From Polytrichum commune (taxonomy: Eukaryota; Streptophyta; Polytrichopsida; Polytrichales; Polytrichaceae): a DNA stretch of 64,000 nt. The DNA is taken from the NCBI GenBank assembly GCA_950295325.1, contig OX485807.1, forward strand, positions 41,014,440 to 41,078,439, given 5' to 3'. Positions 1 through 64,000 of the stretch are shown here, piece by piece. A program made the translations under genes and the position numbers. Below the pieces are notes generated by a model, which saw only the letters and a list, made by a program, of their open reading frames with translations, searched no databases and had not been told where the DNA came from. Position 1 is the stretch's first letter. The number at the start of each line of letters is the position of its first letter.

Positions 1-1141
1 CAGACGATTTCCGAGATCTAAGTGTATCAGCTATCCATTGTTTTGTTGTCGTGGACAAACGACCCGATAAGCCAGCCCGCTGCCTTCCAAACTCAGTGCC
101 ATGATAGGGTTTTCGTCCTTATTAGTATGTGTCATGCAATGAAAATGAATTGTGCAAAGAGATTCATCTAGAAGTAATTGTTTGACAACAAAATTACATT
201 GACATCCTCTCTTGATGGACATTCCAGCCTGAATCTTACCAACCCTAGTTTTCCTCTTAGGCTTCGTAGATGCCTAGATGAGGGTTTGTGCCTGAAGGAG
301 CTTGGCCTGTGCATCTTGCACCTTGGCTTGATCCTAGAGATCCTCATCAGGATCGTCCTCATTGAGATCTGGAACAGCCTCTGTCCTTCCTTTCTTCCAA
401 CATTGTGGTTTTGATGTTGCGTCCTTTTGAGCTTTTTCTACAAGTTTTTACGCCCTTTGTAATGCTTGTCGATGAGATGTTGATTTTTTTTTCTCCAATA
501 GCACATGTGCAAACACCTTCTGGACCTCTACCTCATATTGTCTAGTGTAGTCCATTGGCCCATACTGGCACCAATAACTACATTGGAGGACACGTCTCAT
601 GGTTAGTTCAAGCTCTCACGACGTGATAGACCACATGTTCACAATATGGACTAGGTCATGCAGAGGACGCGTGTATGACATGCTTCAATGCTATCTAAAA
701 ACCAAAATTCGAAGGGGATAAATACAAATTCCATTACATGTTTAAACCCTAAATCCAAAACACCTAAAAAAAACGCAAGAATCGTTACCTGATCTCTTGA
801 ATTGCAAATTCGGCACGTACTTGCTTCATGTCTTGTTTCTTTATGCATTGCCTAGATTCCTCATGAAAGGTGCAAGGGAACTGCCGGGTTGACATTTCTC
901 CTTCCAAAAAATCATCTAGCCGAGCCCAATGAATTGTAGCCTTCTGGGTATCCTTTATGTTACCATTGCCGTGATTGGACTTGGCCTCCCACTTTAAATC
1001 TGTCATGTCAAAAGGGCCAGGGGGTGGTACTTGGACAGATGCCAGGACTCTCTGGTACAAATTCCTCCATGACGGACGGATCTTCTTCTCTTGGACTAAA
1101 GTTTGTACTTCCATCACATAAACAAACTCTGGCGTATTCAA
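1..1141 (-). pseudogene. MULE/FAR1-like DNA-binding protein remnant, truncated by window edge
   Basis: Reading the minus strand from 1141 downward gives an open stretch to about 785 (118 aa, with WARLDDFLEG and QFPCTFHEES), followed by CAG|GTAACG, which could be a donor site. From about 600 to 1 a second stretch is readable but broken by TAA and TAG codons; it contains CSYWCQYGPMDYTRQYE and then KRGCQCNFVVKQL followed by IHFHCMTHTNKD. A Cys-x-Cys followed about 25 residues later by His/Cys pairs resembles the zinc-binding N-terminus of FAR1/MULE-type transposases. That assignment rests on motif resemblance only. The gene runs off the left edge, so no catalytic region is visible. At least three in-frame stops make it a pseudogene. 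Confidence 0.4.
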
Positions 1142-1394
1142 ATCTGCATCATTCGTATTCAGGTGAGATGCATGGCTTTCATGGTTGACGTTGTGATCTA
1201 CTAAATGTCCTCCATGTGGTCATTGTCCAAGTCTGTGAATAGCCATGAATTCAAATTCCGAAGTGTTTGCATCATTTCCTGTCCCAAGATCCACTACATA
1301 TGCATTGTAGCCACTGTGTCCATGGACTGTAGATCGCTCCTGTGCAAGTTTAGGGTCACCTCTAAAATTTCATATTCTTAAAGGGTTTCCCTCA

Positions 1395-2110
1395 TTTCCG
1401 TCCATTGCATTCAGTGGATCATCGCCTTGTCCTACACCCTGAAACACAAGATCTGGTCCATATGCTTGGCCGCATGTTATGAGATTGTTTGCCTCTCTTG
1501 GATCCATTGCATTTAGTGGATCAGCGCCCTGTCCTACGCCCTGAAACACAAGATCCGGTCCATGAGCTTGGCCGCATGCCATGAAACTGTGTCCCTCTCT
1601 CTGATCCATTGCAACCTCAAATCCTAAACGCCCTGTCCATCGCCCTCAGATCCAAGATTCAGTCCACGTGCTTGGTCGCATGTCATGAAATTGTATCCTT
1701 CTCTTAGATCCATTGCAACCCTAAACTAGCAACGCCCTGTCCATCGCTTCAAATCCAAAATCCAATTCATGTGCTCCGCCACTGCCATGAAAATGTTCCC
1801 CTCTCTTGGATCCATTGCAACCCTAAACCAAAAATGCCTTGTCCATCGCCCTCAGATCCAAGATCCAGTCCATGGGCTTCGCTGCCACCATGAAATTGTC
1901 TCCCTCTCTTGGATCCATTGCAACCCTAAACAAAAAACGCCATGTCCATCACCCTCAGATCCAAGATGTGGTTCATGTGTTTGGCCGGATGCCATGAAAT
2001 TGTGTCCCTCTCATGGATCCATTCCATTTTTTGGAGCAGCGCCCTGTCCTACAACCTCAGAACCAAGATCTAGTGCATATGCATGGCCGCCGCCATGTTC
2101 TTGACAACCA
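1395..2110. repeat. Tandem array, about 7 units of 102-104 bp
   Basis: The landmark TCCATTGCA recurs at 1401, 1503, 1605, 1709, 1811, 1914 and (as TCCATTCCA) 2018, giving periods of 102, 102, 104, 102, 103 and 104 bp. Each unit also carries a GCATGxCATGAAA block and a GATCCAAGAT block. The three units at the low-coordinate end are spaced by exact multiples of 3, so on the minus strand they encode a 34-residue repeat containing CGQAxGPDLVFQGVGQG. The older units have lost that frame. The array adjoins the decayed minus-strand gene at 1-1141 and could be its expanded N-terminal linker. Confidence 0.8.
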
Positions 2111-2169
2111 CACCAAAGCTCCTCACATCATTGCAACAACCATGAGCAAAGCAAAACCAAAAAAATTCA

Positions 2170-2440
2170 AATGAAAGGCGGGTGCACTAGTAAAGGTGGA
2201 GGGTGGCTAGGTGCTAGGTGGAGGGTGGCCAGGTGGAGGGCGGGGCGGGCAGCCAGGCTGGAAGCCGGCCGGAAAACCGGGCGTCTGTCCAGGCTGGAGG
2301 CCGGGCTGGACACCGGGTGGACAGGGTCGGGGGATTAGGCCAGGGTCGGGTGTCCGAACCTCTGGCTTTTTGGGGGCTGCCCTTGCCCGCCGCCCTGACA
2401 GCTGCAACGCTCGTCGGGGGTATTTAGGCAGCCCCCTCAA
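2170..2440. other. GC-rich, G-tract-rich island
   Basis: About 270 bp of strongly GC-rich sequence sits in an AT-rich neighbourhood. It has many GGG runs on the plus strand (GGAGGGTGG repeated, then GGCTGGAAGCCGG-type blocks). Open frames on both strands give Gly/Trp-rich or Pro-rich peptides, which reflects composition and is not evidence of coding. It could be the end of the 102-bp array or a GC-rich portion of a transposable element. Confidence 0.5.
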
Positions 2441-3622
2441 TAAGGGTAAGGTATTGCAACCCAAAAGTGGATTTAGGGAAGGTGCCCATGAATTCCGCAC
2501 TAAATTCCACCAGGCCAAAATTGAAATCCTTGAGGTATCCGGTGCAAACTACCCATTATGGCATTATACCTTCTACATTTTCATACAAACCAACCCATTC
2601 ATGTGAGGTAGGTTTAGCACCATCTTGGTTACATATTCTCTCACATAACAAGCCATAATGTTCCGCTAGCTTGATCTATAATTTATAATAAACCTCAACA
2701 AAGGAGAATTTAAAATGTACATCCTCCCATCTCAAAAATTCATTCCTACCAAGATCCTAGATATCTTGGGAATATCTCAAACCAATCTTGTACAAGATCA
2801 AGGCCCTAGCCATGGTGATCCCAATATACATGCCTTGGTACTCCATTTCCACCAAAGGTTAAATTATAAAATACCTTCCGGACATGAAGGATAGAGAAGA
2901 GTGGCCTTGCGCGCCATTACCTTCCACGACTGAGCAATATGGCTCCAAACTTTCGATCCACCTTTGACAAAGAAGTTGGGATAAAACAAGCAAAGAGAGG
3001 AAGGACCCATAGAGCCATGAGAAGACGGTTGCAATTGCATGACGCAATACCTTCATTTTTTTTTTGTAAATTCAACTATCTTGGTAGAAGAGCTTGAATT
3101 ATCCATTTGCTCATGAGAGGCTTGTGAGCCGAATTTTTGGCCGAAATAGTTAAACTACGGGCATATAGGAAAAGCCGGATGAAGTCTCATCCAACCTGAT
3201 GAAAATAGTTAACTATGGGCTAGGAAGGTAGTTAAACTACAGACGTGGGCTTAGGCGCCCCTAGTTGGTTACAAAAACTACCAATGTCTTCCCGGCCAAG
3301 CCAAGAGGGTTAGTGGGAGAGAGAGAAAGAGCTAGACATTCAATGAGCAATTTTGAGCGCAGAGTTAAACCATAGGCTTGTCTCCCTCGACACATATTGT
3401 GTGAGGATAATAGTTGAACTATTTTCTATTGAATTTGGGTAATCACCGCAGTGATTGCAGATTAACAATTCTTATTGAAGTACATTGTTGAACTGAATTC
3501 TAAGTTATATTGAATGGTTGAGTGTGGTCAAACTATCTTTTGTTTCCGATTGCATGAATGTAAGATTGAAAAACCATTGTCTATTGAGATGATTGCTATT
3601 GGCGAAGGTTGTAGTGTGAGAG

Positions 3623-3660
<38 letters not shown>

Positions 3661-5150
3661 GATACGGGTAAAACCTTGCGGATAGAGAATTGAATAGTCT
3701 CTGAGAAGACAAGAGATTATGAAATTGTGAGAGAGAAGGAAAACTTGAAGGATAGAACGGAAGAGGAAGGAGTGAAAATGCATGAAAAATTAGAGAATTA
3801 GTTCAGGAGCGAAGACTATTGTCGCTAGGAATTGAACATTGTGAAACAATCGTCCAAGTGTTACAACCCTTCTAAAGTTCAGCGTGTGGAAGCAAGAGAA
3901 CAAAGAGGGTTAACCTAAACAAAGAAGGATTCAAACTATTAGTGCAGAGTGATGGAGTGATCGCTACGTGAGAGGAAACATGGTGAAGCTATATGGTAGG
4001 AGAGAGAGAGAGAGAGAGGGAGATAGAGCTTGCCAAAGTGACAGAGGATAGAGAGAGAGAGAGAGTTTGTCAAAGGTGACAGAGGATAGAAAAAGACTAT
4101 TGTTGAACGCCAACAAAAAACAACCCCGAGAGAAGGAGTTGAAAGGCCAAGCGTCAGGTCGAGAGGAAACTATAGCTTATTGTTTTAGCCGGAGAGAGGT
4201 AGAGAGAAGAGAAAGAAGGAGCCATAGTAAATGGTTCAGCCGAGTATGATTTTAGCTAAAGTAGACACTATAGGCTGGTAGAAGTAAAATTTGTTGAGTA
4301 TGTTTAATAAGAGAGCCCCAATCGACTGATGTGATGAGGCAAAGACTTTGAGTTGTTGATTAGCGGTGGATTAGGGGAAGTAAGATTGATTAAATGATCT
4401 TAAGTTAAGATAAATTTTGGATTATCACGGAGATTTAGGCATAAGTTGTCCTAGACTTAAGTGGAGTTTTCTATTGTTACATAGTCTAGAAACTTGATCT
4501 TTGAGTATAATGTGTAAATTAACCGGATCAACTATTGTTTTGTATGTTACCCTGGTTGTTGTGGTTGCAGGTGGGGTAGGGTAATCAATATTATAACTTG
4601 ACTTTGATAATCGGTGTTAGTTGCATAGGTTGTGAGTAATGACTAGATCTTGGAATTAATAAACAAACACTTTGTCTTGTATTGAAGTTAACATTGACCA
4701 ATTAATGAAGGAATTGTTGTGATTTGGAGATGCATTGGCCAATGGTTACCAAAGACAATTGTGATACTCAAAGACCCAGTGTCCCCTTGTCCAGTGGGCA
4801 TCGGATCATTGGCATTACGAACGGACACTTTATTCACGCCGGCCCCTTGCTAAAAAAGGGACCGGAGTTTCTATCTATCTGTCTGATACTCAAAGATTAT
4901 TTTTCTACAATCTCATGACGAAATGAAAACTTATAGCCACTGACACACATACCCTATTGAATGAGAAATAATGAGATGAAACCTTGAGAGAAAGGAGAGT
5001 AAAAGATGAATAAGTGATGTTTAAGAGTGAAAATAGCAGCCCTATTGTTTGATTAATGAACTATAATGTGACAGATACCTATAATAAACACTAGTAAAGC
5101 CTTCCTTGAGAGTATGTACCCTAAGTTTTGGTTTATTTCAATCATAGCAA
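2441..5150. other. Non-coding stretch, purine-rich in part; no gene recognised
   Basis: I see no supportable gene. From about 3290 to 4230 the plus strand is purine-rich with many GAGAGA runs; the longest is listed separately, with shorter ones near 4001-4019 and 4050-4065. This could be an old retroelement, but no paired terminal repeats were found. Confidence 0.4.
3628..3658. repeat. (GA)n microsatellite
   Basis: An uninterrupted GA dinucleotide run of about 31 bp lies within the purine-rich stretch. Confidence 0.95.
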
Positions 5151-5159
5151 AAACCTAAC

Positions 5160-6420
5160 TACGGAACTCTCATAGCATCTCCCATGGAAGTAAGACCCAA
5201 ACCTCCAACTTTCTTAGGCAACATGCAATCATTCTAGGTAACACAAGATCTTGTCGTGTTTCCAAGCCCAACCAGCGGTATTTGCGTAGCGAAGCTTTAA
5301 TCTTTCTCAAGATTTTCTTCAATCCCACCCAAACCGCAATGGAATACCAAAGGGAGGACACCAACACTTGGTTCACAATGAGAGTTCTACCAACAAGTGA
5401 CAACTAAGTAGAACTCCAAAATCTAAGCTTGGCCTTGACTTTGTTGATTAAAAAATGAACAACCTTTTGCAACTCCAAGTGTAGGTCAAAAGTGGTGTCA
5501 AATAGCTTGGAAAGATATTCATTTGTAGCCCATTTCTATTAAAAAAAATCCACCAATTCCAAACATGTTCCTCGGCCACACCAATACACCATGCTTTTGT
5601 GCCCATTAATCTTCAACCTGAAACTTTGAAGAATTGCAACTAGGTTATCCACACTAGCCTCTTCGGCTCCCACAATAAAGGACATGTCTTCAACATACTA
5701 GCTAATGATTTGTTGATAATTGCATTGAGAAAAAACAATGTCACTTGTAAGGCCAATTCGCATAGTATTTTCAACCTCAACATTCAATGCTTCTGTAACA
5801 ATAATGAACAAATAAGGGGCTAAAGGACAACCCTATCAAATGACTCTATGGAGATCAAAAGGATTTTTCACCTGATTATTAATTTGAATCGAAACTGATG
5901 CATATTGGAACAAAAATCTAATCATGTTAATAAAGGAGTTAGGCATCCCTAACTTCTCCACTACTTTGAACACAAACATCCAGTCAACTCTATCATAGGC
6001 TTTGCTAAGGTCTCTTTAAGAAAAAATGAATTTTGGCAGGACTCCTTAGCCCATTGAATGGATTCATGTGTAAGAAGAATGTAAGTCAAGATGATTTGAA
6101 TGGAAGAAAAGCAATTTGGTTGCTATCAATTACTTCTACTAAAAAATGTTGGGGGTGTCTTTTTAAAGCTTTGGCAAAATTATTGTTTGTAGTGTTAATT
6201 ACAGTGATAGGTTGCCAGTTGGTCAACTTCAATCTATCCCCTTCTTTAAAGAAAAGAGCAATGAGTCCAAGCGTGACTCCCTTTGGAAACCAACCTCATT
6301 GTAGAGACTCATTTACCATGTATGTGAAATATGCACTTATAAAACTCCAGTAAGCTTTGAAGAAGTCAACGGTAAGTCCATTTGGTCTCGAACTCTTGCC
6401 TTTCGCCAATGCCTAAATTG
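5160..6420 (-). pseudogene. LINE reverse transcriptase relic (3' part of the element)
   Basis: Reading the minus strand from 6420 down, collinear blocks of a non-LTR reverse transcriptase appear: ALAKGKSSRPNG, then FPKGVTLGLIALFF, then LTNWQPITVINT, QIAFLPF, the core DLSKAYDRVDW, GCPLAPYLF, and YVED in place of the usual Y/FADD. The C-terminal tail is LSLVGRTLIVNQVLVSS followed by WLG. These are the characteristic blocks of plant L1-type LINEs, in order. The frame is broken by several stops; two stand directly before GCPL, where the family has Arg-Gln, so CGA and CAG appear to have become TGA and TAG. The 5' half lies at 8021-9300, on the other side of a nested insertion. Confidence 0.85.
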
Positions 6421-6743
6421 TACTACACTAAAAATGATATTTAGTGTTTGATACACTAAATACAAATGCAGGCACTGAATGCCAATAACCCTATGAAAGT
6501 AAGTAACATTAAATATCAACTATGGTAATATGTGGAAGTTACATGTTTGAATTTAGTGTTAGTAAGGATATGAAAAAAATGATGTTGACTTCGATAGATG
6601 AGAGATCAACAAGCAAGAAGGTGGGGCGCCATCCCTAATATTACAAGTCCAGTGAAATACATGCTTCATAGGAAAGGAGGTGGCAATAGGGAAGATAGTA
6701 GCACATTTATGTCTAACACTAATTGTCAAGGAATTGAAAATTA

Positions 6744-7947
6744 GGGGCGGTTTACACTATGGACCATGAAGTTGGACCAGGGCTCTGCAAGGCAGCTGAT
6801 TGGCTCTTGAAGTTGTCCCGGGACAACTTCGGTTTACACTAAGGAAAAAATGGCAGAGGGACCATGGAGGTTGAGGTCCCCAAAATATAATTTTTAAGGC
6901 CTAATAAATGCACTGACATGGTCCAACGGGTTTTGCGTTGAGAGAGGCAAGAGAGATGGTCTGGTAGGAAAAGGCAAGGGCCCATGTCAGAGAAATGTCA
7001 TTTCAAGAATGTTTTAATGAATCTACCTTTTATGTGCCTTAATTATATTATAGCCCATGAGACATACCAGCACTATCTTGCCCTACCCTTTAAACCCGCT
7101 TACACGTGTTTCATCAAACAACGCGGGACATCTAGAACTCAAGAATTCAAGTGCAGATTTGTTTTTTGGTCTACCAGCTGCAATGTTTGGAATTTGGAGG
7201 CGCGTAATATACCGTTGGAAAGGTCTTGAAAATACCTTTCCAACAGTATATTACACGCCCCAAAATGTTTAAAAACTACAGTTGCAAAAGAATAAAGAAA
7301 AATACATAGTCGTTTAGTGACTGTAGATCAGGGTGGTCAAAAGAAGCGCAATGGGAAATCTTCTAACATTAATTATCAAAGAATTGAAATTTAGTGTTGA
7401 GCAAGGTTGGGTGGTAACAACATTAGATATAATCAAACACTAAATATCCTATTTAGTGTAGTGAAACACAAGGTACATGTCACATGTACAATTGAAACGC
7501 TCATTTTCTTTTTGTAAAAATTGTTGTGAGAAGATTTGCAAGCCACATCTTCGACACATTTAACAAGAAGTGAAGATAGTTGAAGCCTAAGAGATGACAA
7601 GAGAATGATCAAACTTTAAGGCGAAAAGAAGAAAAAACTAATTGACAAGATAAGTGAAGGCATGTGTAGGCAAGTGAAGGCAAATTGAAGTCAACAAAAT
7701 GGTCAAATTTCATTTTTCCCCAAAACTGCCCTTTTTGGGCTTATATTAAAAAAATCAGCACATCCACTTCTTGCCGCATGGTCATTCTTCATGGTCCACA
7801 TTCGGTTTACACCTAGTGAAGGGCCCATGAACCATGAAAACTAATATTTTAGTAACTCGGACCATGGAAGTCATCCCATGAAGTCGTCCCACGCAAAATA
7901 GGCCTCTTACGTGGGACGACTTCATGGTCCATAGTGTAAACCACCCC
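6744..7947. mobile_element. Harbinger A, copy 1: non-autonomous, 1204 bp
   Basis: The ends are inverted repeats beginning GGGGCGGTTTACACTATGG and ending with the complement (GGTCCATAGTGTAAACC), flanked by TTA on both sides (6741-6743 and 7948-7950). A 3-bp TTA/TAA duplication with GGG-starting ends fits PIF/Harbinger. The first 240 bp and last 300 bp match the 4.4-kb coding element at 12276-16710. The middle has no transposase; it holds a 60-bp hairpin and a captured end of the CACTA-like family (about 7380-7471). It sits inside the CACTA-like element. Confidence 0.85.
7190..7268. repeat. Long hairpin within Harbinger A copy 1
   Basis: The arm GTAATATACCGTTGGAAAGG is followed by a short loop (CTTGAAAAT) and then its near-complement, with about one mismatch across the central 26 bp. 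The same hairpin is perfect over 36-bp arms in copy 3 (44330-44410). Confidence 0.85.
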
Positions 7948-8020
7948 TTAGTGTTGAGCAAGGTAGGGTGGTAACAACACTAAATACAATAAAACACTAA
8001 ATATCGTATTTAGTGTAGTG

Positions 8021-9300
8021 AGTTCCACCTCCATGATTGGGGCCTCCAACGCCTTCTAAGCTACAAGTGAGAATCTACTCGGGATGTGGCTTAACAACTC
8101 TGCACAACAATTATCTCTTTGTGCATGAGGAACATGACTAGTGTGCACCTTAAAATATAACATGTTACAAACTTGACCAAGATTTGCACCAGAAGATACG
8201 AATATGGCATCTTCATCATATAGATCCATTATGAGACCTCCCGTTGGATGACCCTTGACCGAGGAAAAGAAGTACTTGTTCATTCTATATGTGGATTTCA
8301 TTGACTTCATTCTAGACCTAATCCTACGCCCATCTTCTTTCCTATTTATAATTTTTTGTAGTTGGGACTTACGATCTTTAATGATGGATTTATTAGTTTC
8401 GCTTTGGGGATCAAAGTGAGGCTGAACTTGACAAAATTTCAGGGTTCCTCTTAGTCTAGCCTCTTCCACCCTGTCCGCAACAATTAACCTTGAAATACAT
8501 AATTGTTTAAAATATTTAACAAAATTATTGAGTATTGTAAAGAAAGGAATTTGAAGAGGAGATTCCTCCCATAAGGCCTTAATAGAGTCTTTGGCTTCTT
8601 GCGAAAATCTAGCACTAACCTTCCAAGCGGAGCCACATGGGGGGCTAGAGTTGAGATTAATCTCTATATATCTTATAATGCATAATATGGGAGGATGGGT
8701 TTACGGATTGAACTAGAATATGGGTAGAATCTATTGCGTCTAGCTAGATCCCGAACACCATCATCTTGTAAGTTGTCCCATGAGTAAATAGGACCATCAC
8801 TTCTACTAAAATTATCATCAAGGTTATGCTTGTTCTTAATATCTACCCATAATAATTCTTCCTTAAGTCCCATTAGACAACTACAAGTAGATGTGGACCT
8901 ATCTAAAGGGCTCTCAACCATATTAAAGTCACCTATCATAATACATATGCATCCCCTTAATGAAATTACACCTCTCATCTATTAAGGTTTGAGGCGTCAA
9001 CAATGATCATAAAGTAGGGGTTAATTATTAGGGATAAATTTGGTAGCCTTTCTCCCAAGGTTGATGTTCTTTGTTTATAAGAACATAAACTAAGAGATGC
9101 CAATGTGGATAGGAACATTAGGATGCTTTGGAGGAGAGACAATTTTTGGGCCCTTGAGACTAGTCCTAGTGATGAGGTTAATGATACAAGACTGGGGGCA
9201 GGGAGAGGGGAGATTGCCATGTGCATCCACACAAGAATGCAGTTGCTCATCTATGATCGAGGTTCTCTTGCCGGAAATAGAGTACAATGGATATAACATT
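8021..9300 (-). pseudogene. LINE endonuclease and linker relic (5' part of the element)
   Basis: On the minus strand, 8978-8673 reads IMIGDFNMVESPLDRS and further on GPIYSWDN. GDFN is the signature of the endonuclease/exonuclease/phosphatase fold found in LINE ORF2. Next comes 8469-8056, with RGTLKFCQVQPHFD and YFFSSVKG, the usual linker before the reverse transcriptase. The reading continues up to the insertion at 8020 and resumes at 6420 with the reverse-transcriptase blocks. Frameshifts and stops break it. The true 5' end is unclear; the region up to about 9300 keeps short fragments only. Confidence 0.75.
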
Positions 9301-11307
9301 CAAAAGCCTGAAAGGTGAGCTTATTGAAATTCTCAATGTCCATGCCTCAAATTTGGTTGAAGAAAGGCGTGCTTTGTGGGAGGAAGTCCGAGGTGGAGTG
9401 TCACTAAACTAATGAAAACGACAGCTCACTTGCACATGTTGTGTGGCCCCAACTTTCAAGACATCCGGTTTCACCTCTCCCATCCGAGATGGCTTTTTAT
9501 GAAAACCCCCACTTTTGGGCATGTGTGGCCTCCAATTGAGGCGAGGTGTACTCAATGGCCAGGACTAGACACCCACATCTTTGAGTTGGGCCCCTACTAC
9601 TATTACCAGGTAAAAAAGGGACCACACTAAATATTGTATTTAGTGTCATAGGATATTTTATGTCACTGTGGTAACTTTTCTAATGACACTTCTCATGAAT
9701 AAGCTTACAAATAATGTCATCCCAACTTTATGAGTATAGTATATTTTGCATCCTAAAATTTATGTAATAAAATTTCGTCACAAATGATTGAATTTTGGAT
9801 GGAAAAATCATTTATTAAGTGACAATAACTACAACTTTATAAATCTATGATGCCCAATTTCTTTTACAACAAATGATAAATATTTTCAAGCTTACATTTA
9901 GTGTTGGTGATACTATGCATGCTATTTATAATTAGTATTGAGCAAGGAAAATTAAATTGGTGAAATTAAAATTATTATTTAATGCAATGAAAACATGACC
10001 TCTATAGGTTTGTGGTTTACTCATCTCAAATGAGTCCCTTTAAACTAATTTGGGCCATTTGATACTAATTTTGGGATTAAAATTTGCAAACAAGAAAGCT
10101 ATATCCCATAATAGAATTTTATGCGTTTTACATTGGGTGATAGGAGGATATGGCCCAACTCAAAGAGATGGCGTCTAGCCCTTGTCGTGATGTGTTAGGT
10201 AAGGTGGGGTGAATTCCCTATTCCCAATGTGTTAAGGATGGATATTGACATGGTTGACCTTACCTTGAATGAGTCTATTCCAATTTTCCCACCATTTAGA
10301 AGGTCGGTGACAAGGAACTTTGGCCAATTTATTAAGGAGGTCTCTATCCCTAGATTTTGTTCACTTCATCACATGCTATATTATATGACTTCAAATGTCA
10401 AAGTTGCACATAAATATGAGATGGTTGACTTGTGTTCTCGGTTTTAGGTTTTTTGGATATGGGCCCATCACCTCCATGCAAAATGCTCGTATGATTCAAG
10501 TTCCATCCCCAAGTACGCAACTCCCGTATTTTATGGTCCTGATTATAATAATTTATAATGCATTTTAGTCCAATATTGATTGACATAATTTTTTTTGATG
10601 TAGGAAACTCTTGTAGCACTTTTAACAAGGAATCAAAAAATGTAATTATATATAAGAAATGAATATTACTAGAAGCATTATTAAAAATATAATTATATGA
10701 GTATTAAAATTCAGGTACCATAGGCCAAACTGCCCAACTTTTAGGGGGTTTTTTTAAAATAAAAAATAAAAAATAAAACATTGCCAATGACTTTTTAATT
10801 ATGCTTGGAGGCAACTACTCGTGTGGATCTCTTAAAATTAGATGCTCTACAAGGTTCAAAAAAAGGTGTTTGAATTCTCTATATACGTTGTGGAGTTTAA
10901 TAAATAAATTAAATATGTAACCCAATTTTTTGTACATCTCATTTTATTTAATTTGGTCTTCACCCAATTTTTTGGTCATTTTATTTTTGCATAATTTGAT
11001 ATAAGTTTTACAAAAAATTGTCCTCTAAGTTGTCTTAATGCCGATGCCCCCCGCATTTAATATGGGAGTTGCATACCTGGGGACATGGATGCCTACCTAA
11101 CGATACTTTTTGGAGGTGAGGCTTGGGACTTGTGTTGAGAGTTGGGTCAAGCAAAAAGCTATCTAGCTACCCAACCCTCAACACAAGTCCCTCGTGTTTT
11201 GTTGCATAAAATAATCAAGAACCAACTTGAATGAATATAACCTATATTCTAATGGTTTTTTGAGGCTCAAAAGTTGGGACTTGCTAACATTAGTGGAACT
11301 TTCCTAA
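9301..11307. other. AT-rich non-coding stretch; no gene recognised
   Basis: A short TTTAGTGT-containing palindrome near 9625-9650 is probably a scrap of the CACTA-like family. A 30-40 bp motif (TATAGGTTTGTGG followed by CATCTCAAATGA) near 10005-10035 recurs at 39797-39822 and, inverted, at 42650-42680. An inverted repeat at about 11126-11194 (GGGACTTGTGTTGAG and its complement) forms a hairpin. Nothing else was supportable. Confidence 0.5.
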
Positions 11308-11804
11308 AGGCCACTTCACACACGAGACTTAGGTCATGCGACCATACACTTCAAGCACTCTCATTGGTGGAAACAACAGAGCCTGTCCAAGTTCGCTTCA
11401 CACTACACTCAAGGGACCAACGGAGCATATGAATGCAAGATGGATGTAAAGTCTACATGAATTCCTACATGGCATCGAATGCATCATGTTTCATGGTCAC
11501 TTGGACTACCTTCAAAAACCACCACTTGAAGGTAGGCTAACACTGAACCGAAAAACCACGGCACTCCGAAACCTCACAACGATTGGTTTACTATATCTAT
11601 CACATGTGAGAACCTCACATGAATAGAAATTGATTGGAATAGCATTTAGTTGAGGGTCTAGTCACATACGACTTCACACTACACTTGAGGGTCCGTGACT
11701 ACACTAATTGATTGTGGAGGTGTGTTGGTACGGCCTTTGGACACTTTCTTTCGGGCTCCCACAATTTCATGGTCACGGCTCTTGGCTCGTGTGTGAAGTG
11801 GCCC
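11308..11804. mobile_element. Harbinger-like MITE family B, copy 1 (497 bp)
   Basis: The ends are inverted repeats, GGCCACTTCACACACGAG at the left and CTCGTGTGTGAAGTGGCC at the right. TAA flanks both sides (11305-11307 and 11805-11807). A 3-bp TAA/TTA duplication fits the PIF/Harbinger superfamily. There is no coding capacity. Further copies lie at 43236-45327 (interrupted), 62674-63177, 57846 onward (truncated) and 28430-28654 (remnant). Confidence 0.85.
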
Positions 11805-11991
11805 TAAGCCTTGGGCACGGAGAGAAAGGGAGCTAGGGAGGTTCTAGGGTTTGGGCCAACACATTAAACAATCCACCCACATACGCTACCGGGAACTTCA
11901 ATGGGTCCCAACCTTACCTCTTGACTTTACGTGGCTGCCCACCACCTAAGTCGATTCCCGAATCCACGTTTTCTTGGGATGTGTCCCTTTG

Positions 11992-12004
11992 TCTATATAT
12001 AAAT
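11992..12004 (+). promoter_or_regulatory. TATA-box-like core promoter candidate
   Basis: TATATATAAATTA lies in a short non-repetitive interval, about 115 bp upstream of the ATG of a small ORF with a hydrophobic N-terminus (12115). The position and spacing suit a plant core promoter. TATA strings are common in AT-rich DNA, so this is only a candidate. Confidence 0.3.
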
Positions 12005-12114
12005 TAGTGCCGGGCTAAAGGCTTCTCCTCAACTTAGCTAGCATTGCCTAGAAGTGACTTCTTGTTTTGCCTTTTTATAAGGGAGACTTTAAGCAGGGCC
12101 TGGGGCCAGATGGA

Positions 12115-12276
12115 ATGCTGGCCCCAATTCTCTTGCTCGTTTCATCCCATGCAAAGTCATGTATTAACTTAGGAGATGCATATAATTTATTTAGAGCTCC
12201 TTCTACGCAAAAACCACGAAAAGTCAAGCATAGAAAATTACACTTTTTCTTCTACATAACTGTACATTTTACTTAG
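12115..12276 (+). CDS. Possible small secreted peptide (53 aa)
   Basis: ATG at 12115 opens a 53-residue frame starting MLAPILLLVSSHAKSC, a short hydrophobic segment with a signal-peptide-like cleavage region, followed by a basic tail. The stop codon TAG is formed by the last two bases of the TTA duplication and the first base of the Harbinger element that begins at 12276. Without the insertion the frame would still stop two codons later. No family is recognised and the length is close to chance. Confidence 0.2.
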   Translation: MLAPILLLVSSHAKSCINLGDAYNLFRAPSTQKPRKVKHRKLHFFFYITVHFT

Positions 12277-12930
12277 GGTCAATTTACACTATGGACCATG
12301 AAGTTGTTCCATGGCGATCTAAGTGCGATGATTGGTTGTTGAAGTCGTCCCGGGACAACTTTGATTTACAATAGAGAAAAAATGGCAGAGGGACCATGGA
12401 GGTCGAGGTCCCCAAAATATAAAATTTAAAGCCTAATAAATGCACTGACATGGTCCAACGGGTTTTGCATTGAGAGAGGCAAGAGAGGTGGTCCGGTAGG
12501 CAAAGGCAGAAAAAAGAGTTTTTTAATGATTTTTAATGATTTTTTTGGGGGGTTGTGAGTGATATGGCGGCTATTCTTGATTACATAATAACGTTATAAT
12601 TCAAAAAACCAATATAACGGTATAATTCAAAAAATTAGTGTAACGCCTAGATCCCCAAAAGTAGGAAAATGTTAAATTAGCTAAAAACAATAAAACATTA
12701 AATGGACAATAAAATGGTAACATAAAATAATAGAACGTTAAATCAAAAGAAACCATGAGAACATTAACAATAATAAATAACATGAAGACAGTAAAAATAC
12801 AAAGTATAATAAACAATAAAACAATAAAACGTGAAATGAATTAATATCTGTCTATAAGCCTGTTGTATACAACATGCTCTCATTTCTCTTGTCAACCTGC
12901 TGTGACATTGTGTAGTAGTCTTAATTTTTT

Positions 12931-14352
12931 TTGCAAGAATGGAGGGATCCACTGCAGATGAAGAATCATAGGGAGTCACAAGAAAAATGGTCACAAAATT
13001 CGCAATGGATAGAATATATAAGAATTCCATTTTTTAGGAGTAAACAATCGTCCATTTCGAAAATGTTGCATGGCCTTATTTTGTTGTCTTCATCTTCTGT
13101 TGTATTTCGACACCCATCAATATTCAATTTTTTAGAAGGTCCACAAATGAATGGACAACCTGAAGCAGCAAGAACAACAACAACATTGACAACATGAACA
13201 CCAACAACAACAACAAGAATATCAACATGAGCAACAACAGGAGCAGTGACAACATGAACCACAAAACTTGTTCCAGAGAAGAAAAGTAACAAAAGAAGGA
13301 CCGAAGAAGATGAAAAAAATGAATAATAACATTATCGAAGTTGGTGAATCTGAAGAAGAGGAGGAATGAGAGGTGACGAGGATAAAGTGCAAGGATTTTG
13401 AAGTACATCATTTCATTGTCATTCGAGGCAAGATGGACAATTTTCTTTGCAAAAACCGCAAACAAACAAGGTAACTTTATTTATAAAAAAATTATGTTTT
13501 AGTTCCACAATAATTTCTTTTTAGACATTTTTTTTTGAATAAAAGGTAAGTTGAATGAGGTTGAATGCGGGAGTATAAGGGCATATGTAGATCGTATGAT
13601 GAGGCCGTAGAAGGCCTTGGCCCCCCCCTCTCCTCAAAACAGGGTCGGCCGCTGCCGCGGTGGCTTCGGGATTCACATTTCCTCCTATTCCGGCTCGCGC
13701 GCGTGTAAGGTATCGATCCCTTGACCTATCGATTCTAAAATTCCACGGGTCCAACTGGTTAACCCCTAATACCTTGTGCTTACTTCGTTTGACATGATTT
13801 ATAAAATCTATATTATGTGGTTAATATGTAAATACTATATTTTTATGTTTCATGTATGTTTTTACAATATCTTGGTGTCATGTGGATGTATAAATTGCAG
13901 ATCTACTTCATATTTGCAATCAAAGGTTTTAATCATTTTTTATTATTTTGTAAGAAAAAATATAAAAATATCCTGAAAGAATACAAGTCTGACAAGAGGG
14001 CAAATGAAGTTTCTGGTTCAGATAAAGTGCAAGAATGTAAATGGTTTCAAGAAATATATAAATGACATGGAATCAAAATAAATGTATCAAATCAAATTTT
14101 AGCAAGTGCAACGGAATCATTTGTTGAAGATGTTATTCCTTTTAAACCTAATACGGATTACTTATCAAATAACATTAGTTACTACATCAAAAATACGTAG
14201 CGTACAAGACAAAAAAACTCAAGACAGGATTAAAAGTTTGTTGAAACATGTTGTCAACAATTCCGGAGTTCTTCTTGCATCAATCCAAGAATCTGCCAAT
14301 TTTTTCAAAAACATGAAGAAAATTTTTGCTGCTCTCTTAGATAAATTCTAAA
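12931..14352 (+). pseudogene. Second ORF of Harbinger A (SANT/Myb-type protein expected), fragmented
   Basis: Plus-strand fragments read KMDNFLCKNRKQT near 13428-13470 and then, after an insertion, KSDKRANEVSGSDKVQECKW near 13985-14045, followed by SATESFVEDVIPFKPN. They lie upstream of and divergent from the transposase relic. PIF/Harbinger elements carry a second SANT/Myb-like protein that aids transposase entry and DNA binding, and position and character fit that role. No complete SANT repeat could be traced and the frame is broken repeatedly, so the assignment rests mainly on context. Confidence 0.45.
13521..13765 (-). mobile_element. Probable tRNA-derived SINE inside Harbinger A
   Basis: On the minus strand a head with GGTTAACCAGTTGGACCC (box A-like) is followed about 30 bp later by AAGGGATCGATACCTTAC (box B-like), then a GC-rich body, and it ends in TTTTATTC with an A-run near 13530. 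This layout is typical of tRNA-related SINEs. The GC-rich body contrasts with the AT-rich host element, and the insertion separates the two recognisable parts of the second ORF. I found no clear target duplication, so its limits are approximate. Confidence 0.5.
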
Positions 14353-14618
14353 TATTGCTTTATTATGTCACTATTTCTATCGCTATCTGTATCTAGTATA
14401 CCGGATCTATACCATATTTTGTACTACCACAAATTTTTTTCTAGTAAATTATGCATAACTGTGGCTTTCTTTCGAAGGTCATTCACCTTTTGATTTTCTC
14501 TTAATAAAAATAAATTTATTTCTACATCATTCATTTTGTTTGAAATTGGAGCATCAATCTTGGCCAAAAAAATTCTCTTCATTTCTGCAAGCCCTGCTAT
14601 TTCTCTCCGTAATTCGCC

Positions 14619-16391
14619 TTATTCTCGTAATTCTCCATATATGACTCTTCTAGTTAGTTTATTTTTTGCTTCTACAATCCAATATTCTTCAATACCTTCA
14701 CTATTCATAATACATAAATTATACATTATTATATATCTAGCTATAATATCTGGCATATTTCTCAATGATATCTTCAATCGCTTTATCATCAATCTCCATT
14801 TACCCTTCAATATACCAAATGTCCTTTCTACATACATTCTAGTTGAAGACTGTATGAAATTCCAATTTGCCTCTTTCCAGGACAATTCAGTCTTTCCACC
14901 CTTTATCGGACAGTACATCCATGGCCTCACTGGATCCGCAACGTCTTCGACAAGTTTGTAAGACTGGTATTTTTCCTATATACATGCCCATCCGATTTTC
15001 ATCACCTGGAATACGGCCCAATCGTGTAGACTTCTTGCCCATCTGAATTCATAATTCCAGAACATATAATATGGTCCAACAGTTCCTTGTAAAATTGCTG
15101 AGTGAAATGATATCCTACAGTAATAATTTTCTCCGCCAACTACCGGAGCTAAAACAAGATTATGCAAACCGTCTATCGTCCCTATAACATACAATATACC
15201 ATGCAATTTTTAGAACCTTCTAGTTAAAATCCTAAACTGTGATTCATCCGGAGCAGGGTTGTCTATCCCGACGTCATGACGGTGTCATGCCGTCATGACG
15301 TGTCGTGTCGTGACGGACCCCTCCGTCACGACACAATAGGGTCTATGTAGGGTCAACCTAGGGGGCAGCTAGTAGGGTGGGTAAAATACTTACCTTCTTG
15401 CCAAGGTGGCGTCCTATGTGGCAGAAAAGGCCGATGTGAACGTGGATATGCCTAGCGCCAGGTAAACCATTTTGCCATTCTGTTATCATTCTGTTAAAAT
15501 CAAAGTAGTGAAATATGACTAAGGAGTGTGTGGGGCGGACGGGGACCACCGGGGGAGGGCGGGGGGGGGGGGGGGGGAACGAGGCGGGAACGGGGGTGGG
15601 AAAGGGGGGTAGGGTGGGAACGGGGCGGGAACGAGGCGGACCGGGGGCGGACGGGGGCTAGTAATTTTTTCCCCACTTTACCTCTACTTTGTTGACATGT
15701 CATCACACGTGGACATCTTACATCCTACGTGTCCGAAATGGGGTAATGTAATTACACACAAAATTCAGTAAAATTCAAGTCCGTCAGGATAAAGACAGCA
15801 TCCGGCATAATGTCGTGACGGATACGTGTCGTGACGGCATGACATTATGCCGAGATTAGCCTCCGTCACGACACAATAGACAACCCTGATCCGGAGTTTG
15901 TATAAAAACTGGCTACAAACGCTTCCTAACAGTCCTACAAAATTTTCTCATTATTTTTGATAATGTGTTTTTATGAACTCCATACAAGTCTCCTATACTT
16001 CGTAGTCCATTGTCACTACCTAACCTATGCAATGACATTGCTACCTTTTCTTGCACTGGTATAGTCACTTTAAATCGGGTTTCTTCTTTCTTCAAATACG
16101 GCCCCAATCTCTCATACAACAATATGAAAGTATTATATGTCACTTGAGTTCGCTTCCTAAACTCTCTCTCTCTCCACAATCCCAACATCCGAACATCCAT
16201 TCTTGATTCCATATGCTTCTCTCTCTATGCGCCATATTTTCATACACCAAGTTCAATATTACAACCTTCTCCCACTCTCCTTGCAAAAGCATTGTTTGAA
16301 TGTCCACAACATGCTTTACAAGCATGTACAAACACATGTATAATCCTAAAAGCAAAACAACGCTCTTTTTCCTATCCTTCATTGCAACCAT
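14619..16391 (-). pseudogene. PIF/Harbinger DDE transposase relic, interrupted by a hAT element
   Basis: On the minus strand, 16391-15913 encodes the N-terminal half in two overlapping frames, a frameshift near 16140-16212 (RMLGLWREREF, ETRFKVTIPVQEKVAMSLHRL, IGDLYGVHKNTLSKIMRKFC). After the hAT insertion it continues at 15245: VIGTIDGLHN (first Asp), APVVGGENYYCRISFHSA, FWNYEF, ARSLHDW, LVEDVADPVRPWMYCP (second Asp), then RMYVERTFGILKGKWR (catalytic Glu) and NLCIMN. These are the DDE_Tnp_4 landmarks in order. Stops are TAG at 15913, TAA before the VIG block, and TAG before the second Asp block. Both the stops and the hAT insertion inactivate it. Confidence 0.88.
15254..15888. mobile_element. 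hAT-type non-autonomous element (635 bp) with perfect 8-bp duplication
   Basis: The ends are CAGGGTTGTCTAT and its complement ATAGACAACCCTG, flanked by ATCCGGAG on both sides (15246-15253 and 15889-15896). An 8-bp duplication with a CAGGG-starting end is diagnostic of hAT. Sub-terminal GTCGTGACGG-type repeats recur in both orientations, as expected of transposase binding sites. The middle (about 15530-15660) is extremely G-rich on the plus strand. It inserted into the Harbinger transposase; removing it and one ATCCGGAG rejoins the reading frame. Confidence 0.9.
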
Positions 16392-16861
16392 GCTTCCTGA
16401 AATTCAAAGTGAGTACAAGCAAAAAGAAGAAGTGAGGTCAAGACAAGACTATTGTAGCCAAGAAAATGGTCAAAGTTGATTTTTTTTTAAACTGCCTTTT
16501 TAGTGCATATATTAAAAACATCAGCACCCTCACTTTTTGCTCCAAGGTCTTCCTTCTTGGTCCATATTTGGTTTACACCTAGTGAGGGGCTCATGGCTCT
16601 CAAAACTATTTTTTATGAAATCGGACCATGAAAGTCAGACCATGAACTTGGACCATTGACAAACGCCATCTTCCATGGTCCGACTTCATGGTCCATAGTG
16701 TAAACCGGCCTTACTGAAGGAAAAACAAACAAAAAAAGAGTCAAAAAGCCTCTACCACGGTATTCCAGGAAATAAAGCAAACAACACCATCCAAACACCG
16801 AACATATAGTGATACAACAAACGAGGAGAACTGACCGCTAATTACACATGAACATATTGAG

Positions 16862-17500
16862 TTTCAGAACTATTTGGTTGATGTTCACCACTTACATCGA
16901 CCAACATAGAGGGATTTGTGGAGTATACCCCGAATGAATGAAAGAGAAACTACGAGTTCATAACATTCAACCGGTTGGACTTGAAAACACCAAGGTATGC
17001 CCAAAAATCTGCCCGTTTACAAACCCAAAGGCACCGCTAGTTACACTTGAATTGCTCAAAAATCTCCTTGCACACAGACTCAAAGGCACTGGTAGTTGCA
17101 CATGAACCGCTTAAAAATCTCCTTGTACACATACTCAAAGGCACTGTTAGTTCTACATGAACCAAAGTAATTGGTTGATGCTCAACACTTTAGCGATCAA
17201 CGTAGAGGGATTTGTGGAGTATACCCCAAATGAATAAAGGAAAACTAAAAGATCACAACATTCAACTGGTTGGATTTGAAAACACTAGGATATGCCCAAA
17301 AATCTCCCTGCACACAAACTCAAAGGCATTGCTTGTTGCAGATGAACTGGTTGAATTTTAGAAGTAACTGGTTGATGTACAACACTTCGTTGATTAATGA
17401 AGAGGGATTTGTGGAGTATACCCCAAATGAATAAAAATTTGTAAGATCACAACATTCAATCGGTTGGACTTGGAAACACCATAATATGCCCAAAAATCTC
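16862..17500. repeat. Tandem and degenerate array of the AACCGGTT dispersed family
   Basis: The block AGAGGGATTTGTGGAGTATA recurs near 16908, 17206 and 17401. Each is followed by CACAACATTCAACCGGTTGG-type sequence and by ATGCCCAAAAATCT. Between the first two, a 50-bp sub-unit (AAAAATCTCCTTG...CTCAAAGGCA) is repeated three to four times. The same family appears at 37755-38000, 38640-38720, 53884-54050, 60236-60310 and 61493-61805. Confidence 0.75.
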
Positions 17501-17520
17501 CCTACACATAGATTCAAGTG

Positions 17521-20099
17521 GCTTTTTAATCTCATAGACTCCGTTGTCCTCGAACATGTACACCTGCCACAGAACACAACCACAAATACTCAATGAATTC
17601 GTTTCGCAAAAAAGGTCGTTCTGGCATTTTTGGCTATACATTGCAAAAACACACTACTTATTTCCATCCCAATTCTCAAGCATGAAGCCCTCAATCCAGT
17701 CCAACTTTGTCCAAAAAAAAAAATTCAAGCCCAACCTTGTCACATGTAAAGTGATGACACCCAATTTCAGGACCCAACGTTCTTGAGAATTTACCTTCCA
17801 TGGATTGACAGTAGACATGTTCACTATCCAATGGACGAGTCTAATCTAAGCCCATGTTGAGAGTTCAAGCCAAGGAAAACCTCGTCCCAAAATTTTCAAG
17901 TTGGCCCAAAGATTTGGTTCCAAATTTCTGCCACCTAGGACATCACTTAGGATGTGTAAAGGTTTAGGCCCAACCCTAGTATAAAGTCCTTAGGTTGGAG
18001 TTGATGAAACCGAGCAATCCCATTAGCTAAAATTCTTAGAGTGTGGACCAACCCTCAATCCTGCCTTGAATGTAAATTGGGCCTAAGACTTCACTCCTAC
18101 TCTCCAAGGGCCTCTCTTCACATTGCGATGTGGGTTTTCTAACTCAACGGCAAAAAGCCAAATTTTGAAGTATCCTTATTTCACACTTGGTTCTAGTTTT
18201 TGATGATCAAGAGGTCAGGTGTTCAATTTTAGTTCAATCTCCACCTTGCGTTCATACTAGCTTTTAGATAAACTCACCATTGTCGCTCTCATTTACGACG
18301 TTCCAGAGCAGCTCTTCGAAGTCCCTTCCTGGGCATTATGGCATGCCTCCGAGTGTTTGAACCTTCAGTAGCGTTTGTTGTCGTGATGCTCTGCAATAAA
18401 TTCCGTTCTTGACACATTTCAAAAGCCTCTTTTTGGATAAAATTTTGGAATCATCAGATTCTATTGCAGATTGCTCTTGTAATGGCTCTTGTCGCTGGAT
18501 GTATGATGAGTTGCATTGATCAAATTGTGAGGAATCGATCGGGTCAAGAATTCTATAGAGAATTCTATCGTCACCAGATCATCATTGGCATTAAGGGAAG
18601 CTCTTTTGTGTCCTTAAGAATTGTTACTTACTCCTCCAAAAGTACCCATCCGGAGTCAACTGGAACCATGAGTATATATATGTTATTGATTGCTCTGGTA
18701 AATTCTCCAAAATTCTTCCTATTCAACATTTGTTCAACAAAAGCCTCCATGTTATGTTAATTAGGTGTATATTTTGGTGCATAGTAGATGTCAGATTTGA
18801 ATGAGGACATGCGAATTTTGCTGTGTCAAAAAATGCAGCCAGAAGGTGACTTCCGCTCTACGGTCTTGCACTATCTTCAAATACAGCTCTCATGGTAATG
18901 CATGCTGAAATAAACATGATTCAAATCATGCATACTCTTCAATAATGGAATCGTATCCATTCATTTCATCAGAAAATATGTGTATCTAATACATTGCTTC
19001 CTACGCTCGCTTGACGCACTACATCTTCCTAATTCTCTACATACAAAATGAATGAGATTCTTAAGACCAAGTAGAACATATATGGCAGGAAGGGTGATTT
19101 GAATTACATAATCTTCTGGAAGGCCAGTCGAGGACACAAATTCATACATGAATTCTCAAATCTCCTTTGCGAAATTCTGCCTCGAGTCATTGGCTTCATG
19201 CATTCGTCGTTTGCTCCTCTAATTCAAATACTTGATGAAACTAAGCAAATGATGAATATGAATCTGTAGAGACAGGTTTCTTTCTCCTTCTCTTGTCATT
19301 TTTTCTGCAGAAATTGCGGAAGTAATCGAAGTTTTATCAGGCCGCTAATATGTGATGGATCCTCAGCTCCTAAATTAACTAAGCACCAAGTGGTTAAAGA
19401 TTCAGCCAATCAGTGACACTCCTTTACAGTCCGCAACCTCCAAATAAACTTTAGAGTTATTAGTTAAGTTATGAGTTGCAGGTTGGATGCTAAAGGTGCC
19501 ATCTCATGTACAGAGGGCTTAAAGAGTCACTTTAAAGGTTTCCTGCAAATTTGAAATCGTTAGAAGTATCAAAATAATTGTAGAACAATATTGTAGATTA
19601 GTGAATATGAGGCGGATTGAAGCAACCAAATTTCAACTCAAATGAAGCTTGTATGGGTCTGGAGGAAAATCATAAAGGTCATTATCAATTTGAGCCTTTC
19701 AATGCTAAGGAGGGGGGCATGTTCATGTGTGAATGTTTCTTTGTACTCCAGTCACTCAGGTGGCTCAAGTGTTGTTGGAGACGGGCGGTGAACAATCTAG
19801 TCAACAATGGGTTTGAGAACCAAAGTAGGTGTTATTATTGAGCTTGTGTTGCTTTAAGGCCTTAGTACCTCATGCCCTCATGTAAATTTAGCACTATTTA
19901 GTAGCGCTACTGGGAAAACTCCCTAAATATGTCATAATTACATATAGGAATGTGGGAATGATATGCTAGGTTTAGATGATATGATGTCTTTATCCGGGTT
20001 GCATTCTTTGATGATTAAGGTTAGGTGCGTTGCTTCGATGGGGGTTTAACGAATCTTTGGTCTTGAGATTGGGAGAAGTTGATGCATGAGTTATAAGTT
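17521..20099. other. Non-coding stretch; no gene recognised
   Basis: Short open frames exist at 18464-18760 (plus, 98 aa, hydrophobic start) and 18961-19149 (minus, 62 aa), but neither shows a recognisable motif or a supported splice context. They could be remnants of an unknown protein. The remainder is AT-rich single-copy-looking sequence. Confidence 0.35.
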
Positions 20100-20710
20100 G
20101 CTAGTGTTTTTTTCTTTTTTTAAATACTTTGTTTGAATTTGTTGAGTAGGTGTAGATTGTAGTCTAGAGCTATGTTGTTAATGTGAAAATATTGGGATTC
20201 TTCTATCCAATTCATGGTGGCATGTGGTGTTGTATTCCATTGGCATAGGTAGGATTCTTTTGATAGTTTGGGCCTCTCATTTATCTTTGCAGTTAGTAGT
20301 TTTGGTAGCGATGATGGCTTGTACTTGTTTTCCAATGGTAGTGTCATGTCGGTCGGTTATTGTAGTCGGTATGTTATGACTTGCGTTTGTATTTGTGGTG
20401 GGAGGTGGGGGGGGGGGTTTGAGGTGAAAATAATATGTTGGCTTGTTGTCGGATTTCTTTAATTAGTTTTGGGATGGCTTTGAATTTTTTCTTGAATTCG
20501 GATGAATATAGGATGTGTTGGCTGGTGGGACCTTGGATATGAGTGATAGTGGTGATGCCGTATATGTAGTTTATGGAGGTATTTTGTGGTATTCTTTTTT
20601 GTTCTAGAGAGAGCTAGGAGTATTGTGGGAAGTTTTTCTAGGTGTATATTGTTGAGGTTTGTTGGATTGGGAATTCTTTGTGGGTAGTATTTATGTGTAT
20701 TTTGCATCTT
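20100..20710 (-). pseudogene. Possible LINE-like coding remnant with A/C-rich sense strand
   Basis: The minus strand has two open pieces (20707-20459 and 20347-20120) rich in Thr, Asn, His, Pro and Ile, reflecting a nearly G-free sense strand. One piece reads TILLALSRTKKNTTKYLHKL, another SYLCQWNTTPHATMNWIEES. The composition is very like the plus-strand RNase H relic at 25600-26010, so both may come from the same LINE type. No catalytic motif is visible, so this is an inference from composition. Confidence 0.25.
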
Positions 20711-22230
20711 TTTCTAGCAAGAACATAGTGTGAGCAATGGGAGATATTTTAGAGAGGTTACCAACCAAAAAAGACCATTTTTAGATCATCAAGGTCAAGT
20801 TTGGGTTGAGTTCCCCCCCCCCCCTCCCCAAGTTAATTTTACACCAACTCACCATACTAGACATACTATACATACTAGTAGTGGGAAGTCCCCTTAATTT
20901 TTGTTACTTAGGGCAATATGCCCATACGTTTGACTATGCGATGGAGGAGCCCATTTCTATGTGGAGTGATATCTCTTGGATACTTGAAAACTATGGCTTG
21001 TCACGTACCGAGGAGAGGCCTACAAATATCTATCACATGAGAGTCTCCAGACAATGGCGTACTGAACCTCCAATGAATGTGACAAGGCACCCCCATTTAT
21101 GTCCTTGCTCCCATAGATGCAAGTGGAATCCGACAACCACACTTGCAAATGTGGAGTATAATTAACCTCTCATTCTAGGTCCTAAGACTACAGATGTAGA
21201 GTGCAAGGCTACCTACAATCAATTTTTTCAAGAACATATTCATCATAGAGACATGGTATGCTTCAGATAGGCGGTTTTTGCTAATGTCTTGTAGATTGGT
21301 GTGGGCCATGGAACATAACCATTGATGTGAATCAATTTCAGGAGAACCATCATGAGTTTTTGTTGCTCCTTAAATTGCAATACTGACCCACAAGGTGGAT
21401 GAGATTAGTGTAGGTCATGTTCATGAATCATTTTATTGCTAGAGCCCACAAATGCTTAATCAATGAATTCCCGTATACAAGATATCAATGAATGGTTAGT
21501 TGGAAAGATTTGAAAGATGGTAGAGCACAAACGCTCCTGAGTTGGTAGCTCGAGACGAGGATTTATAGAAGGCGATTGAAAAAAATGGAAGTCCGAGAAT
21601 TAAAGCGGGTTGTGGAAAAAGATCTACAAAGATTGGGCTCATGGCCAAAATTACTCATGAGGTGAAGTCATTGAGGGACCAACAATAGATTTAGTAAGGG
21701 GCTATGTGATGCATTTTTTCCGTTATTTATAGCTTTATTTGAAAGTAAGTGTTAATAATACCTGAGATGAACTAGAATTTTCTAATCGAGTAAGGTTGAA
21801 CATGCTATTGTCTCGGGATATCAGAAGTAGTGATAGGAATGGTCATAGCATGATAGGATAAAGCATATTTTTTAATATCTACATGGACCTTTGTGAGCCC
21901 AAAAGCGGATGCTCACACCTGTTTTGAGTTTAGAATAGATTAAGTCTTTAGTTTGGATTTATTATTGGTTTATAAAAGCATAAAAAGAGTGATGTTATTT
22001 ACCATAGCATATAGTTATGAGAAGCGTGGATTTTGAGTTAATTAGAAGAATTGTGCTTTGGCATTATTGAATTTGGCAATAGTGATAGGTTGAGTAGTCC
22101 TAAGGGTGAAAAGATTGGAATCCAGGGTTTAAGCGTCCGAATAGGACTCATTAGCTATCCATTTTAGAAACGGGTAGGACTTTTTGAGGATAACCCCTGT
22201 AGCGGTGAGGGGAAGTTCTTCTTCTTCTTC
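20711..22230. other. Non-coding stretch; no gene recognised
   Basis: Contains a C10 run near 20814-20825 and a 119-aa plus-strand open frame (20806-21165) that I cannot relate to any family. AT-rich sequence follows up to the minisatellite at 22253. Confidence 0.35.
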
Positions 22231-22252
22231 TTAGCTCAACTTCAGCGAGTGA

Positions 22253-22998
22253 GAAGCTGGAATCCAACAGGCGCAAGGGAATGTAGCCTTCAGCGAGTGA
22301 GAAGCTGGGATCCAGCGAGCACAGATGGAAGTGAGCATTTCGGCGAGTGAGAAGTTGGGATCCAGCGGCACAGATGGAAGTGAGCATTTCGGCGAGGGAA
22401 GCTGGAATCCAGCAGGTGCAAGGGAATGCAGCTTTCGGCGAGTGAGAAGTTGGGATCTAGCGAGCACAGATGGAAGTGAGCATTTCGGCGAGTGAGAAGT
22501 TGGGATCCAGCGGCACAGATGGAAGTGAGCATTTCGGCGAGGGAAGCTGGAATCCAGCAGGCGCAAAGGAATGCAACCTTCGGCGAGTGAGAAGCTGGGA
22601 TCCAGCGAGCACAGATGGAAGTGAGCATTTCGGCGAGTGAGAAGTTGGGATCCAGCGGCACAGATGGAAGTGAGCATTTCGGCGAGGGAAGCTGGAATCC
22701 AGCAGGCGCAAAGGAATGCAACCTTCGGCGAGTGAGAAGCTGGGATCCAACGAGCACAGATGGAAGTGAGCATTTCGGCGAGGGAAGCTAGAATCCAACA
22801 GGCGCAAGGGAATACAGCCTTCGGCGAGTGAGAAGTTGGGATCCAGCGGCACAGATGGAAGTGAGCATTTCGGCGAGGGAAGCTGGAATCCAATAGGCGC
22901 AAGGGAATACAGCCTTCGGCGAGTGAGAAGCTGGAATCCAACAGGTAGAGGGAATGCAGCCTTCGGCCGAGGGGAGCTGGGATCCAGCAAGTACAAGA
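22253..22998. repeat. Minisatellite, about 15 units of 47-50 bp in a 145-bp A-B-C higher-order pattern
   Basis: The landmark GAAGCTGG/GAAGTTGG recurs at 22253, 22301, 22351, 22398, 22446, 22496, 22543, 22591, 22641, 22688, 22736, 22784, 22832, 22879 and 22927. The spacing 48-50-47 repeats three times as a 145-bp unit, then becomes irregular. Three unit types differ after the landmark: AATCCAGCAGGCGCAA, GATCCAGCGAGCACAG and GATCCAGCGGCACAG. Because 145 is not a multiple of 3, successive repeats fall in different frames, so the long minus-strand open frames here (up to 297 aa) read the same units in three frames and are unlikely to be protein. Confidence 0.92.
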
Positions 22999-25260
22999 GA
23001 ACGTAGCCTTGGGCCCTGAATCGCCGAAGAGCGAAAGAGATAGGCCTCTGAAGGGCCTACACTGGAATTGACAGGCGATGACGGGTGTGTCTCGGAGCCG
23101 AACATCGTAGAATTGAGAGGCCATGGCCGGGACTGAGAGCTGGGTAAAGGGATCATTAGTTAGTACTTAGGCCCTATTATTTAAAGGGGGTAACTAATTA
23201 GCCAAGGGGTTAAGGGGTTAGACTAGTAGGTTAGGTAATTAGTGGATTAGGAGGCCTTGAGGGAGAAGAGGTGACATTAGAGGGGTAGCATTAGGGGGTG
23301 AAGTTGGGTGTGGGAAGTGTTATGATGTGGGAGGAAGAGAATAGGAATAGAAGAGCATTTTTTAATGCTTGTACTTCCACTACGGAATAAAACTAGGGTG
23401 CTTACATTGATGTCGAATGGATTGTCAGTCGAAGAGTCTGAAGGGGAAGAATGCCATAGGCATTGAATGTGAGTTACCTGCCCTCACCCGGACTACGACG
23501 CATAAGGGTGGGTGGTTTGGCCTCACAACCTTCTCAAAGGGATATAAGGCTAGGAAATTAGGGAGAAAGGGGCTCATAACTTCATCTTCATGCTATTAGA
23601 TTTTGTTGAAACAACGTGGCCTCTGAGCCCATTTGAGAAAAAATTAGAAAGCATAGATGGTGCTTGAGTACTTCTATGTGGAATACATAATTGCAAGCCA
23701 ATTGTTTGATGCTCCAAGATATTCGAGTATATCTAGGGTGATTGTACTAGATTAAAAAAATGTGTATTTAAATCCAATATTGAGAAGTTAGATTGTGGAT
23801 TAATTTGTAAAGTCAACAAGGAGCAATTCATTGACTTTGATTGCAAAGGTTATATTTTGAAATCTGCATATTAAGACTATAGTCTATTGGGTTGTAATTG
23901 ATCCAGATACCCCTACATGTCAAGCTATGGTACGGTATCATATTCACCCGCATTATGCTGCAAACCATAGTCTTGTGAATGGGAGGTAACAATGTAGTCT
24001 TTGATAAAGTGACGCCATTGTTTGTGATTGAACATCTTGATAAGTTGATTCATGAGAAAGATCAGAGGGTATTTGTTGATCTCATCTATTGAATAACGGT
24101 GACGAAAATCAATTCCTCTCTGTCAAAAAAGTCAATTGCTTGGTTGTGAATCCAAAACCAACAAGCAATTAGACCCAAATACCGAATGCAAGTAAATATG
24201 GATGTGAATCACACATCTAAGTTGGAATATCTTTAGAGGAAACCAAATAATCAAATTGTCAAAAGTTTGTATGAGAATTGAAAAATAGAATCAATTTCTT
24301 ATCATGGCAATTGTCATTGGGTTGCTATAATATATCTTGACGAACTTGTGTTAGAGCGGAAAGAATTGAGATATAATGCCTTGTGGAAATTGAATAGGCT
24401 ATGGTCTCAACAGTGGTGACCCGGACATATTCTATCTTTCAAACCTTTGGTAGAATGGAAGCCGAAAGGATAAGTTACCGAGACCATTGACTACGAGAGC
24501 AAAGAAAAAACCAGGAAGATGAATAGTCTTGAAGTTTTAATCTCTAGTAAGTGTTGTATGCTTATCTAATGTACTAAAGTTACTTTACTTTGATGTGTCA
24601 AGGGGATAAGCTAGAACTAACCAAGATATAATAATTGAGCGCATTAGCCAATAGCCTCAGGATATAATTAATGTAAGGAGAATTTAATGACTAATAAGCA
24701 AGAGAGTGAAAATATAAAGTTAATTTAAAATTGAAAGTGGTTTACCTAAGGAACCATGCCATGAACTACTAATCCGCATATGTGGTGTGGCCTATGGTTG
24801 CAAATGATGGAGACAATGGTTACTTTGGCCAAGATCAAGTAAAAAAACCATTGTCTAGCAATGTAATTAAAAGAAATATTTAATCAAGGAAAACCGAGAA
24901 TTATGGAAGGATGGTTGCACTGCATTTTCAAGTTACATTAAAAGGGCTTAATTAAGCCAAGATTATTGACAACACCAAAATGTCCTTGGCTTTGGTAAAG
25001 AGACTAAAATGAAATATTACATGCAAGACAATTGACTATGGCCGTGTCTATGCTTGAGCACCGCACTTGGTCCAATTAAAATAACTCATTGCCAGATTAT
25101 TTATGGGTGATTGAGTGACTGTCATAATTGCATGTACTAACATTGAGAGACTTGGAAGTCATTGACCCCACATCATCACCTAATTGTCAGTTTCAACATG
25201 AAATAATGCAAAATAACCTTGCATGTTTCCTAAATAATCTTATTTGAGTCATCTAGATGA
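22999..25260. other. Flank of the minisatellite and AT-rich stretch; no gene recognised
   Basis: The first 600 bp is G-rich on the plus strand (AAGGGGTTAAGGGGTTAG and similar) and may belong to the same element as the minisatellite. The remainder to 25260 is AT-rich with no supportable frame. Confidence 0.35.
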
Positions 25261-25599
25261 TACTAAAATCACCTTTTTAGTTTTCCCTAAGTACTTCCGT
25301 GGGTTTTTTTTAAACCAAAATCTAAACTACAACATCCATCATATGTATCCACAACCAAAGGACTCCCCCCCCCCCCCCCCCCCTCAAAGGGAACGACCAA
25401 ATAATTGACACACTCACACATAACATATCAAAGTTCTACAATGTACATGCAAAAACCAACCCCACCCAAGGCACACCCGTAGATTACAAAGTCTAATTTA
25501 CAACAAAATGGTGGACAACATTGAAAGCCACCCTAACCCCACCTAGCAACGATTCAACTCCCTTACCAAATACCCTATACCACATAAACATCCTCAAAT

Positions 25600-26010
25600 A
25601 TAAGCCTCAACAATGTATCTACACATACTACTCATTCATGCCACCGGACTAACATGACATAGGTAATATAGTAGGCTCAGGATTAATACAACCCTAACAA
25701 TGATCTCTGCATTGCAAAAATACTCCTTGGTTTACCAAACATCCTACAAGCAGACTTTTACCTCCTCTTCATCGCCTTAACAACCACAAAAGACCAACCA
25801 CAAGATACATTCACATACATTGATAGCCTTAACAACATGTACCTCATTAGCAACCACATTAGACACCCATCATCCCAACACAACCATCTTGACAAACTAC
25901 TTATATCAACATAGTCCATAAAATCTCATGGACCAACTAGCAATTACAAGCAACAAAATTGCAGACCAACTAGCAAACGAAGGAATTACATGTAATAAAC
26001 CCATCCCACA
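25600..26010 (+). pseudogene. RNase H domain relic of a LINE-type element
   Basis: The plus strand reads MPPD then IGNIVGSGLIQP near 25640-25690, QADFYLLFIALTTTKDQPQD near 25750-25810, TYIDSLNNMYLIS near 25816-25855, and NKIADQLANEG near 25957-25989. In RNase HI domains the corresponding blocks hold the first Asp-containing strand, the Glu/Ala helix, a TDS-like strand and the final GNxxAD helix. The first Asp-Gly is replaced and at least two frameshifts and several stops are present, so it is inactive. RNase H of this form occurs in LINE polyproteins; no reverse transcriptase could be read upstream. Confidence 0.65.
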
Positions 26011-26789
26011 CCTCACATACATACCACACTGTGAGGCCAAACCCACCACCCTTAAGCGTCCTAGTCCGGGTGGTGGTTTTGAGAATCACATGTGTCATAC
26101 CAAAACTCGCGGTAACATGGAATGTAACTCCCATCTCAATGAACTCCCAACTTACTTAGAATCATGATGTTTTATTGATGTTAGCCTCTTGAATAGGTAG
26201 AGCATTGGCCTTCTCAAGGGTCCACCCCGCGGCCTTGGCTACACATGCCCTTAGTGATATCCCTCTTGAGACCTTGACATTAGCCAAGACCTTCTCATTA
26301 GCCAAGACCTTCTCATTAGTGATCTTAGCCTCCGTGAGGCTATGGCTTGTCGACTCCATGTGACAATTAAATTTCTAATACCTTAATCCGCAATCGTCAC
26401 CAAAGGCCGTCCTCTTTGTGGGGAACCACACAACTCACCCTGGTGCTTTACATCAATTTTAGCACATCAATTCATTCCATGATAAGGATACAAGTGTTAA
26501 AAAACACTTCTCTCTCTTATCACTATCTTAGCATTCCTCTATTGCAAGTCACTTCTAAATTCACTCACAAGTTCACTCCCTAACGTCAACAACCTCCAAC
26601 TTAAGGGGTTCCTAATTGTAACTCCAATGCTAACCCCGCTAACTTCCTAAATTCTACCTAGCTACCCCCCTTAACTCATAACCCAGCTCCTACCTAAGCC
26701 CTAGTTCAAATGGCTCCCACTCCTTATTGTGGTTGCTACCCAACAGTCGGCTGCAGTGACCGGGATTGCTCAACCCCAGTCCGGTGGCT

Positions 26790-26960
26790 GGCTAAGCCTT
26801 CAACCCAGCAGCAGTCTCGTCCAGGGGTTGGCTAAGCCTTCGGCCCAGCTGCCGTTTAGTCCAGGGGCTGGCTAAGCCTTCAATCCAGCTGCAGTCTCGT
26901 CCAGGGGTTGGCTAAGCCTTCGGCCCAGCTGCCGTTTTAGTCCAAGGGTTGGCTAAGCCT
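26790..26960. repeat. Minisatellite, 5 units of 40 bp in an 80-bp A-B alternation
   Basis: GGCTAAGCCTT recurs at 26790, 26830, 26870, 26910 and 26951. Units alternate between a CAGTCTCGTCCAGGGG form and a GCCGTTTAGTCCAGGGG form, making an 80-bp higher-order repeat. It lies inside the A/C-rich block. Confidence 0.9.
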
Positions 26961-28429
26961 TGCATGTGAATACTCAACTTAGCTAAACCACCATAAAACC
27001 ACAAACACCATTCAAACTAAACTAAATCAAACTAGATTAAACTATAAGCCTAAACAACTAAGGACTAACAATCAAATGACTAACGCTCCTTTGGGTATCA
27101 CCCACAACCCACACACACACCTCTACACACAAGAGAGGGAAGGGGTGAGAGTGAAAAGACAAAGAGAGAGAGCATTGAGAGAGAGAGGAAGATTTTGAAG
27201 AAGAGGGAAGAAAAGGTAAAGAGAGGGAACTTAAGGAGAAGAGAGGATAAGGGAGGAAGAGGAGAGAAAGGGCATCCAATCACAACCCCTTAAACCTTCT
27301 CCCCCTTAGTAGGACCTCATCCTCTCCGCTAACCCTTCAACCCCTAAACCAACAAGAACACGTTCTAATTCAAACAATTAAATCAAAGGCACTTCCCCTT
27401 GCCTCATCAAGCACTACTCCTCTAATCAAAACACTCCCTAATGTCACTAAGCTTCTAATTCACCACACAAAATGGCTTAAGGCCTAAACATAAATCCACA
27501 CCAAGCCTCACTCTTTTTTTACTTTTGATTGTTTCAATAACACTCCCATTGCAATTCTAATTAAATTCTAAACATAAAACAAATATGAGCACTCATTTTG
27601 GGCTCATACACACACCATACCATATTGGCTCAATGGAATCTTGACGGAAGAACACAAAGGAGAAATCCACAACCCACAAACCTACATAAATCAATCCCAA
27701 CGTGAACAAAATTTCAACACTGCAAATCACAAATTTTCATATGTTGACAAATGGGTCTCCAATGAAGAAATTCATCACAAACTATCAAACCACTTTTTGG
27801 TAAGCCAAATATATACACACAAATCACACAAACACTAAAGTTCCAATACGCCTAGTACATGGGGAACCATCAAAAAAACATATTGTGGCCAATAAGTAAA
27901 CCCAAACCCACGATTCCCCAAGACGGCCATAAGAGAAAAATCCAACAAATACAACCCCCTCATTACCATCACGGCCAAAGTATAACCTGCCATTCACAAA
28001 AAAAAACCATTAAAAGCACTAGAAAACCTTAAGATACCTTCATGCAAAATTATTAAAATACATTTTTAAAAAACTCATGAAACACATCCATCAAATCACC
28101 ATCATATCTCTCACTTACCTAATACTAAATAAATGAAAACCAAACATTGGTGGACCCCCCCCCCCTCAAAAGGCCCCCAAAACCCAAACATAACTCCCCA
28201 AGCCAAGACTAACAAAATATTGCTCTTCATCTTGTTACACATATTACTCAAATGGAGCCCACCTTTGAAAGGAAGGAAGTACCCCTACTTGGAAGCTCGG
28301 TAAAACATGATCAAGGTAACAAAGGACATACTTCCATTCACATAAGTACAAACACAAGTGCCAATTTTACTTTTATATATTTATTATGCGGCAAGCCCGC
28401 CTTTAAGAATCGGGTCTAAAACAAGTTCA

Positions 28430-28654
28430 GGATACCATGACACTTCAAAACCACATTGCAACCCTTCATTATCATAGCTTGTTGTGTACAAGGGCCTACA
28501 TGAATAAGATGGTAATGAAATAGCATTTGGTTGAAAGCCCGGTCTCGTATGTCATGACATCTCAATATTCCATAGTACTAAGCGTTTGAATGAGTTTCAA
28601 GGGCCCTCATATTTTCATGGTCACAACCCTTGCCCATGGTGTAAAATGGCCCTA
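28430..28654. mobile_element. Harbinger-like MITE family B, decayed 3' half
   Basis: ATAGCATTTGGTTGA, a TTTCATGGTCAC block and a terminal AATGGCCC followed by TAA match the right half of the B elements at 11308 and 62674. The left end is missing and identity is low, so this is an old truncated copy. Confidence 0.6.
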
Positions 28655-29594
28655 AGGAATGTGACCTTGTTGTACACACTTCCCAACAATTCGTCCTTTT
28701 GGATTGACACAATTTTTGCTTCATTTCATCAACAATCATAACCACATTGTCACTTCGAGTTTTAATATTGAAGTAGAGATGCAAGAGGTGTGAGAATCCA
28801 AAGAGAATATTCTTAATATCTTCAAATGATACATAGACCCTCCTAATCATGTTCATTATTGAACCTAAGATGGCATATCTATCTATCTATCTATCTTATG
28901 TGCATATAGGTCAATCCATTGTAACACTTTAGCTTGGACATGTGCATATTACATTATTTCAATTTAATTTGGTCCCCCACCTTTATGGGATGATGGGCAA
29001 AGGTAGGGAACAATTGAACAATGGAGCAACGGCAACACCATCACCACATCCACCCATGTTGTCCACTATATAATAGTTGCTTGGACAAGCGCCCATGAGT
29101 TATGGTCCATAGCACTTGTCCGTAGCAATTGTGAATTGTGAAGGATGTATAGTGGATTTAACGCCTTGAAGCCCTGCCCTAACGACCTAGACCCCTACCC
29201 TTGAATAGTATGACAAACATGAAAGTGATTGTGTTGAAATTCATCGGATATCATAATGAGCTTCAAACAAGAACCTCCCCCCCCCCCCCAAAAGCTATGG
29301 CCTACTTTTGCGTGTTGCAACGGAAAGCTAATATAGAATGCGTCATTTATGGATCCATAACATTATTTAGATCCAAAACAATGTTCTGTGAGACTGACAA
29401 TATTTTATGGAATATTTCCATATTCCGACCGAATGTGGGGAAAACCCGAGAATATTATGTGGAATATTGTCAATCCCACAGTACACTATTATAGATCTAA
29501 ATAATGTTATGCCACTGTAGTCTTGAGTGGGCTACCTATGTGATTTTCACGACCTCAATCATAGTTGGTGTTCGAATTGAAGTGACAAACAATC
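28655..29594. other. Non-coding stretch with a (TATC)n run
   Basis: A TATC tetranucleotide run of about 20 bp lies at 28876-28895, and a C-run lies at about 29277-29289. Two partly complementary segments (ATGGATCCATAACATTATTTAG near 29348 and a TAAATAATGTTATG near 29497) form an inverted repeat, perhaps a further small MITE. No gene is visible. Confidence 0.45.
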
Positions 29595-30171
29595 TAGACC
29601 TTGGACAATTGTCAAAATAATTGTCATTAACTATGTCTTTTTCAATACATTTTAGGGAACAACTATAGTTAACTAAAAAAAATTCAAACCGATTTGAAGA
29701 ACAACTGTAATTTACTATAAATTTTTTGGACCAAATACAAGAAAAACTATAGTTAACTAGAAAGATTTCCAATTATTAATATACATTCAAAGAAGTTCGC
29801 CTCTTGATTTACTTCAGTTGAGGGTCTATAATATGCTCGGGCCACTAAGGATCATCAAGAAACGCTTTTATACGATCACTCACAATGTTGGGCTTTGGAA
29901 CAACCTCCATGCTCACCACCAATACAAATAACACACCAACAATACTATTACATGACAACAAAATTTCGTGAACAAGCTGCGCTCAACTTTAATTAACCAG
30001 ATATTCAATTAATAAGATATAACTAAAGTTAACTAGATTTTTCGGCAAACTTGATTTAGAACAACTCAAGTTACTTACATTTTACGGCAGGTTAAATCGC
30101 GAACATCTATAGTTTCGAAAGGCAACTACTTAACTAATAGTTGAATTAGTTGGTTAGTTGTCCAAGGTCTG
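29595..30171. mobile_element. hAT-type non-autonomous element (577 bp) with perfect 8-bp duplication
   Basis: The ends are TAGACCTTGGACAA and TTGTCCAAGGTCTG, flanked on both sides by AAACAATC (29587-29594 and 30172-30179). An 8-bp duplication with a (T/C)AG-starting end fits hAT. The interior is AT-rich with repeated ACTATAGTTAACTA motifs spaced about 50 bp apart and no coding capacity. Confidence 0.85.
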
Positions 30172-30604
30172 AAACAATCCCACAATCCGCCCTTCTCATT
30201 TCCCCATGGAGTGCAATATCTCATAGGCTCTATAGCATGCCCCAACGCTCTTGGGTACCCTCCACATTCTCTACACATTGTTTTAACCCATGTGAATGCG
30301 TATGCGCCCTAATATTCGTCACCAAGCCAATGGCATGAGGTGCCTCCACCTTTGGATTTTGTAAGCATATGTTCATCAATATATGTCATAGTCAATTGTG
30401 TAGCCATTTCCTCAAATAATTCAAGTCTATCTTAACGGCCACTTTTTCAACTTTAAATTTCTTAATGCCTAATAGGACAAGAATGCACAACATACATGTC
30501 AAGGCAAAGAAAAAGAAAAGAGATACGGAGCCATGACTCGTGGAATCGTACGTAGCACGTGTACCCACCCCAAAGATGGTCCGTTACATCCGGCTTTGGA
30601 TGTT

Positions 30605-30825
30605 TAGTGGTTATGTAAACTCATCCATCGTGGATGAAGGGGTCCAGTAAAAACAAGTCCCCTGCAAAGCTAGGACCCGATTCATTCCAACTTGACATTT
30701 GTAGACTAATTTGAGGGTTCTGATTCTATTTCTCGAGTCAATGTGTCTTAAAATACTCGTTTAAGTTCTATAATGTAATTCATCACATTTTTCACCCTCG
30801 CAATGGATGAGTTTATGTAGACATG
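30605..30825. mobile_element. TIR element family D, copy 1
   Basis: A left arm with TATGTAAACTCATCCAT faces a right arm ATGGATGAGTTTATGTAG. The core contains GACCCGATTCATTC, shared with the copy at 38888-39165 (GGCCGATTCATTCGAAT). No clean target duplication was defined. Confidence 0.6.
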
Positions 30826-31450
30826 ATACATCCACCCTTCTTATATACGTGGTGTATATTGTAGATGGGCCTTGGAGGATGGGACCCCCAATTGATAGCT
30901 TTGTTATGTATAGATATCCCCGCTACCTCACATGGAAACAACAAGGGGTATTTGATGTTCAACTAACAATTTCACAATCTTCTTGTCCTTCCATGTCACA
31001 TAATATATCTTTTGGCCTTTCTGCATATGGCATAATCTCAAAAGGGGGGGGGGGGTCACCCTTTGTTTTTCTTGGCAACCATGTGCGTCCGGAGGGTGTT
31101 TTTTTGAGAGCATCAATTAAGTCATTCCCTTAATGTATAAGTATTTCATAAATGATCTAATATATTCCAATTATTTTATTGGAATGTATTACAATACATA
31201 TTTTGGTGACATGCTTTCTTACTTAGAAAACCTTAATGTTCTTGAATCTTACCACCCAACAATAAGTGAAACCCTCTTCTTGGAAAGACCAAATGCCACC
31301 CCCTCCCCCCACGCACGCCCCTCAAAGGACATGATATTTTCCCTTAGACAAGGTTTTTGCTAAACCTTCTTCATAGTCAATGAATGAAAATAACAACCAC
31401 CCTCCACACACTATGTAGATCCACATTACACCCCTCACTACCTTTAGTCC
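30826..31450. other. Non-coding stretch; no gene recognised
   Basis: Contains a G-run near 31039-31049 and a 108-aa plus-strand open frame crossing it (30807-31133), which has no recognisable motif. Confidence 0.35.
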
Positions 31451-32181
31451 TCACATACATACCCTACTCTTTGGACCATCCACAATATATGCTTGTGTAA
31501 AGTTGTCCTCAATGCTTATATATGACCTTAAAGCCCCACACATGACTTGTTTGAGTTCGCTACATACCACATGTTTACCGCCCACTACTCCAAGTAGTAA
31601 AGGGTTGATACTCAAGCATTGCCTCAAGGGCAATATTTATTTTGTATCTCAACATCATACCATCCAAAGTCACAATTCCCCCAAATTCATATGTCAAGTT
31701 GTCAATGTCTTGCACCAATCTCTCATCTCCACAAGCAACCTTCTCATAACCAACCAAGCACTCTATTTTGGACATATTATCTACCTCGCTCAACCACTTC
31801 AAATTCTTACCCTAATTCAACATAATTGCATCCAAATTCAAAGGTTTCATGTATGGGCTGCCTAAGTATTGCTTTCAACCTTTTGAACTCGATTTCCTTT
31901 GCAAGAGGTGTAAACACTTGAATTGCCTCCTTTGTCACATGCATTGAACACTTTTCATGGGGAATTCTAGTTGATGATGATGTTGTTGTTGTTAGTAGGC
32001 ACATGTCAACTACCGTACTTGGGCTACCATGTCCCCAAGAAGCTTTGATTTGAGATGAAATTTTCATGGCTCTATATGAATCCTTAGTGTACATAAGGAA
32101 GAAAAAAAGAAGAAGAAAAACTTCGGTCTCCGGAGGAGACCGACGTGAATGGAGTGTTTGTTCGATCCTCCTCCAATCCAA
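31451..32181 (-). pseudogene. Unidentified minus-strand coding remnant
   Basis: Three minus-strand open pieces (32181-31807, 31802-31575, 31633-31451) are nearly contiguous, with only small frame changes between them. They have an ordinary amino acid mix, for example PLAKEIEFKRLKAIL, CGDERLVQDIDNLTYEFGG and YKINIALEAMLEYQ. This suggests a decayed protein of about 200 residues, or exons. I do not recognise the family. A transposase or retroelement origin is possible given the surroundings. Confidence 0.3.
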
Positions 32182-32381
32182 TGCCCACAGGACAAAGGTA
32201 TGGAGGTTTAGTGTACATATATATTGTCAATTCAACGTGTGTGTCCTTTTTGTTTGACCTTGAGTGTGGTGATGATCCCCACCCAAATTGTGGAAGGGAG
32301 ATTAACTAGAGCATGATCTTGCAAACACTAGCAGGTGTCAAGGTTCACTTGTCACTTGTAGGAGGGTTGTAGTGAAACAAG

Positions 32382-32799
32382 CACGGGGAGGTCACTCCAT
32401 TGTAAAGTTGAACAATCACGTGCGAACATTTTACATGTAAAAAATCTTATGTTTTATATAAAGCATCATCAAAATGAGTTAAAATTTACCAAATTTTTCT
32501 CATGAGTAGATATATAGGGTACCTATTACATAGTAAAAAATGATAACTAAATTTGATGATTTTTTTTTCATAAAACATACCATTTCTAACTAGAATGATG
32601 CATAATTGAACTAAAAGAATTATTACAAAGAATGAAGATGACTTAAAAATTCAAAAAATATACAAAAGATACTATCAATGATTATGTATATGTAGAAAAA
32701 TATTATAAATATTATAAATTATCCATGGCATGTAATATAGGGGTAGCAAACTTTGTTCGCACGTGGTGTTCAACTTGACAATGGAGTGACCTCCCCGTG
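32382..32799. mobile_element. TIR element (418 bp) with 45-bp inverted ends and 8-bp duplication
   Basis: The left end is CACGGGGAGGTCACTCCATT and the right end is its complement AATGGAGTGACCTCCCCGTG; with a gap the similarity extends inward to GCACGTG. GAAACAAG flanks both sides (32374-32381 and 32800-32807). The 8-bp duplication and C-starting end favour hAT. The interior is AT-rich and non-coding. The fragment GGGAGTGACCTCCCCG near 33691 is probably a scrap of the same family. Confidence 0.85.
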
Positions 32800-32807
32800 G
32801 AAACAAG

Positions 32808-35731
32808 AAGTTATAAATTAACAAGTTTCAACCCTTTATTGCCAAAGGGCACATTCAAATAGAGTTATTTGTAAAGTAGCATAGATGAAACCATGGGTTT
32901 AGTCTCAAAACCATGAGTGTATGAGAATTAACATAAAGTCACTGAAGTTTTATGAGTGCTTAGATTATCATACATAAAGAGTGGTGTCATACTATTAAAA
33001 ACTAATTGTCTAGCTTGTCCTACTGGGATACATGGACCAAGCTAGGCTTGCATATGCCAATCCTAGATTTAGGGGAGGGGGTTTCATGCACATACCCTAT
33101 TTTAGATCTTAAAATTCTCTTAAAGTTTGAGAGGTGGAAAGAGGCCTGAAAGTTTCACCTAACTTTCAAAATAGGCTCCGATACATGACGAGGTGATGAG
33201 CTAATAATGAAAAGTTTCTCAAAGAAGGATCATAACCCATGGTTTTGTCCTTTATTGATGAATAACTCTAATGAAATTGAAATATTCCTATCACCCTTTA
33301 TGTCAAGACCAATTCATTGCAATATCACCAACATGTTTTATGATTGGGCATTCACATGTGAAAACCAACTTTTAAATGAAGATGCTCAAAGAAAAGTCTT
33401 TTGTTACAACAAATTTGAGAAGATCCAATGGCCGCAAAGTTGGAAGTTCCCAAGTTGGGGCACTTAGTGAATGTTTGTTTAAAAATTGGATGATGGGATG
33501 GATAAGGACCCTTGATTAAAAAATATAATAATAATAAATAATAATAATTTACATACTGATATGTGAGAATTCAAATTTTCAAATTCATTTGGAGTTTATT
33601 TTGAAAAATACCATACCTTATATTCTTTTCTACAAGGTAAATAGCCCCTTGATAAATAGGTCCTGAGTGCACATGTATACATTAATATAAGAGGGAGTGA
33701 CCTCCCCGAGATCAAAGTTCATTGACCGGATGATGTGTGTTCTCACAATGATCTTGAATGTTATTTTTGAAACATTTTTGGTTGGGGTGTTGCCCACACT
33801 ACTAAAGACGGCTGATCATTGCAATAGGCAACATCCCGAGCATGAAAATTTGCTTCTTTCTCCAAGTGTTAGTAACCTTCTACGAAGTCCACAAAAACTT
33901 TGGAGCATCGTTCTCCTTCAAATTAGATTGAAAACAATGAGACTTGCACCACTCTATTCTTAAATCTTGGCTACCTTTGATAGAGCCCACCCCCAAAAGG
34001 ATGTGAATTTGACAAAGAAGTTGTTTGGGATCCTATATTTGTTTACAACTAACATACCATAGGGTTTAGTAGGGTGGATAATCAAAATAATATATGTTAG
34101 GGCCCACACCTTACGGAGCCTTATGCTATTTGCCTAATGAAAATGGTCTCTATCCCGTCATCTGAAATAATGAAACTAATTTCATTCACAACATTCAATA
34201 TTTCATCCACAGATGAAACCCTTAAGGAAAGAGGAATGACCTCCTTGAAACCCTAATGGTGGCTTTGTTCCACCCCATCTCTTCTCATGTGTCGTGTGGC
34301 TAACAAGGGTGTGTGAGCTCATAGGATGTGCTAGTTTTGAATGTGGCGTGGTGGCGTGTTTAAATTGTGATTACGCAAGTGGTGTGGTGGCATGGATAGG
34401 CTATGAGTACCTCTTCTTTTTTTGCTTTTAAATGCTTTAAAGTTTGCTATGTGGAGTGTATGAATTTAGGGTTTAGGATTTAGGAACTTGTTGTGCAAAG
34501 AGGATGTGAGGCCCTTGAATCTATATTATGTGATTTAGTACATGTGTAGCTCTGTGATCTATACTCATGTTTTCCTCATGATTTAGTATGAGTGGTGTGA
34601 AGTAAGTTCCCATTCCATCTCATCCAGAAGGAAAGAAATAACTTCTTCACCACCAAAAAGAGAACAATTTGCACTCGATGGGCATCATGCCTTACCCTCT
34701 GTAATAGTTTGCATTTGGTAGCGTTGATGTTTTGGAGCTTTTATGGTTTGGGTTTGCTTTATGTTTTGGACCCGTTTCAAAGCTTTTTGGTAGTCTAGTT
34801 TAGTGATTATGTTTTTGTGAGAGTCAATTAGTATCCTTGGAGATTTTGGGGCATAATCGATCAAAATCTTAGTGTTTCCAAATCCAACTGTTTATATCTC
34901 AAACTTAACACTACAATATAAGTAGTTCCAAAATATCAACACTACCAAATGAAAATAACCAAATAGTGTTTATGTTATTTTACAAAGATCGGTAATTTTC
35001 TTGAAGTTTTGATTGGTTATTTCTCAAACTTAGTTGGCTCATTGATAATTAGCGATTAGTTCTCCCCTTTCATTGGAGCCAATCATGTGTGCACCTCATT
35101 GAAGATGGATCTCTCTTCCCAATTGGGAAAATGGTGATCTCTTCAAAGTTCTCTCATATTGTGTGGTTTTAACCACTTGAACTTAAACAATGTCACAAAT
35201 TTCTTCATAATTGAATGTATAAAGTGTAAACAAGTTGTGAATTATGATCTTGTATGTATAAGTGTTGAGTTTTACATGACATCAACAAAAACTTCAATTT
35301 ATAATTATTTTATGCCCAAATAAAAGAAGATAAACCTACCCAAGATAACCTACCCAAGATAACCTACCCATAGGGTCCTCAAAAATAATGAATGTTAGAA
35401 AATTACTAAATATTTGGGTCCACAATATTGAGCTTCTCCAATATAATAACCCCTCCCCCCCTAAAAGAACACCTTGTGTTTTGCATGTGGTCTCACTAAA
35501 TACAAGGGAGTGACCCCCCCCCCCTCCTTTGAGGTTGGGACAATGTTTCCACTAGTTAAAGCATCAGGTGCCACAATATAGTGGATGGAATCTCCAAAGG
35601 TGAGGTCACCATGTAGGCTATCAACCAATCTAGTTGTCTACTAGTTGTATAATGCTTTCTAGCATTATGTTTCTCCACTTTTCATAGCACATTGTTTATG
35701 AATTGTGCCAAAACACGAGATCCCTCGATTG
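32808..35731. other. AT-rich non-coding stretch; no gene recognised
   Basis: Short open frames occur at 33207-33467 and 33697-33963 without motifs. C-runs lie near 35451-35460 and 35513-35524. A triplicated AAGATAACCTACCC lies near 35335-35370. Confidence 0.35.
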
Positions 35732-35746
35732 ACCAAAATAACTTGA

Positions 35747-35852
35747 CTTCCATGCCTGAGGGGCCCGCCTCCCCTTTGTGAGGGCGCATGTTTTTTCTTT
35801 TGTGGTATCCATTTTGGCGTTGGCCGTTTGGCCTTCTGTCTCAAAAAAAAAA
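35747..35852 (+). mobile_element. Short SINE (106 bp) with 15-bp target duplication
   Basis: ACCAAAATAACTTGA flanks both sides (35732-35746 and 35853-35867). The insert ends in GGCCTTCTGTCTC followed by an A-run, and a stem (GGCCGTTTGGCC) lies just before that end. Variable-length duplications of about 15 bp with a poly-A end are diagnostic of LINE-mobilised retroposons. The short body has no clear tRNA boxes, so it may be 5'-truncated. Its 3' end resembles that of the SINE at 60892-61060. Confidence 0.85.
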
Positions 35853-35867
35853 ACCAAAATAACTTGA

Positions 35868-37510
35868 AAACTTGAATATGCAAAGAAAGTGGCGGAGGCC
35901 ATGGATTTCACCTCTCCAAATAAAACATCCATCTCACATCAAGGAGGTCAATGCAACAATAATAACTTCAACATGATTAGTTGCACATTACATTATTCAG
36001 CTGCTATCAACCATTTCATTCTATTAATACTCAATGACAATGCTTCACTCGAGTTTATCATGTTAAATTTGAGATCATAGTAATGTTGGTATGAGAATAT
36101 GCATGATATAGTTCTTGAATAGTATTTGACTTATTTCCAACCCCACCCACCCTCCATACTTAGTTGGATAATGTTATGCATGTTCGTTATGTCAACTTTG
36201 TCTGGTTACTTGATCACATTTGCCTTGACATGATGCTATTAACCAAGAGAAATTCTCATGTGAGATGGATTTGCATTTGTAGCAAATTGGAACCCAAATG
36301 AGCCACCAAAGATCACCAACATTTTTGTTTGTCATGAATATGCCCTTCGTGGATACTTTATTACATCGTAAAATCGTAAGGCAACATTTTCATTCCAAGC
36401 AATTTGCACAATAATTAGAGTGGATCACATTACTCCGAGTAGTTGAGACTTGAGGTGGACCACTGCATAATCCAACCACTCATCAACACACAAACAAGTT
36501 CATCGTCACCATGTCCCACCACCCTCAAGTCACTCATCTACGAAGTTGACATTCTTAGGTTCTGCTACCAGTGTTTGACTATAAGCACACAGAAAATTAG
36601 GACCAAATACGTATTCATTAAAAAGTCAACAATGTAAACCGATATTATTCTTCACAATGAACATTATTTTGGATATAATAAGATCGATACAATGAACAAT
36701 CATGCACACCTTAATTAACCCTAAATCTATCCCAATGACCCAAGAGGTCATTTCTTACTGGGAGAATGTTCTAGACTATCACCTCACCTCATATCATATT
36801 GGGCATGGAAATCCAGATATTGATGGATCGCACAAATTCCCAAACATGTGGACATTAACCTAAATACAAGGTGTATTTGATGGCAAACAATTGTCTGACT
36901 GACACTATTTGATGCATCCTACATTTCCAAGTGATGGTGATTGCACAATGAATCTCGTTCATGTGGAAAAGCTCATGAAATCGCATCAATTTAGAAATTT
37001 AGGTATTTCCCTTGCTTCTGTCAACTTTCTATCTGTTGATCGGTTCCAACAACTTATTACTTGATCTCGTCTTTCATTTCTTATGATCTATGACGAGGAG
37101 GTCAATCTTGGACTGTTTCGGTATTTAGACTAGTTCATATAAAATGGGTGTGGAAGGTCTTATTGCACCAAACCAAAATAGGTTGCCATGCACATTGTGT
37201 GTCCCCAACCTTAACCCTTCCTTCGCTTTGTTTGCTCGCCTTACATAACTCTTTGATAGCCATCTCAACTTTATATAAAAAAATAAAATAAAATAATCAG
37301 GTATATACTCCTATTGTGGGCACTTCTAGTTCCACATACAATTTTGACTGTTCATTGTATCACAAATTGTCTCTTTTGATTAGCAATTACAAATCACGCA
37401 AATTATCATTTCCAATTGCAAAATTAACGTTGTCATACAAAATCCATAAGAATTCAATATGAACATTCTCTTTCCTTCTAAGTGACCACAACCCCCCAAA
37501 AATACATACA

Positions 37511-37543
<33 letters not shown>

Positions 37544-37754
37544 TAAAAATATGTTGACAATTGAACCTAGAATGATGATGTGTCATGAACACTTAGTCCA
37601 ATCTCATTATAACACATGTCTTCATGGTGTCCATTTTGACTACAAATCTCATACAATGTGCATTTAAGGAGAGTGGCCATATAAGGCCCACATCACATGT
37701 GTGGCTAAAAGTTCTACAAAGGGATTATTGAGGCCTGTAGAGAATCACAAGGAT
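35868..37754. other. Non-coding stretch with a (TACA)n microsatellite
   Basis: A TACA run of about 40 bp lies at 37502-37541. Between 36740 and 37130 short plus-strand frames read like decayed protein (for example MIYDEEVNLGLFRYLD), but they are interrupted constantly and match no family I recognise. Confidence 0.4.
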
Positions 37755-38000
37755 TACGCCTATGATCAGGGAGAACCGGCAGTTAGTTACAGATGAACCG
37801 GTTGAGTTTGAGAAATAACCAGTTGAAGTTCAAGACTGCAGGAAAATTACTGATCACTTGAGAGGGATTTATAGAATATACCCCAACTTAATTAAGGAAA
37901 ACCCGGAGGATGTCATCAACAACATGCAACCGGTTGGACTTGCACACACAGGGATCTCAACCGATTACATATATATGCGTGCCCAAAAATCACAGATTGT
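37755..38000. repeat. AACCGGTT dispersed repeat, copy
   Basis: Contains GATGAACCGGTTGAGTTTGA, GAAATAACCAGTTGAAGTTC, GAGGGATTTATAGAATATAC and GCAACCGGTTGGACTTG, in the same order as in the copies at 16862, 53884 and (inverted) 61493-61805. Confidence 0.75.
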
Positions 38001-38255
38001 TCTTCGGACAGTTGCGTGCTCCTCCTCACCATCAGTGGAAATAAACGAAGAAGATCTTCTGCTTAATTACTTACAAATGTTACACGCAACAAGACCCGGA
38101 ATCTTGGGAAGTCAATGAAAATAATCTATTGGCTGAGTTAGGCTGCCGGCGCTTTTGGTGTCAACACCTGGAGCCAAATCCCTGTCGGCGGATCACTCCT
38201 GCTCCTCCCATAGTGTTCGCATCATAGACTTCAAGTCCACATATCTATCTCTCTC

Positions 38256-38398
38256 TATATATAAGGAGGTCAAGCAATTTCACGACACGTATGTATTAGC
38301 ATCCTTCGTCAACGACTAGCTAGTTGGCCTTTCCCAATGCGATGTGCCTGCTGCTTCTTGTAATTTGCGCGGCAATTAATGAACGGGGGAGGACCTGA
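38256..38398 (+). CDS. Candidate promoter plus very short signal-peptide-like ORF (18 aa)
   Basis: A TATATATAAGGAGG string at 38256-38269 is followed about 80 bp later by an ATG at 38342 that opens MCLLLLVICAAINERGRT and then stops. The hydrophobic start with Cys/Ala resembles the first exon of a secreted protein, but no splice donor or continuation was found. The DNA is less AT-rich than its surroundings. It is most likely a gene remnant or chance. Confidence 0.15.
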
Positions 38399-38639
38399 TT
38401 GATGAGCTCTGCACTGTTTTGTCTGATTAGTGTGGTAAACAGATTCGGAGTTTCGTGTTGTTATAACTTTTTTACGGACATCGTTGTGTTTTTTTTACTA
38501 ACTAAGTTATATCATATGCTTCAGGCTGCATTATATATGCAAATTACTTATGTTAAATGATACCCTGGGTAGAATGCTCTAGCGATGCGTATGTAACTCT
38601 GAAATGGTAACCCACACTCAGTAGACGAAACAATGTAGT

Positions 38640-38729
38640 GACATATGAGTCAGTTGAGGTTGAGAAATAATCGACTCAAATTCAAAGACTTGACGAAAAA
38701 TTTACCGGTCCATTTAGAGCAAGGAATTT

Positions 38730-38773
<44 letters not shown>
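38640..38773. repeat. AACCGGTT-family scrap followed by a (TC)n microsatellite
   Basis: GAGTCAGTTGAGGTTGAGAA and ATAATCGACTCAAATTC match the start of the dispersed family. They are followed by a TC run of about 39 bp at 38735-38773. Confidence 0.7.
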
Positions 38774-38774
<1 letters not shown>

Positions 38775-38887
38775 AGATTTCGAAGAAAAATCTCACGCAT
38801 CCATGCTGTGATCCAGTCATGCCTACCCTAAGAGAAGATCTGATCTTGTCAACACGAATGTCAACAAATATGGAACATATTTATATA

Positions 38888-39165
38888 TCACATAGTAGCA
38901 GCTGGGCTGGGGATTCGTGGCACTCAAGTAAAATCATCCATCCAAGATATCGTGGATGAAGTGGCTCCAATAAAAAAAGCCCCCCTATGGGGTTGAGGGC
39001 CGATTCATTCGAATGTGACGTCACTAGAGCAATTCGGGGCCTTTGACTCTATTTCCGGAATCAAATTGCCCAAAAATAGCCATTTAGATGATTCCTGTGT
39101 TTTTTTCATCCGCACGGATGATTTTACTTGAGTGCCACGAATCCCCGGCCGTAGAAGCTGCCTAA
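38888..39165. mobile_element. TIR element family D, copy 2
   Basis: The left arm GGGGATTCGTGGCACTCAAG with its continuation TAAAATCATCC is matched by the complementary right arm ending CTTGAGTGCCACGAATCCCC near 39146. Similarity weakens outward through GCAGCT on both sides, so the true ends may lie further out. The core is shared with 30605-30825. Near-identical arms suggest a fairly recent insertion. Confidence 0.75.
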
Positions 39166-40800
39166 GATACGGTGTTTATGACATTTCTCCAGTGTGTGTG
39201 TACCCGTAAACGTCTATTGTCATCTATTGTCATCTATATTTGGAGAGGAGGTCAGACCTGCCAAGTGTTACTATTGCGAGCCACATGTTGGAGACCATCT
39301 CACCAGTCTTCCCGGAAGCGGAAACACCGTCACCTATATTAAAATAGCACAGACTTGAGTTTTTAAGAGAATTCAACTTGATTTCGGCATCATGCCTTCT
39401 ACACCTGCCTATTATTGTGGCCCGCTGTAATTTTGTCATACTGTACCCATGATTACGTTGGTCAATGTCGTCTTTTTACATGCTCTAAACTAGGAATATG
39501 GAATCAATATTTTCACACAAACATGAATTGTTATGGGTTGAGAAAACTAATCTCAATAATACATCAAAATATTAATGTTTTGTTAAATTTTATATTATTT
39601 AATACTCGATTTGTAAACATTTTTATTTATTTAGAAGCTTCCCTAGTTCTCAAGCCACACGTATAATACAATGGACCACAATAATCCCTACCCACGTTGA
39701 CTTTCAACCCATAATAATAGGTGTAGTGGGAGAGAGAGAGAGAGAGCATACAAGTGTACCTCTTATCCATCCAACATAAAACTTGATCACCCTATAGGTT
39801 TGTGGCCAAGTCGTCTCAAATGATGGGGTGGGGTGGGGTGCAGTCATCCAACAAAAAACCAATATATGGGTTGGTTCACCCTCCCCCTTCAAGGGCAAGT
39901 CCAACAAAAATAAAATAATTTGGACTCTACCTAATCAAACCATCACCCATGGCCATATTGTGTTCTCTTTATATTTAAAACCTCTTTCCATCCATGTGGT
40001 CAAATTCAATCTAGCTATTGAGAGATTTTGGCATCTGGCACTTTTACCCTCGAACCTTGTGCATATGTCTCCTGGCCTCATAGAACAAACCAACTCCTTT
40101 GAGCAATATTATGATGATTTTATCTTGGCAACACAAAAATTGCCTAACTTTCTGAACAATTAGAATCCAAACGGGCTAAATCACGAGCACATTGATGCAT
40201 CCCAAATTTAAGTATATATATTTTTTTCTCTTCCCAATTGGATTCTCCTTCACCAAAGTCCTCAATAAATAGTTAAACTTTGGTGTAGGTGGCAAGCCAA
40301 GCGCAATCTCACCTCATGTGAGGATCTACTTCAAGAAAATGGCCAAGTCTTCTTAAAAGATGCTTGGCACAAAGTAAAATTGAGTTAGCCATGTTGTGAG
40401 TTGGCCTTCATTTGACCATGTTGTAGTATGACATGATTTGATTGGTTTTTTCTAGAAATGCCCAATTCTCATGAATCCTTAATTTGCCCATGTTAGTGGT
40501 TGACTTTGATTTGGCCATCTTGTGGGTTTGTAGAAGTATATTTTAAAGTTTAAAGTCCAGATATATGTAGGTGGAAGGTTGTAAGAAGGGAATGATTGCC
40601 TATTTCTAGAAATAAATATATGTATTGTTCTCCCTCTTTAGTATGACACGTTTGGGAAACACAAAAAAGTCTTATTATCGAGGAAATACCAAAACATAAG
40701 TAATATGAGCTTTAAAATATATACAACGAGTACAAGAAACATAGATGGTATGAAATAATAACCTATAACTCAAAACAAATACAAATACTCTCAAGAACTC
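39166..40800. other. Non-coding stretch with dispersed repeat fragments
   Basis: Around 39735-39890 a segment with TCCATCCAACATAAAACTTG and CTATAGGTTTGTGG recurs inverted at 42640-42735. TATGGGTTGGTTCACCCTC near 39865 resembles the end of family E (61906). No gene is visible. Confidence 0.45.
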
Positions 40801-41330
40801 TTGAATTAAGAGTCCAAGGATCTTTGGTGTTGCCTACCCAAGTTAGCAACTGTCATCTTATCTAAATTTTCTACTAACTTTTGAAAACTAATAATATCAT
40901 TAACACTAAAATATAAAAAGTTCTCTAATAAGAAACTAGACAACAATGATGCATAACGTTTAGCATCACTAAGCTTTACTGTAGGTGGAGCAACATCATC
41001 CAAATCTACTAAATCTAGATCAACATTAAGATCAAAGTCTTGTGCAAAATTGGTTCTGAAAGCAACATCCACCAACTCATCAATACTCAATTCTAGCCCA
41101 ATAATCTCTTCCCCTTCCATTTGAATGTAAGTCTATATTGACATCTCATCATCACACAATTGCAACTTTGAAATCAAAGCACCAAGTTCATGTGATTTTT
41201 TTGCATTCTATTCTTCTCCCTTTCATCAACCAGGGCAAAATCATCATTCCATGTTGCAAGTAATATACATGCCATCCTCCAACAAATCCTGATTATTTGT
41301 GCACAAGATAATGGTGATACTATATCACCA
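40801..41330 (-). pseudogene. C-terminal tail of a pogo/Tigger-type (CENP-B-like) transposase
   Basis: The minus strand reads ICWRMACILLATWNDDFALV near 41285-41225, then KSHELGALISKLQLCDDEMS, and an intact 104-aa frame (41120-40806) with an acidic MEGEEIIGLELSIDELVDVA segment, DLDDVAPPTVKLSDAKRYAS and a final ENLDKMTVANLGRQHQRSL. The acidic helical tail after an NCWRKA-like block is typical of the region following the DDE domain in pogo/Tigger transposases. The DDE core is not readable further upstream and a TAG stop precedes the intact part, so this is a fragment. Confidence 0.55.
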
Positions 41331-43232
41331 CGAGAACAAGGCAACATACTAGGTAGGAGGCCACTCTAGTCCTAACCATGTCCATTCTACACTAGTAACT
41401 TTAATTCTCATTAAGTTCACAATGGTAAGTGAAGTTCCCAAGTAGTTCCCAAGTGAAAATAGATGTAATTTAGATGTACGTAACATAGATGAAAGGAATT
41501 TTAGCATTAGCTACATCTTTTACAACATTAGATTGCACATTTTTGCGAGACCAAACTTTTTTGTTCAAAACTCCCTCTTTTATACAACTACAACACTCGA
41601 TAATGCAACATTTGGAATCTCCGTTTTGTCATATTGAGGGTGTTGTGTAAACGAATGTCGTATTAAGGAGGCTAGACTCCACAGGTGCCGGAAAGTAAGA
41701 AAGTGCCACCTAAGTTAGTGCACACTTATATTGATAAAGTATGTGGCTTACTGATCCCGGACCTTCCCTTGAAGTATGGTATGCCAGTACTTGACACTGA
41801 CTTGATTAATTGAACAAAGGTAGAAATCTTAAGTATATTGTTAAATGGTTTGAACTTTGTACACCCGTGACATCAATCCGAGCCACGCCATGTATATAAA
41901 TTCTAAATCAACTTTTGAGTCTTGTCATAACATTATTGGGTGGGCCCGGGAATATGTCATGTACGGTGTTTAATGGATGCTTTTTAGTAAGTAGATCAGC
42001 TTGAAAACCAAGTGAGATTTGGGTGAAGCACTGACAAATGTCAATGTCAATGTCATAGTCATAATGATGTCATTGTCATTGACATACGTTTTGATGTCAA
42101 TTTCATATGATTTGCGATTCCCAAATCTTAGTTCCTTGCAAGTGGGAAACATCACACAATTTTTTGGGTAACATCAAACATTTTGATGGGCTCTAGATAA
42201 TATGTAAAATCCTACTTATGTAAAGTACATATGCTTTGGTGCCTTTCAATTTGAAATGCATGTGAGGGCTTCAATTGTGTTTGGGGCAGGGCTAGACACC
42301 ACCACGATTATCCAAAACGAAAAATGTAATTTATTATATTATAACATGTTCTTTATTGTTTTAAGACAATGTGGCCCCAAAATTAGTGTTACATGCCTCA
42401 AAGTAGTTTTGAGAGACCCACTCTAGATGTATTAACCACAAATCTACGGGTATCAAATTTTTACAAGGTGGGATCCTACTCAAAGAGGTGGGTGTCTACT
42501 CAAAGAGAGAAAATTATTGCATTTGAACATACCTCTCATTCATTCAACATAAAAACCCTAAAATGGTATGCTTCCCACATGTTTGTATTTGCATTCGATC
42601 TATCACCATAATTAAATCTAGAGACCCCAAATTAATTTATCAGTCCAAGTCATTTGAGATGAATCTACCACAAACCTATTAGAAGTCGAGTTCTTATGTT
42701 GGATGGATGAGAGGTACATTCGTATGCGATAATTTCCTCTCACCTTCGCTGGCAATGGGTTGATGAGATTGGAAGAGACGACATCCATGAATTAACCCCA
42801 AATTAGAAGCACAAGTCAAATAATCTAAAATTACTCTGCACATGTTTCACGTATTATTCAATCAAGTCAATCGGGGAGCCAAGGTCGCCAAGTCCCGGTA
42901 AGTTAGACTTAGACCTATACACCAATGAAGCTGGCACTACTTAATTTGAATGCGCATGCATCCACTAATTGCGCATTCAAATTGCCTCTAATTTGTTGCC
43001 TGTGGACGACTCTTGAACGTGGAATCTTTGTTGAGATTTCCACATCATTAGAGCAAGATGTTTGGTCTAGTATTTGGAAAAAAATAATCGGGGTTTCGTA
43101 CAACTTTTCAGTTTCATTTCATGTATGTTTGTTGTTAAGATTTGTGTCACCCTGCAATCGGGGATTTGATTTTGCAATGGCCTTGCATGAAATTGACTAT
43201 TCCGCATCAAAGTTATAACTTCTCAATCTTGC
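41331..43232. other. Non-coding stretch; repeat fragments only
   Basis: A low-complexity palindromic patch of TGTCAATGTCAATG / CATTGTCATTGACAT lies near 42035-42085. The segment 42640-42735 is an inverted copy of the repeat at 39735-39825. The open frame at 42925-43218 has no recognised motif. Confidence 0.4.
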
Positions 43233-43722
43233 TTAGGGCCACTTCACACATGAGCCAAGAGCTGTGACCATGAAATTGTGAGAGCCGAAAAGAAAGTGTC
43301 CAAAGGCTGTCTCAACACACCTCCAAAATCATGTAGTGTGGTCACGGATCCTCAAGTGTAGTGTGAAGTCATATGTGACCGGACCATCAATCAAATGCTA
43401 TTTCAATGACTTTCTATTCACGTGGGTTCTTACACATAATAAAGTAGAATAAATCAATGGTTATGAGCATTCGGAGTGCCATGGTTTGCCGATTTTGTGT
43501 TAGACTTAGGGGCGGTTTACACTAAGAACCATGAAGTTGGACCAGGGCTCTGCAAGGCAGCTAATTGGCTCTTGAAGTTGACCCGGGACAACTTCGGTTT
43601 ACACTAAGGAAAAAATGGCAGAGGGACCATGGAGGTTGAGGTCCCCAAAAATATAATTTTTAAGACCTAATAAATGCACTGACATGGTCCAACGGGTTTT
43701 GCGGTGAGAGAGGCAAGAGAGG

Positions 43723-44085
43723 GGATAACATTACCCAACCCAATACTCTTAACTCCGGCGCGGAGTTCGATGCGGCTCCGATGCGGCTCCGGGGAGGTTC
43801 GGATGCCAGCTCCGGTGGGTTCGGGTGGGTTGGGGCAAAAATTGCCCCCTATTTTTTTGATTGGGTGGGGCCTTACTTGATCTCATAAGGGGCCTCCTAG
43901 AGTAATTTGGGGCCGTAGAACCCAAATTTAGCAAAAAAAAACCAAAAAAAATCATCAAGGGGCCAAAACGGGGAGGGCCAGAAAAATGGACCCACCGGAG
44001 CTGGCATCTAAACCTCCCCGGAGCCGCATCGGAGCCGCATCGAACTCCGCGCCGGAGTTAAGAGTATTGGGTTGGGTAATGTTAG
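43723..44085. mobile_element. Mutator-like MITE (363 bp) with about 95-bp inverted ends
   Basis: GGCAAGAGAGG flanks both sides (43712-43722 and 44086-44096); copy 1 of Harbinger A has only one such sequence, which gives the empty site. The arms start TAACATTACCCAACCCAATA and continue through TCCGGCGCGGAGTTCGATG to CCAGCTCCGGTGGG, with only two or three differences over about 95 bp. Long arms with a 9-11 bp duplication fit the Mutator superfamily. The GC-rich arms stand out from the AT-rich host element. The interior is about 170 bp and non-coding. Confidence 0.88.
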
Positions 44086-44329
44086 GGCAAGAGAGGTGGT
44101 CCGGTAGGAAAAGGCAAGGGTCCATGTCAAAGAAATACCATTTCAAGAATATTTTAATGAATCTACCTTTTATGTGCCTTAATTATATTATAGCCCATGA
44201 GACATACCTACACTACCTTGCCCTACCCCTTAAACCGGCTTACACGTGTTTCATCAAACAACGCGGGACATCTAGAACTCAAGAATTCAAGTGCAGATTT
44301 GTTTTTTTGGTCTACCAGCTGCAATGTTT

Positions 44330-44410
44330 GGAATTTGGGGGCGTGTAATATACCGTTGGAAAGGTCTTGAAAATACCTTTCCAACGGTATATTACACGCC
44401 CCCAAATTCC
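44330..44410. repeat. Perfect 36-bp-arm hairpin in Harbinger A copy 3
   Basis: The left arm 44330-44365 and right arm 44375-44410 are exact complements around a 9-nt loop (CTTGAAAAT). The arm contains GTAATATACCGTTGGAAAGG. Confidence 0.95.
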
Positions 44411-45330
44411 TAAAAAATACAGTTGCAAAAGAAAAAAACATAGTCGTTTAGTGACTGTAGATCAGGGTGGTCAAAAGAAGCGCAATGGGAAATCTTCTAA
44501 CATTAATTATCAAAGAATTGAAATTTAGTGTTGAGCAAGGTTGGATGGTAACAACATTAGATATAATCAAACACTAAATATCCTATTTAGTGTAGTGACA
44601 ACACAAGGTACATGTCACATGTAAATTACATTGAACATGTACAAATTGAATCGCTCATTTTTTTTTGTGAAAATTGTTGTGAGAAGATTTGCAAGCCACA
44701 TCTTCGACATATTTAACAAGAAGTGAAGACAGTTGAAGCCCAAGAGATAACAAGAGAATGATCAAACTTTAAGGCGAAAAGAAGAAAAAACTAAGTGACA
44801 AGATAAGTGAAGGCATGTGTAGGCAAGTGAAGGCAAATTGAAGTCAACAAAATGGTCAAACTTCATTTTTCCCAAAACTGCCCTTTTTGGGCTTATATTA
44901 AAAAAATCAGCACATCCACTTCTTGCCACATGGTCATTCCTCTTGGTCCACATTCGGTTTACACCTAGTGAGGGGCCCAACGGCTTTGTAAATCAATTTT
45001 TTAAGAACTCAGACCATGAAATGTAGACCATGAACTGGTACCGCAGAATAAGGCATCTTCCGTGGGACGAGTTCATGGTCTATGGTGTAAACCGCCCCTT
45101 ACCTCCAAGAGATGGTTTTTGAAAATAGTCCAAGTGACCATGAAACATGATCCATTTGATGCCATGTAGAATCCATGTAGACATTACATCCATCTTGCAT
45201 TCACATACTCCGTTGGTCCCTCAAGCGTAGTGTGAAGCGAACTTTGGACCGGCTCTGCCTTTTCCACCAATGAGAGTGTTGGAAGTGTACTGGTCACGGG
45301 CTCTCAGTCTCATGTGTGAAGTGGCCCTTA

Positions 45331-48300
45331 CTAAAAGTTCTCTAATAAGGAGGCCATCTGTACATAATTGCATAAAGACATCGCCCGCACTGCCACAATG
45401 TCAATGTAAATTCTGAGTGGATTTTGGCATAACTGCATAAGGTGCCTGATCTTAGCCTAATTGGGTCACTTTGAGGATCATGGGGTTCACCTGTCTAATT
45501 TGGGGTCTTTGATGTCATACCTGAAGCTTTAAATGATTAAGAAAATGTGGTTTTCAAGTTATAAAATATTTCAATGTGTTATCACCTTCCCACTGGAGTG
45601 AAGATTAAAGCTTCGTGGTATCTATGGTATTCATCTATTGGGAAGGTGAAGGAGCTATCTTGCTTTAGTCAAAACAAACGTCATGTAGGTTCATGCTCAT
45701 CGATTCATTCCCATTGAGCCCACTACCATAGTAGACCATTTTAAGATCTCTTATCCTATCATTTGAGTCACATGAACAAATATTGAAGGGAGAAAAAGTG
45801 TTTTAGAAATAGAAGTTCATTGCATTTCCACCTTGCCGATTGAGTGAGCTACCTACAAAGTGTGCAAAGCTATAGCTAATTCATCACAACATGTATGATA
45901 TAGTGTGTGGTTCAAATTTCAAATTCTCACTTGTTGCAATTACAAGAATTTTCCGAACCTCACCATGACACCCACCCACTTATTTATAGAATCTTATCTA
46001 TTTATGTAATGAATGACGTTGTCCTTATTTTCCAAAAAAAAAATTGGACATTCACTCACGCTTATAATTTCCTTGGAGTTGTGTGGTTTCACCATGTGCA
46101 CCCTAGTGAGATGCTCCCCTCTATTTCGGATCCTAATGGCCTTGTTTGTTCTAAATTGGCAATGAAATGATACTTTCATTTATCTCAAAAAGAAAAGAAA
46201 AATGAACAATAAAAAGAATTGGGTCACAAATAGGTTGTTTGAACCACTTCAAGATGTGATCTATTTGGCCTCACATGGTTGCCATATGCTCATGGGGTTG
46301 CATTCCACATACAAAATTTCCAGGACTCAACAAAATGGTGGTGTTCAACAACCCTTCTCCAAGAGAAGAGGCTACTACAATTGTTAGAAATATGAAGTGA
46401 TTCCTAGTGAAATTGTACTTGCATAGTTTGAAAACTATAACAAAGATTGGATGCTTGTGGGTGTCTTATCAAGAATTGATTCATTAGCACATGGGTAGAT
46501 CACTCTAAGGCATTTTTGTGCACCACATGCGGCTGGGAGTTTTTTTGTTTTGGGGCTATTTACCTTCAACGGCTGAATTAAAGCCTCCCTATAATTACTT
46601 AAATTTCAAAAAAGGCCCATTTGTTTGCACCCTTCCATTACTTATATTGTCCAAGTCACTGCAATTTTTTGTACTCTATATTCCTTTTAAGTAATTTTGG
46701 ACAGACGGAAATGCCAATTATCATCCATCCCCGTGAGTCCTAAACCCATTTACATACCATACTAAACATACCTTCTAGGATCCTTACCTTCAGCCCCTAT
46801 ATTAATTTTACAAAAAAGTAATGGCCCACGTTTTATGTCCATCTAACTTACTTATAATGGGATTGTCTACATTTAATGGCCCCTTCATTATTTGGAATTC
46901 CTTTATACTTTTTATTTCAAACGATTTTAATCCTCTCTATATTATGCCGCACGTCGTTTTTAAAATGCACTAAGTGATCTACCCGTGCATTAGCACTACC
47001 TAGGCACCCCTCCCTCTCCCATGTCAAAAACATTTAGCACAACGAAAAACACAAGTGATCCATGTCATGATCAAAGTGACATAGTCCCCAACCATATGTA
47101 TCAAGTGTGAACTCATGATAGCACTAGTGCAAAGGAGAAGTCCTCTTGAAGAAGGTTGTCATCTTATATTTATGCAAACACCATCTTGAAGTCTTCCATT
47201 TCTTGGGCATCTCTCAAGCATCTAAGTGTTGATGTGGTGAATATTTTACTTGGGAGTCAGTTAACTCCACCTCCCCCTCCCCCTCCTCGCTACATGCAAC
47301 TATCTACAATGTCCGTTGACGTTAACTTTGTAGATAACACTTCCTCCCCATGGTTCACATGGTTCAATGAATTGACGACCAACATGAGATTGTTTTACTT
47401 CGCTTCCATTGGTCCCCTATCTCAAGTATAATGCTGGGACCCCTATGATACTGTAATGAAATACACTTTTGGCCTTATGAACACATTGATATTGGTTTGA
47501 TAACCATTAGTTCTTGTTGCATTGATGAACACCTCTTCACCCCTCTAGGATAATCAATGTCGGTGATTCAAAGTCAAAGTCGTGGGTGTTGTATAGGCAT
47601 GGAGGATTAGTCTCTTGCCTTGCTATGATTGATCCAAATCGCTTGCAGTAATGGTGACTCTCACCACATATTTAGAAGCATTGTTGTATTGAAGACTCAA
47701 ATCACTAGAGAGAGACGAAAAATGCTTCACCCTTGATCATAACCATTTGGCGCATGAGACGGCGTTTTGTGATTGGGGAAGAGGATGCCTCCTACAAAGC
47801 ATAACCTCTCCTTCCCATAGTACCTTCAATCTAGGTTATCAATCTCTTGATCAGTGCCCATAGTTGAGAGCGCAAAATGGTTATGTCTAATTACCCCTCC
47901 CAGGCCTTGAAGGTTATCTGGTCCATAGACTTAGGCTCATTTGTAAACCCAAGACGGATATACGGAGCTAAGATATGGGATCTCATATCACCACTCTAAC
48001 TGCATTGTGATCCGATCCTTGAACCTACTGTCAATACTGTTCCAAAAATTAGTCGTTGAATAACAACTGAACTTGTTACAAACAAAAGGCAAAGAAATGT
48101 CTTTGCAAATGGGGACAACTTTTGACCATGATGATGGCCTTTTCTTTGGGTTGCCACCTCTTGCCACCTTCTAATCTCATAATCTCCATCCTGCTCACTC
48201 TCTACATGCTCATTGTACACTCTATAAAACGCAAAGAAGTGGAATCAATAGTATTTAAGATTCATTGCGAGCAACTCAAACCATTTGTTCACTCTAAAAG

Positions 48301-48555
48301 CTCCAAAGACGCGGGATTGATTAACTTGAATTTCCTTGCAACGACCTCCAAACATGACAGTTTGCATGGCCACTCGATCTTTGGGTTTGCATAGTTTGAG
48401 CTCTATGGTTGCATGGTAGATCCACCGAAAATACACTCTCTTTAATATCTGGTTCAACAACTGCAAGAAGGTGATTATCGGGAGTGAACTTGACATTTGA
48501 AGACACTATTTGATGACAACAAATGCATTCTTCATGCATCCAATGTTTTGAGAAT
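45331..48555. other. Non-coding stretch 3' of the receptor kinase; no gene recognised
   Basis: AT-rich with scattered short frames (45907-46170, 47156-47431) that show no motifs. The 3' untranslated region of the kinase gene presumably lies in the last few hundred bases, but I found no unambiguous polyadenylation signal. Confidence 0.4.
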
Positions 48556-51500
48556 CTATTGACTACCTTCAGTATAGGTGTACCTTGATAATTGGGAGTC
48601 AGTGACCGAATCATGATGCAGCTCACTCGCAAACGAAAAATGCTGTTGGTCATTAATGGGCGGGTTGAATCCCGAGTTGATCCCTAAAAATGCAGAGGCC
48701 ATCGACTTCAAAGAGTTTCTGGCCGGCAGGGGTGGCAGCGCCGAAGAATCTCCTGACATGAAGATTTGATGAATGAGCCGGATTGATGGTCTCGCGGCGG
48801 GATTCGAAAGGCAACACAAGAGGCCCATCTTCAGCACCATAACCTTCTGCTCGTTTTCACTCATAATTTCCTCCTCGACTCGCTGAGTGAGGGCCAAACT
48901 AAAGTTCTGATCCACTTCACCCCTCGATCCCTTGTCTGACAGATATGAGATTTCGACCGATTGGAAACTTTCTCCAGGAGCAGTGAGCTGCAACTTGTGA
49001 TGATGCACACTTCTCGAATATTCGAGCAATGGGTCCACGATGCTCAACAAATTGTCGGATTCGTAAGCACGCCACACCCTATTGAGCAACAAAAGATTTT
49101 CAGAGTCGACATCGCTATCCGAGTGTTCCACGGGTTTTCTTCCTGATACAACTTCCAGCATCAATATGCCGAAACTGTACACATCGGATTCCTTGGTGGC
49201 TTTTCCCGTGTAAGGCATCTCCGGTGCCATGTACCCGAGCGTGCCCGCCATTAATGTGGTCTTTTCCACCTGCGGGGTCGAGGCAACTCTTCAATAAATA
49301 AGTAAAGTTGTGCTTGAAATTATCACAAATGCCTGTAACAATTGTTACTATTAAAATCAAAAACAGTATCATTACTTGTTAATATTTGCTTATGTTTCTA
49401 CCCATGATGTCTTACGATTATTGATTATGGTTGGTACTACCTCAGTCCCTACATCATGCACATACCCATTTTATGACAATCCTTGTGATAAATCAGTTAT
49501 GATCCATTGCTCTACATAGCCTACTCATCTATTTCTAACAACTACTACAATCATAGCATTGGCTCGGATTTCTCATTTAGTATCACAAAATGTTCTCCGA
49601 AGTGTAATCATGAGGATCTAAGGCACCTTCTTTAGCATCAAGTAAATTATTTTCAGAAATAAGAATGATTAATATGCACAAGTTGCCACCAACCTTTTGG
49701 TGGTCGATCAGTCTTGCCAGCCCGAAATCGCCCAAATGTGCATTGAACTCCGCATCAAGCATCACGTTGCTGGATTTAATGTCTCTGTGGAGCACGCACT
49801 GTTGCCAATCCTCGTGCAAGTAGGCCAACGCAGCCGCCACTCCCCGCAAAATGGAGTATCGACGCTCCCACGTCAGCAATTTGGAGCACCTGTGTTTCAC
49901 CTTCCCATGCCCCGCCTTTCCGTAGAGCCACTGGTCCAAGCTTCCGTTGGGCATATAATCATAAACCAACAGTAATTTGTGATCCTCGTGACACCACCCT
50001 TGCAGTTGCACCAAGTTGCGGTGTCGGATCTGGCTAATACTCGAAGCTTCCGCAAGGAACCCATCCTCCCCGTCTTGCGATTCGTGACGGATGCGCTTCA
50101 CCGCGACCATTGAACCGGACTTTCGCAAAAGTCCCTTGTACACGGCGCCCATCCCTCCAGACCCCACCCGCTCGCTCTCGGCAAAGTTTTTCGTTGCCAG
50201 GCTCAGCTCCCGGTACGTGAACTTGCGTGGCCCGGTGAGAAGATGCAGGCCCAACGTTGCACGTCCTGCAGAAAACAAGAAGAGAGAGAAAATTAATGTA
50301 AAAACAAAAAGAAAAACCATTGGTGTTTCACCGACGTGATGATATTGAGCCTGTTAACCCTACGGTGTTCAAGGGTCATCCCTTGATGACACAAGATAAG
50401 GTGAAATGCCTTCCTTTCGAGAGGTGGGCTCTTGAGATACGTCCTACATAATAAGCACAGGTGTGCAAATTACACATGCCAACTTGTAACAATACATGCT
50501 TTCAATTATATAATAATGTCATGACCCCTTATTCTTTCTATCTGGAGTATATAGTGTCTTGTTATCCCACTTATGATGCCTTGTGATTATAATTTAAGGT
50601 TGGAAATTCTCAGGCAAGGCTATAATAATAAGCACATAATACTCAGTTTATCATCATACTGATGATCCTTTGTCATATCATCCATTGTCCAACATATTCT
50701 ACTAATATAATTCTGATAAATCTTATCACACCATTGGATAGAGGGCCGGTTCACACTATGGCCGTCCAAGTCGAGAGGCCGTGGGATTGAGTGGCCAAAC
50801 TTTGTTGAGAGTCCAAAGAAATGAGCTGAAAATAGTCAATAAAATATAGTAAGTGGAGCCTTTGGCCGGGCATAGTGTGAAGCCTCCAAAGGCCGAGTCC
50901 AAAGTCCAAACCCAAAGGAGCATCCCACTTTATTCCTTGCTCAAAATAATCCCTCCAATCTAATGGTCAAGATCTTGTCAATGATTGATATTTTAATGAA
51001 AAAAAAGTTCGGCCTCTCGATGGAAGTTTGGGTTGAGCATTTTGCTCAACCCAAACTTTGCTCGAGAGGCTGAACTCTTGGCGCCATAACTTCCTAAAAA
51101 TGCTGCCACCTAGGCTCTTTTGGAGGCGACGTCCTTTGGACTTCGGCCTCTAGTGTGAAGGCTGAGAGGACGGACTTTGGACATTTCTGCATTTTCATTG
51201 GTCCAAATGCTTCTCCTCTCGAAGTTTGACCATAGTGTGAACTGGCCCTGAGATTCTCATGTAGTTTCACGATGGGTTCTATAAAATCTAACCTTAACAC
51301 ATTACAGAAGCTTCATGTGCTTTTCTAGCCACGTAGAGAACATTTCATCCATGTGCATGAACAAACCAGTTACACCTGTCAAGTACGTGGATGTCTAGTT
51401 GTTGTCCAAACTTGCCATCCACTCATCTCTCGACGGTTATATAGTCCATAAGAATTATGAGATTTCCAAATCCCCATCAAAAGTGCGCAGTTCACATTCT

Positions 51501-54500
51501 CGTCTTCCTCCCTGCTGATCTATCTACATCAATCTTTGTGATATGTCTTGGAAGAATGTTATGTAGATGAATGTATCGTCACTAGTTGGGCGCAACAATG
51601 CAGAGCACTGTAAGGGAGGCTACACACGTTTGAAGATGTCAGTTTTGAAAAGAAGATCAATGGTCTAAGGTGAAAGAATTTTGGCCTTGACGTGTGCCCT
51701 AACCTTGAGGAGCTTGGTTTCAAGGTTGGTCCCTCTTTTTTTGGTTAAAACTATCCGTTTTCAACTCCAATCCGAAATGAAGATGTTAAACCTTAAAAGC
51801 CGTCGTCTTGGACTAGAGTTTAAAACAGATGGCTATACCCAGTAAAAGAAAGACCAACCTTGAAACCAAACGCTCAAAGGTTAGGCACATATGAAGGCCA
51901 AAATTCTTTTACCTTGGCCCACCGATTTTCGAAACCAGCGATTTTGAATGTGTGTGACCTCCACATGACTCTTTAAATGAATCATCTATAACTTGGAAGG
52001 AGGTGGTATTTGAACATTGACTTACCCTGCCTCCTCCTCCGCCTCCTCACGTAGAGAACGGCGAGTAAACCCGCGATCAACACTACCAATGCGGCGGCCG
52101 CAACCGATAGACCCGCAACCAAACTCACTTGACCGGACGACGACGAGGGTGGAGAAGCTCCCGCAATCAAGACCTTCAGATAGGTGCTTCGGTTCCCAAC
52201 TTCCTGCGGATACCCACCATTAAACAGCGGGAACGACTTGATATAACACCGGCCATCGCGGAGCCAGTACACCGCCCCGGCGCACGTGCAATCCTTGATG
52301 CACGCCGCCTGGCAGTCCGCCTCGTTGGTTTTGAATTGGTCCTGGATGCGGTCGGCGAACGGGTAATCGATCTCACCCGCCTGCACCATTTGAAACGCGC
52401 TCGTGTTGAGGCTGCATTTGTTGTCGGGGATGGTGGTCACTGGTTTGCATCCCTTGAAGTGGTTGCCCGCGTCGATCCATGTGAAACCCGAGGTCGGGCA
52501 TGTACAGGAGGGTGTAGTAGGGTACGTCGGGTCATGGCCGCAGATTCCATAGGGTCCGCAGATCGCGAATGTTTCACACGGGTCGGCCACCCAATTGCCC
52601 TCTTCGTTCCACACCGTCGATTGCCATCGCCACATGCGCAATCCACCGTCGCTATCTAGGGTTACACGCCGCAACACTCCCGGCGCTTGCTCCGAGGTGT
52701 TCCCGATTGCCGGCGCCGAGTAATTGCCGATGTAGAAACTGCCGCTCGATTCGTCCAAAACTGCGTAACTCGCCGGGGAGGTATACTGGTAAGGGTAGAT
52801 TGTGTTGTTCCCGACGTTTGCGTAGGTGGACGACCACGACGAGGTGTTCCAGTTGGAGATGCTCTTCCCGGTCCAACTTAGGGCGAAGTTGATACTATTG
52901 TTGAGAGTTACCCAACCCGCTTGGTAGTAGCCGTCCGACCAGTCATCCGATTCCTTCCATGCCGAGAGCGAGAGGTTCATCGCCTCCGAAAAGTTCTGGC
53001 CGGGTAGCAATGTGTCTGTGGGCATGTCAAAGCTCTGCCACACGGTGGCGTTGGTCGCGTCGACGAGCACCAGGTTGCCGGAGTCTCGCAATTCTACCCC
53101 TGTAGCATTCAGCTGTGCCCCATATAAGCCGGTCATGCATGAGGTGCAGCGTGACATTCCTAATGTCAGAAATTTAGCTTGTCTATCATGGACATGACAT
53201 GAACAGAGAGTAATTAACATCAACACAGTCCACAAGTGCCGAATGAATGCAGGATCAACATCTCAACTAGTTCGTATAGTCACGTGCGATATTATGTATT
53301 CTGCAGCGGTTAAGTTAGATGCCAAGTGTCACATAGCTTCAAGATTTACTCAAACAGATTCTATCATATCTTATAGACATTCCCAATGTTCCCATCAGAT
53401 TCCACCGCACCATTACCCCCAATGAACCGCCCATATCCAAGGGATGAAGTGTCTCTCATTCAATCCAACCACGTCACGGTTGACGTCATCTCGCAAAGAA
53501 CAATCCACGACCAAACACACGAACCAAACAACGGAACACATTATCACCAACTTGACTCCCAAGATCCCTCCGTCTTTCAAAAGAGACCACCTCCGATATT
53601 TTACACAGTAGCATTCAGTTCATAGCCTAGCTCCGTAACCCATCTCGAGTTTCCCAATTATGAGCTCAGTCTACGGCCACGGGATGAAGTGTCTCTCATC
53701 CAATCCAACAACCTCATGGTTAATGTCATCCTGTCTATAACAACCCACGACCAAACACACAGCCAAACAACTGAACTCATCCATCATCAACTCCACCCCC
53801 AAGATCTCTCCGTCTGTTCAAACGAGACGCACCTCCGACATTACACAGTAGCTACGAACGGGGAGATCCGACCGGTTGATAGTTACAGATGGGCCGGTTG
53901 CGTTTGAGAAATAACCGGTTCAAATTCAAGGCTTTGGGCAAATCTCGATCATTTTACACGAATCTATAGTTTCAATATACCTTCAATCAGTAAAGTAAAC
54001 CGAAAGATATCAACATATAACCGGTTGGACTTGGAAACACTTGTATCTCGACCACTTTTGTCCTGAATCTCCCCGGACACTACACAGCTAGCATGCAGTC
54101 CATAGCCTAGCTCCGTAAACGCAATCTCGATTTTCCATTATGAGCTCAGTCTAGTAAACCCAAGGTTAAGGGTCATGAAGTGTCTCTCATAGGGTTTTGG
54201 TGACTTACTGGCCTATTGACAGATTGCCAGAGCGGTTGTTGAGATTGGGTGGAGTCCAGTAGCTGCAGAACTCCATTCTGGGAAACCTGGAAGGAAGCCG
54301 AGCTGCTCAATGTGACATCCCGGGCAGCTATCCACACAATCGTTCGGACTGAAGTCGGCAGCTGCGCATACCATATTGCGAGCGCGTACTGGTTCGACGA
54401 CCCGCTAGTTGTCGATTTGAAGAACCCGAACTTGAAGACACCCCCCGGGGAGGTTAGACCTTCATCGCTCGTCCCGAATGTACCCAACAACCCCAGGCTG

Positions 54501-54634
54501 TTCGCGGCGGTCCCTTCAACTTGCACTAGTACTGCTCCCAGATGCAACACCGCGAGGACTAGAATGATGAGTTTATACACGTACGCAAAATTTCGACCTG
54601 CTGCCAGTGCTGCAAGCCTAACCCTCGTCCTCAT
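48556..54634 (-). CDS. Lectin receptor-like Ser/Thr kinase (bulb-lectin/PAN ectodomain), four exons, 932 aa predicted
   Basis: Predicted exons on the minus strand are 54634-54209, 53112-52026, 50265-49694 and 49269-48556, with donors CCA|GTAAGT, AGG|GTAAGT and AAAAG|GTTGGT and acceptors CACAG, CTGCAG and CCGCAG. The pieces join in frame. A hydrophobic segment near residues 20-42 is a signal peptide. A bulb-type (G-type) lectin follows (SGNLVLVD, VWQSFDMPTDTLLPG), then an S-locus-like region, an EGF-like segment (CGPYGICG, about 321-365), PAN (about 371-458) and one membrane span (474-497, followed by six Arg). The kinase has GSGGMG (539-544), VAVK Lys561, HRD (664-666), DFG (684-686) and APE (710-712), so it is a complete RD kinase. 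It probably sits in the plasma membrane and senses an extracellular ligand, unknown here. The exons are GC-richer than their flanks, as expected for a live gene. Confidence 0.88.
50742..51249. mobile_element. TIR element family C (508 bp) in intron 2 of the kinase gene
   Basis: The left end AGGGCCGGTTCACACTATGG and the right end CCATAGTGTGAACTGGCCCT are complementary with one mismatch. The interior carries CGAGAGGC-type repeats and an inner 70-bp hairpin at 51007-51076 (AAGTTTGGGTTGAGCA with its complement). The end resembles Harbinger A (GGTTTACACTATGG), so a PIF/Harbinger origin is likely, but the 3-bp flanks are not identical. Confidence 0.75.
53435..54190. repeat. Tandem duplication inside intron 1 of the kinase gene
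   Basis: GGGATGAAGTGTCTCTCAT occurs at 53441 and 53681 (period 240), followed in both by CAATCCAAC and by CACGACCAAACACA. A third partial copy carries CATAGCCTAGCTCCGTAA (near 54098, also near 53622), TTATGAGCTCAGTCTA and CATGAAGTGTCTCTCAT near 54174. The last copy ends only about 20 bp from the predicted exon 1 donor site at 54208. Confidence 0.8.
53884..54050. repeat. AACCGGTT dispersed repeat in intron 1
   Basis: GGTTGCGTTTGAGAAATAAC, CGGTTCAAATTCAAG and ATAACCGGTTGGACTTGG occur in the order seen in the other copies. It lies between the second and third units of the intron 1 tandem repeat, so it probably inserted there. Confidence 0.75.
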
Positions 54635-54733
54635 CTCGGACTCGCGCGTGGGTGAACTCTGTACTGCTCAATGAATGGTCTAATTAAGGATCTGCATTGG
54701 ATCCCATATTGTTCCAGATTGTTCCAGAAATGT

Positions 54734-54743
54734 AAATTTATAG
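54734..54743 (-). promoter_or_regulatory. TATA box candidate for the receptor kinase gene
   Basis: The minus strand reads CTATAAATTT, 100 bp upstream of the predicted ATG at 54634. Transcription starting about 30 bp downstream would give a leader near 70 nt, normal for plants. No upstream ATG lies in frame between them. Confidence 0.5.
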
Positions 54744-54954
54744 CTCATAATTGGTATGATGACCTGCATATATTCCTGCTCCGCAACGCCGTAGCCCCTA
54801 ATTCGTCAAGCCATGTCCTCATGTGCTTATCCAGCTCCTGCAATCTTGAAGAAAATCTAATTCAACCTTGGACACAAAATTTGGACCCGGCCACCCCCAC
54901 AAGTGATCCGAAAGGCGCCATCTACTCTGCGATTTTGAAAATTGCATCCTGAAG

Positions 54955-55690
54955 AATCTCAAATTAAGATCATCATCATGTCACCACCATATGATTCCTC
55001 CGGATCTGCTGATGATTACGGCCCACAATTTTTGATCAATTTGTTTGCCAGAGTTACTATTAGACCTGCAGCAACCGCAGAAACAATCAGAAACTTCTTC
55101 TACTAACATAGTGAGATTGCAGTGCTCAATGCAATGTTCATCAACCCTCCGATATCCACCTCATTTGTGATAACCGAAACTTGAAAATTCACTCATCTCC
55201 CAAGTGGTCACAAAGATTTAAGACGATGATCTGCACCTCAACTAAAAATCACGTCACCGCCATATTTCTCCTTGGATCGATGACTGCCTGACCTAGCTAG
55301 GTCATGATATACACATAAATGGTCAACAGCCCCTTCCTACCAAACGTGTATCACAGAAACCATCAGAAACTTCCTCTACTGAGTGCTGCAGTATTCAGAA
55401 CCCACTTAACCCCCGAGAATCAAGATAATTGAGCTCACCTCAAAACAAATCGCAGAGCCACTTAGAATGGCCGCTTCCTCTATCACTGAACTCCTGCCCA
55501 GCTTGAATGAGGATCTACAAAACAACCGTACTACTACTCCAATGATGAATGCCTAGCCCAATAATTGTCAAATGTTCAGCCTCTTTACAACCAGAGAGCA
55601 ACTACCGCAGAAAGCAATTAGAAACTGACTCTAGTTAATTAATGTACTGTAAGCCCGCTTAACCCTCCAAAATGCAGTTCATGATGATTG
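54955..55690. repeat. Degenerate tandem triplication (about 255-280 bp units) upstream of the kinase gene
   Basis: CAGAAACAATCAGAAAC at about 55078, CAGAAACCATCAGAAAC at about 55354 and CAGAAAGCAATTAGAAAC at about 55608 are each followed by CTCTACT- or CTCTAGT-like sequence, then a stretch with TTAACCC and GATTGAG/AATTGAG. Divergence between units is high, so the array is old. It spans roughly 320-1050 bp upstream of the start codon and could carry repeated regulatory sites. Confidence 0.6.
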
Positions 55691-55848
55691 AGATCTGAAG
55701 ATTAGCTCACGTCATAGAAGATCACATAGATAAGCCTGTTAAAAGGAAAAAATAAAAACTATGTGAACGATGATCTAATCCAAACAACAACGATGACTAC
55801 TCCGATCGAAGCTCGGAGGTAGTACTAGAGCTTTTTGAGAGAGAGATT

Positions 55849-56214
55849 ATGAGTAAATGTCTCGGACACACACAAATGAAAGGAAATAGTGTAGTGGAAT
55901 GCCCATCTGAGGTCCGGATTCCTCAGGTGGTGTCTACTCCTCACAAATTGAAAGAATCGTCCTCTTGGGCCATTAATTTTTTGCAAGCTGCTAATTTTTC
56001 AAGCTCAGCTGGTGTGACGACTTTCCGGTTGCTTTTGGTGCAATCAATCATTCGGGACCAGGTGGACGGAGTAGTTGAAAGTCAGTTGCAAGTTGCAACC
56101 TGCAACCCAGAAAAACTAGGTCAATTTCCATCCTCTGTAGATCCACTTTTTCATCCAATTTTACCTCCGCATTCAGGTGTTTTGAATGTTGGGGTTTCAA
56201 TTCGGAGCCTCTGA
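55849..56214 (+). CDS. Unidentified 121-aa open frame, divergent from the kinase gene
   Basis: An ATG at 55849 opens a 121-residue frame of ordinary composition (includes HKLKESSSWAINFLQAANF and GVTTFRLLLVQSIIRDQ). I do not recognise it and there is no supporting promoter or splice context. The nearby sequence is less repetitive than most of the window, so a short exon of a divergent gene cannot be excluded, but chance is likely. Confidence 0.2.
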   Translation: MSKCLGHTQMKGNSVVECPSEVRIPQVVSTPHKLKESSSWAINFLQAANFSSSAGVTTFRLLLVQSIIRDQVDGVVESQLQVATCNPEKLGQFPSSVDPLFHPILPPHSGVLNVGVSIRSL

Positions 56215-57845
56215 TCCCTCCAAGTTCTTTCCTTTAAATCCATTATAAATAAATAAAGTGACAAAGTCCTCATATATTACAGGTCAACGCGCAGCAAAGA
56301 CCCTTGTTTCCTGGGGCTTTAGGGTTTGGATTATACTGCTTCGGGGCTTGGTTTTTAAATGCAGTGTGCTGTCCATACATTGGCCTTATCATACTGCACA
56401 TAAAATGTCAAATGTTCACAATTTTGTTGAATTAAAATGTCCAGCTCATGCCCTGATCACGCCAAAAATTTCTGTCCGGTTCCAGCCGTGGAATTACTCG
56501 GGGTTATGTTGAGAACTAGATGATGGCCCACCACTTTTCACACTATTACAGCCGGAGATGTTGATGAATGGTGTTAGAATTTGTTGGTGTGATTAGCCCC
56601 TCATGGAGCTTAACGTTCATTGTAAGCTACTCTCTCAATGTGCATTTTAAACACAATCACGGTATCCCTTCACCTAGCAAATGGTAGACTTGGCCATTAT
56701 GTGCACCGAGGAATCTTGTGAAAGAGGTTGGGAGAGACTCATGAATTCAAGGTTACAAATATATGATGAAGATGCAATATGAACCAAGACCAAACTCATG
56801 CTCGGTAGCATTGCAATGTTGTTTAACTCGGCCAAAGTCAACACCAATTGGCAACAACCTTGAGTTTATGATTTGACAAAGTTGTGATATATGGTTAAAT
56901 GTGAGTTTTAATCATGTTTCTTGACTGATATTCTGAGTAGGTTAAGGTTTAGGTCAATGTGTGCCCAATGTTTGATTTGGGGGCCATAAGTTGGTGGGGG
57001 GGGGGGTAGAGGGTGCATGAATACTTTGAAATTGAATTGTGACAACCAATGGGGAGCAAGGGACAAAAGGGATGTATAAGTCATGAATAGAGTTAGAAGA
57101 GTTGGGTAAGGAACTATTAGCTCATGTGCACATTTTTCATTTCTAATGGTCATTGAAAGTAACTTAATGGTGAAGAGTTAATAATTGTTGCATGTCTCTC
57201 TTCTTTTTTTCTTTTTTTTCATCACTTTCTTGTATGTTTTCTCCAAGAAACACACATACACAACCAGGTTGAAAATTATTTTACAACATCAATGTGCACG
57301 ATAGGTATGTGGGGACAAAAGATGATATGAGTATTGTACAAGGTAAAATGAAAAGGAGTAGAAAATGATGATAGAGACAATTTACTTGCTTTTTTTTTAT
57401 CAAGTCAGAGTACATGTTTTAAACAACAAATTATTGATGACATTTTGTTAATGTGGCATGTTTGATGACTTTCCTTTTTGTATATATGTACGGATTGTTT
57501 CCAACAAGAGCCCATTCGGGAAATTATGGGTTGAATGGCTTATATGAATTAAGCTCCATCATGAATCCTCCCATGACTTCAACATTCTGGATAGAAAAGA
57601 TTCAACCTTCCATATGGGATTGATATCTTTCAGTTGCGACACACATTCCTTGTCCCTTATTTCATGTTCACTCTTGATCTTCCTTGGTTTTTTGCCGAAT
57701 TGTGGTGAAAATTGAGGGGAATGCAGAATATGGAGCTCTATGTGAGTCATATCTAGAGATCTTTGAAGTTGTTAACTTTTGGTGGACATCATGCTGGTGG
57801 TCCAACTCTCACACGTATATTGTATGACTTGTTTATTCATGTTTA
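56215..57845. other. Non-coding stretch; no gene recognised
   Basis: AT-rich, with a G-run near 56995-57006 and T-runs near 57204-57220. No motifs or paired repeats were seen. Confidence 0.35.
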
Positions 57846-58020
57846 GGGCCACTTCACACACAAGGCTAAAGGCCCATGACCATGGCAATGTAAGAGCTCT
57901 CATTGGTCGAAAAGGCAGAGACCGTTCAAGTTCACTTCACATTAGAAAGTGAAGGCCTAAAGACCCAAAGAATAGTTCGTGAATGAAAAGTCTACATGGA
58001 GTCCTACACTGGAACCGGAA
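57846..58020. mobile_element. Harbinger-like MITE family B, truncated 5' part
   Basis: TTA (57843-57845) is followed by GGGCCACTTCACACACAAGG, GCTCTCATTGGTCGAAAAGG and TCTACATGGAGTCCTACA, matching the left part of the B copies at 11308 and 62674. The right half is missing. Confidence 0.75.
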
Positions 58021-60235
58021 GTTATATGTGAGCTATATCTGAAGTTATACCCGTGTGACAGCTTGTCCAAGATCAAATGGTTAACTTCAAAGGATAAATT
58101 ATTTGGATATTCTTTTCTAAATCGTATAAAAGTACAAACAGTTGCATACCATGAGTATAGTTTACAGCACTTGCACACACAGCTCCTTTGTTAAAAGATG
58201 CCATGGGATGTTCTCACATTATATTGCATTCCTTCTAAGGAACAGAAAGGTCCACTTCCATGAAACAAATAATAGGCTTTAATTCATAAAGGTCACAGGG
58301 TGTTTTTCCCCAAATCGAGATGACTTGAGATCGTTCAAAGAGAGGACGTTGCAAATCTCTTGCAAAGCATTTAAAGATTCATCCTTATGGTTGCAAGTTA
58401 CATTTGATATCTTGACATGACAAGAAATCGTGCATAAGAATATGATTGTCAATATGCATACATAATTCACAGCACGGTATGAAATTGTCTCTGAAGGCTT
58501 GAATATAACTTATGTACAACATAAGTTGATTGACTGAAAATATACAATTGCATGTGTAGAAATGTTGGCTAGAAATACTAGATTCTACATTGAATTGGTT
58601 GTTGCATTGTTCACATACTTCATTGTGTCATAACGTAATGTCAATTTATTTTTAATCAGACAATCTCATTAGAAGAAGAATGATATATCAATAAGAATCA
58701 ATTCTCTGAGAACTGACTAATTTTTTTAGCAACAAAATTTCATTTCTCTCATCTCCAAAACCCCTCAAAGTTTTCTGAATGTTTTCAATGGGAGGCACCT
58801 TGTTGTATTAGAATATTGCGTGAGGAAAAACATAGGGTAGAACGTACAATATCATTACACTAATTATGATATTTCCTTCAAATCTTGCTCAACTTTCACA
58901 AACAAACAATTCTCTTGTAGAGTTGCTCGTGCTTTTTTAAAGTCATCAAGATTGCCTCCTAGCTCTTCACCATTTGGCTACATTGACCATTCAAAGATCA
59001 ACTACACATACCTCCAAGAAACCCCTTAATGTCAGATTTTATGATTCATGGATTTAGGAGTGGATTTATGCTCTTGGATAAGCTCTTCTCAAATGCTTTC
59101 AAATAATATCTTACTCACCACAAGAAGTGAAAGAATAACATATTGAGTGGTTGAAAAATTGAGTATGTCTAAAGTTGCATGTGGTTTCATACATGGTGTA
59201 TGTTGTGGGTTGTACATCACCCATTTGTACTTCCATATTTTTCTTCTATTGGGAAGTTAGGAAACTTTGATAAATTTTGAGTTCCATTCTTGAGTATGCT
59301 TCTATTTGGGAAACACACAAATGTTGACATGAGCAAAAAGTGCCAAGATAATATACGTGCACATAGGTGGCAAAAAATTGAGAAGATTCTTGATTATAGA
59401 AAATTGAAACATGTCGGTGCCTAGAACTCAAAAAAAAATCCAAACATTTCTAGTTGCACTCCAAATGGGGGGATCCAACTTAAATTCCTTCAATTTCCTA
59501 CAACGGTTAAGGGCTTATTTATACTACACTAAATAGTCCTATTATTGTGGGGCCACAATTTTTTATAAAGCCCAAGCTAATTACTCTAATTACCCTAAAC
59601 CCTAAACCCTAAACCTTAATAAGTCTGCCATGTGATCCACAAACAAGTGTGGTTTACAAGGGCAAAACTTGGGCTAGAGCTAGCCTTGGAAGGAAAGAAT
59701 GTGATCTCCCCTGGTATGAAGGGCGGACGTTAAAGTACCCCCTACGAACCTGTAGGGGGTGTTAGATCCGGGTTGGAATAGCCCCCTAGAGTTTTTCTAA
59801 ATATTTATGAACCCGACCGTAAAGTGATGCCCACCCCGCCTAACTTCGAAAAAAGCATTGGCCTTGCATTTTTGAAGGCCGCTTGATTACAAATTCCATA
59901 TTGAGTGCACTTCATCTTCAAGGTCTACAATCCAATATACATGTGCACTTCCAATTAGTAAATAAGCAATTAATTGGGATTTCATTTCAGAAGTGGAACC
60001 ATCAATGAAGCACGTAGTTAACTTGGAGGTCCAAAACATTACAAAATCCTCATCAACATTGAGGTTACAATTTTTATGACTTACCGTTTGAAATTGTCTT
60101 GGTCATTCTCAAACGAAACATTAATTAACGTACTGATTTAGCATGCATATTTTATAATATTTTAGGTAATGCCTTCTACTTTCACAAGTATTCATACACA
60201 TTTAAACTAATGAATGGGAAGAACCACATCATTTA
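58021..60235. other. Non-coding stretch; no gene recognised
   Basis: AT-rich with no supportable gene. It contains three plant telomere-type units (CCCTAAA, 59593-59615), a length that occurs by itself in many plant regions and does not indicate a chromosome end. Confidence 0.4.
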
Positions 60236-60310
60236 GAGGAATCTATCGAATTTACCTCAACTTAGTAAAGAAAAAACCCAAAGACCACGACATGTAAACA
60301 CTCGGATCTT
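60236..60310. repeat. AACCGGTT-family scrap
   Basis: GAGGAATCTATCGAATTTAC followed by CTCAACTTAGTAAAG and ATGTAAACACTCGGATCTTG aligns with the central part of the dispersed family at 37860 and 53960. The AACCGGTT blocks themselves are missing. Confidence 0.55.
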
Positions 60311-60874
60311 GATAGAGTACGGCCAAAAGCATCCCCAAACACTGTGAACTACACTGAACATGATATCTAGTGTCACCCATTCTAATTGTCCTGCTCAATA
60401 TCAATCGTAAACCGCGGTATACTGTAGTGTCACCACCACTAAATGTTAACCCAACATTCTTTGTCATTCCTTGTAAATTTTTTGGGGGATTATAGATTTA
60501 CAGCGTTGCAATTCCTGTCACTTACCAAGTGGATTTTTCCACCAAATTTCGATCATCCATGACAATCTTTTGTTCACTTCTTCGTAAGAAAGCGTCATCC
60601 AAAACGTTACCCTCGGAAACTGAATATCATTATCAGTGTACTTATCCTGTTGGCCAAGATTGTGCACATGTTTCAAGCAAATTCGAGATCCGGCAACTGG
60701 GAGTGTATATACACACTTCAGTTCGAGGCTGGCTTCCCTTTAAGTTATGCAGAGTCAGCGAGGACTTTCATGTTCTGAGCTTACCCAATTTTACTCCAGC
60801 ACTGAGCTCAAAGCAGCACAATTCCCACAGTTCCAGCACTAGGGTCCAGTGCCCGGGAAGTTTTTGGGCATATC

Positions 60875-61488
60875 TAAGGTAGAAATATCATGGTGGAGGG
60901 ATACACAAATCTCAAGGATGAGGTTGGCGGTTCGATTCCGAGCTGTGAAATCTCCTCTCTATTTGAAGGAAAACTTGTCATGTGGTCAACCGTCTCCTGT
61001 GCTTTGGCACTGGCCTATCGGGCTTTTGTCTCAAAAAAATTAAAAAAAATTAAAATAAAATAAGGTAGAAATACCATAACCCGTTAACCACCCTCTAGCC
61101 GTGCACTAGACCGCCATCATAATGGTGAAGTGCCATTTCTAAAACCGATCATGGCTCGGCGGCAACTACAATGCATGTACACTTAGTATAGCCAATGGGA
61201 GTCAAGTGTTAATGTATTCATGAGGTAACCGATTTAGGAAATGATCTGTATGGAAACGTAGATTACCGTGTTCAGTGTAGGGAGAATCTAGTGAACGAGT
61301 AGGGGGTTGGACAACTTTCCACTTTGAAAAATTGTAGCAATTTTTTTTGTATAGGGCAGAAAAATATGAAACAACTTGCTTTCTTCCTAAATCCTTCTCG
61401 TCTATATTGGAAAATTATCTCATGATTGTCAGACCAGATCTTCAATGCGAAGCACCTTATTTTCACGGGTTATGGTATTTCTACCTTA
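60875..61488. mobile_element. TA-flanked TIR element (AGGTAGA type 1), carrying a SINE in its left end
   Basis: The right end CGGGTTATGGTATTTCTACCT (61466-61486), followed by TA, is complementary to AGGTAGAAATACCATAACCCG at 61063-61083. The first 17 bases of that left end are repeated at 60875-60891 because the SINE at 60892-61060 inserted there. Without the SINE and its duplication the element is about 430 bp. TA on both sides suggests a Tc1/mariner-like MITE. A second family with an AGGTAGA start lies at 63390-63702. Confidence 0.75.
60892..61060 (+). mobile_element. tRNA-type SINE (169 bp) with 17-bp target duplication
   Basis: TAAGGTAGAAATATCAT (60875-60891) and TAAGGTAGAAATACCAT (61061-61077) flank it, differing at one base. 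The head has a weak box A (GGTGGAGGGATA) and a clear box B-like GGTTCGATTCCGAGC. The 3' end is GGCCTATCGGGCTTTTGTCTC followed by an A-rich tail. This is the layout of tRNA-derived SINEs. The 3' stem and TGTCTC-A tail are shared with the 106-bp SINE at 35747. Confidence 0.88.
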
Positions 61489-61492
61489 GTTG

Positions 61493-61805
61493 GTCAAGAT
61501 GCTAGTGATTCTAAATCCAACTAGTTACATGTTGACATCTTCCGTAACGATGTTGCTTTATATCATTTGAGGTATATTCTTCTATAGATTCCTCTAAAAT
61601 GATCGGTATGGGTAGGCATAGTCGGTCAAGATCCTAGTGATTCTAAATCCAGCCGATTGCATGTTGACATCATCTTCCGGTTTTGCTTTCATTCATTTGA
61701 GATATATTCCACGGATTCCTCTAGAATGACCGGTAATTCTTCGTAAGTCTCCAACTTCAACCGGTTATTTCTCAAACTCAACCGGTTCATCTGCAACTAA
61801 CCATT
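61493..61805. repeat. AACCGGTT dispersed family, inverted and partly duplicated
   Basis: Relative to the other copies this one is inverted. GGTCAAGAT followed by TAGTGATTCTAAATCCA occurs at about 61493 and again at about 61625 (period about 132), each followed by ATGTTGACATC and a GATATATTC-like block. It ends with CAACCGGTTATTTCTCAAAC and TCAACCGGTTCATCTGCAAC. Confidence 0.75.
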
Positions 61806-61905
61806 GGTTCTCCCCGGACAGTGCTTACGGACACTATTTTCAAAACACGGGAAAGGATACAAAATACAACATAATTATATAACGTGATTCAGCTTCAAAT
61901 GGGTT

Positions 61906-61988
61906 GGGGCGAACCAACCCATACAGTGGTTCCTTGGAGGTAAGGGTTTAGGCATCCAACAAGGAACGAGTGTATGAGTTGGTTTGCC
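61906..61988. mobile_element. Mini TIR element family E, copy 1 (about 83 bp)
   Basis: It begins GGGCGAACCAACCCATACAG and ends GAGTGTATGAGTTGGTTTGCC, nearly complementary. A second, inverted copy lies at 62253-62660. At about 83 bp with 20-bp ends it is little more than a pair of TIRs. Confidence 0.65.
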
Positions 61989-62252
61989 TAAATCCTTCAA
62001 ATGGGGACTCCACTTCCCAAAATGGGACGGACTCCCAATTGCAACAGTGAAGATAATTAAGTGATCTGACAAGTGGCATGTGTGTCCAGGTAAACCCTCA
62101 GTCGGTATTTGACCATTAACCAAGTAAATTAAGTAATTAAGGCATGTCGAGTGTAGCTGACTCACTACTAGCCAAAATGTGACTCATCACTTACAAGGTA
62201 GCAACCGTAGCATATACAACTTGGAACAACTTCGTATAGTCAGCTTCGATTA

Positions 62253-62660
62253 GGGCGAACCAACCCATACACTCCTTCCTGCTGTTGGATGTCGAAACCC
62301 TTGTCTCCAAGGAACTACACAAAATATGATATATAGTGTTTGATTATATTTAGTGTTGTTACCACCCTACCATGCTCAACACTAATTTTCAATTCTTTGA
62401 CAATTAGTGTTAGACATAAAATGTGTTGCTACTTTCCCTATTGCCACCTCCCTTATTATATCTTCTTTTTTCATATCCTTACTAGCACTAAATTCAAACA
62501 TGTACCTTCCACACATTACCATGGTTGATATTTAGTGTTTGAGTTTACATTTAATGGTACTTATTTTCATAGGGTTAGTGATGTTTAGTGTAGGCATTTG
62601 TTTTTAGTGTCTCAAACACAAAATATCCTATTTTGTGTAGTGTATGGGTTGGTTCGCCCC
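62253..62660. mobile_element. Mini TIR element family E, copy 2, split by a CACTA-like element
   Basis: It starts GGGCGAACCAACCCATACAC and ends GTATGGGTTGGTTCGCCCC. The part before 62313 plus the part after 62642 reconstitutes the 83-bp element at 61906-61988 in reverse orientation, which confirms the insertion. Confidence 0.7.
62313..62642. mobile_element. CACTA-like non-autonomous element, intact copy (330 bp)
   Basis: The ends are ACTACACAAAATA and TATTTTGTGTAGTG with many sub-terminal TTTAGTGT repeats. Internal segments (CTCAACACTAA, ACATGTACCTTCCACA, CATTACCATGGTTGATATTT) are the reverse complement of the element at 6421-8020. No coding capacity. Confidence 0.7.
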
Positions 62661-62673
62661 AGCCGTTAGCTTA

Positions 62674-63177
62674 GGGCCACTTCACACACGAGACTGAGAG
62701 CCCGTGACCCTTACACTTCAAGCACTCTCACTGGTGGAAAAGGCAGAGCCGGCCCAAGTTTGCTTCAAGACGACGCTTGAGGGACCAACGGAGCATGTGA
62801 ATGCACGATGGATGTCGAGTCCACATGGATTCCTACATGGCATCGAATGGATCATGTGTTCATGGTCACTTGGATTATTTTCAAAAACCACCTCGTGGAG
62901 GTAGGCCTAACGCAAAACCGGGAGACCATGGCACTCCAAACGCTCACAACCGTTGGTTCATTCTATTTCATCATGTGTGAGGACCCGCCTGAATAGGCAT
63001 TCATTGAAATAGCATATGGTTGAGGGTCCGATCACATATGACTTCACACTACACTTAAGGGTGCGTGACCACACTACAACATGATTTTGGAGGTGTGTTG
63101 GGATGGACTTTGGACACTGTTTCTTGGGCTCTCACAATTTCATGGTCACGGCTCTTGGCTCGTGTGGGAAGTGGCCC
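62674..63177. mobile_element. Harbinger-like MITE family B, copy 3 (504 bp)
   Basis: It starts GGGCCACTTCACACACGAG and ends CTCGTGTGGGAAGTGGCCC, flanked by TTA (62671-62673) and TCA (63178-63180), the latter differing from the expected TTA by one base. The interior matches the copies at 11308 and 43236. It begins about 13 bp after family E copy 2. Confidence 0.85.
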
Positions 63178-63296
63178 TCAGTGAACCGAGTATACTAGTT
63201 AACATTTTATCATGGGTTCCGTAACCTAGTGTGAACACACACTTGGCAGTGACCTCACCCCGGAAAGGTATGAGCTTTCAGCTTGAATATAACTTA

Positions 63297-63389
63297 GGGG
63301 CGGTTTCCACTATGGACCATGAAGTTGGACCAGGGCTCTGCGAGGCAGCTGATTGGCTCTTGAAGTTGTCCCGGGACAACTTCGGTTTA
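63297..63389. mobile_element. Harbinger A, copy 4: truncated left end
   Basis: TTA (63294-63296) is followed by GGGGCGGTTTCCACTATGG and the first 90 bp of Harbinger A through CCGGGACAACTTCGGTTTA. It is then cut off by another TIR element and does not resume after it. Confidence 0.8.
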
Positions 63390-63702
63390 AGGTAGAGGGG
63401 CCCTTTCCCGCTCGAATTTCAGATTGGCATGTTCATTGGGGAGTTATTAAGGGGGAATCAATCTTGGAAGATGTGCAAAGTACATTGGAAATTGAACCAA
63501 TTGGAATAATTACTTTTAGATTAATATTGAATTAGTTATGAATTTTGGAAGGAGAACTCATAGGGGTACCCAAAACCACTCACCCCAAAAATGTACACCA
63601 TGATTACATAGAAATTTGAGGTTGGAAGCTATAATGTACCTCTTGTTTGGATAGGTCTAGTGAGCGGTTTAAGGACCCGAGTGGGAAAGGGCCCCTCTAC
63701 CT
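63390..63702. mobile_element. TA-flanked TIR element (AGGTAGA type 2), 313 bp
   Basis: The ends AGGTAGAGGGGCCCTTTCCC and GGGAAAGGGCCCCTCTACCT are exact complements, with TA on both sides (63388-63389 and 63703-63704). Inward the arms remain partly complementary (GCTCGAA against GACCCGAG). Non-coding. The AGGTAGA start and TA duplication resemble the element at 60875-61488. Confidence 0.8.
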
Positions 63703-63704
63703 TA

Positions 63705-64000
63705 GAGCATCCCCACTAGCCCGGGCATAATGGCCTCGGTGGCAGCCCTGGCACAGTGTGGGATGCCCGGCACATCCCATGAGGCCCACTAGCCCCGGTA
63801 CGTACCGGCTTGCAGACCCGCTCTGAGGCCGACCCCCGCCCGGGATAAGCAGGCCCCGAAGCCCTGCCCGTGATTAGATGCCCTGCCCGAGAATATATTT
63901 TTTGCCCGGTTTCACTGCACGATTTTTATTGCCCCGCCCGGGAATGAAATAAAACACTACACTAATACAAGATAATTAGCAAATCCAATTCATGTGGGGG
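63705..64000. other. Start of another GC-rich repeat, cut by the window edge
   Basis: GAGCATCCCCACTAGCCCGG and many GCCCGG/GCCCCG blocks follow directly after the TA-flanked element. A GAGCATCCCCA start is common for plant MITE ends. The partner end lies outside the window. Confidence 0.4.

Follow-up and report, generated by a model that had tools for sequence, protein, structure and literature searches.

Non-coding Harbinger elements of Polytrichum commune appear to be mosaics with ends exchanged between transposon lineages

This analysis of a 64-kb window of the Polytrichum commune genome (the whole stretch of DNA studied, numbered from its first base) showed that a decayed coding element, P, and two non-coding elements, A and B, fall within a single PIF/Harbinger family, which comprises no fewer than three coding lineages (X, Y, and Z). 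Comparison with further copies from the same genome indicates that A and B are not shortened copies of P, but apparently mosaics whose ends were exchanged with other, younger lineages. We assign a probability of roughly 80% to recurrent homologous end exchange between lineages of the family, which would have renewed the mobility of the A/B body. In the following sections, we describe the elements and the evidence for their composite origin, and weigh the alternatives.

Elements in the window

Table 1. Features of the Harbinger family in the window. TIR, terminal inverted repeat; negative positions count from the right end of an element.
Feature	Position	Strand	Remarks
A, non-coding, apparent mosaic	6744-7947		TTA on both sides
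A left end, X-like ("A-left" type)	6744-7023	+	90% to X coding copies versus 82-83% to Y and Z over 250 bp; left tree
A interior	7024-7611	+	Hairpin at ~7192-7266; part of another MITE at 7362-7462
A Y-related subterminal segment	7612-7775	+	88.6-91.2% to L051 (windows -340 to -170)
A Z-type right end	7791-7947	+	97-99% to Z, 75-79% to X, 79-82% to Y
P, decayed coding element, lineage X	12276-16710 (4435 bp)		TTA at 12273-12275 and 16711-16713
P left TIR	12276-12314	+	
P ORF1 relic, putatively Myb/SANT-like	12939-14351 (limits approximate)	+	Stops inside
P transposase relic	14619-16224	-	Pieces 15913-16224, 14976-15209, 14619-14975
Nested MITE in P transposase relic, presumably hAT-type	15254-15888		8-bp duplication ATCCGGAG
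P right TIR	16673-16710	-	
B, same body as A, Y-type right end	43509-45098 (1590 bp)		TTA on both sides
Nested element in B, presumably Mutator-like	43723-44085 (363 bp)		Long inverted repeats; 11-bp duplication GGCAAGAGAGG
B Y-type right end	44762-45098 (start approximate)	+	92.3-100% to L051 (windows -340 to end)
D, truncated left end, same family as A, B, and P; fourth in window	63297-63389	+	97% to A over 99 bp with flank

A preliminary description had recognized P as a Harbinger element with matching inverted ends, a TTA duplication, and a DDE transposase relic, all of which our analysis bears out. A 41-nt inverted repeat, 83% complementary, contains the ends of P, and end typing assigned both left and right to type X. 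The Pfam profile DDE_Tnp_4 matches the piece at 14619-14975 on the minus strand (E = 1.8e-10, profile positions 85-158 only), and the Pfam profile search gave no DDE match for the remaining two pieces. The frame is broken by a nested element and by stop codons, with three stops in a stretch of the relic matched in a separate comparison. The ORF1 relic yielded a weak match to Myb_DNA-bind_4 (13832-14065; E = 0.012, below the cut-off). This second ORF had been called divergent, which is true of its sequence but not of its orientation, since an ORF on the plus strand at the left and a transposase on the minus strand at the right are convergent.

The element nested in the transposase relic, which we take to belong to the hAT superfamily by the rule of duplication length and its CAGGG tip, has 27 further copies among 40 candidates scored, and there are other coding copies of P's family that lack the insertion. 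The element nested in B is called Mutator-like on the assumption that duplication length is diagnostic. ARAGORN found no tRNA within the 64-kb window.

A and B contain no genes, as had been stated. They had been described as two 1.2-kb elements, a length that B attains only once its nested 363-bp element is removed. The ends that they share with P, previously put at 240 and 300 bp, are close to what we measured: with P, A shares a left stretch of 236 bp at 87% identity and a right stretch of 259 bp at 78%, and B shares 219 bp at the left (84%), plus 31 bp past the nested insert, and 267 bp at the right (79%). A and B are 97% and 91% identical to each other, and A together with five further copies that were read forms a class with pairwise identities of 98.9-100%.

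Membership in the PIF/Harbinger superfamily

A 22-base TIR core, with up to two mismatches, has 2019 + 1980 matches in the genome; the reversed control pattern has none, so that chance similarity of the ends is ruled out (0 versus 3999). The transposase of L051, a copy of lineage Y, matches DDE_Tnp_4 over the full profile (E = 2e-26), and from motif positions in its translation we take D202-D278-E317 to be the putative catalytic triad. Its ORF1 matches Myb_DNA-bind_4 with E = 7.6e-05 and 23.5 bits, below the cut-off of 27. A PDB search with the transposase returned no credible relative (best E = 0.52). The A class, the B class, and the 445-496-bp class share the traits of Tourist-like MITEs, being non-coding, present in many copies, and equipped with the ends and duplications of Harbinger masters; at 1.2 kb, A and B are long for MITEs.

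Identical 3-bp flanks were found at 64 of 73 paired loci (TTA 29, TAA 25, TCA 8, TGA 2), of which TCA and TGA exceed the printed TAA/TTA set for PIF/Harbinger. The position before the duplication is C in 40/64 and the position after it G in 42/64 (-1 and +1); an extended target preference is stated for PIF/Harbinger in the available text of PMC2836001. The TIRs begin mostly with GGGCC in X, with some GGGTC or GGGTT, and with GGGGC in Y and Z, one base off the superfamily consensus GG(G/C)CC given in a table of PMC4423477, as far as that paper was accessible.

Coding lineages and deletion derivatives

Of the 34 coding loci that were read in this genome, 26 have both ends around the transposase. 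The ends are therefore part of the transposase-bearing elements and do not come from merely adjacent ones, the case that the preliminary description had named as fatal to its proposal. The three lineages differ in preservation. Among the copies read, no intact copy of X, P's own lineage, was found, the transposase of Z is broken in all seven, and that of Y has an open frame in 8 of 11 (L051-L061). Median pairwise identity of the coding copies is 99.3% in Y (n = 11), 94.4% in Z (n = 6), and 83.0% in X (n = 4). Y and Z are 99% identical over the first 150 bp of their left ends (148 columns), compared with 47-86% in later windows and 91% over the last 35 bp. Because the first 150 bp are nearly equal, unlike the later windows, the coding masters may, to judge from their sequences, swap ends too. 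The odd left end of L071 is not such a case; it was traced to a 58-bp deletion between direct repeats.

Clean deletion derivatives were found at 371, 445, and 1002 bp. The 371-bp derivative consists of L001 positions 1-278 joined to 3705-3780, and the 445-bp derivative of L062 positions 1-268 joined to 3326-3506. Two of the loci, L002 and L003, are apparently one locus present twice, with the same match table; contig C26 is 36 kb long.

Origin of the ends and body of A and B

Compared with 26 coding loci (L065-L072 left out), A matches at its ends only; its interior (~280-870, ~590 bp) has no match there and is collinear with none of them. The right ends point away from P: over their final 180 bp, A and B reach just 77% and 79% identity to it. 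Over this length A is 97% identical to Z versus 75-82% to X and Y, and B is 96% identical to Y versus 77-82% to X and Z. Within A, the right part is layered: windows -340 to -170 are 89-91% identical to Y, compared with 66-83% to Z and 65-75% to the X-ended body L033, and the last 140 bp are 98.6% identical to Z and 79% to Y. Positions 869-1205 of A are 83% identical to Y overall. This clear likeness to Y appears in pairwise comparison only; when many copies are aligned together, the corresponding stretch in A and B shows Y and non-Y letters mixed, about half each. The same body also carries X-type right ends (L023, L024, L026, L027, and L033; 90-94% over 140 bp), and eight more copies of the B type were found.

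Trees of the two ends disagree accordingly in placement. In the left-250 tree (51 chosen rows), all 1.1-1.2-kb elements included group with X (support 100/100). In the right-125 tree (same rows), Y- and Z-ended elements separate from X (97/96), with the Z-ended 1.1-1.2-kb elements joining Z (100/99) and the Y-ended ones Y (86/89); bootstraps were unsettled in both trees (0.965 and 0.983). Starred branches of the interior tree (31 rows) require that the Z end was gained or lost at least twice.

Diagnostic columns place the switches at several points. X passes to Z between -191 and -184 (L015, L030, L031, L032, L037) or between -128 and -119 (L029, L036), Y to Z between -173 and -157 (A, L013, L021, L041, L046-L048), and X to Y between -184 and -178 in the inner element of L044; L044 entered this analysis with its inner part only, for its own right end, and L024 and L009 were excluded. 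Permutation gave p values of 0.0005-0.0025 in the 14 copies tested of 17 Z-ended A-left copies, with L044 kept apart and L049 and L050 omitted as near copies. For B-type right ends, permutation within the last 300 bp gave a weak signal (p 0.009-0.10, above 0.05 in 5 of 9 copies), so that exchange in the B type is argued from the trees and the identity values. On right-end identity and the end trees together, we reject P as the parent of A and B. The earlier view of P as their source type thus holds for the superfamily and the shared ends, but not for descent.

Proposed mechanism and alternative explanations

We propose that A and B belong to a non-coding family of ~1.1-1.2 kb in which X-like ends enclose a foreign interior, made partly of other MITEs. 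The sequences show that the right end of this family was later replaced in register by a Y or Z right end, on more than one occasion and with differing switch points. Ectopic homologous repair between family elements is the most likely route, either as gene conversion or as strand switching in gap repair after excision. The exchange would have put an old family back under a working transposase, most likely that of Y or Z, although the Z coding copies read are all broken. We infer renewed mobility from two observations: base 4, the outermost TIR base to differ between lineages, changed along with the right end, and copies that underwent exchange are younger.

Their lower age shows in median identities of 95-99%, versus 89% for copies without exchange, in a first sample that was drawn by exact TIR matches and is therefore biased toward young copies. 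Specifically, medians were 88.6% for A-left/X-right (n = 4), 95.8% for A-left/Y (n = 8), 97.0% for A-left/Z-direct (n = 6), 95.1% for A-like copies of 1222 bp (n = 3), and 99.3% for the A class (n = 6). Base 4 of the left TIR is G in 28/28 A-left copies with Y or Z right ends and in 1/12 with X right ends (L084 being the exception), although the copies counted are not phylogenetically independent. L085, which is X-ended, lacks the body, and has an untypable left end with G at base 4, was excluded, and L090 was counted with its left end partly lost. The sample from C2 comprised 10 of the 11 listed exact X-right places (C2:65682676 skipped) and 10 of the first 11 listed Z-right places (C2:8737030 skipped as an already known A-like copy); no left tip could be reached in four of the 20 stretches (L087, L092, L093, L100).

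A possible though somewhat doubtful alternative is that end exchange was real but neutral, young copies showing it because Z and Y donor sequence is abundant. Gene conversion tends to follow donor number, and Z right ends are the commonest of the three types counted (513 versus 371 X and 142 Y). Neutral exchange is opposed by the joint change of base 4 and right end, and by L095 and L102, which pair a diverged left end with a Z right end and a G tip.

Macrotransposition, in which neighboring elements move by their outer ends and lose the middle so that two unlike ends result, is unlikely. It has a published precedent (Quesneville 2006, PMC1562414, as far as available), and composite or doubled elements do occur here (L044, L009, L024), but the switches lie in register within homologous sequence and one body carries three right ends. 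The outer duplications of L044 are moreover unequal (TTA/TAA), so that this element either was not mobilized as a whole or arose by recombination. Still a little less probable is descent without exchange from a lost coding lineage that had the A-left end and, at the right, a Z- or Y-like one. No A-left end occurs in any coding copy that was read at both ends, and X coding copies share only 71-84% identity with segment 30-140 at the left of L033 (A-left); yet one lineage cannot yield three right ends on a body with the same pieces of other MITEs, and switch points vary among copies. Least probable, and very improbable, is the original proposal that A and B are plain internal-deletion derivatives of P-like elements, which accounts for their common ends and describes a process that did occur in other classes (Z gave rise to L018 and L042, X to L017 and L082), but fails on an interior absent from the 26 coding loci and on right ends of Z or Y rather than X type.

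Relation to known systems

The Ping/Pong/mPing system of rice and MtPH of Medicago, as described in the accessible part of PMC2836001, share with the Polytrichum family a DDE_Tnp_4 transposase with an ORF1 (Myb-like, in Polytrichum putatively so), 3-bp duplications, an extended target preference, and non-coding copies that share ends. There, mPing is mobilized by Ping as well as by Pong proteins. The Polytrichum family differs in that the body stays constant while ends are swapped between lineages; no word starting with "recombin", "chimer", or "exchange" occurs in the text of PMC2836001. The single precedent that we met for a MITE with ends akin to two masters, within the text available, is AgaP2-P12MITE of the Anopheles gambiae P elements (Quesneville 2006, PMC1562414), whose ends are each related to a different master subfamily. 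Interiors of such MITEs had no detected similarity to the masters, and macrotransposition of neighbors was the explanation given. The Polytrichum case differs in superfamily, in its many copies with repeated in-register switches on one body, and in its layered ends (X-like left, Y segment, Z tip). Similarly, six small copies of a rice DNA transposon family consist of TIRs and an unrelated interior, with no end exchange described in the available part of PMC4423477, and TIMEs in Pseudomonas make "mosaic non-autonomous transposons", alike in name but bacterial and of the Tn3 family (PMC4133298, in part). In the accessible text of a coral MITE paper (PMC2872659), terms for chimeric or exchanged ends occur only in a methods sentence. 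A literature search with the TIR sequence letters matched no paper.

Implications

These results bear on how MITEs originate and stay mobile after their masters have died. One body carries a series from older X-ended copies through Y- and Z-ended ones to the 99%-identical A class, and the same genome holds a lineage that amplified recently and retains open transposase frames, which makes renewal by end exchange testable. As a tentative generalization, to which we give slightly less than even odds, MITE families can outlive their masters by serially replacing their ends, via homologous exchange, with the termini of whichever autonomous lineage currently works; the history of the ends would then be separate from that of the body, and end trees would not give MITE ancestry. 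A caution follows for the assignment of MITEs to masters, for which end similarity alone is insufficient. End swapping may be one way in which such parasites of parasites keep their mobility.

Elements in the window

The window corresponds to C5:41014440-41078439 in an assembly of 408 Mb and 64 contigs, probably that of a plant to judge by the transposons present. Its coding Harbinger element, P, is decayed: the transposase retains a Pfam match to DDE_Tnp_4 (1.8e-10) and is interrupted by stop codons and by a hAT-type MITE, of which 27 further copies, 84-93% identical, were found among 40 candidates scored. Two non-coding elements share their ends with P, over 236 bp (87%) and 259 bp (78%) in A, and over 219 bp (84%) and 267 bp (79%) in B. 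The borders of A are fixed by a paralogous empty site inside the window (~62370-62420, minus strand), which carries a single TTA.

The ORF1 region of P also holds a stretch that we take to be tRNA-SINE-like from boxes picked out by eye; it looks old, because P aligns continuously across it with the related copy L001. The truncated left end D is immediately followed by another inverted-repeat element, past which the sequence of D seemingly does not resume. The further long inverted repeats resemble foldback elements or DNA transposons of other kinds.

Positions and terminal features of repeats in the window
Feature	Position	Remarks
P, coding Harbinger element	12276-16710	TTA on both sides; ends in 41-nt inverted repeat (83%)
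tRNA-SINE-like stretch in P	13603-13770	
hAT-type MITE in P transposase	15254-15888	635 bp; perfect 8-bp duplication ATCCGGAG
A, non-coding element	6744-7947	
B, non-coding element with nested insert	43509-45098	
Separate MITE-like repeat	62314-62641	CTACAC...GTGTAG ends
D, truncated left end	63297-63389	
Other inverted-repeat element	63390-63706	AGGTAGAGGGGCCC ends
Long inverted repeat	39729-39823 / 42650-42744	
Long inverted repeat	23485-23527 / 26030-26072	
Long inverted repeat	32382-32799	
Long inverted repeat	51652-51930	

Three coding lineages

The family shows most of the tested features of the PIF/Harbinger superfamily and includes three coding lineages. Lineage X (P and L001-L012) has a median pairwise identity of 83.0% in the four copies compared, and there is no intact copy among those read, since the longest frame of any transposase piece in L001-L012 is 234 residues. 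Lineage Y (L051-L061) has a median identity of 99.3% in 11 copies and an uninterrupted transposase frame in all except L053, L059, and L061; the eight open frames have 468 codons in seven copies and 481 in L060, or 464-477 residues counted from the first Met. The L051 transposase matches DDE_Tnp_4 at 2e-26, and its ORF1 gives 7.6e-05 with Myb_DNA-bind_4, too weak to reach the Pfam cut-off. L071 and L072 are older relatives of Y, 93-95% identical to L051, with a broken transposase in both. Lineage Z (L062, L065-L070; median identity 94.4% in six full copies) has a longest transposase frame read of 358 residues (L066), and all seven copies are shorter here than Y. Z and Y are 99% identical over the first 148 columns (90-100% per 30-bp window) but less alike in the remainder of the left half than from column 2100 onward, where windows of 150 columns give 71-86% and the last 35 bp 91%.

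The preliminary description had placed ends and transposase in one family, and they are indeed parts of the same elements: both family ends flank the transposase at 26 of 34 loci read that have a related transposase (7/12 in L001-L012, 12/14 in L051-L064, and 7/8 in L065-L072). One or both ends are missing, nested, or outside the stretch at L004, L007, L008, L011, L012, and L066; family ends were not found at L063 and L064, which represent more distant Harbinger lineages and whose transposase frames, of 475 and 518 residues, are open. L002 and L003 probably represent a single locus present twice.

Classes of non-coding elements

A search for the TIR pattern gave 100 exact matches as the first listed, all on contig C1, and all 32 convergent pairs less than 2 kb apart among them were taken (L013-L044), a sample that favours young copies and, owing to the different TIR core of Y right ends, is blind to these. 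By left and right end, these were 15 Z/Z (445-446, 481-496, and 1002 bp), 11 A-left/Z-right (L044 being composite), five A-left/X-right, and one X/X; A-left denotes the X-like left end of A. For a second sample, contig C2 supplied 10 of its 11 listed exact X-right places (C2:65682676 skipped) and, from the top 11 listed for Z-right, another 10 (C2:8737030, known to be A-like, skipped). The left tip was present in 16 of these 20. The A body occurs in 7 of the 8 complete X-right elements, and the eight complete Z-right elements comprise four Z/Z, two A-left with the body, and two of ~500 bp (L095, L102) whose diverged left end is only ~68% like the X, Y, Z, and A left ends and whose right end is 90-96% Z; the latter two possibly represent another body that took up a Z end. 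Genome-wide, right-end 42-mers with up to two mismatches number 513 for Z, 371 for X, and 142 for Y (controls, 0).

The earlier proposal that such gene-less elements are deletion derivatives of a coding parent holds for some classes: L018 joins L062 1-268 to 3326-3506, L042 joins L062 1-738 to 3254-3504, and L017 joins L001 1-278 to 3705-3780, all clean internal deletions. It is not supported for A and B.

Mosaic structure of A and B

Judged by sequence, A and B are mosaics. The left 250 bp of A are 90% identical to coding X and 82-83% to Y/Z, and its right 140 bp are 98.6% identical to Z and 78-79% to X/Y; in windows from -340 to -170, counted from the right end, identity is highest with Y (89-91%), ahead of Z (66-83%) and of L033, a copy of the body with an X end (65-75%). 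B has the same body and a right end 96.4% identical to Y, and the right ends of eight further B-type copies (L073-L080), picked where exact Y ends coincided with A-like matches, are 94-98% identical to Y.

Trees of the two ends, built from the same 51 chosen rows and with bootstraps not fully settled, differ accordingly: all 1.1-1.2-kb elements among these rows group with X at the left (100/100), and the right tree splits them, setting X apart (97/96) and forming a Z clade (100/99) and a Y clade (86/89). According to its starred branches, a tree of the interior (31 rows) requires the Z end to have been gained or lost at least twice, with four label changes as the overall minimum. At diagnostic columns, X switches to Z at -191/-184 (five copies) and -128/-119 (two), Y to Z at -173/-157 (seven), and X to Y at -184/-178 (inner element of L044). 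In permutation tests, p was 0.0005-0.0025 for the 14 copies with Z ends that were included and 0.009-0.10 for nine with Y ends (>0.05 in five), the weaker values arising because little X sequence remains within the 300 bp compared. Upstream of -173, Y-ended copies mix Y and non-Y letters in the multiple alignment and are Y-like in pairwise windows only. In L081, the left end was probably exchanged too, since the interior is that of A and segment 30-140 of the left end is X-type (95.5% to L001, 81% to A).

A 280-870 has no match in the 26 coding loci compared (L001-L012 and L051-L064). The A interior contains a hairpin and part of the CTACAC...GTGTAG repeat, which is more complete at 62314-62641 and of which L023 retains much more; it therefore consists, at least in part, of another MITE. 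A itself sits inserted in one copy of this repeat type while carrying part of the same repeat internally.

Probable route of end exchange

Taken together, these sequence comparisons show that ends were exchanged in register between lineages, repeatedly, on one body. Ectopic gene conversion or strand switching during gap repair is the probable route, because the switches lie in or beside stretches alike between the lineages compared. Z/Z MITEs could have donated the Z right ends, since the three intervals that contain a switch to Z include two that fall wholly within the right 181-186 bp of these MITEs and a third at the margin of that stretch.

We infer selection for ends that a working transposase accepts, because TIR base 4 is G in 28/28 A-left copies with Y/Z right ends versus 1/12 with X right ends (pooled from 26 Y/Z-ended and five X-ended copies of the end-typing set and two and seven of the C2 sample, leaving out L085), and because median identity rises from X-ended (88.6) through Y-ended (95.8) and Z-direct (97.0) to the A class (99.3). 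The case is weakened by biased sampling and by near-identical copies, which do not count as independent.

The 3-bp flanks are unequal in 9 of 73 paired loci. The middle base alone differs in five (L057, TGA/TCA; L070, TTA/TAA; L071, TAA/TTA; L082, TTA/TAA; L031, TCA/TTA), four of them reverse complements, which may reflect mismatch repair of a 3-nt overhang or recombination between copies.

Relation to known systems

mPing is mobilised by Ping and Pong proteins alike (PMC2836001), small copies with unrelated interiors are reported from rice (PMC4423477), and mosaic non-autonomous transposons are the subject of a bacterial paper (PMC4133298). The nearest precedent found for the end exchange of A and B is AgaP2-P12MITE, whose ends were accounted for by macrotransposition (PMC1562414). 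In the open-access literature searched for such cases, no further example of a MITE with swapped ends came to our attention. The Harbinger/MITE family itself is ordinary; it is the end exchange that is worth following.
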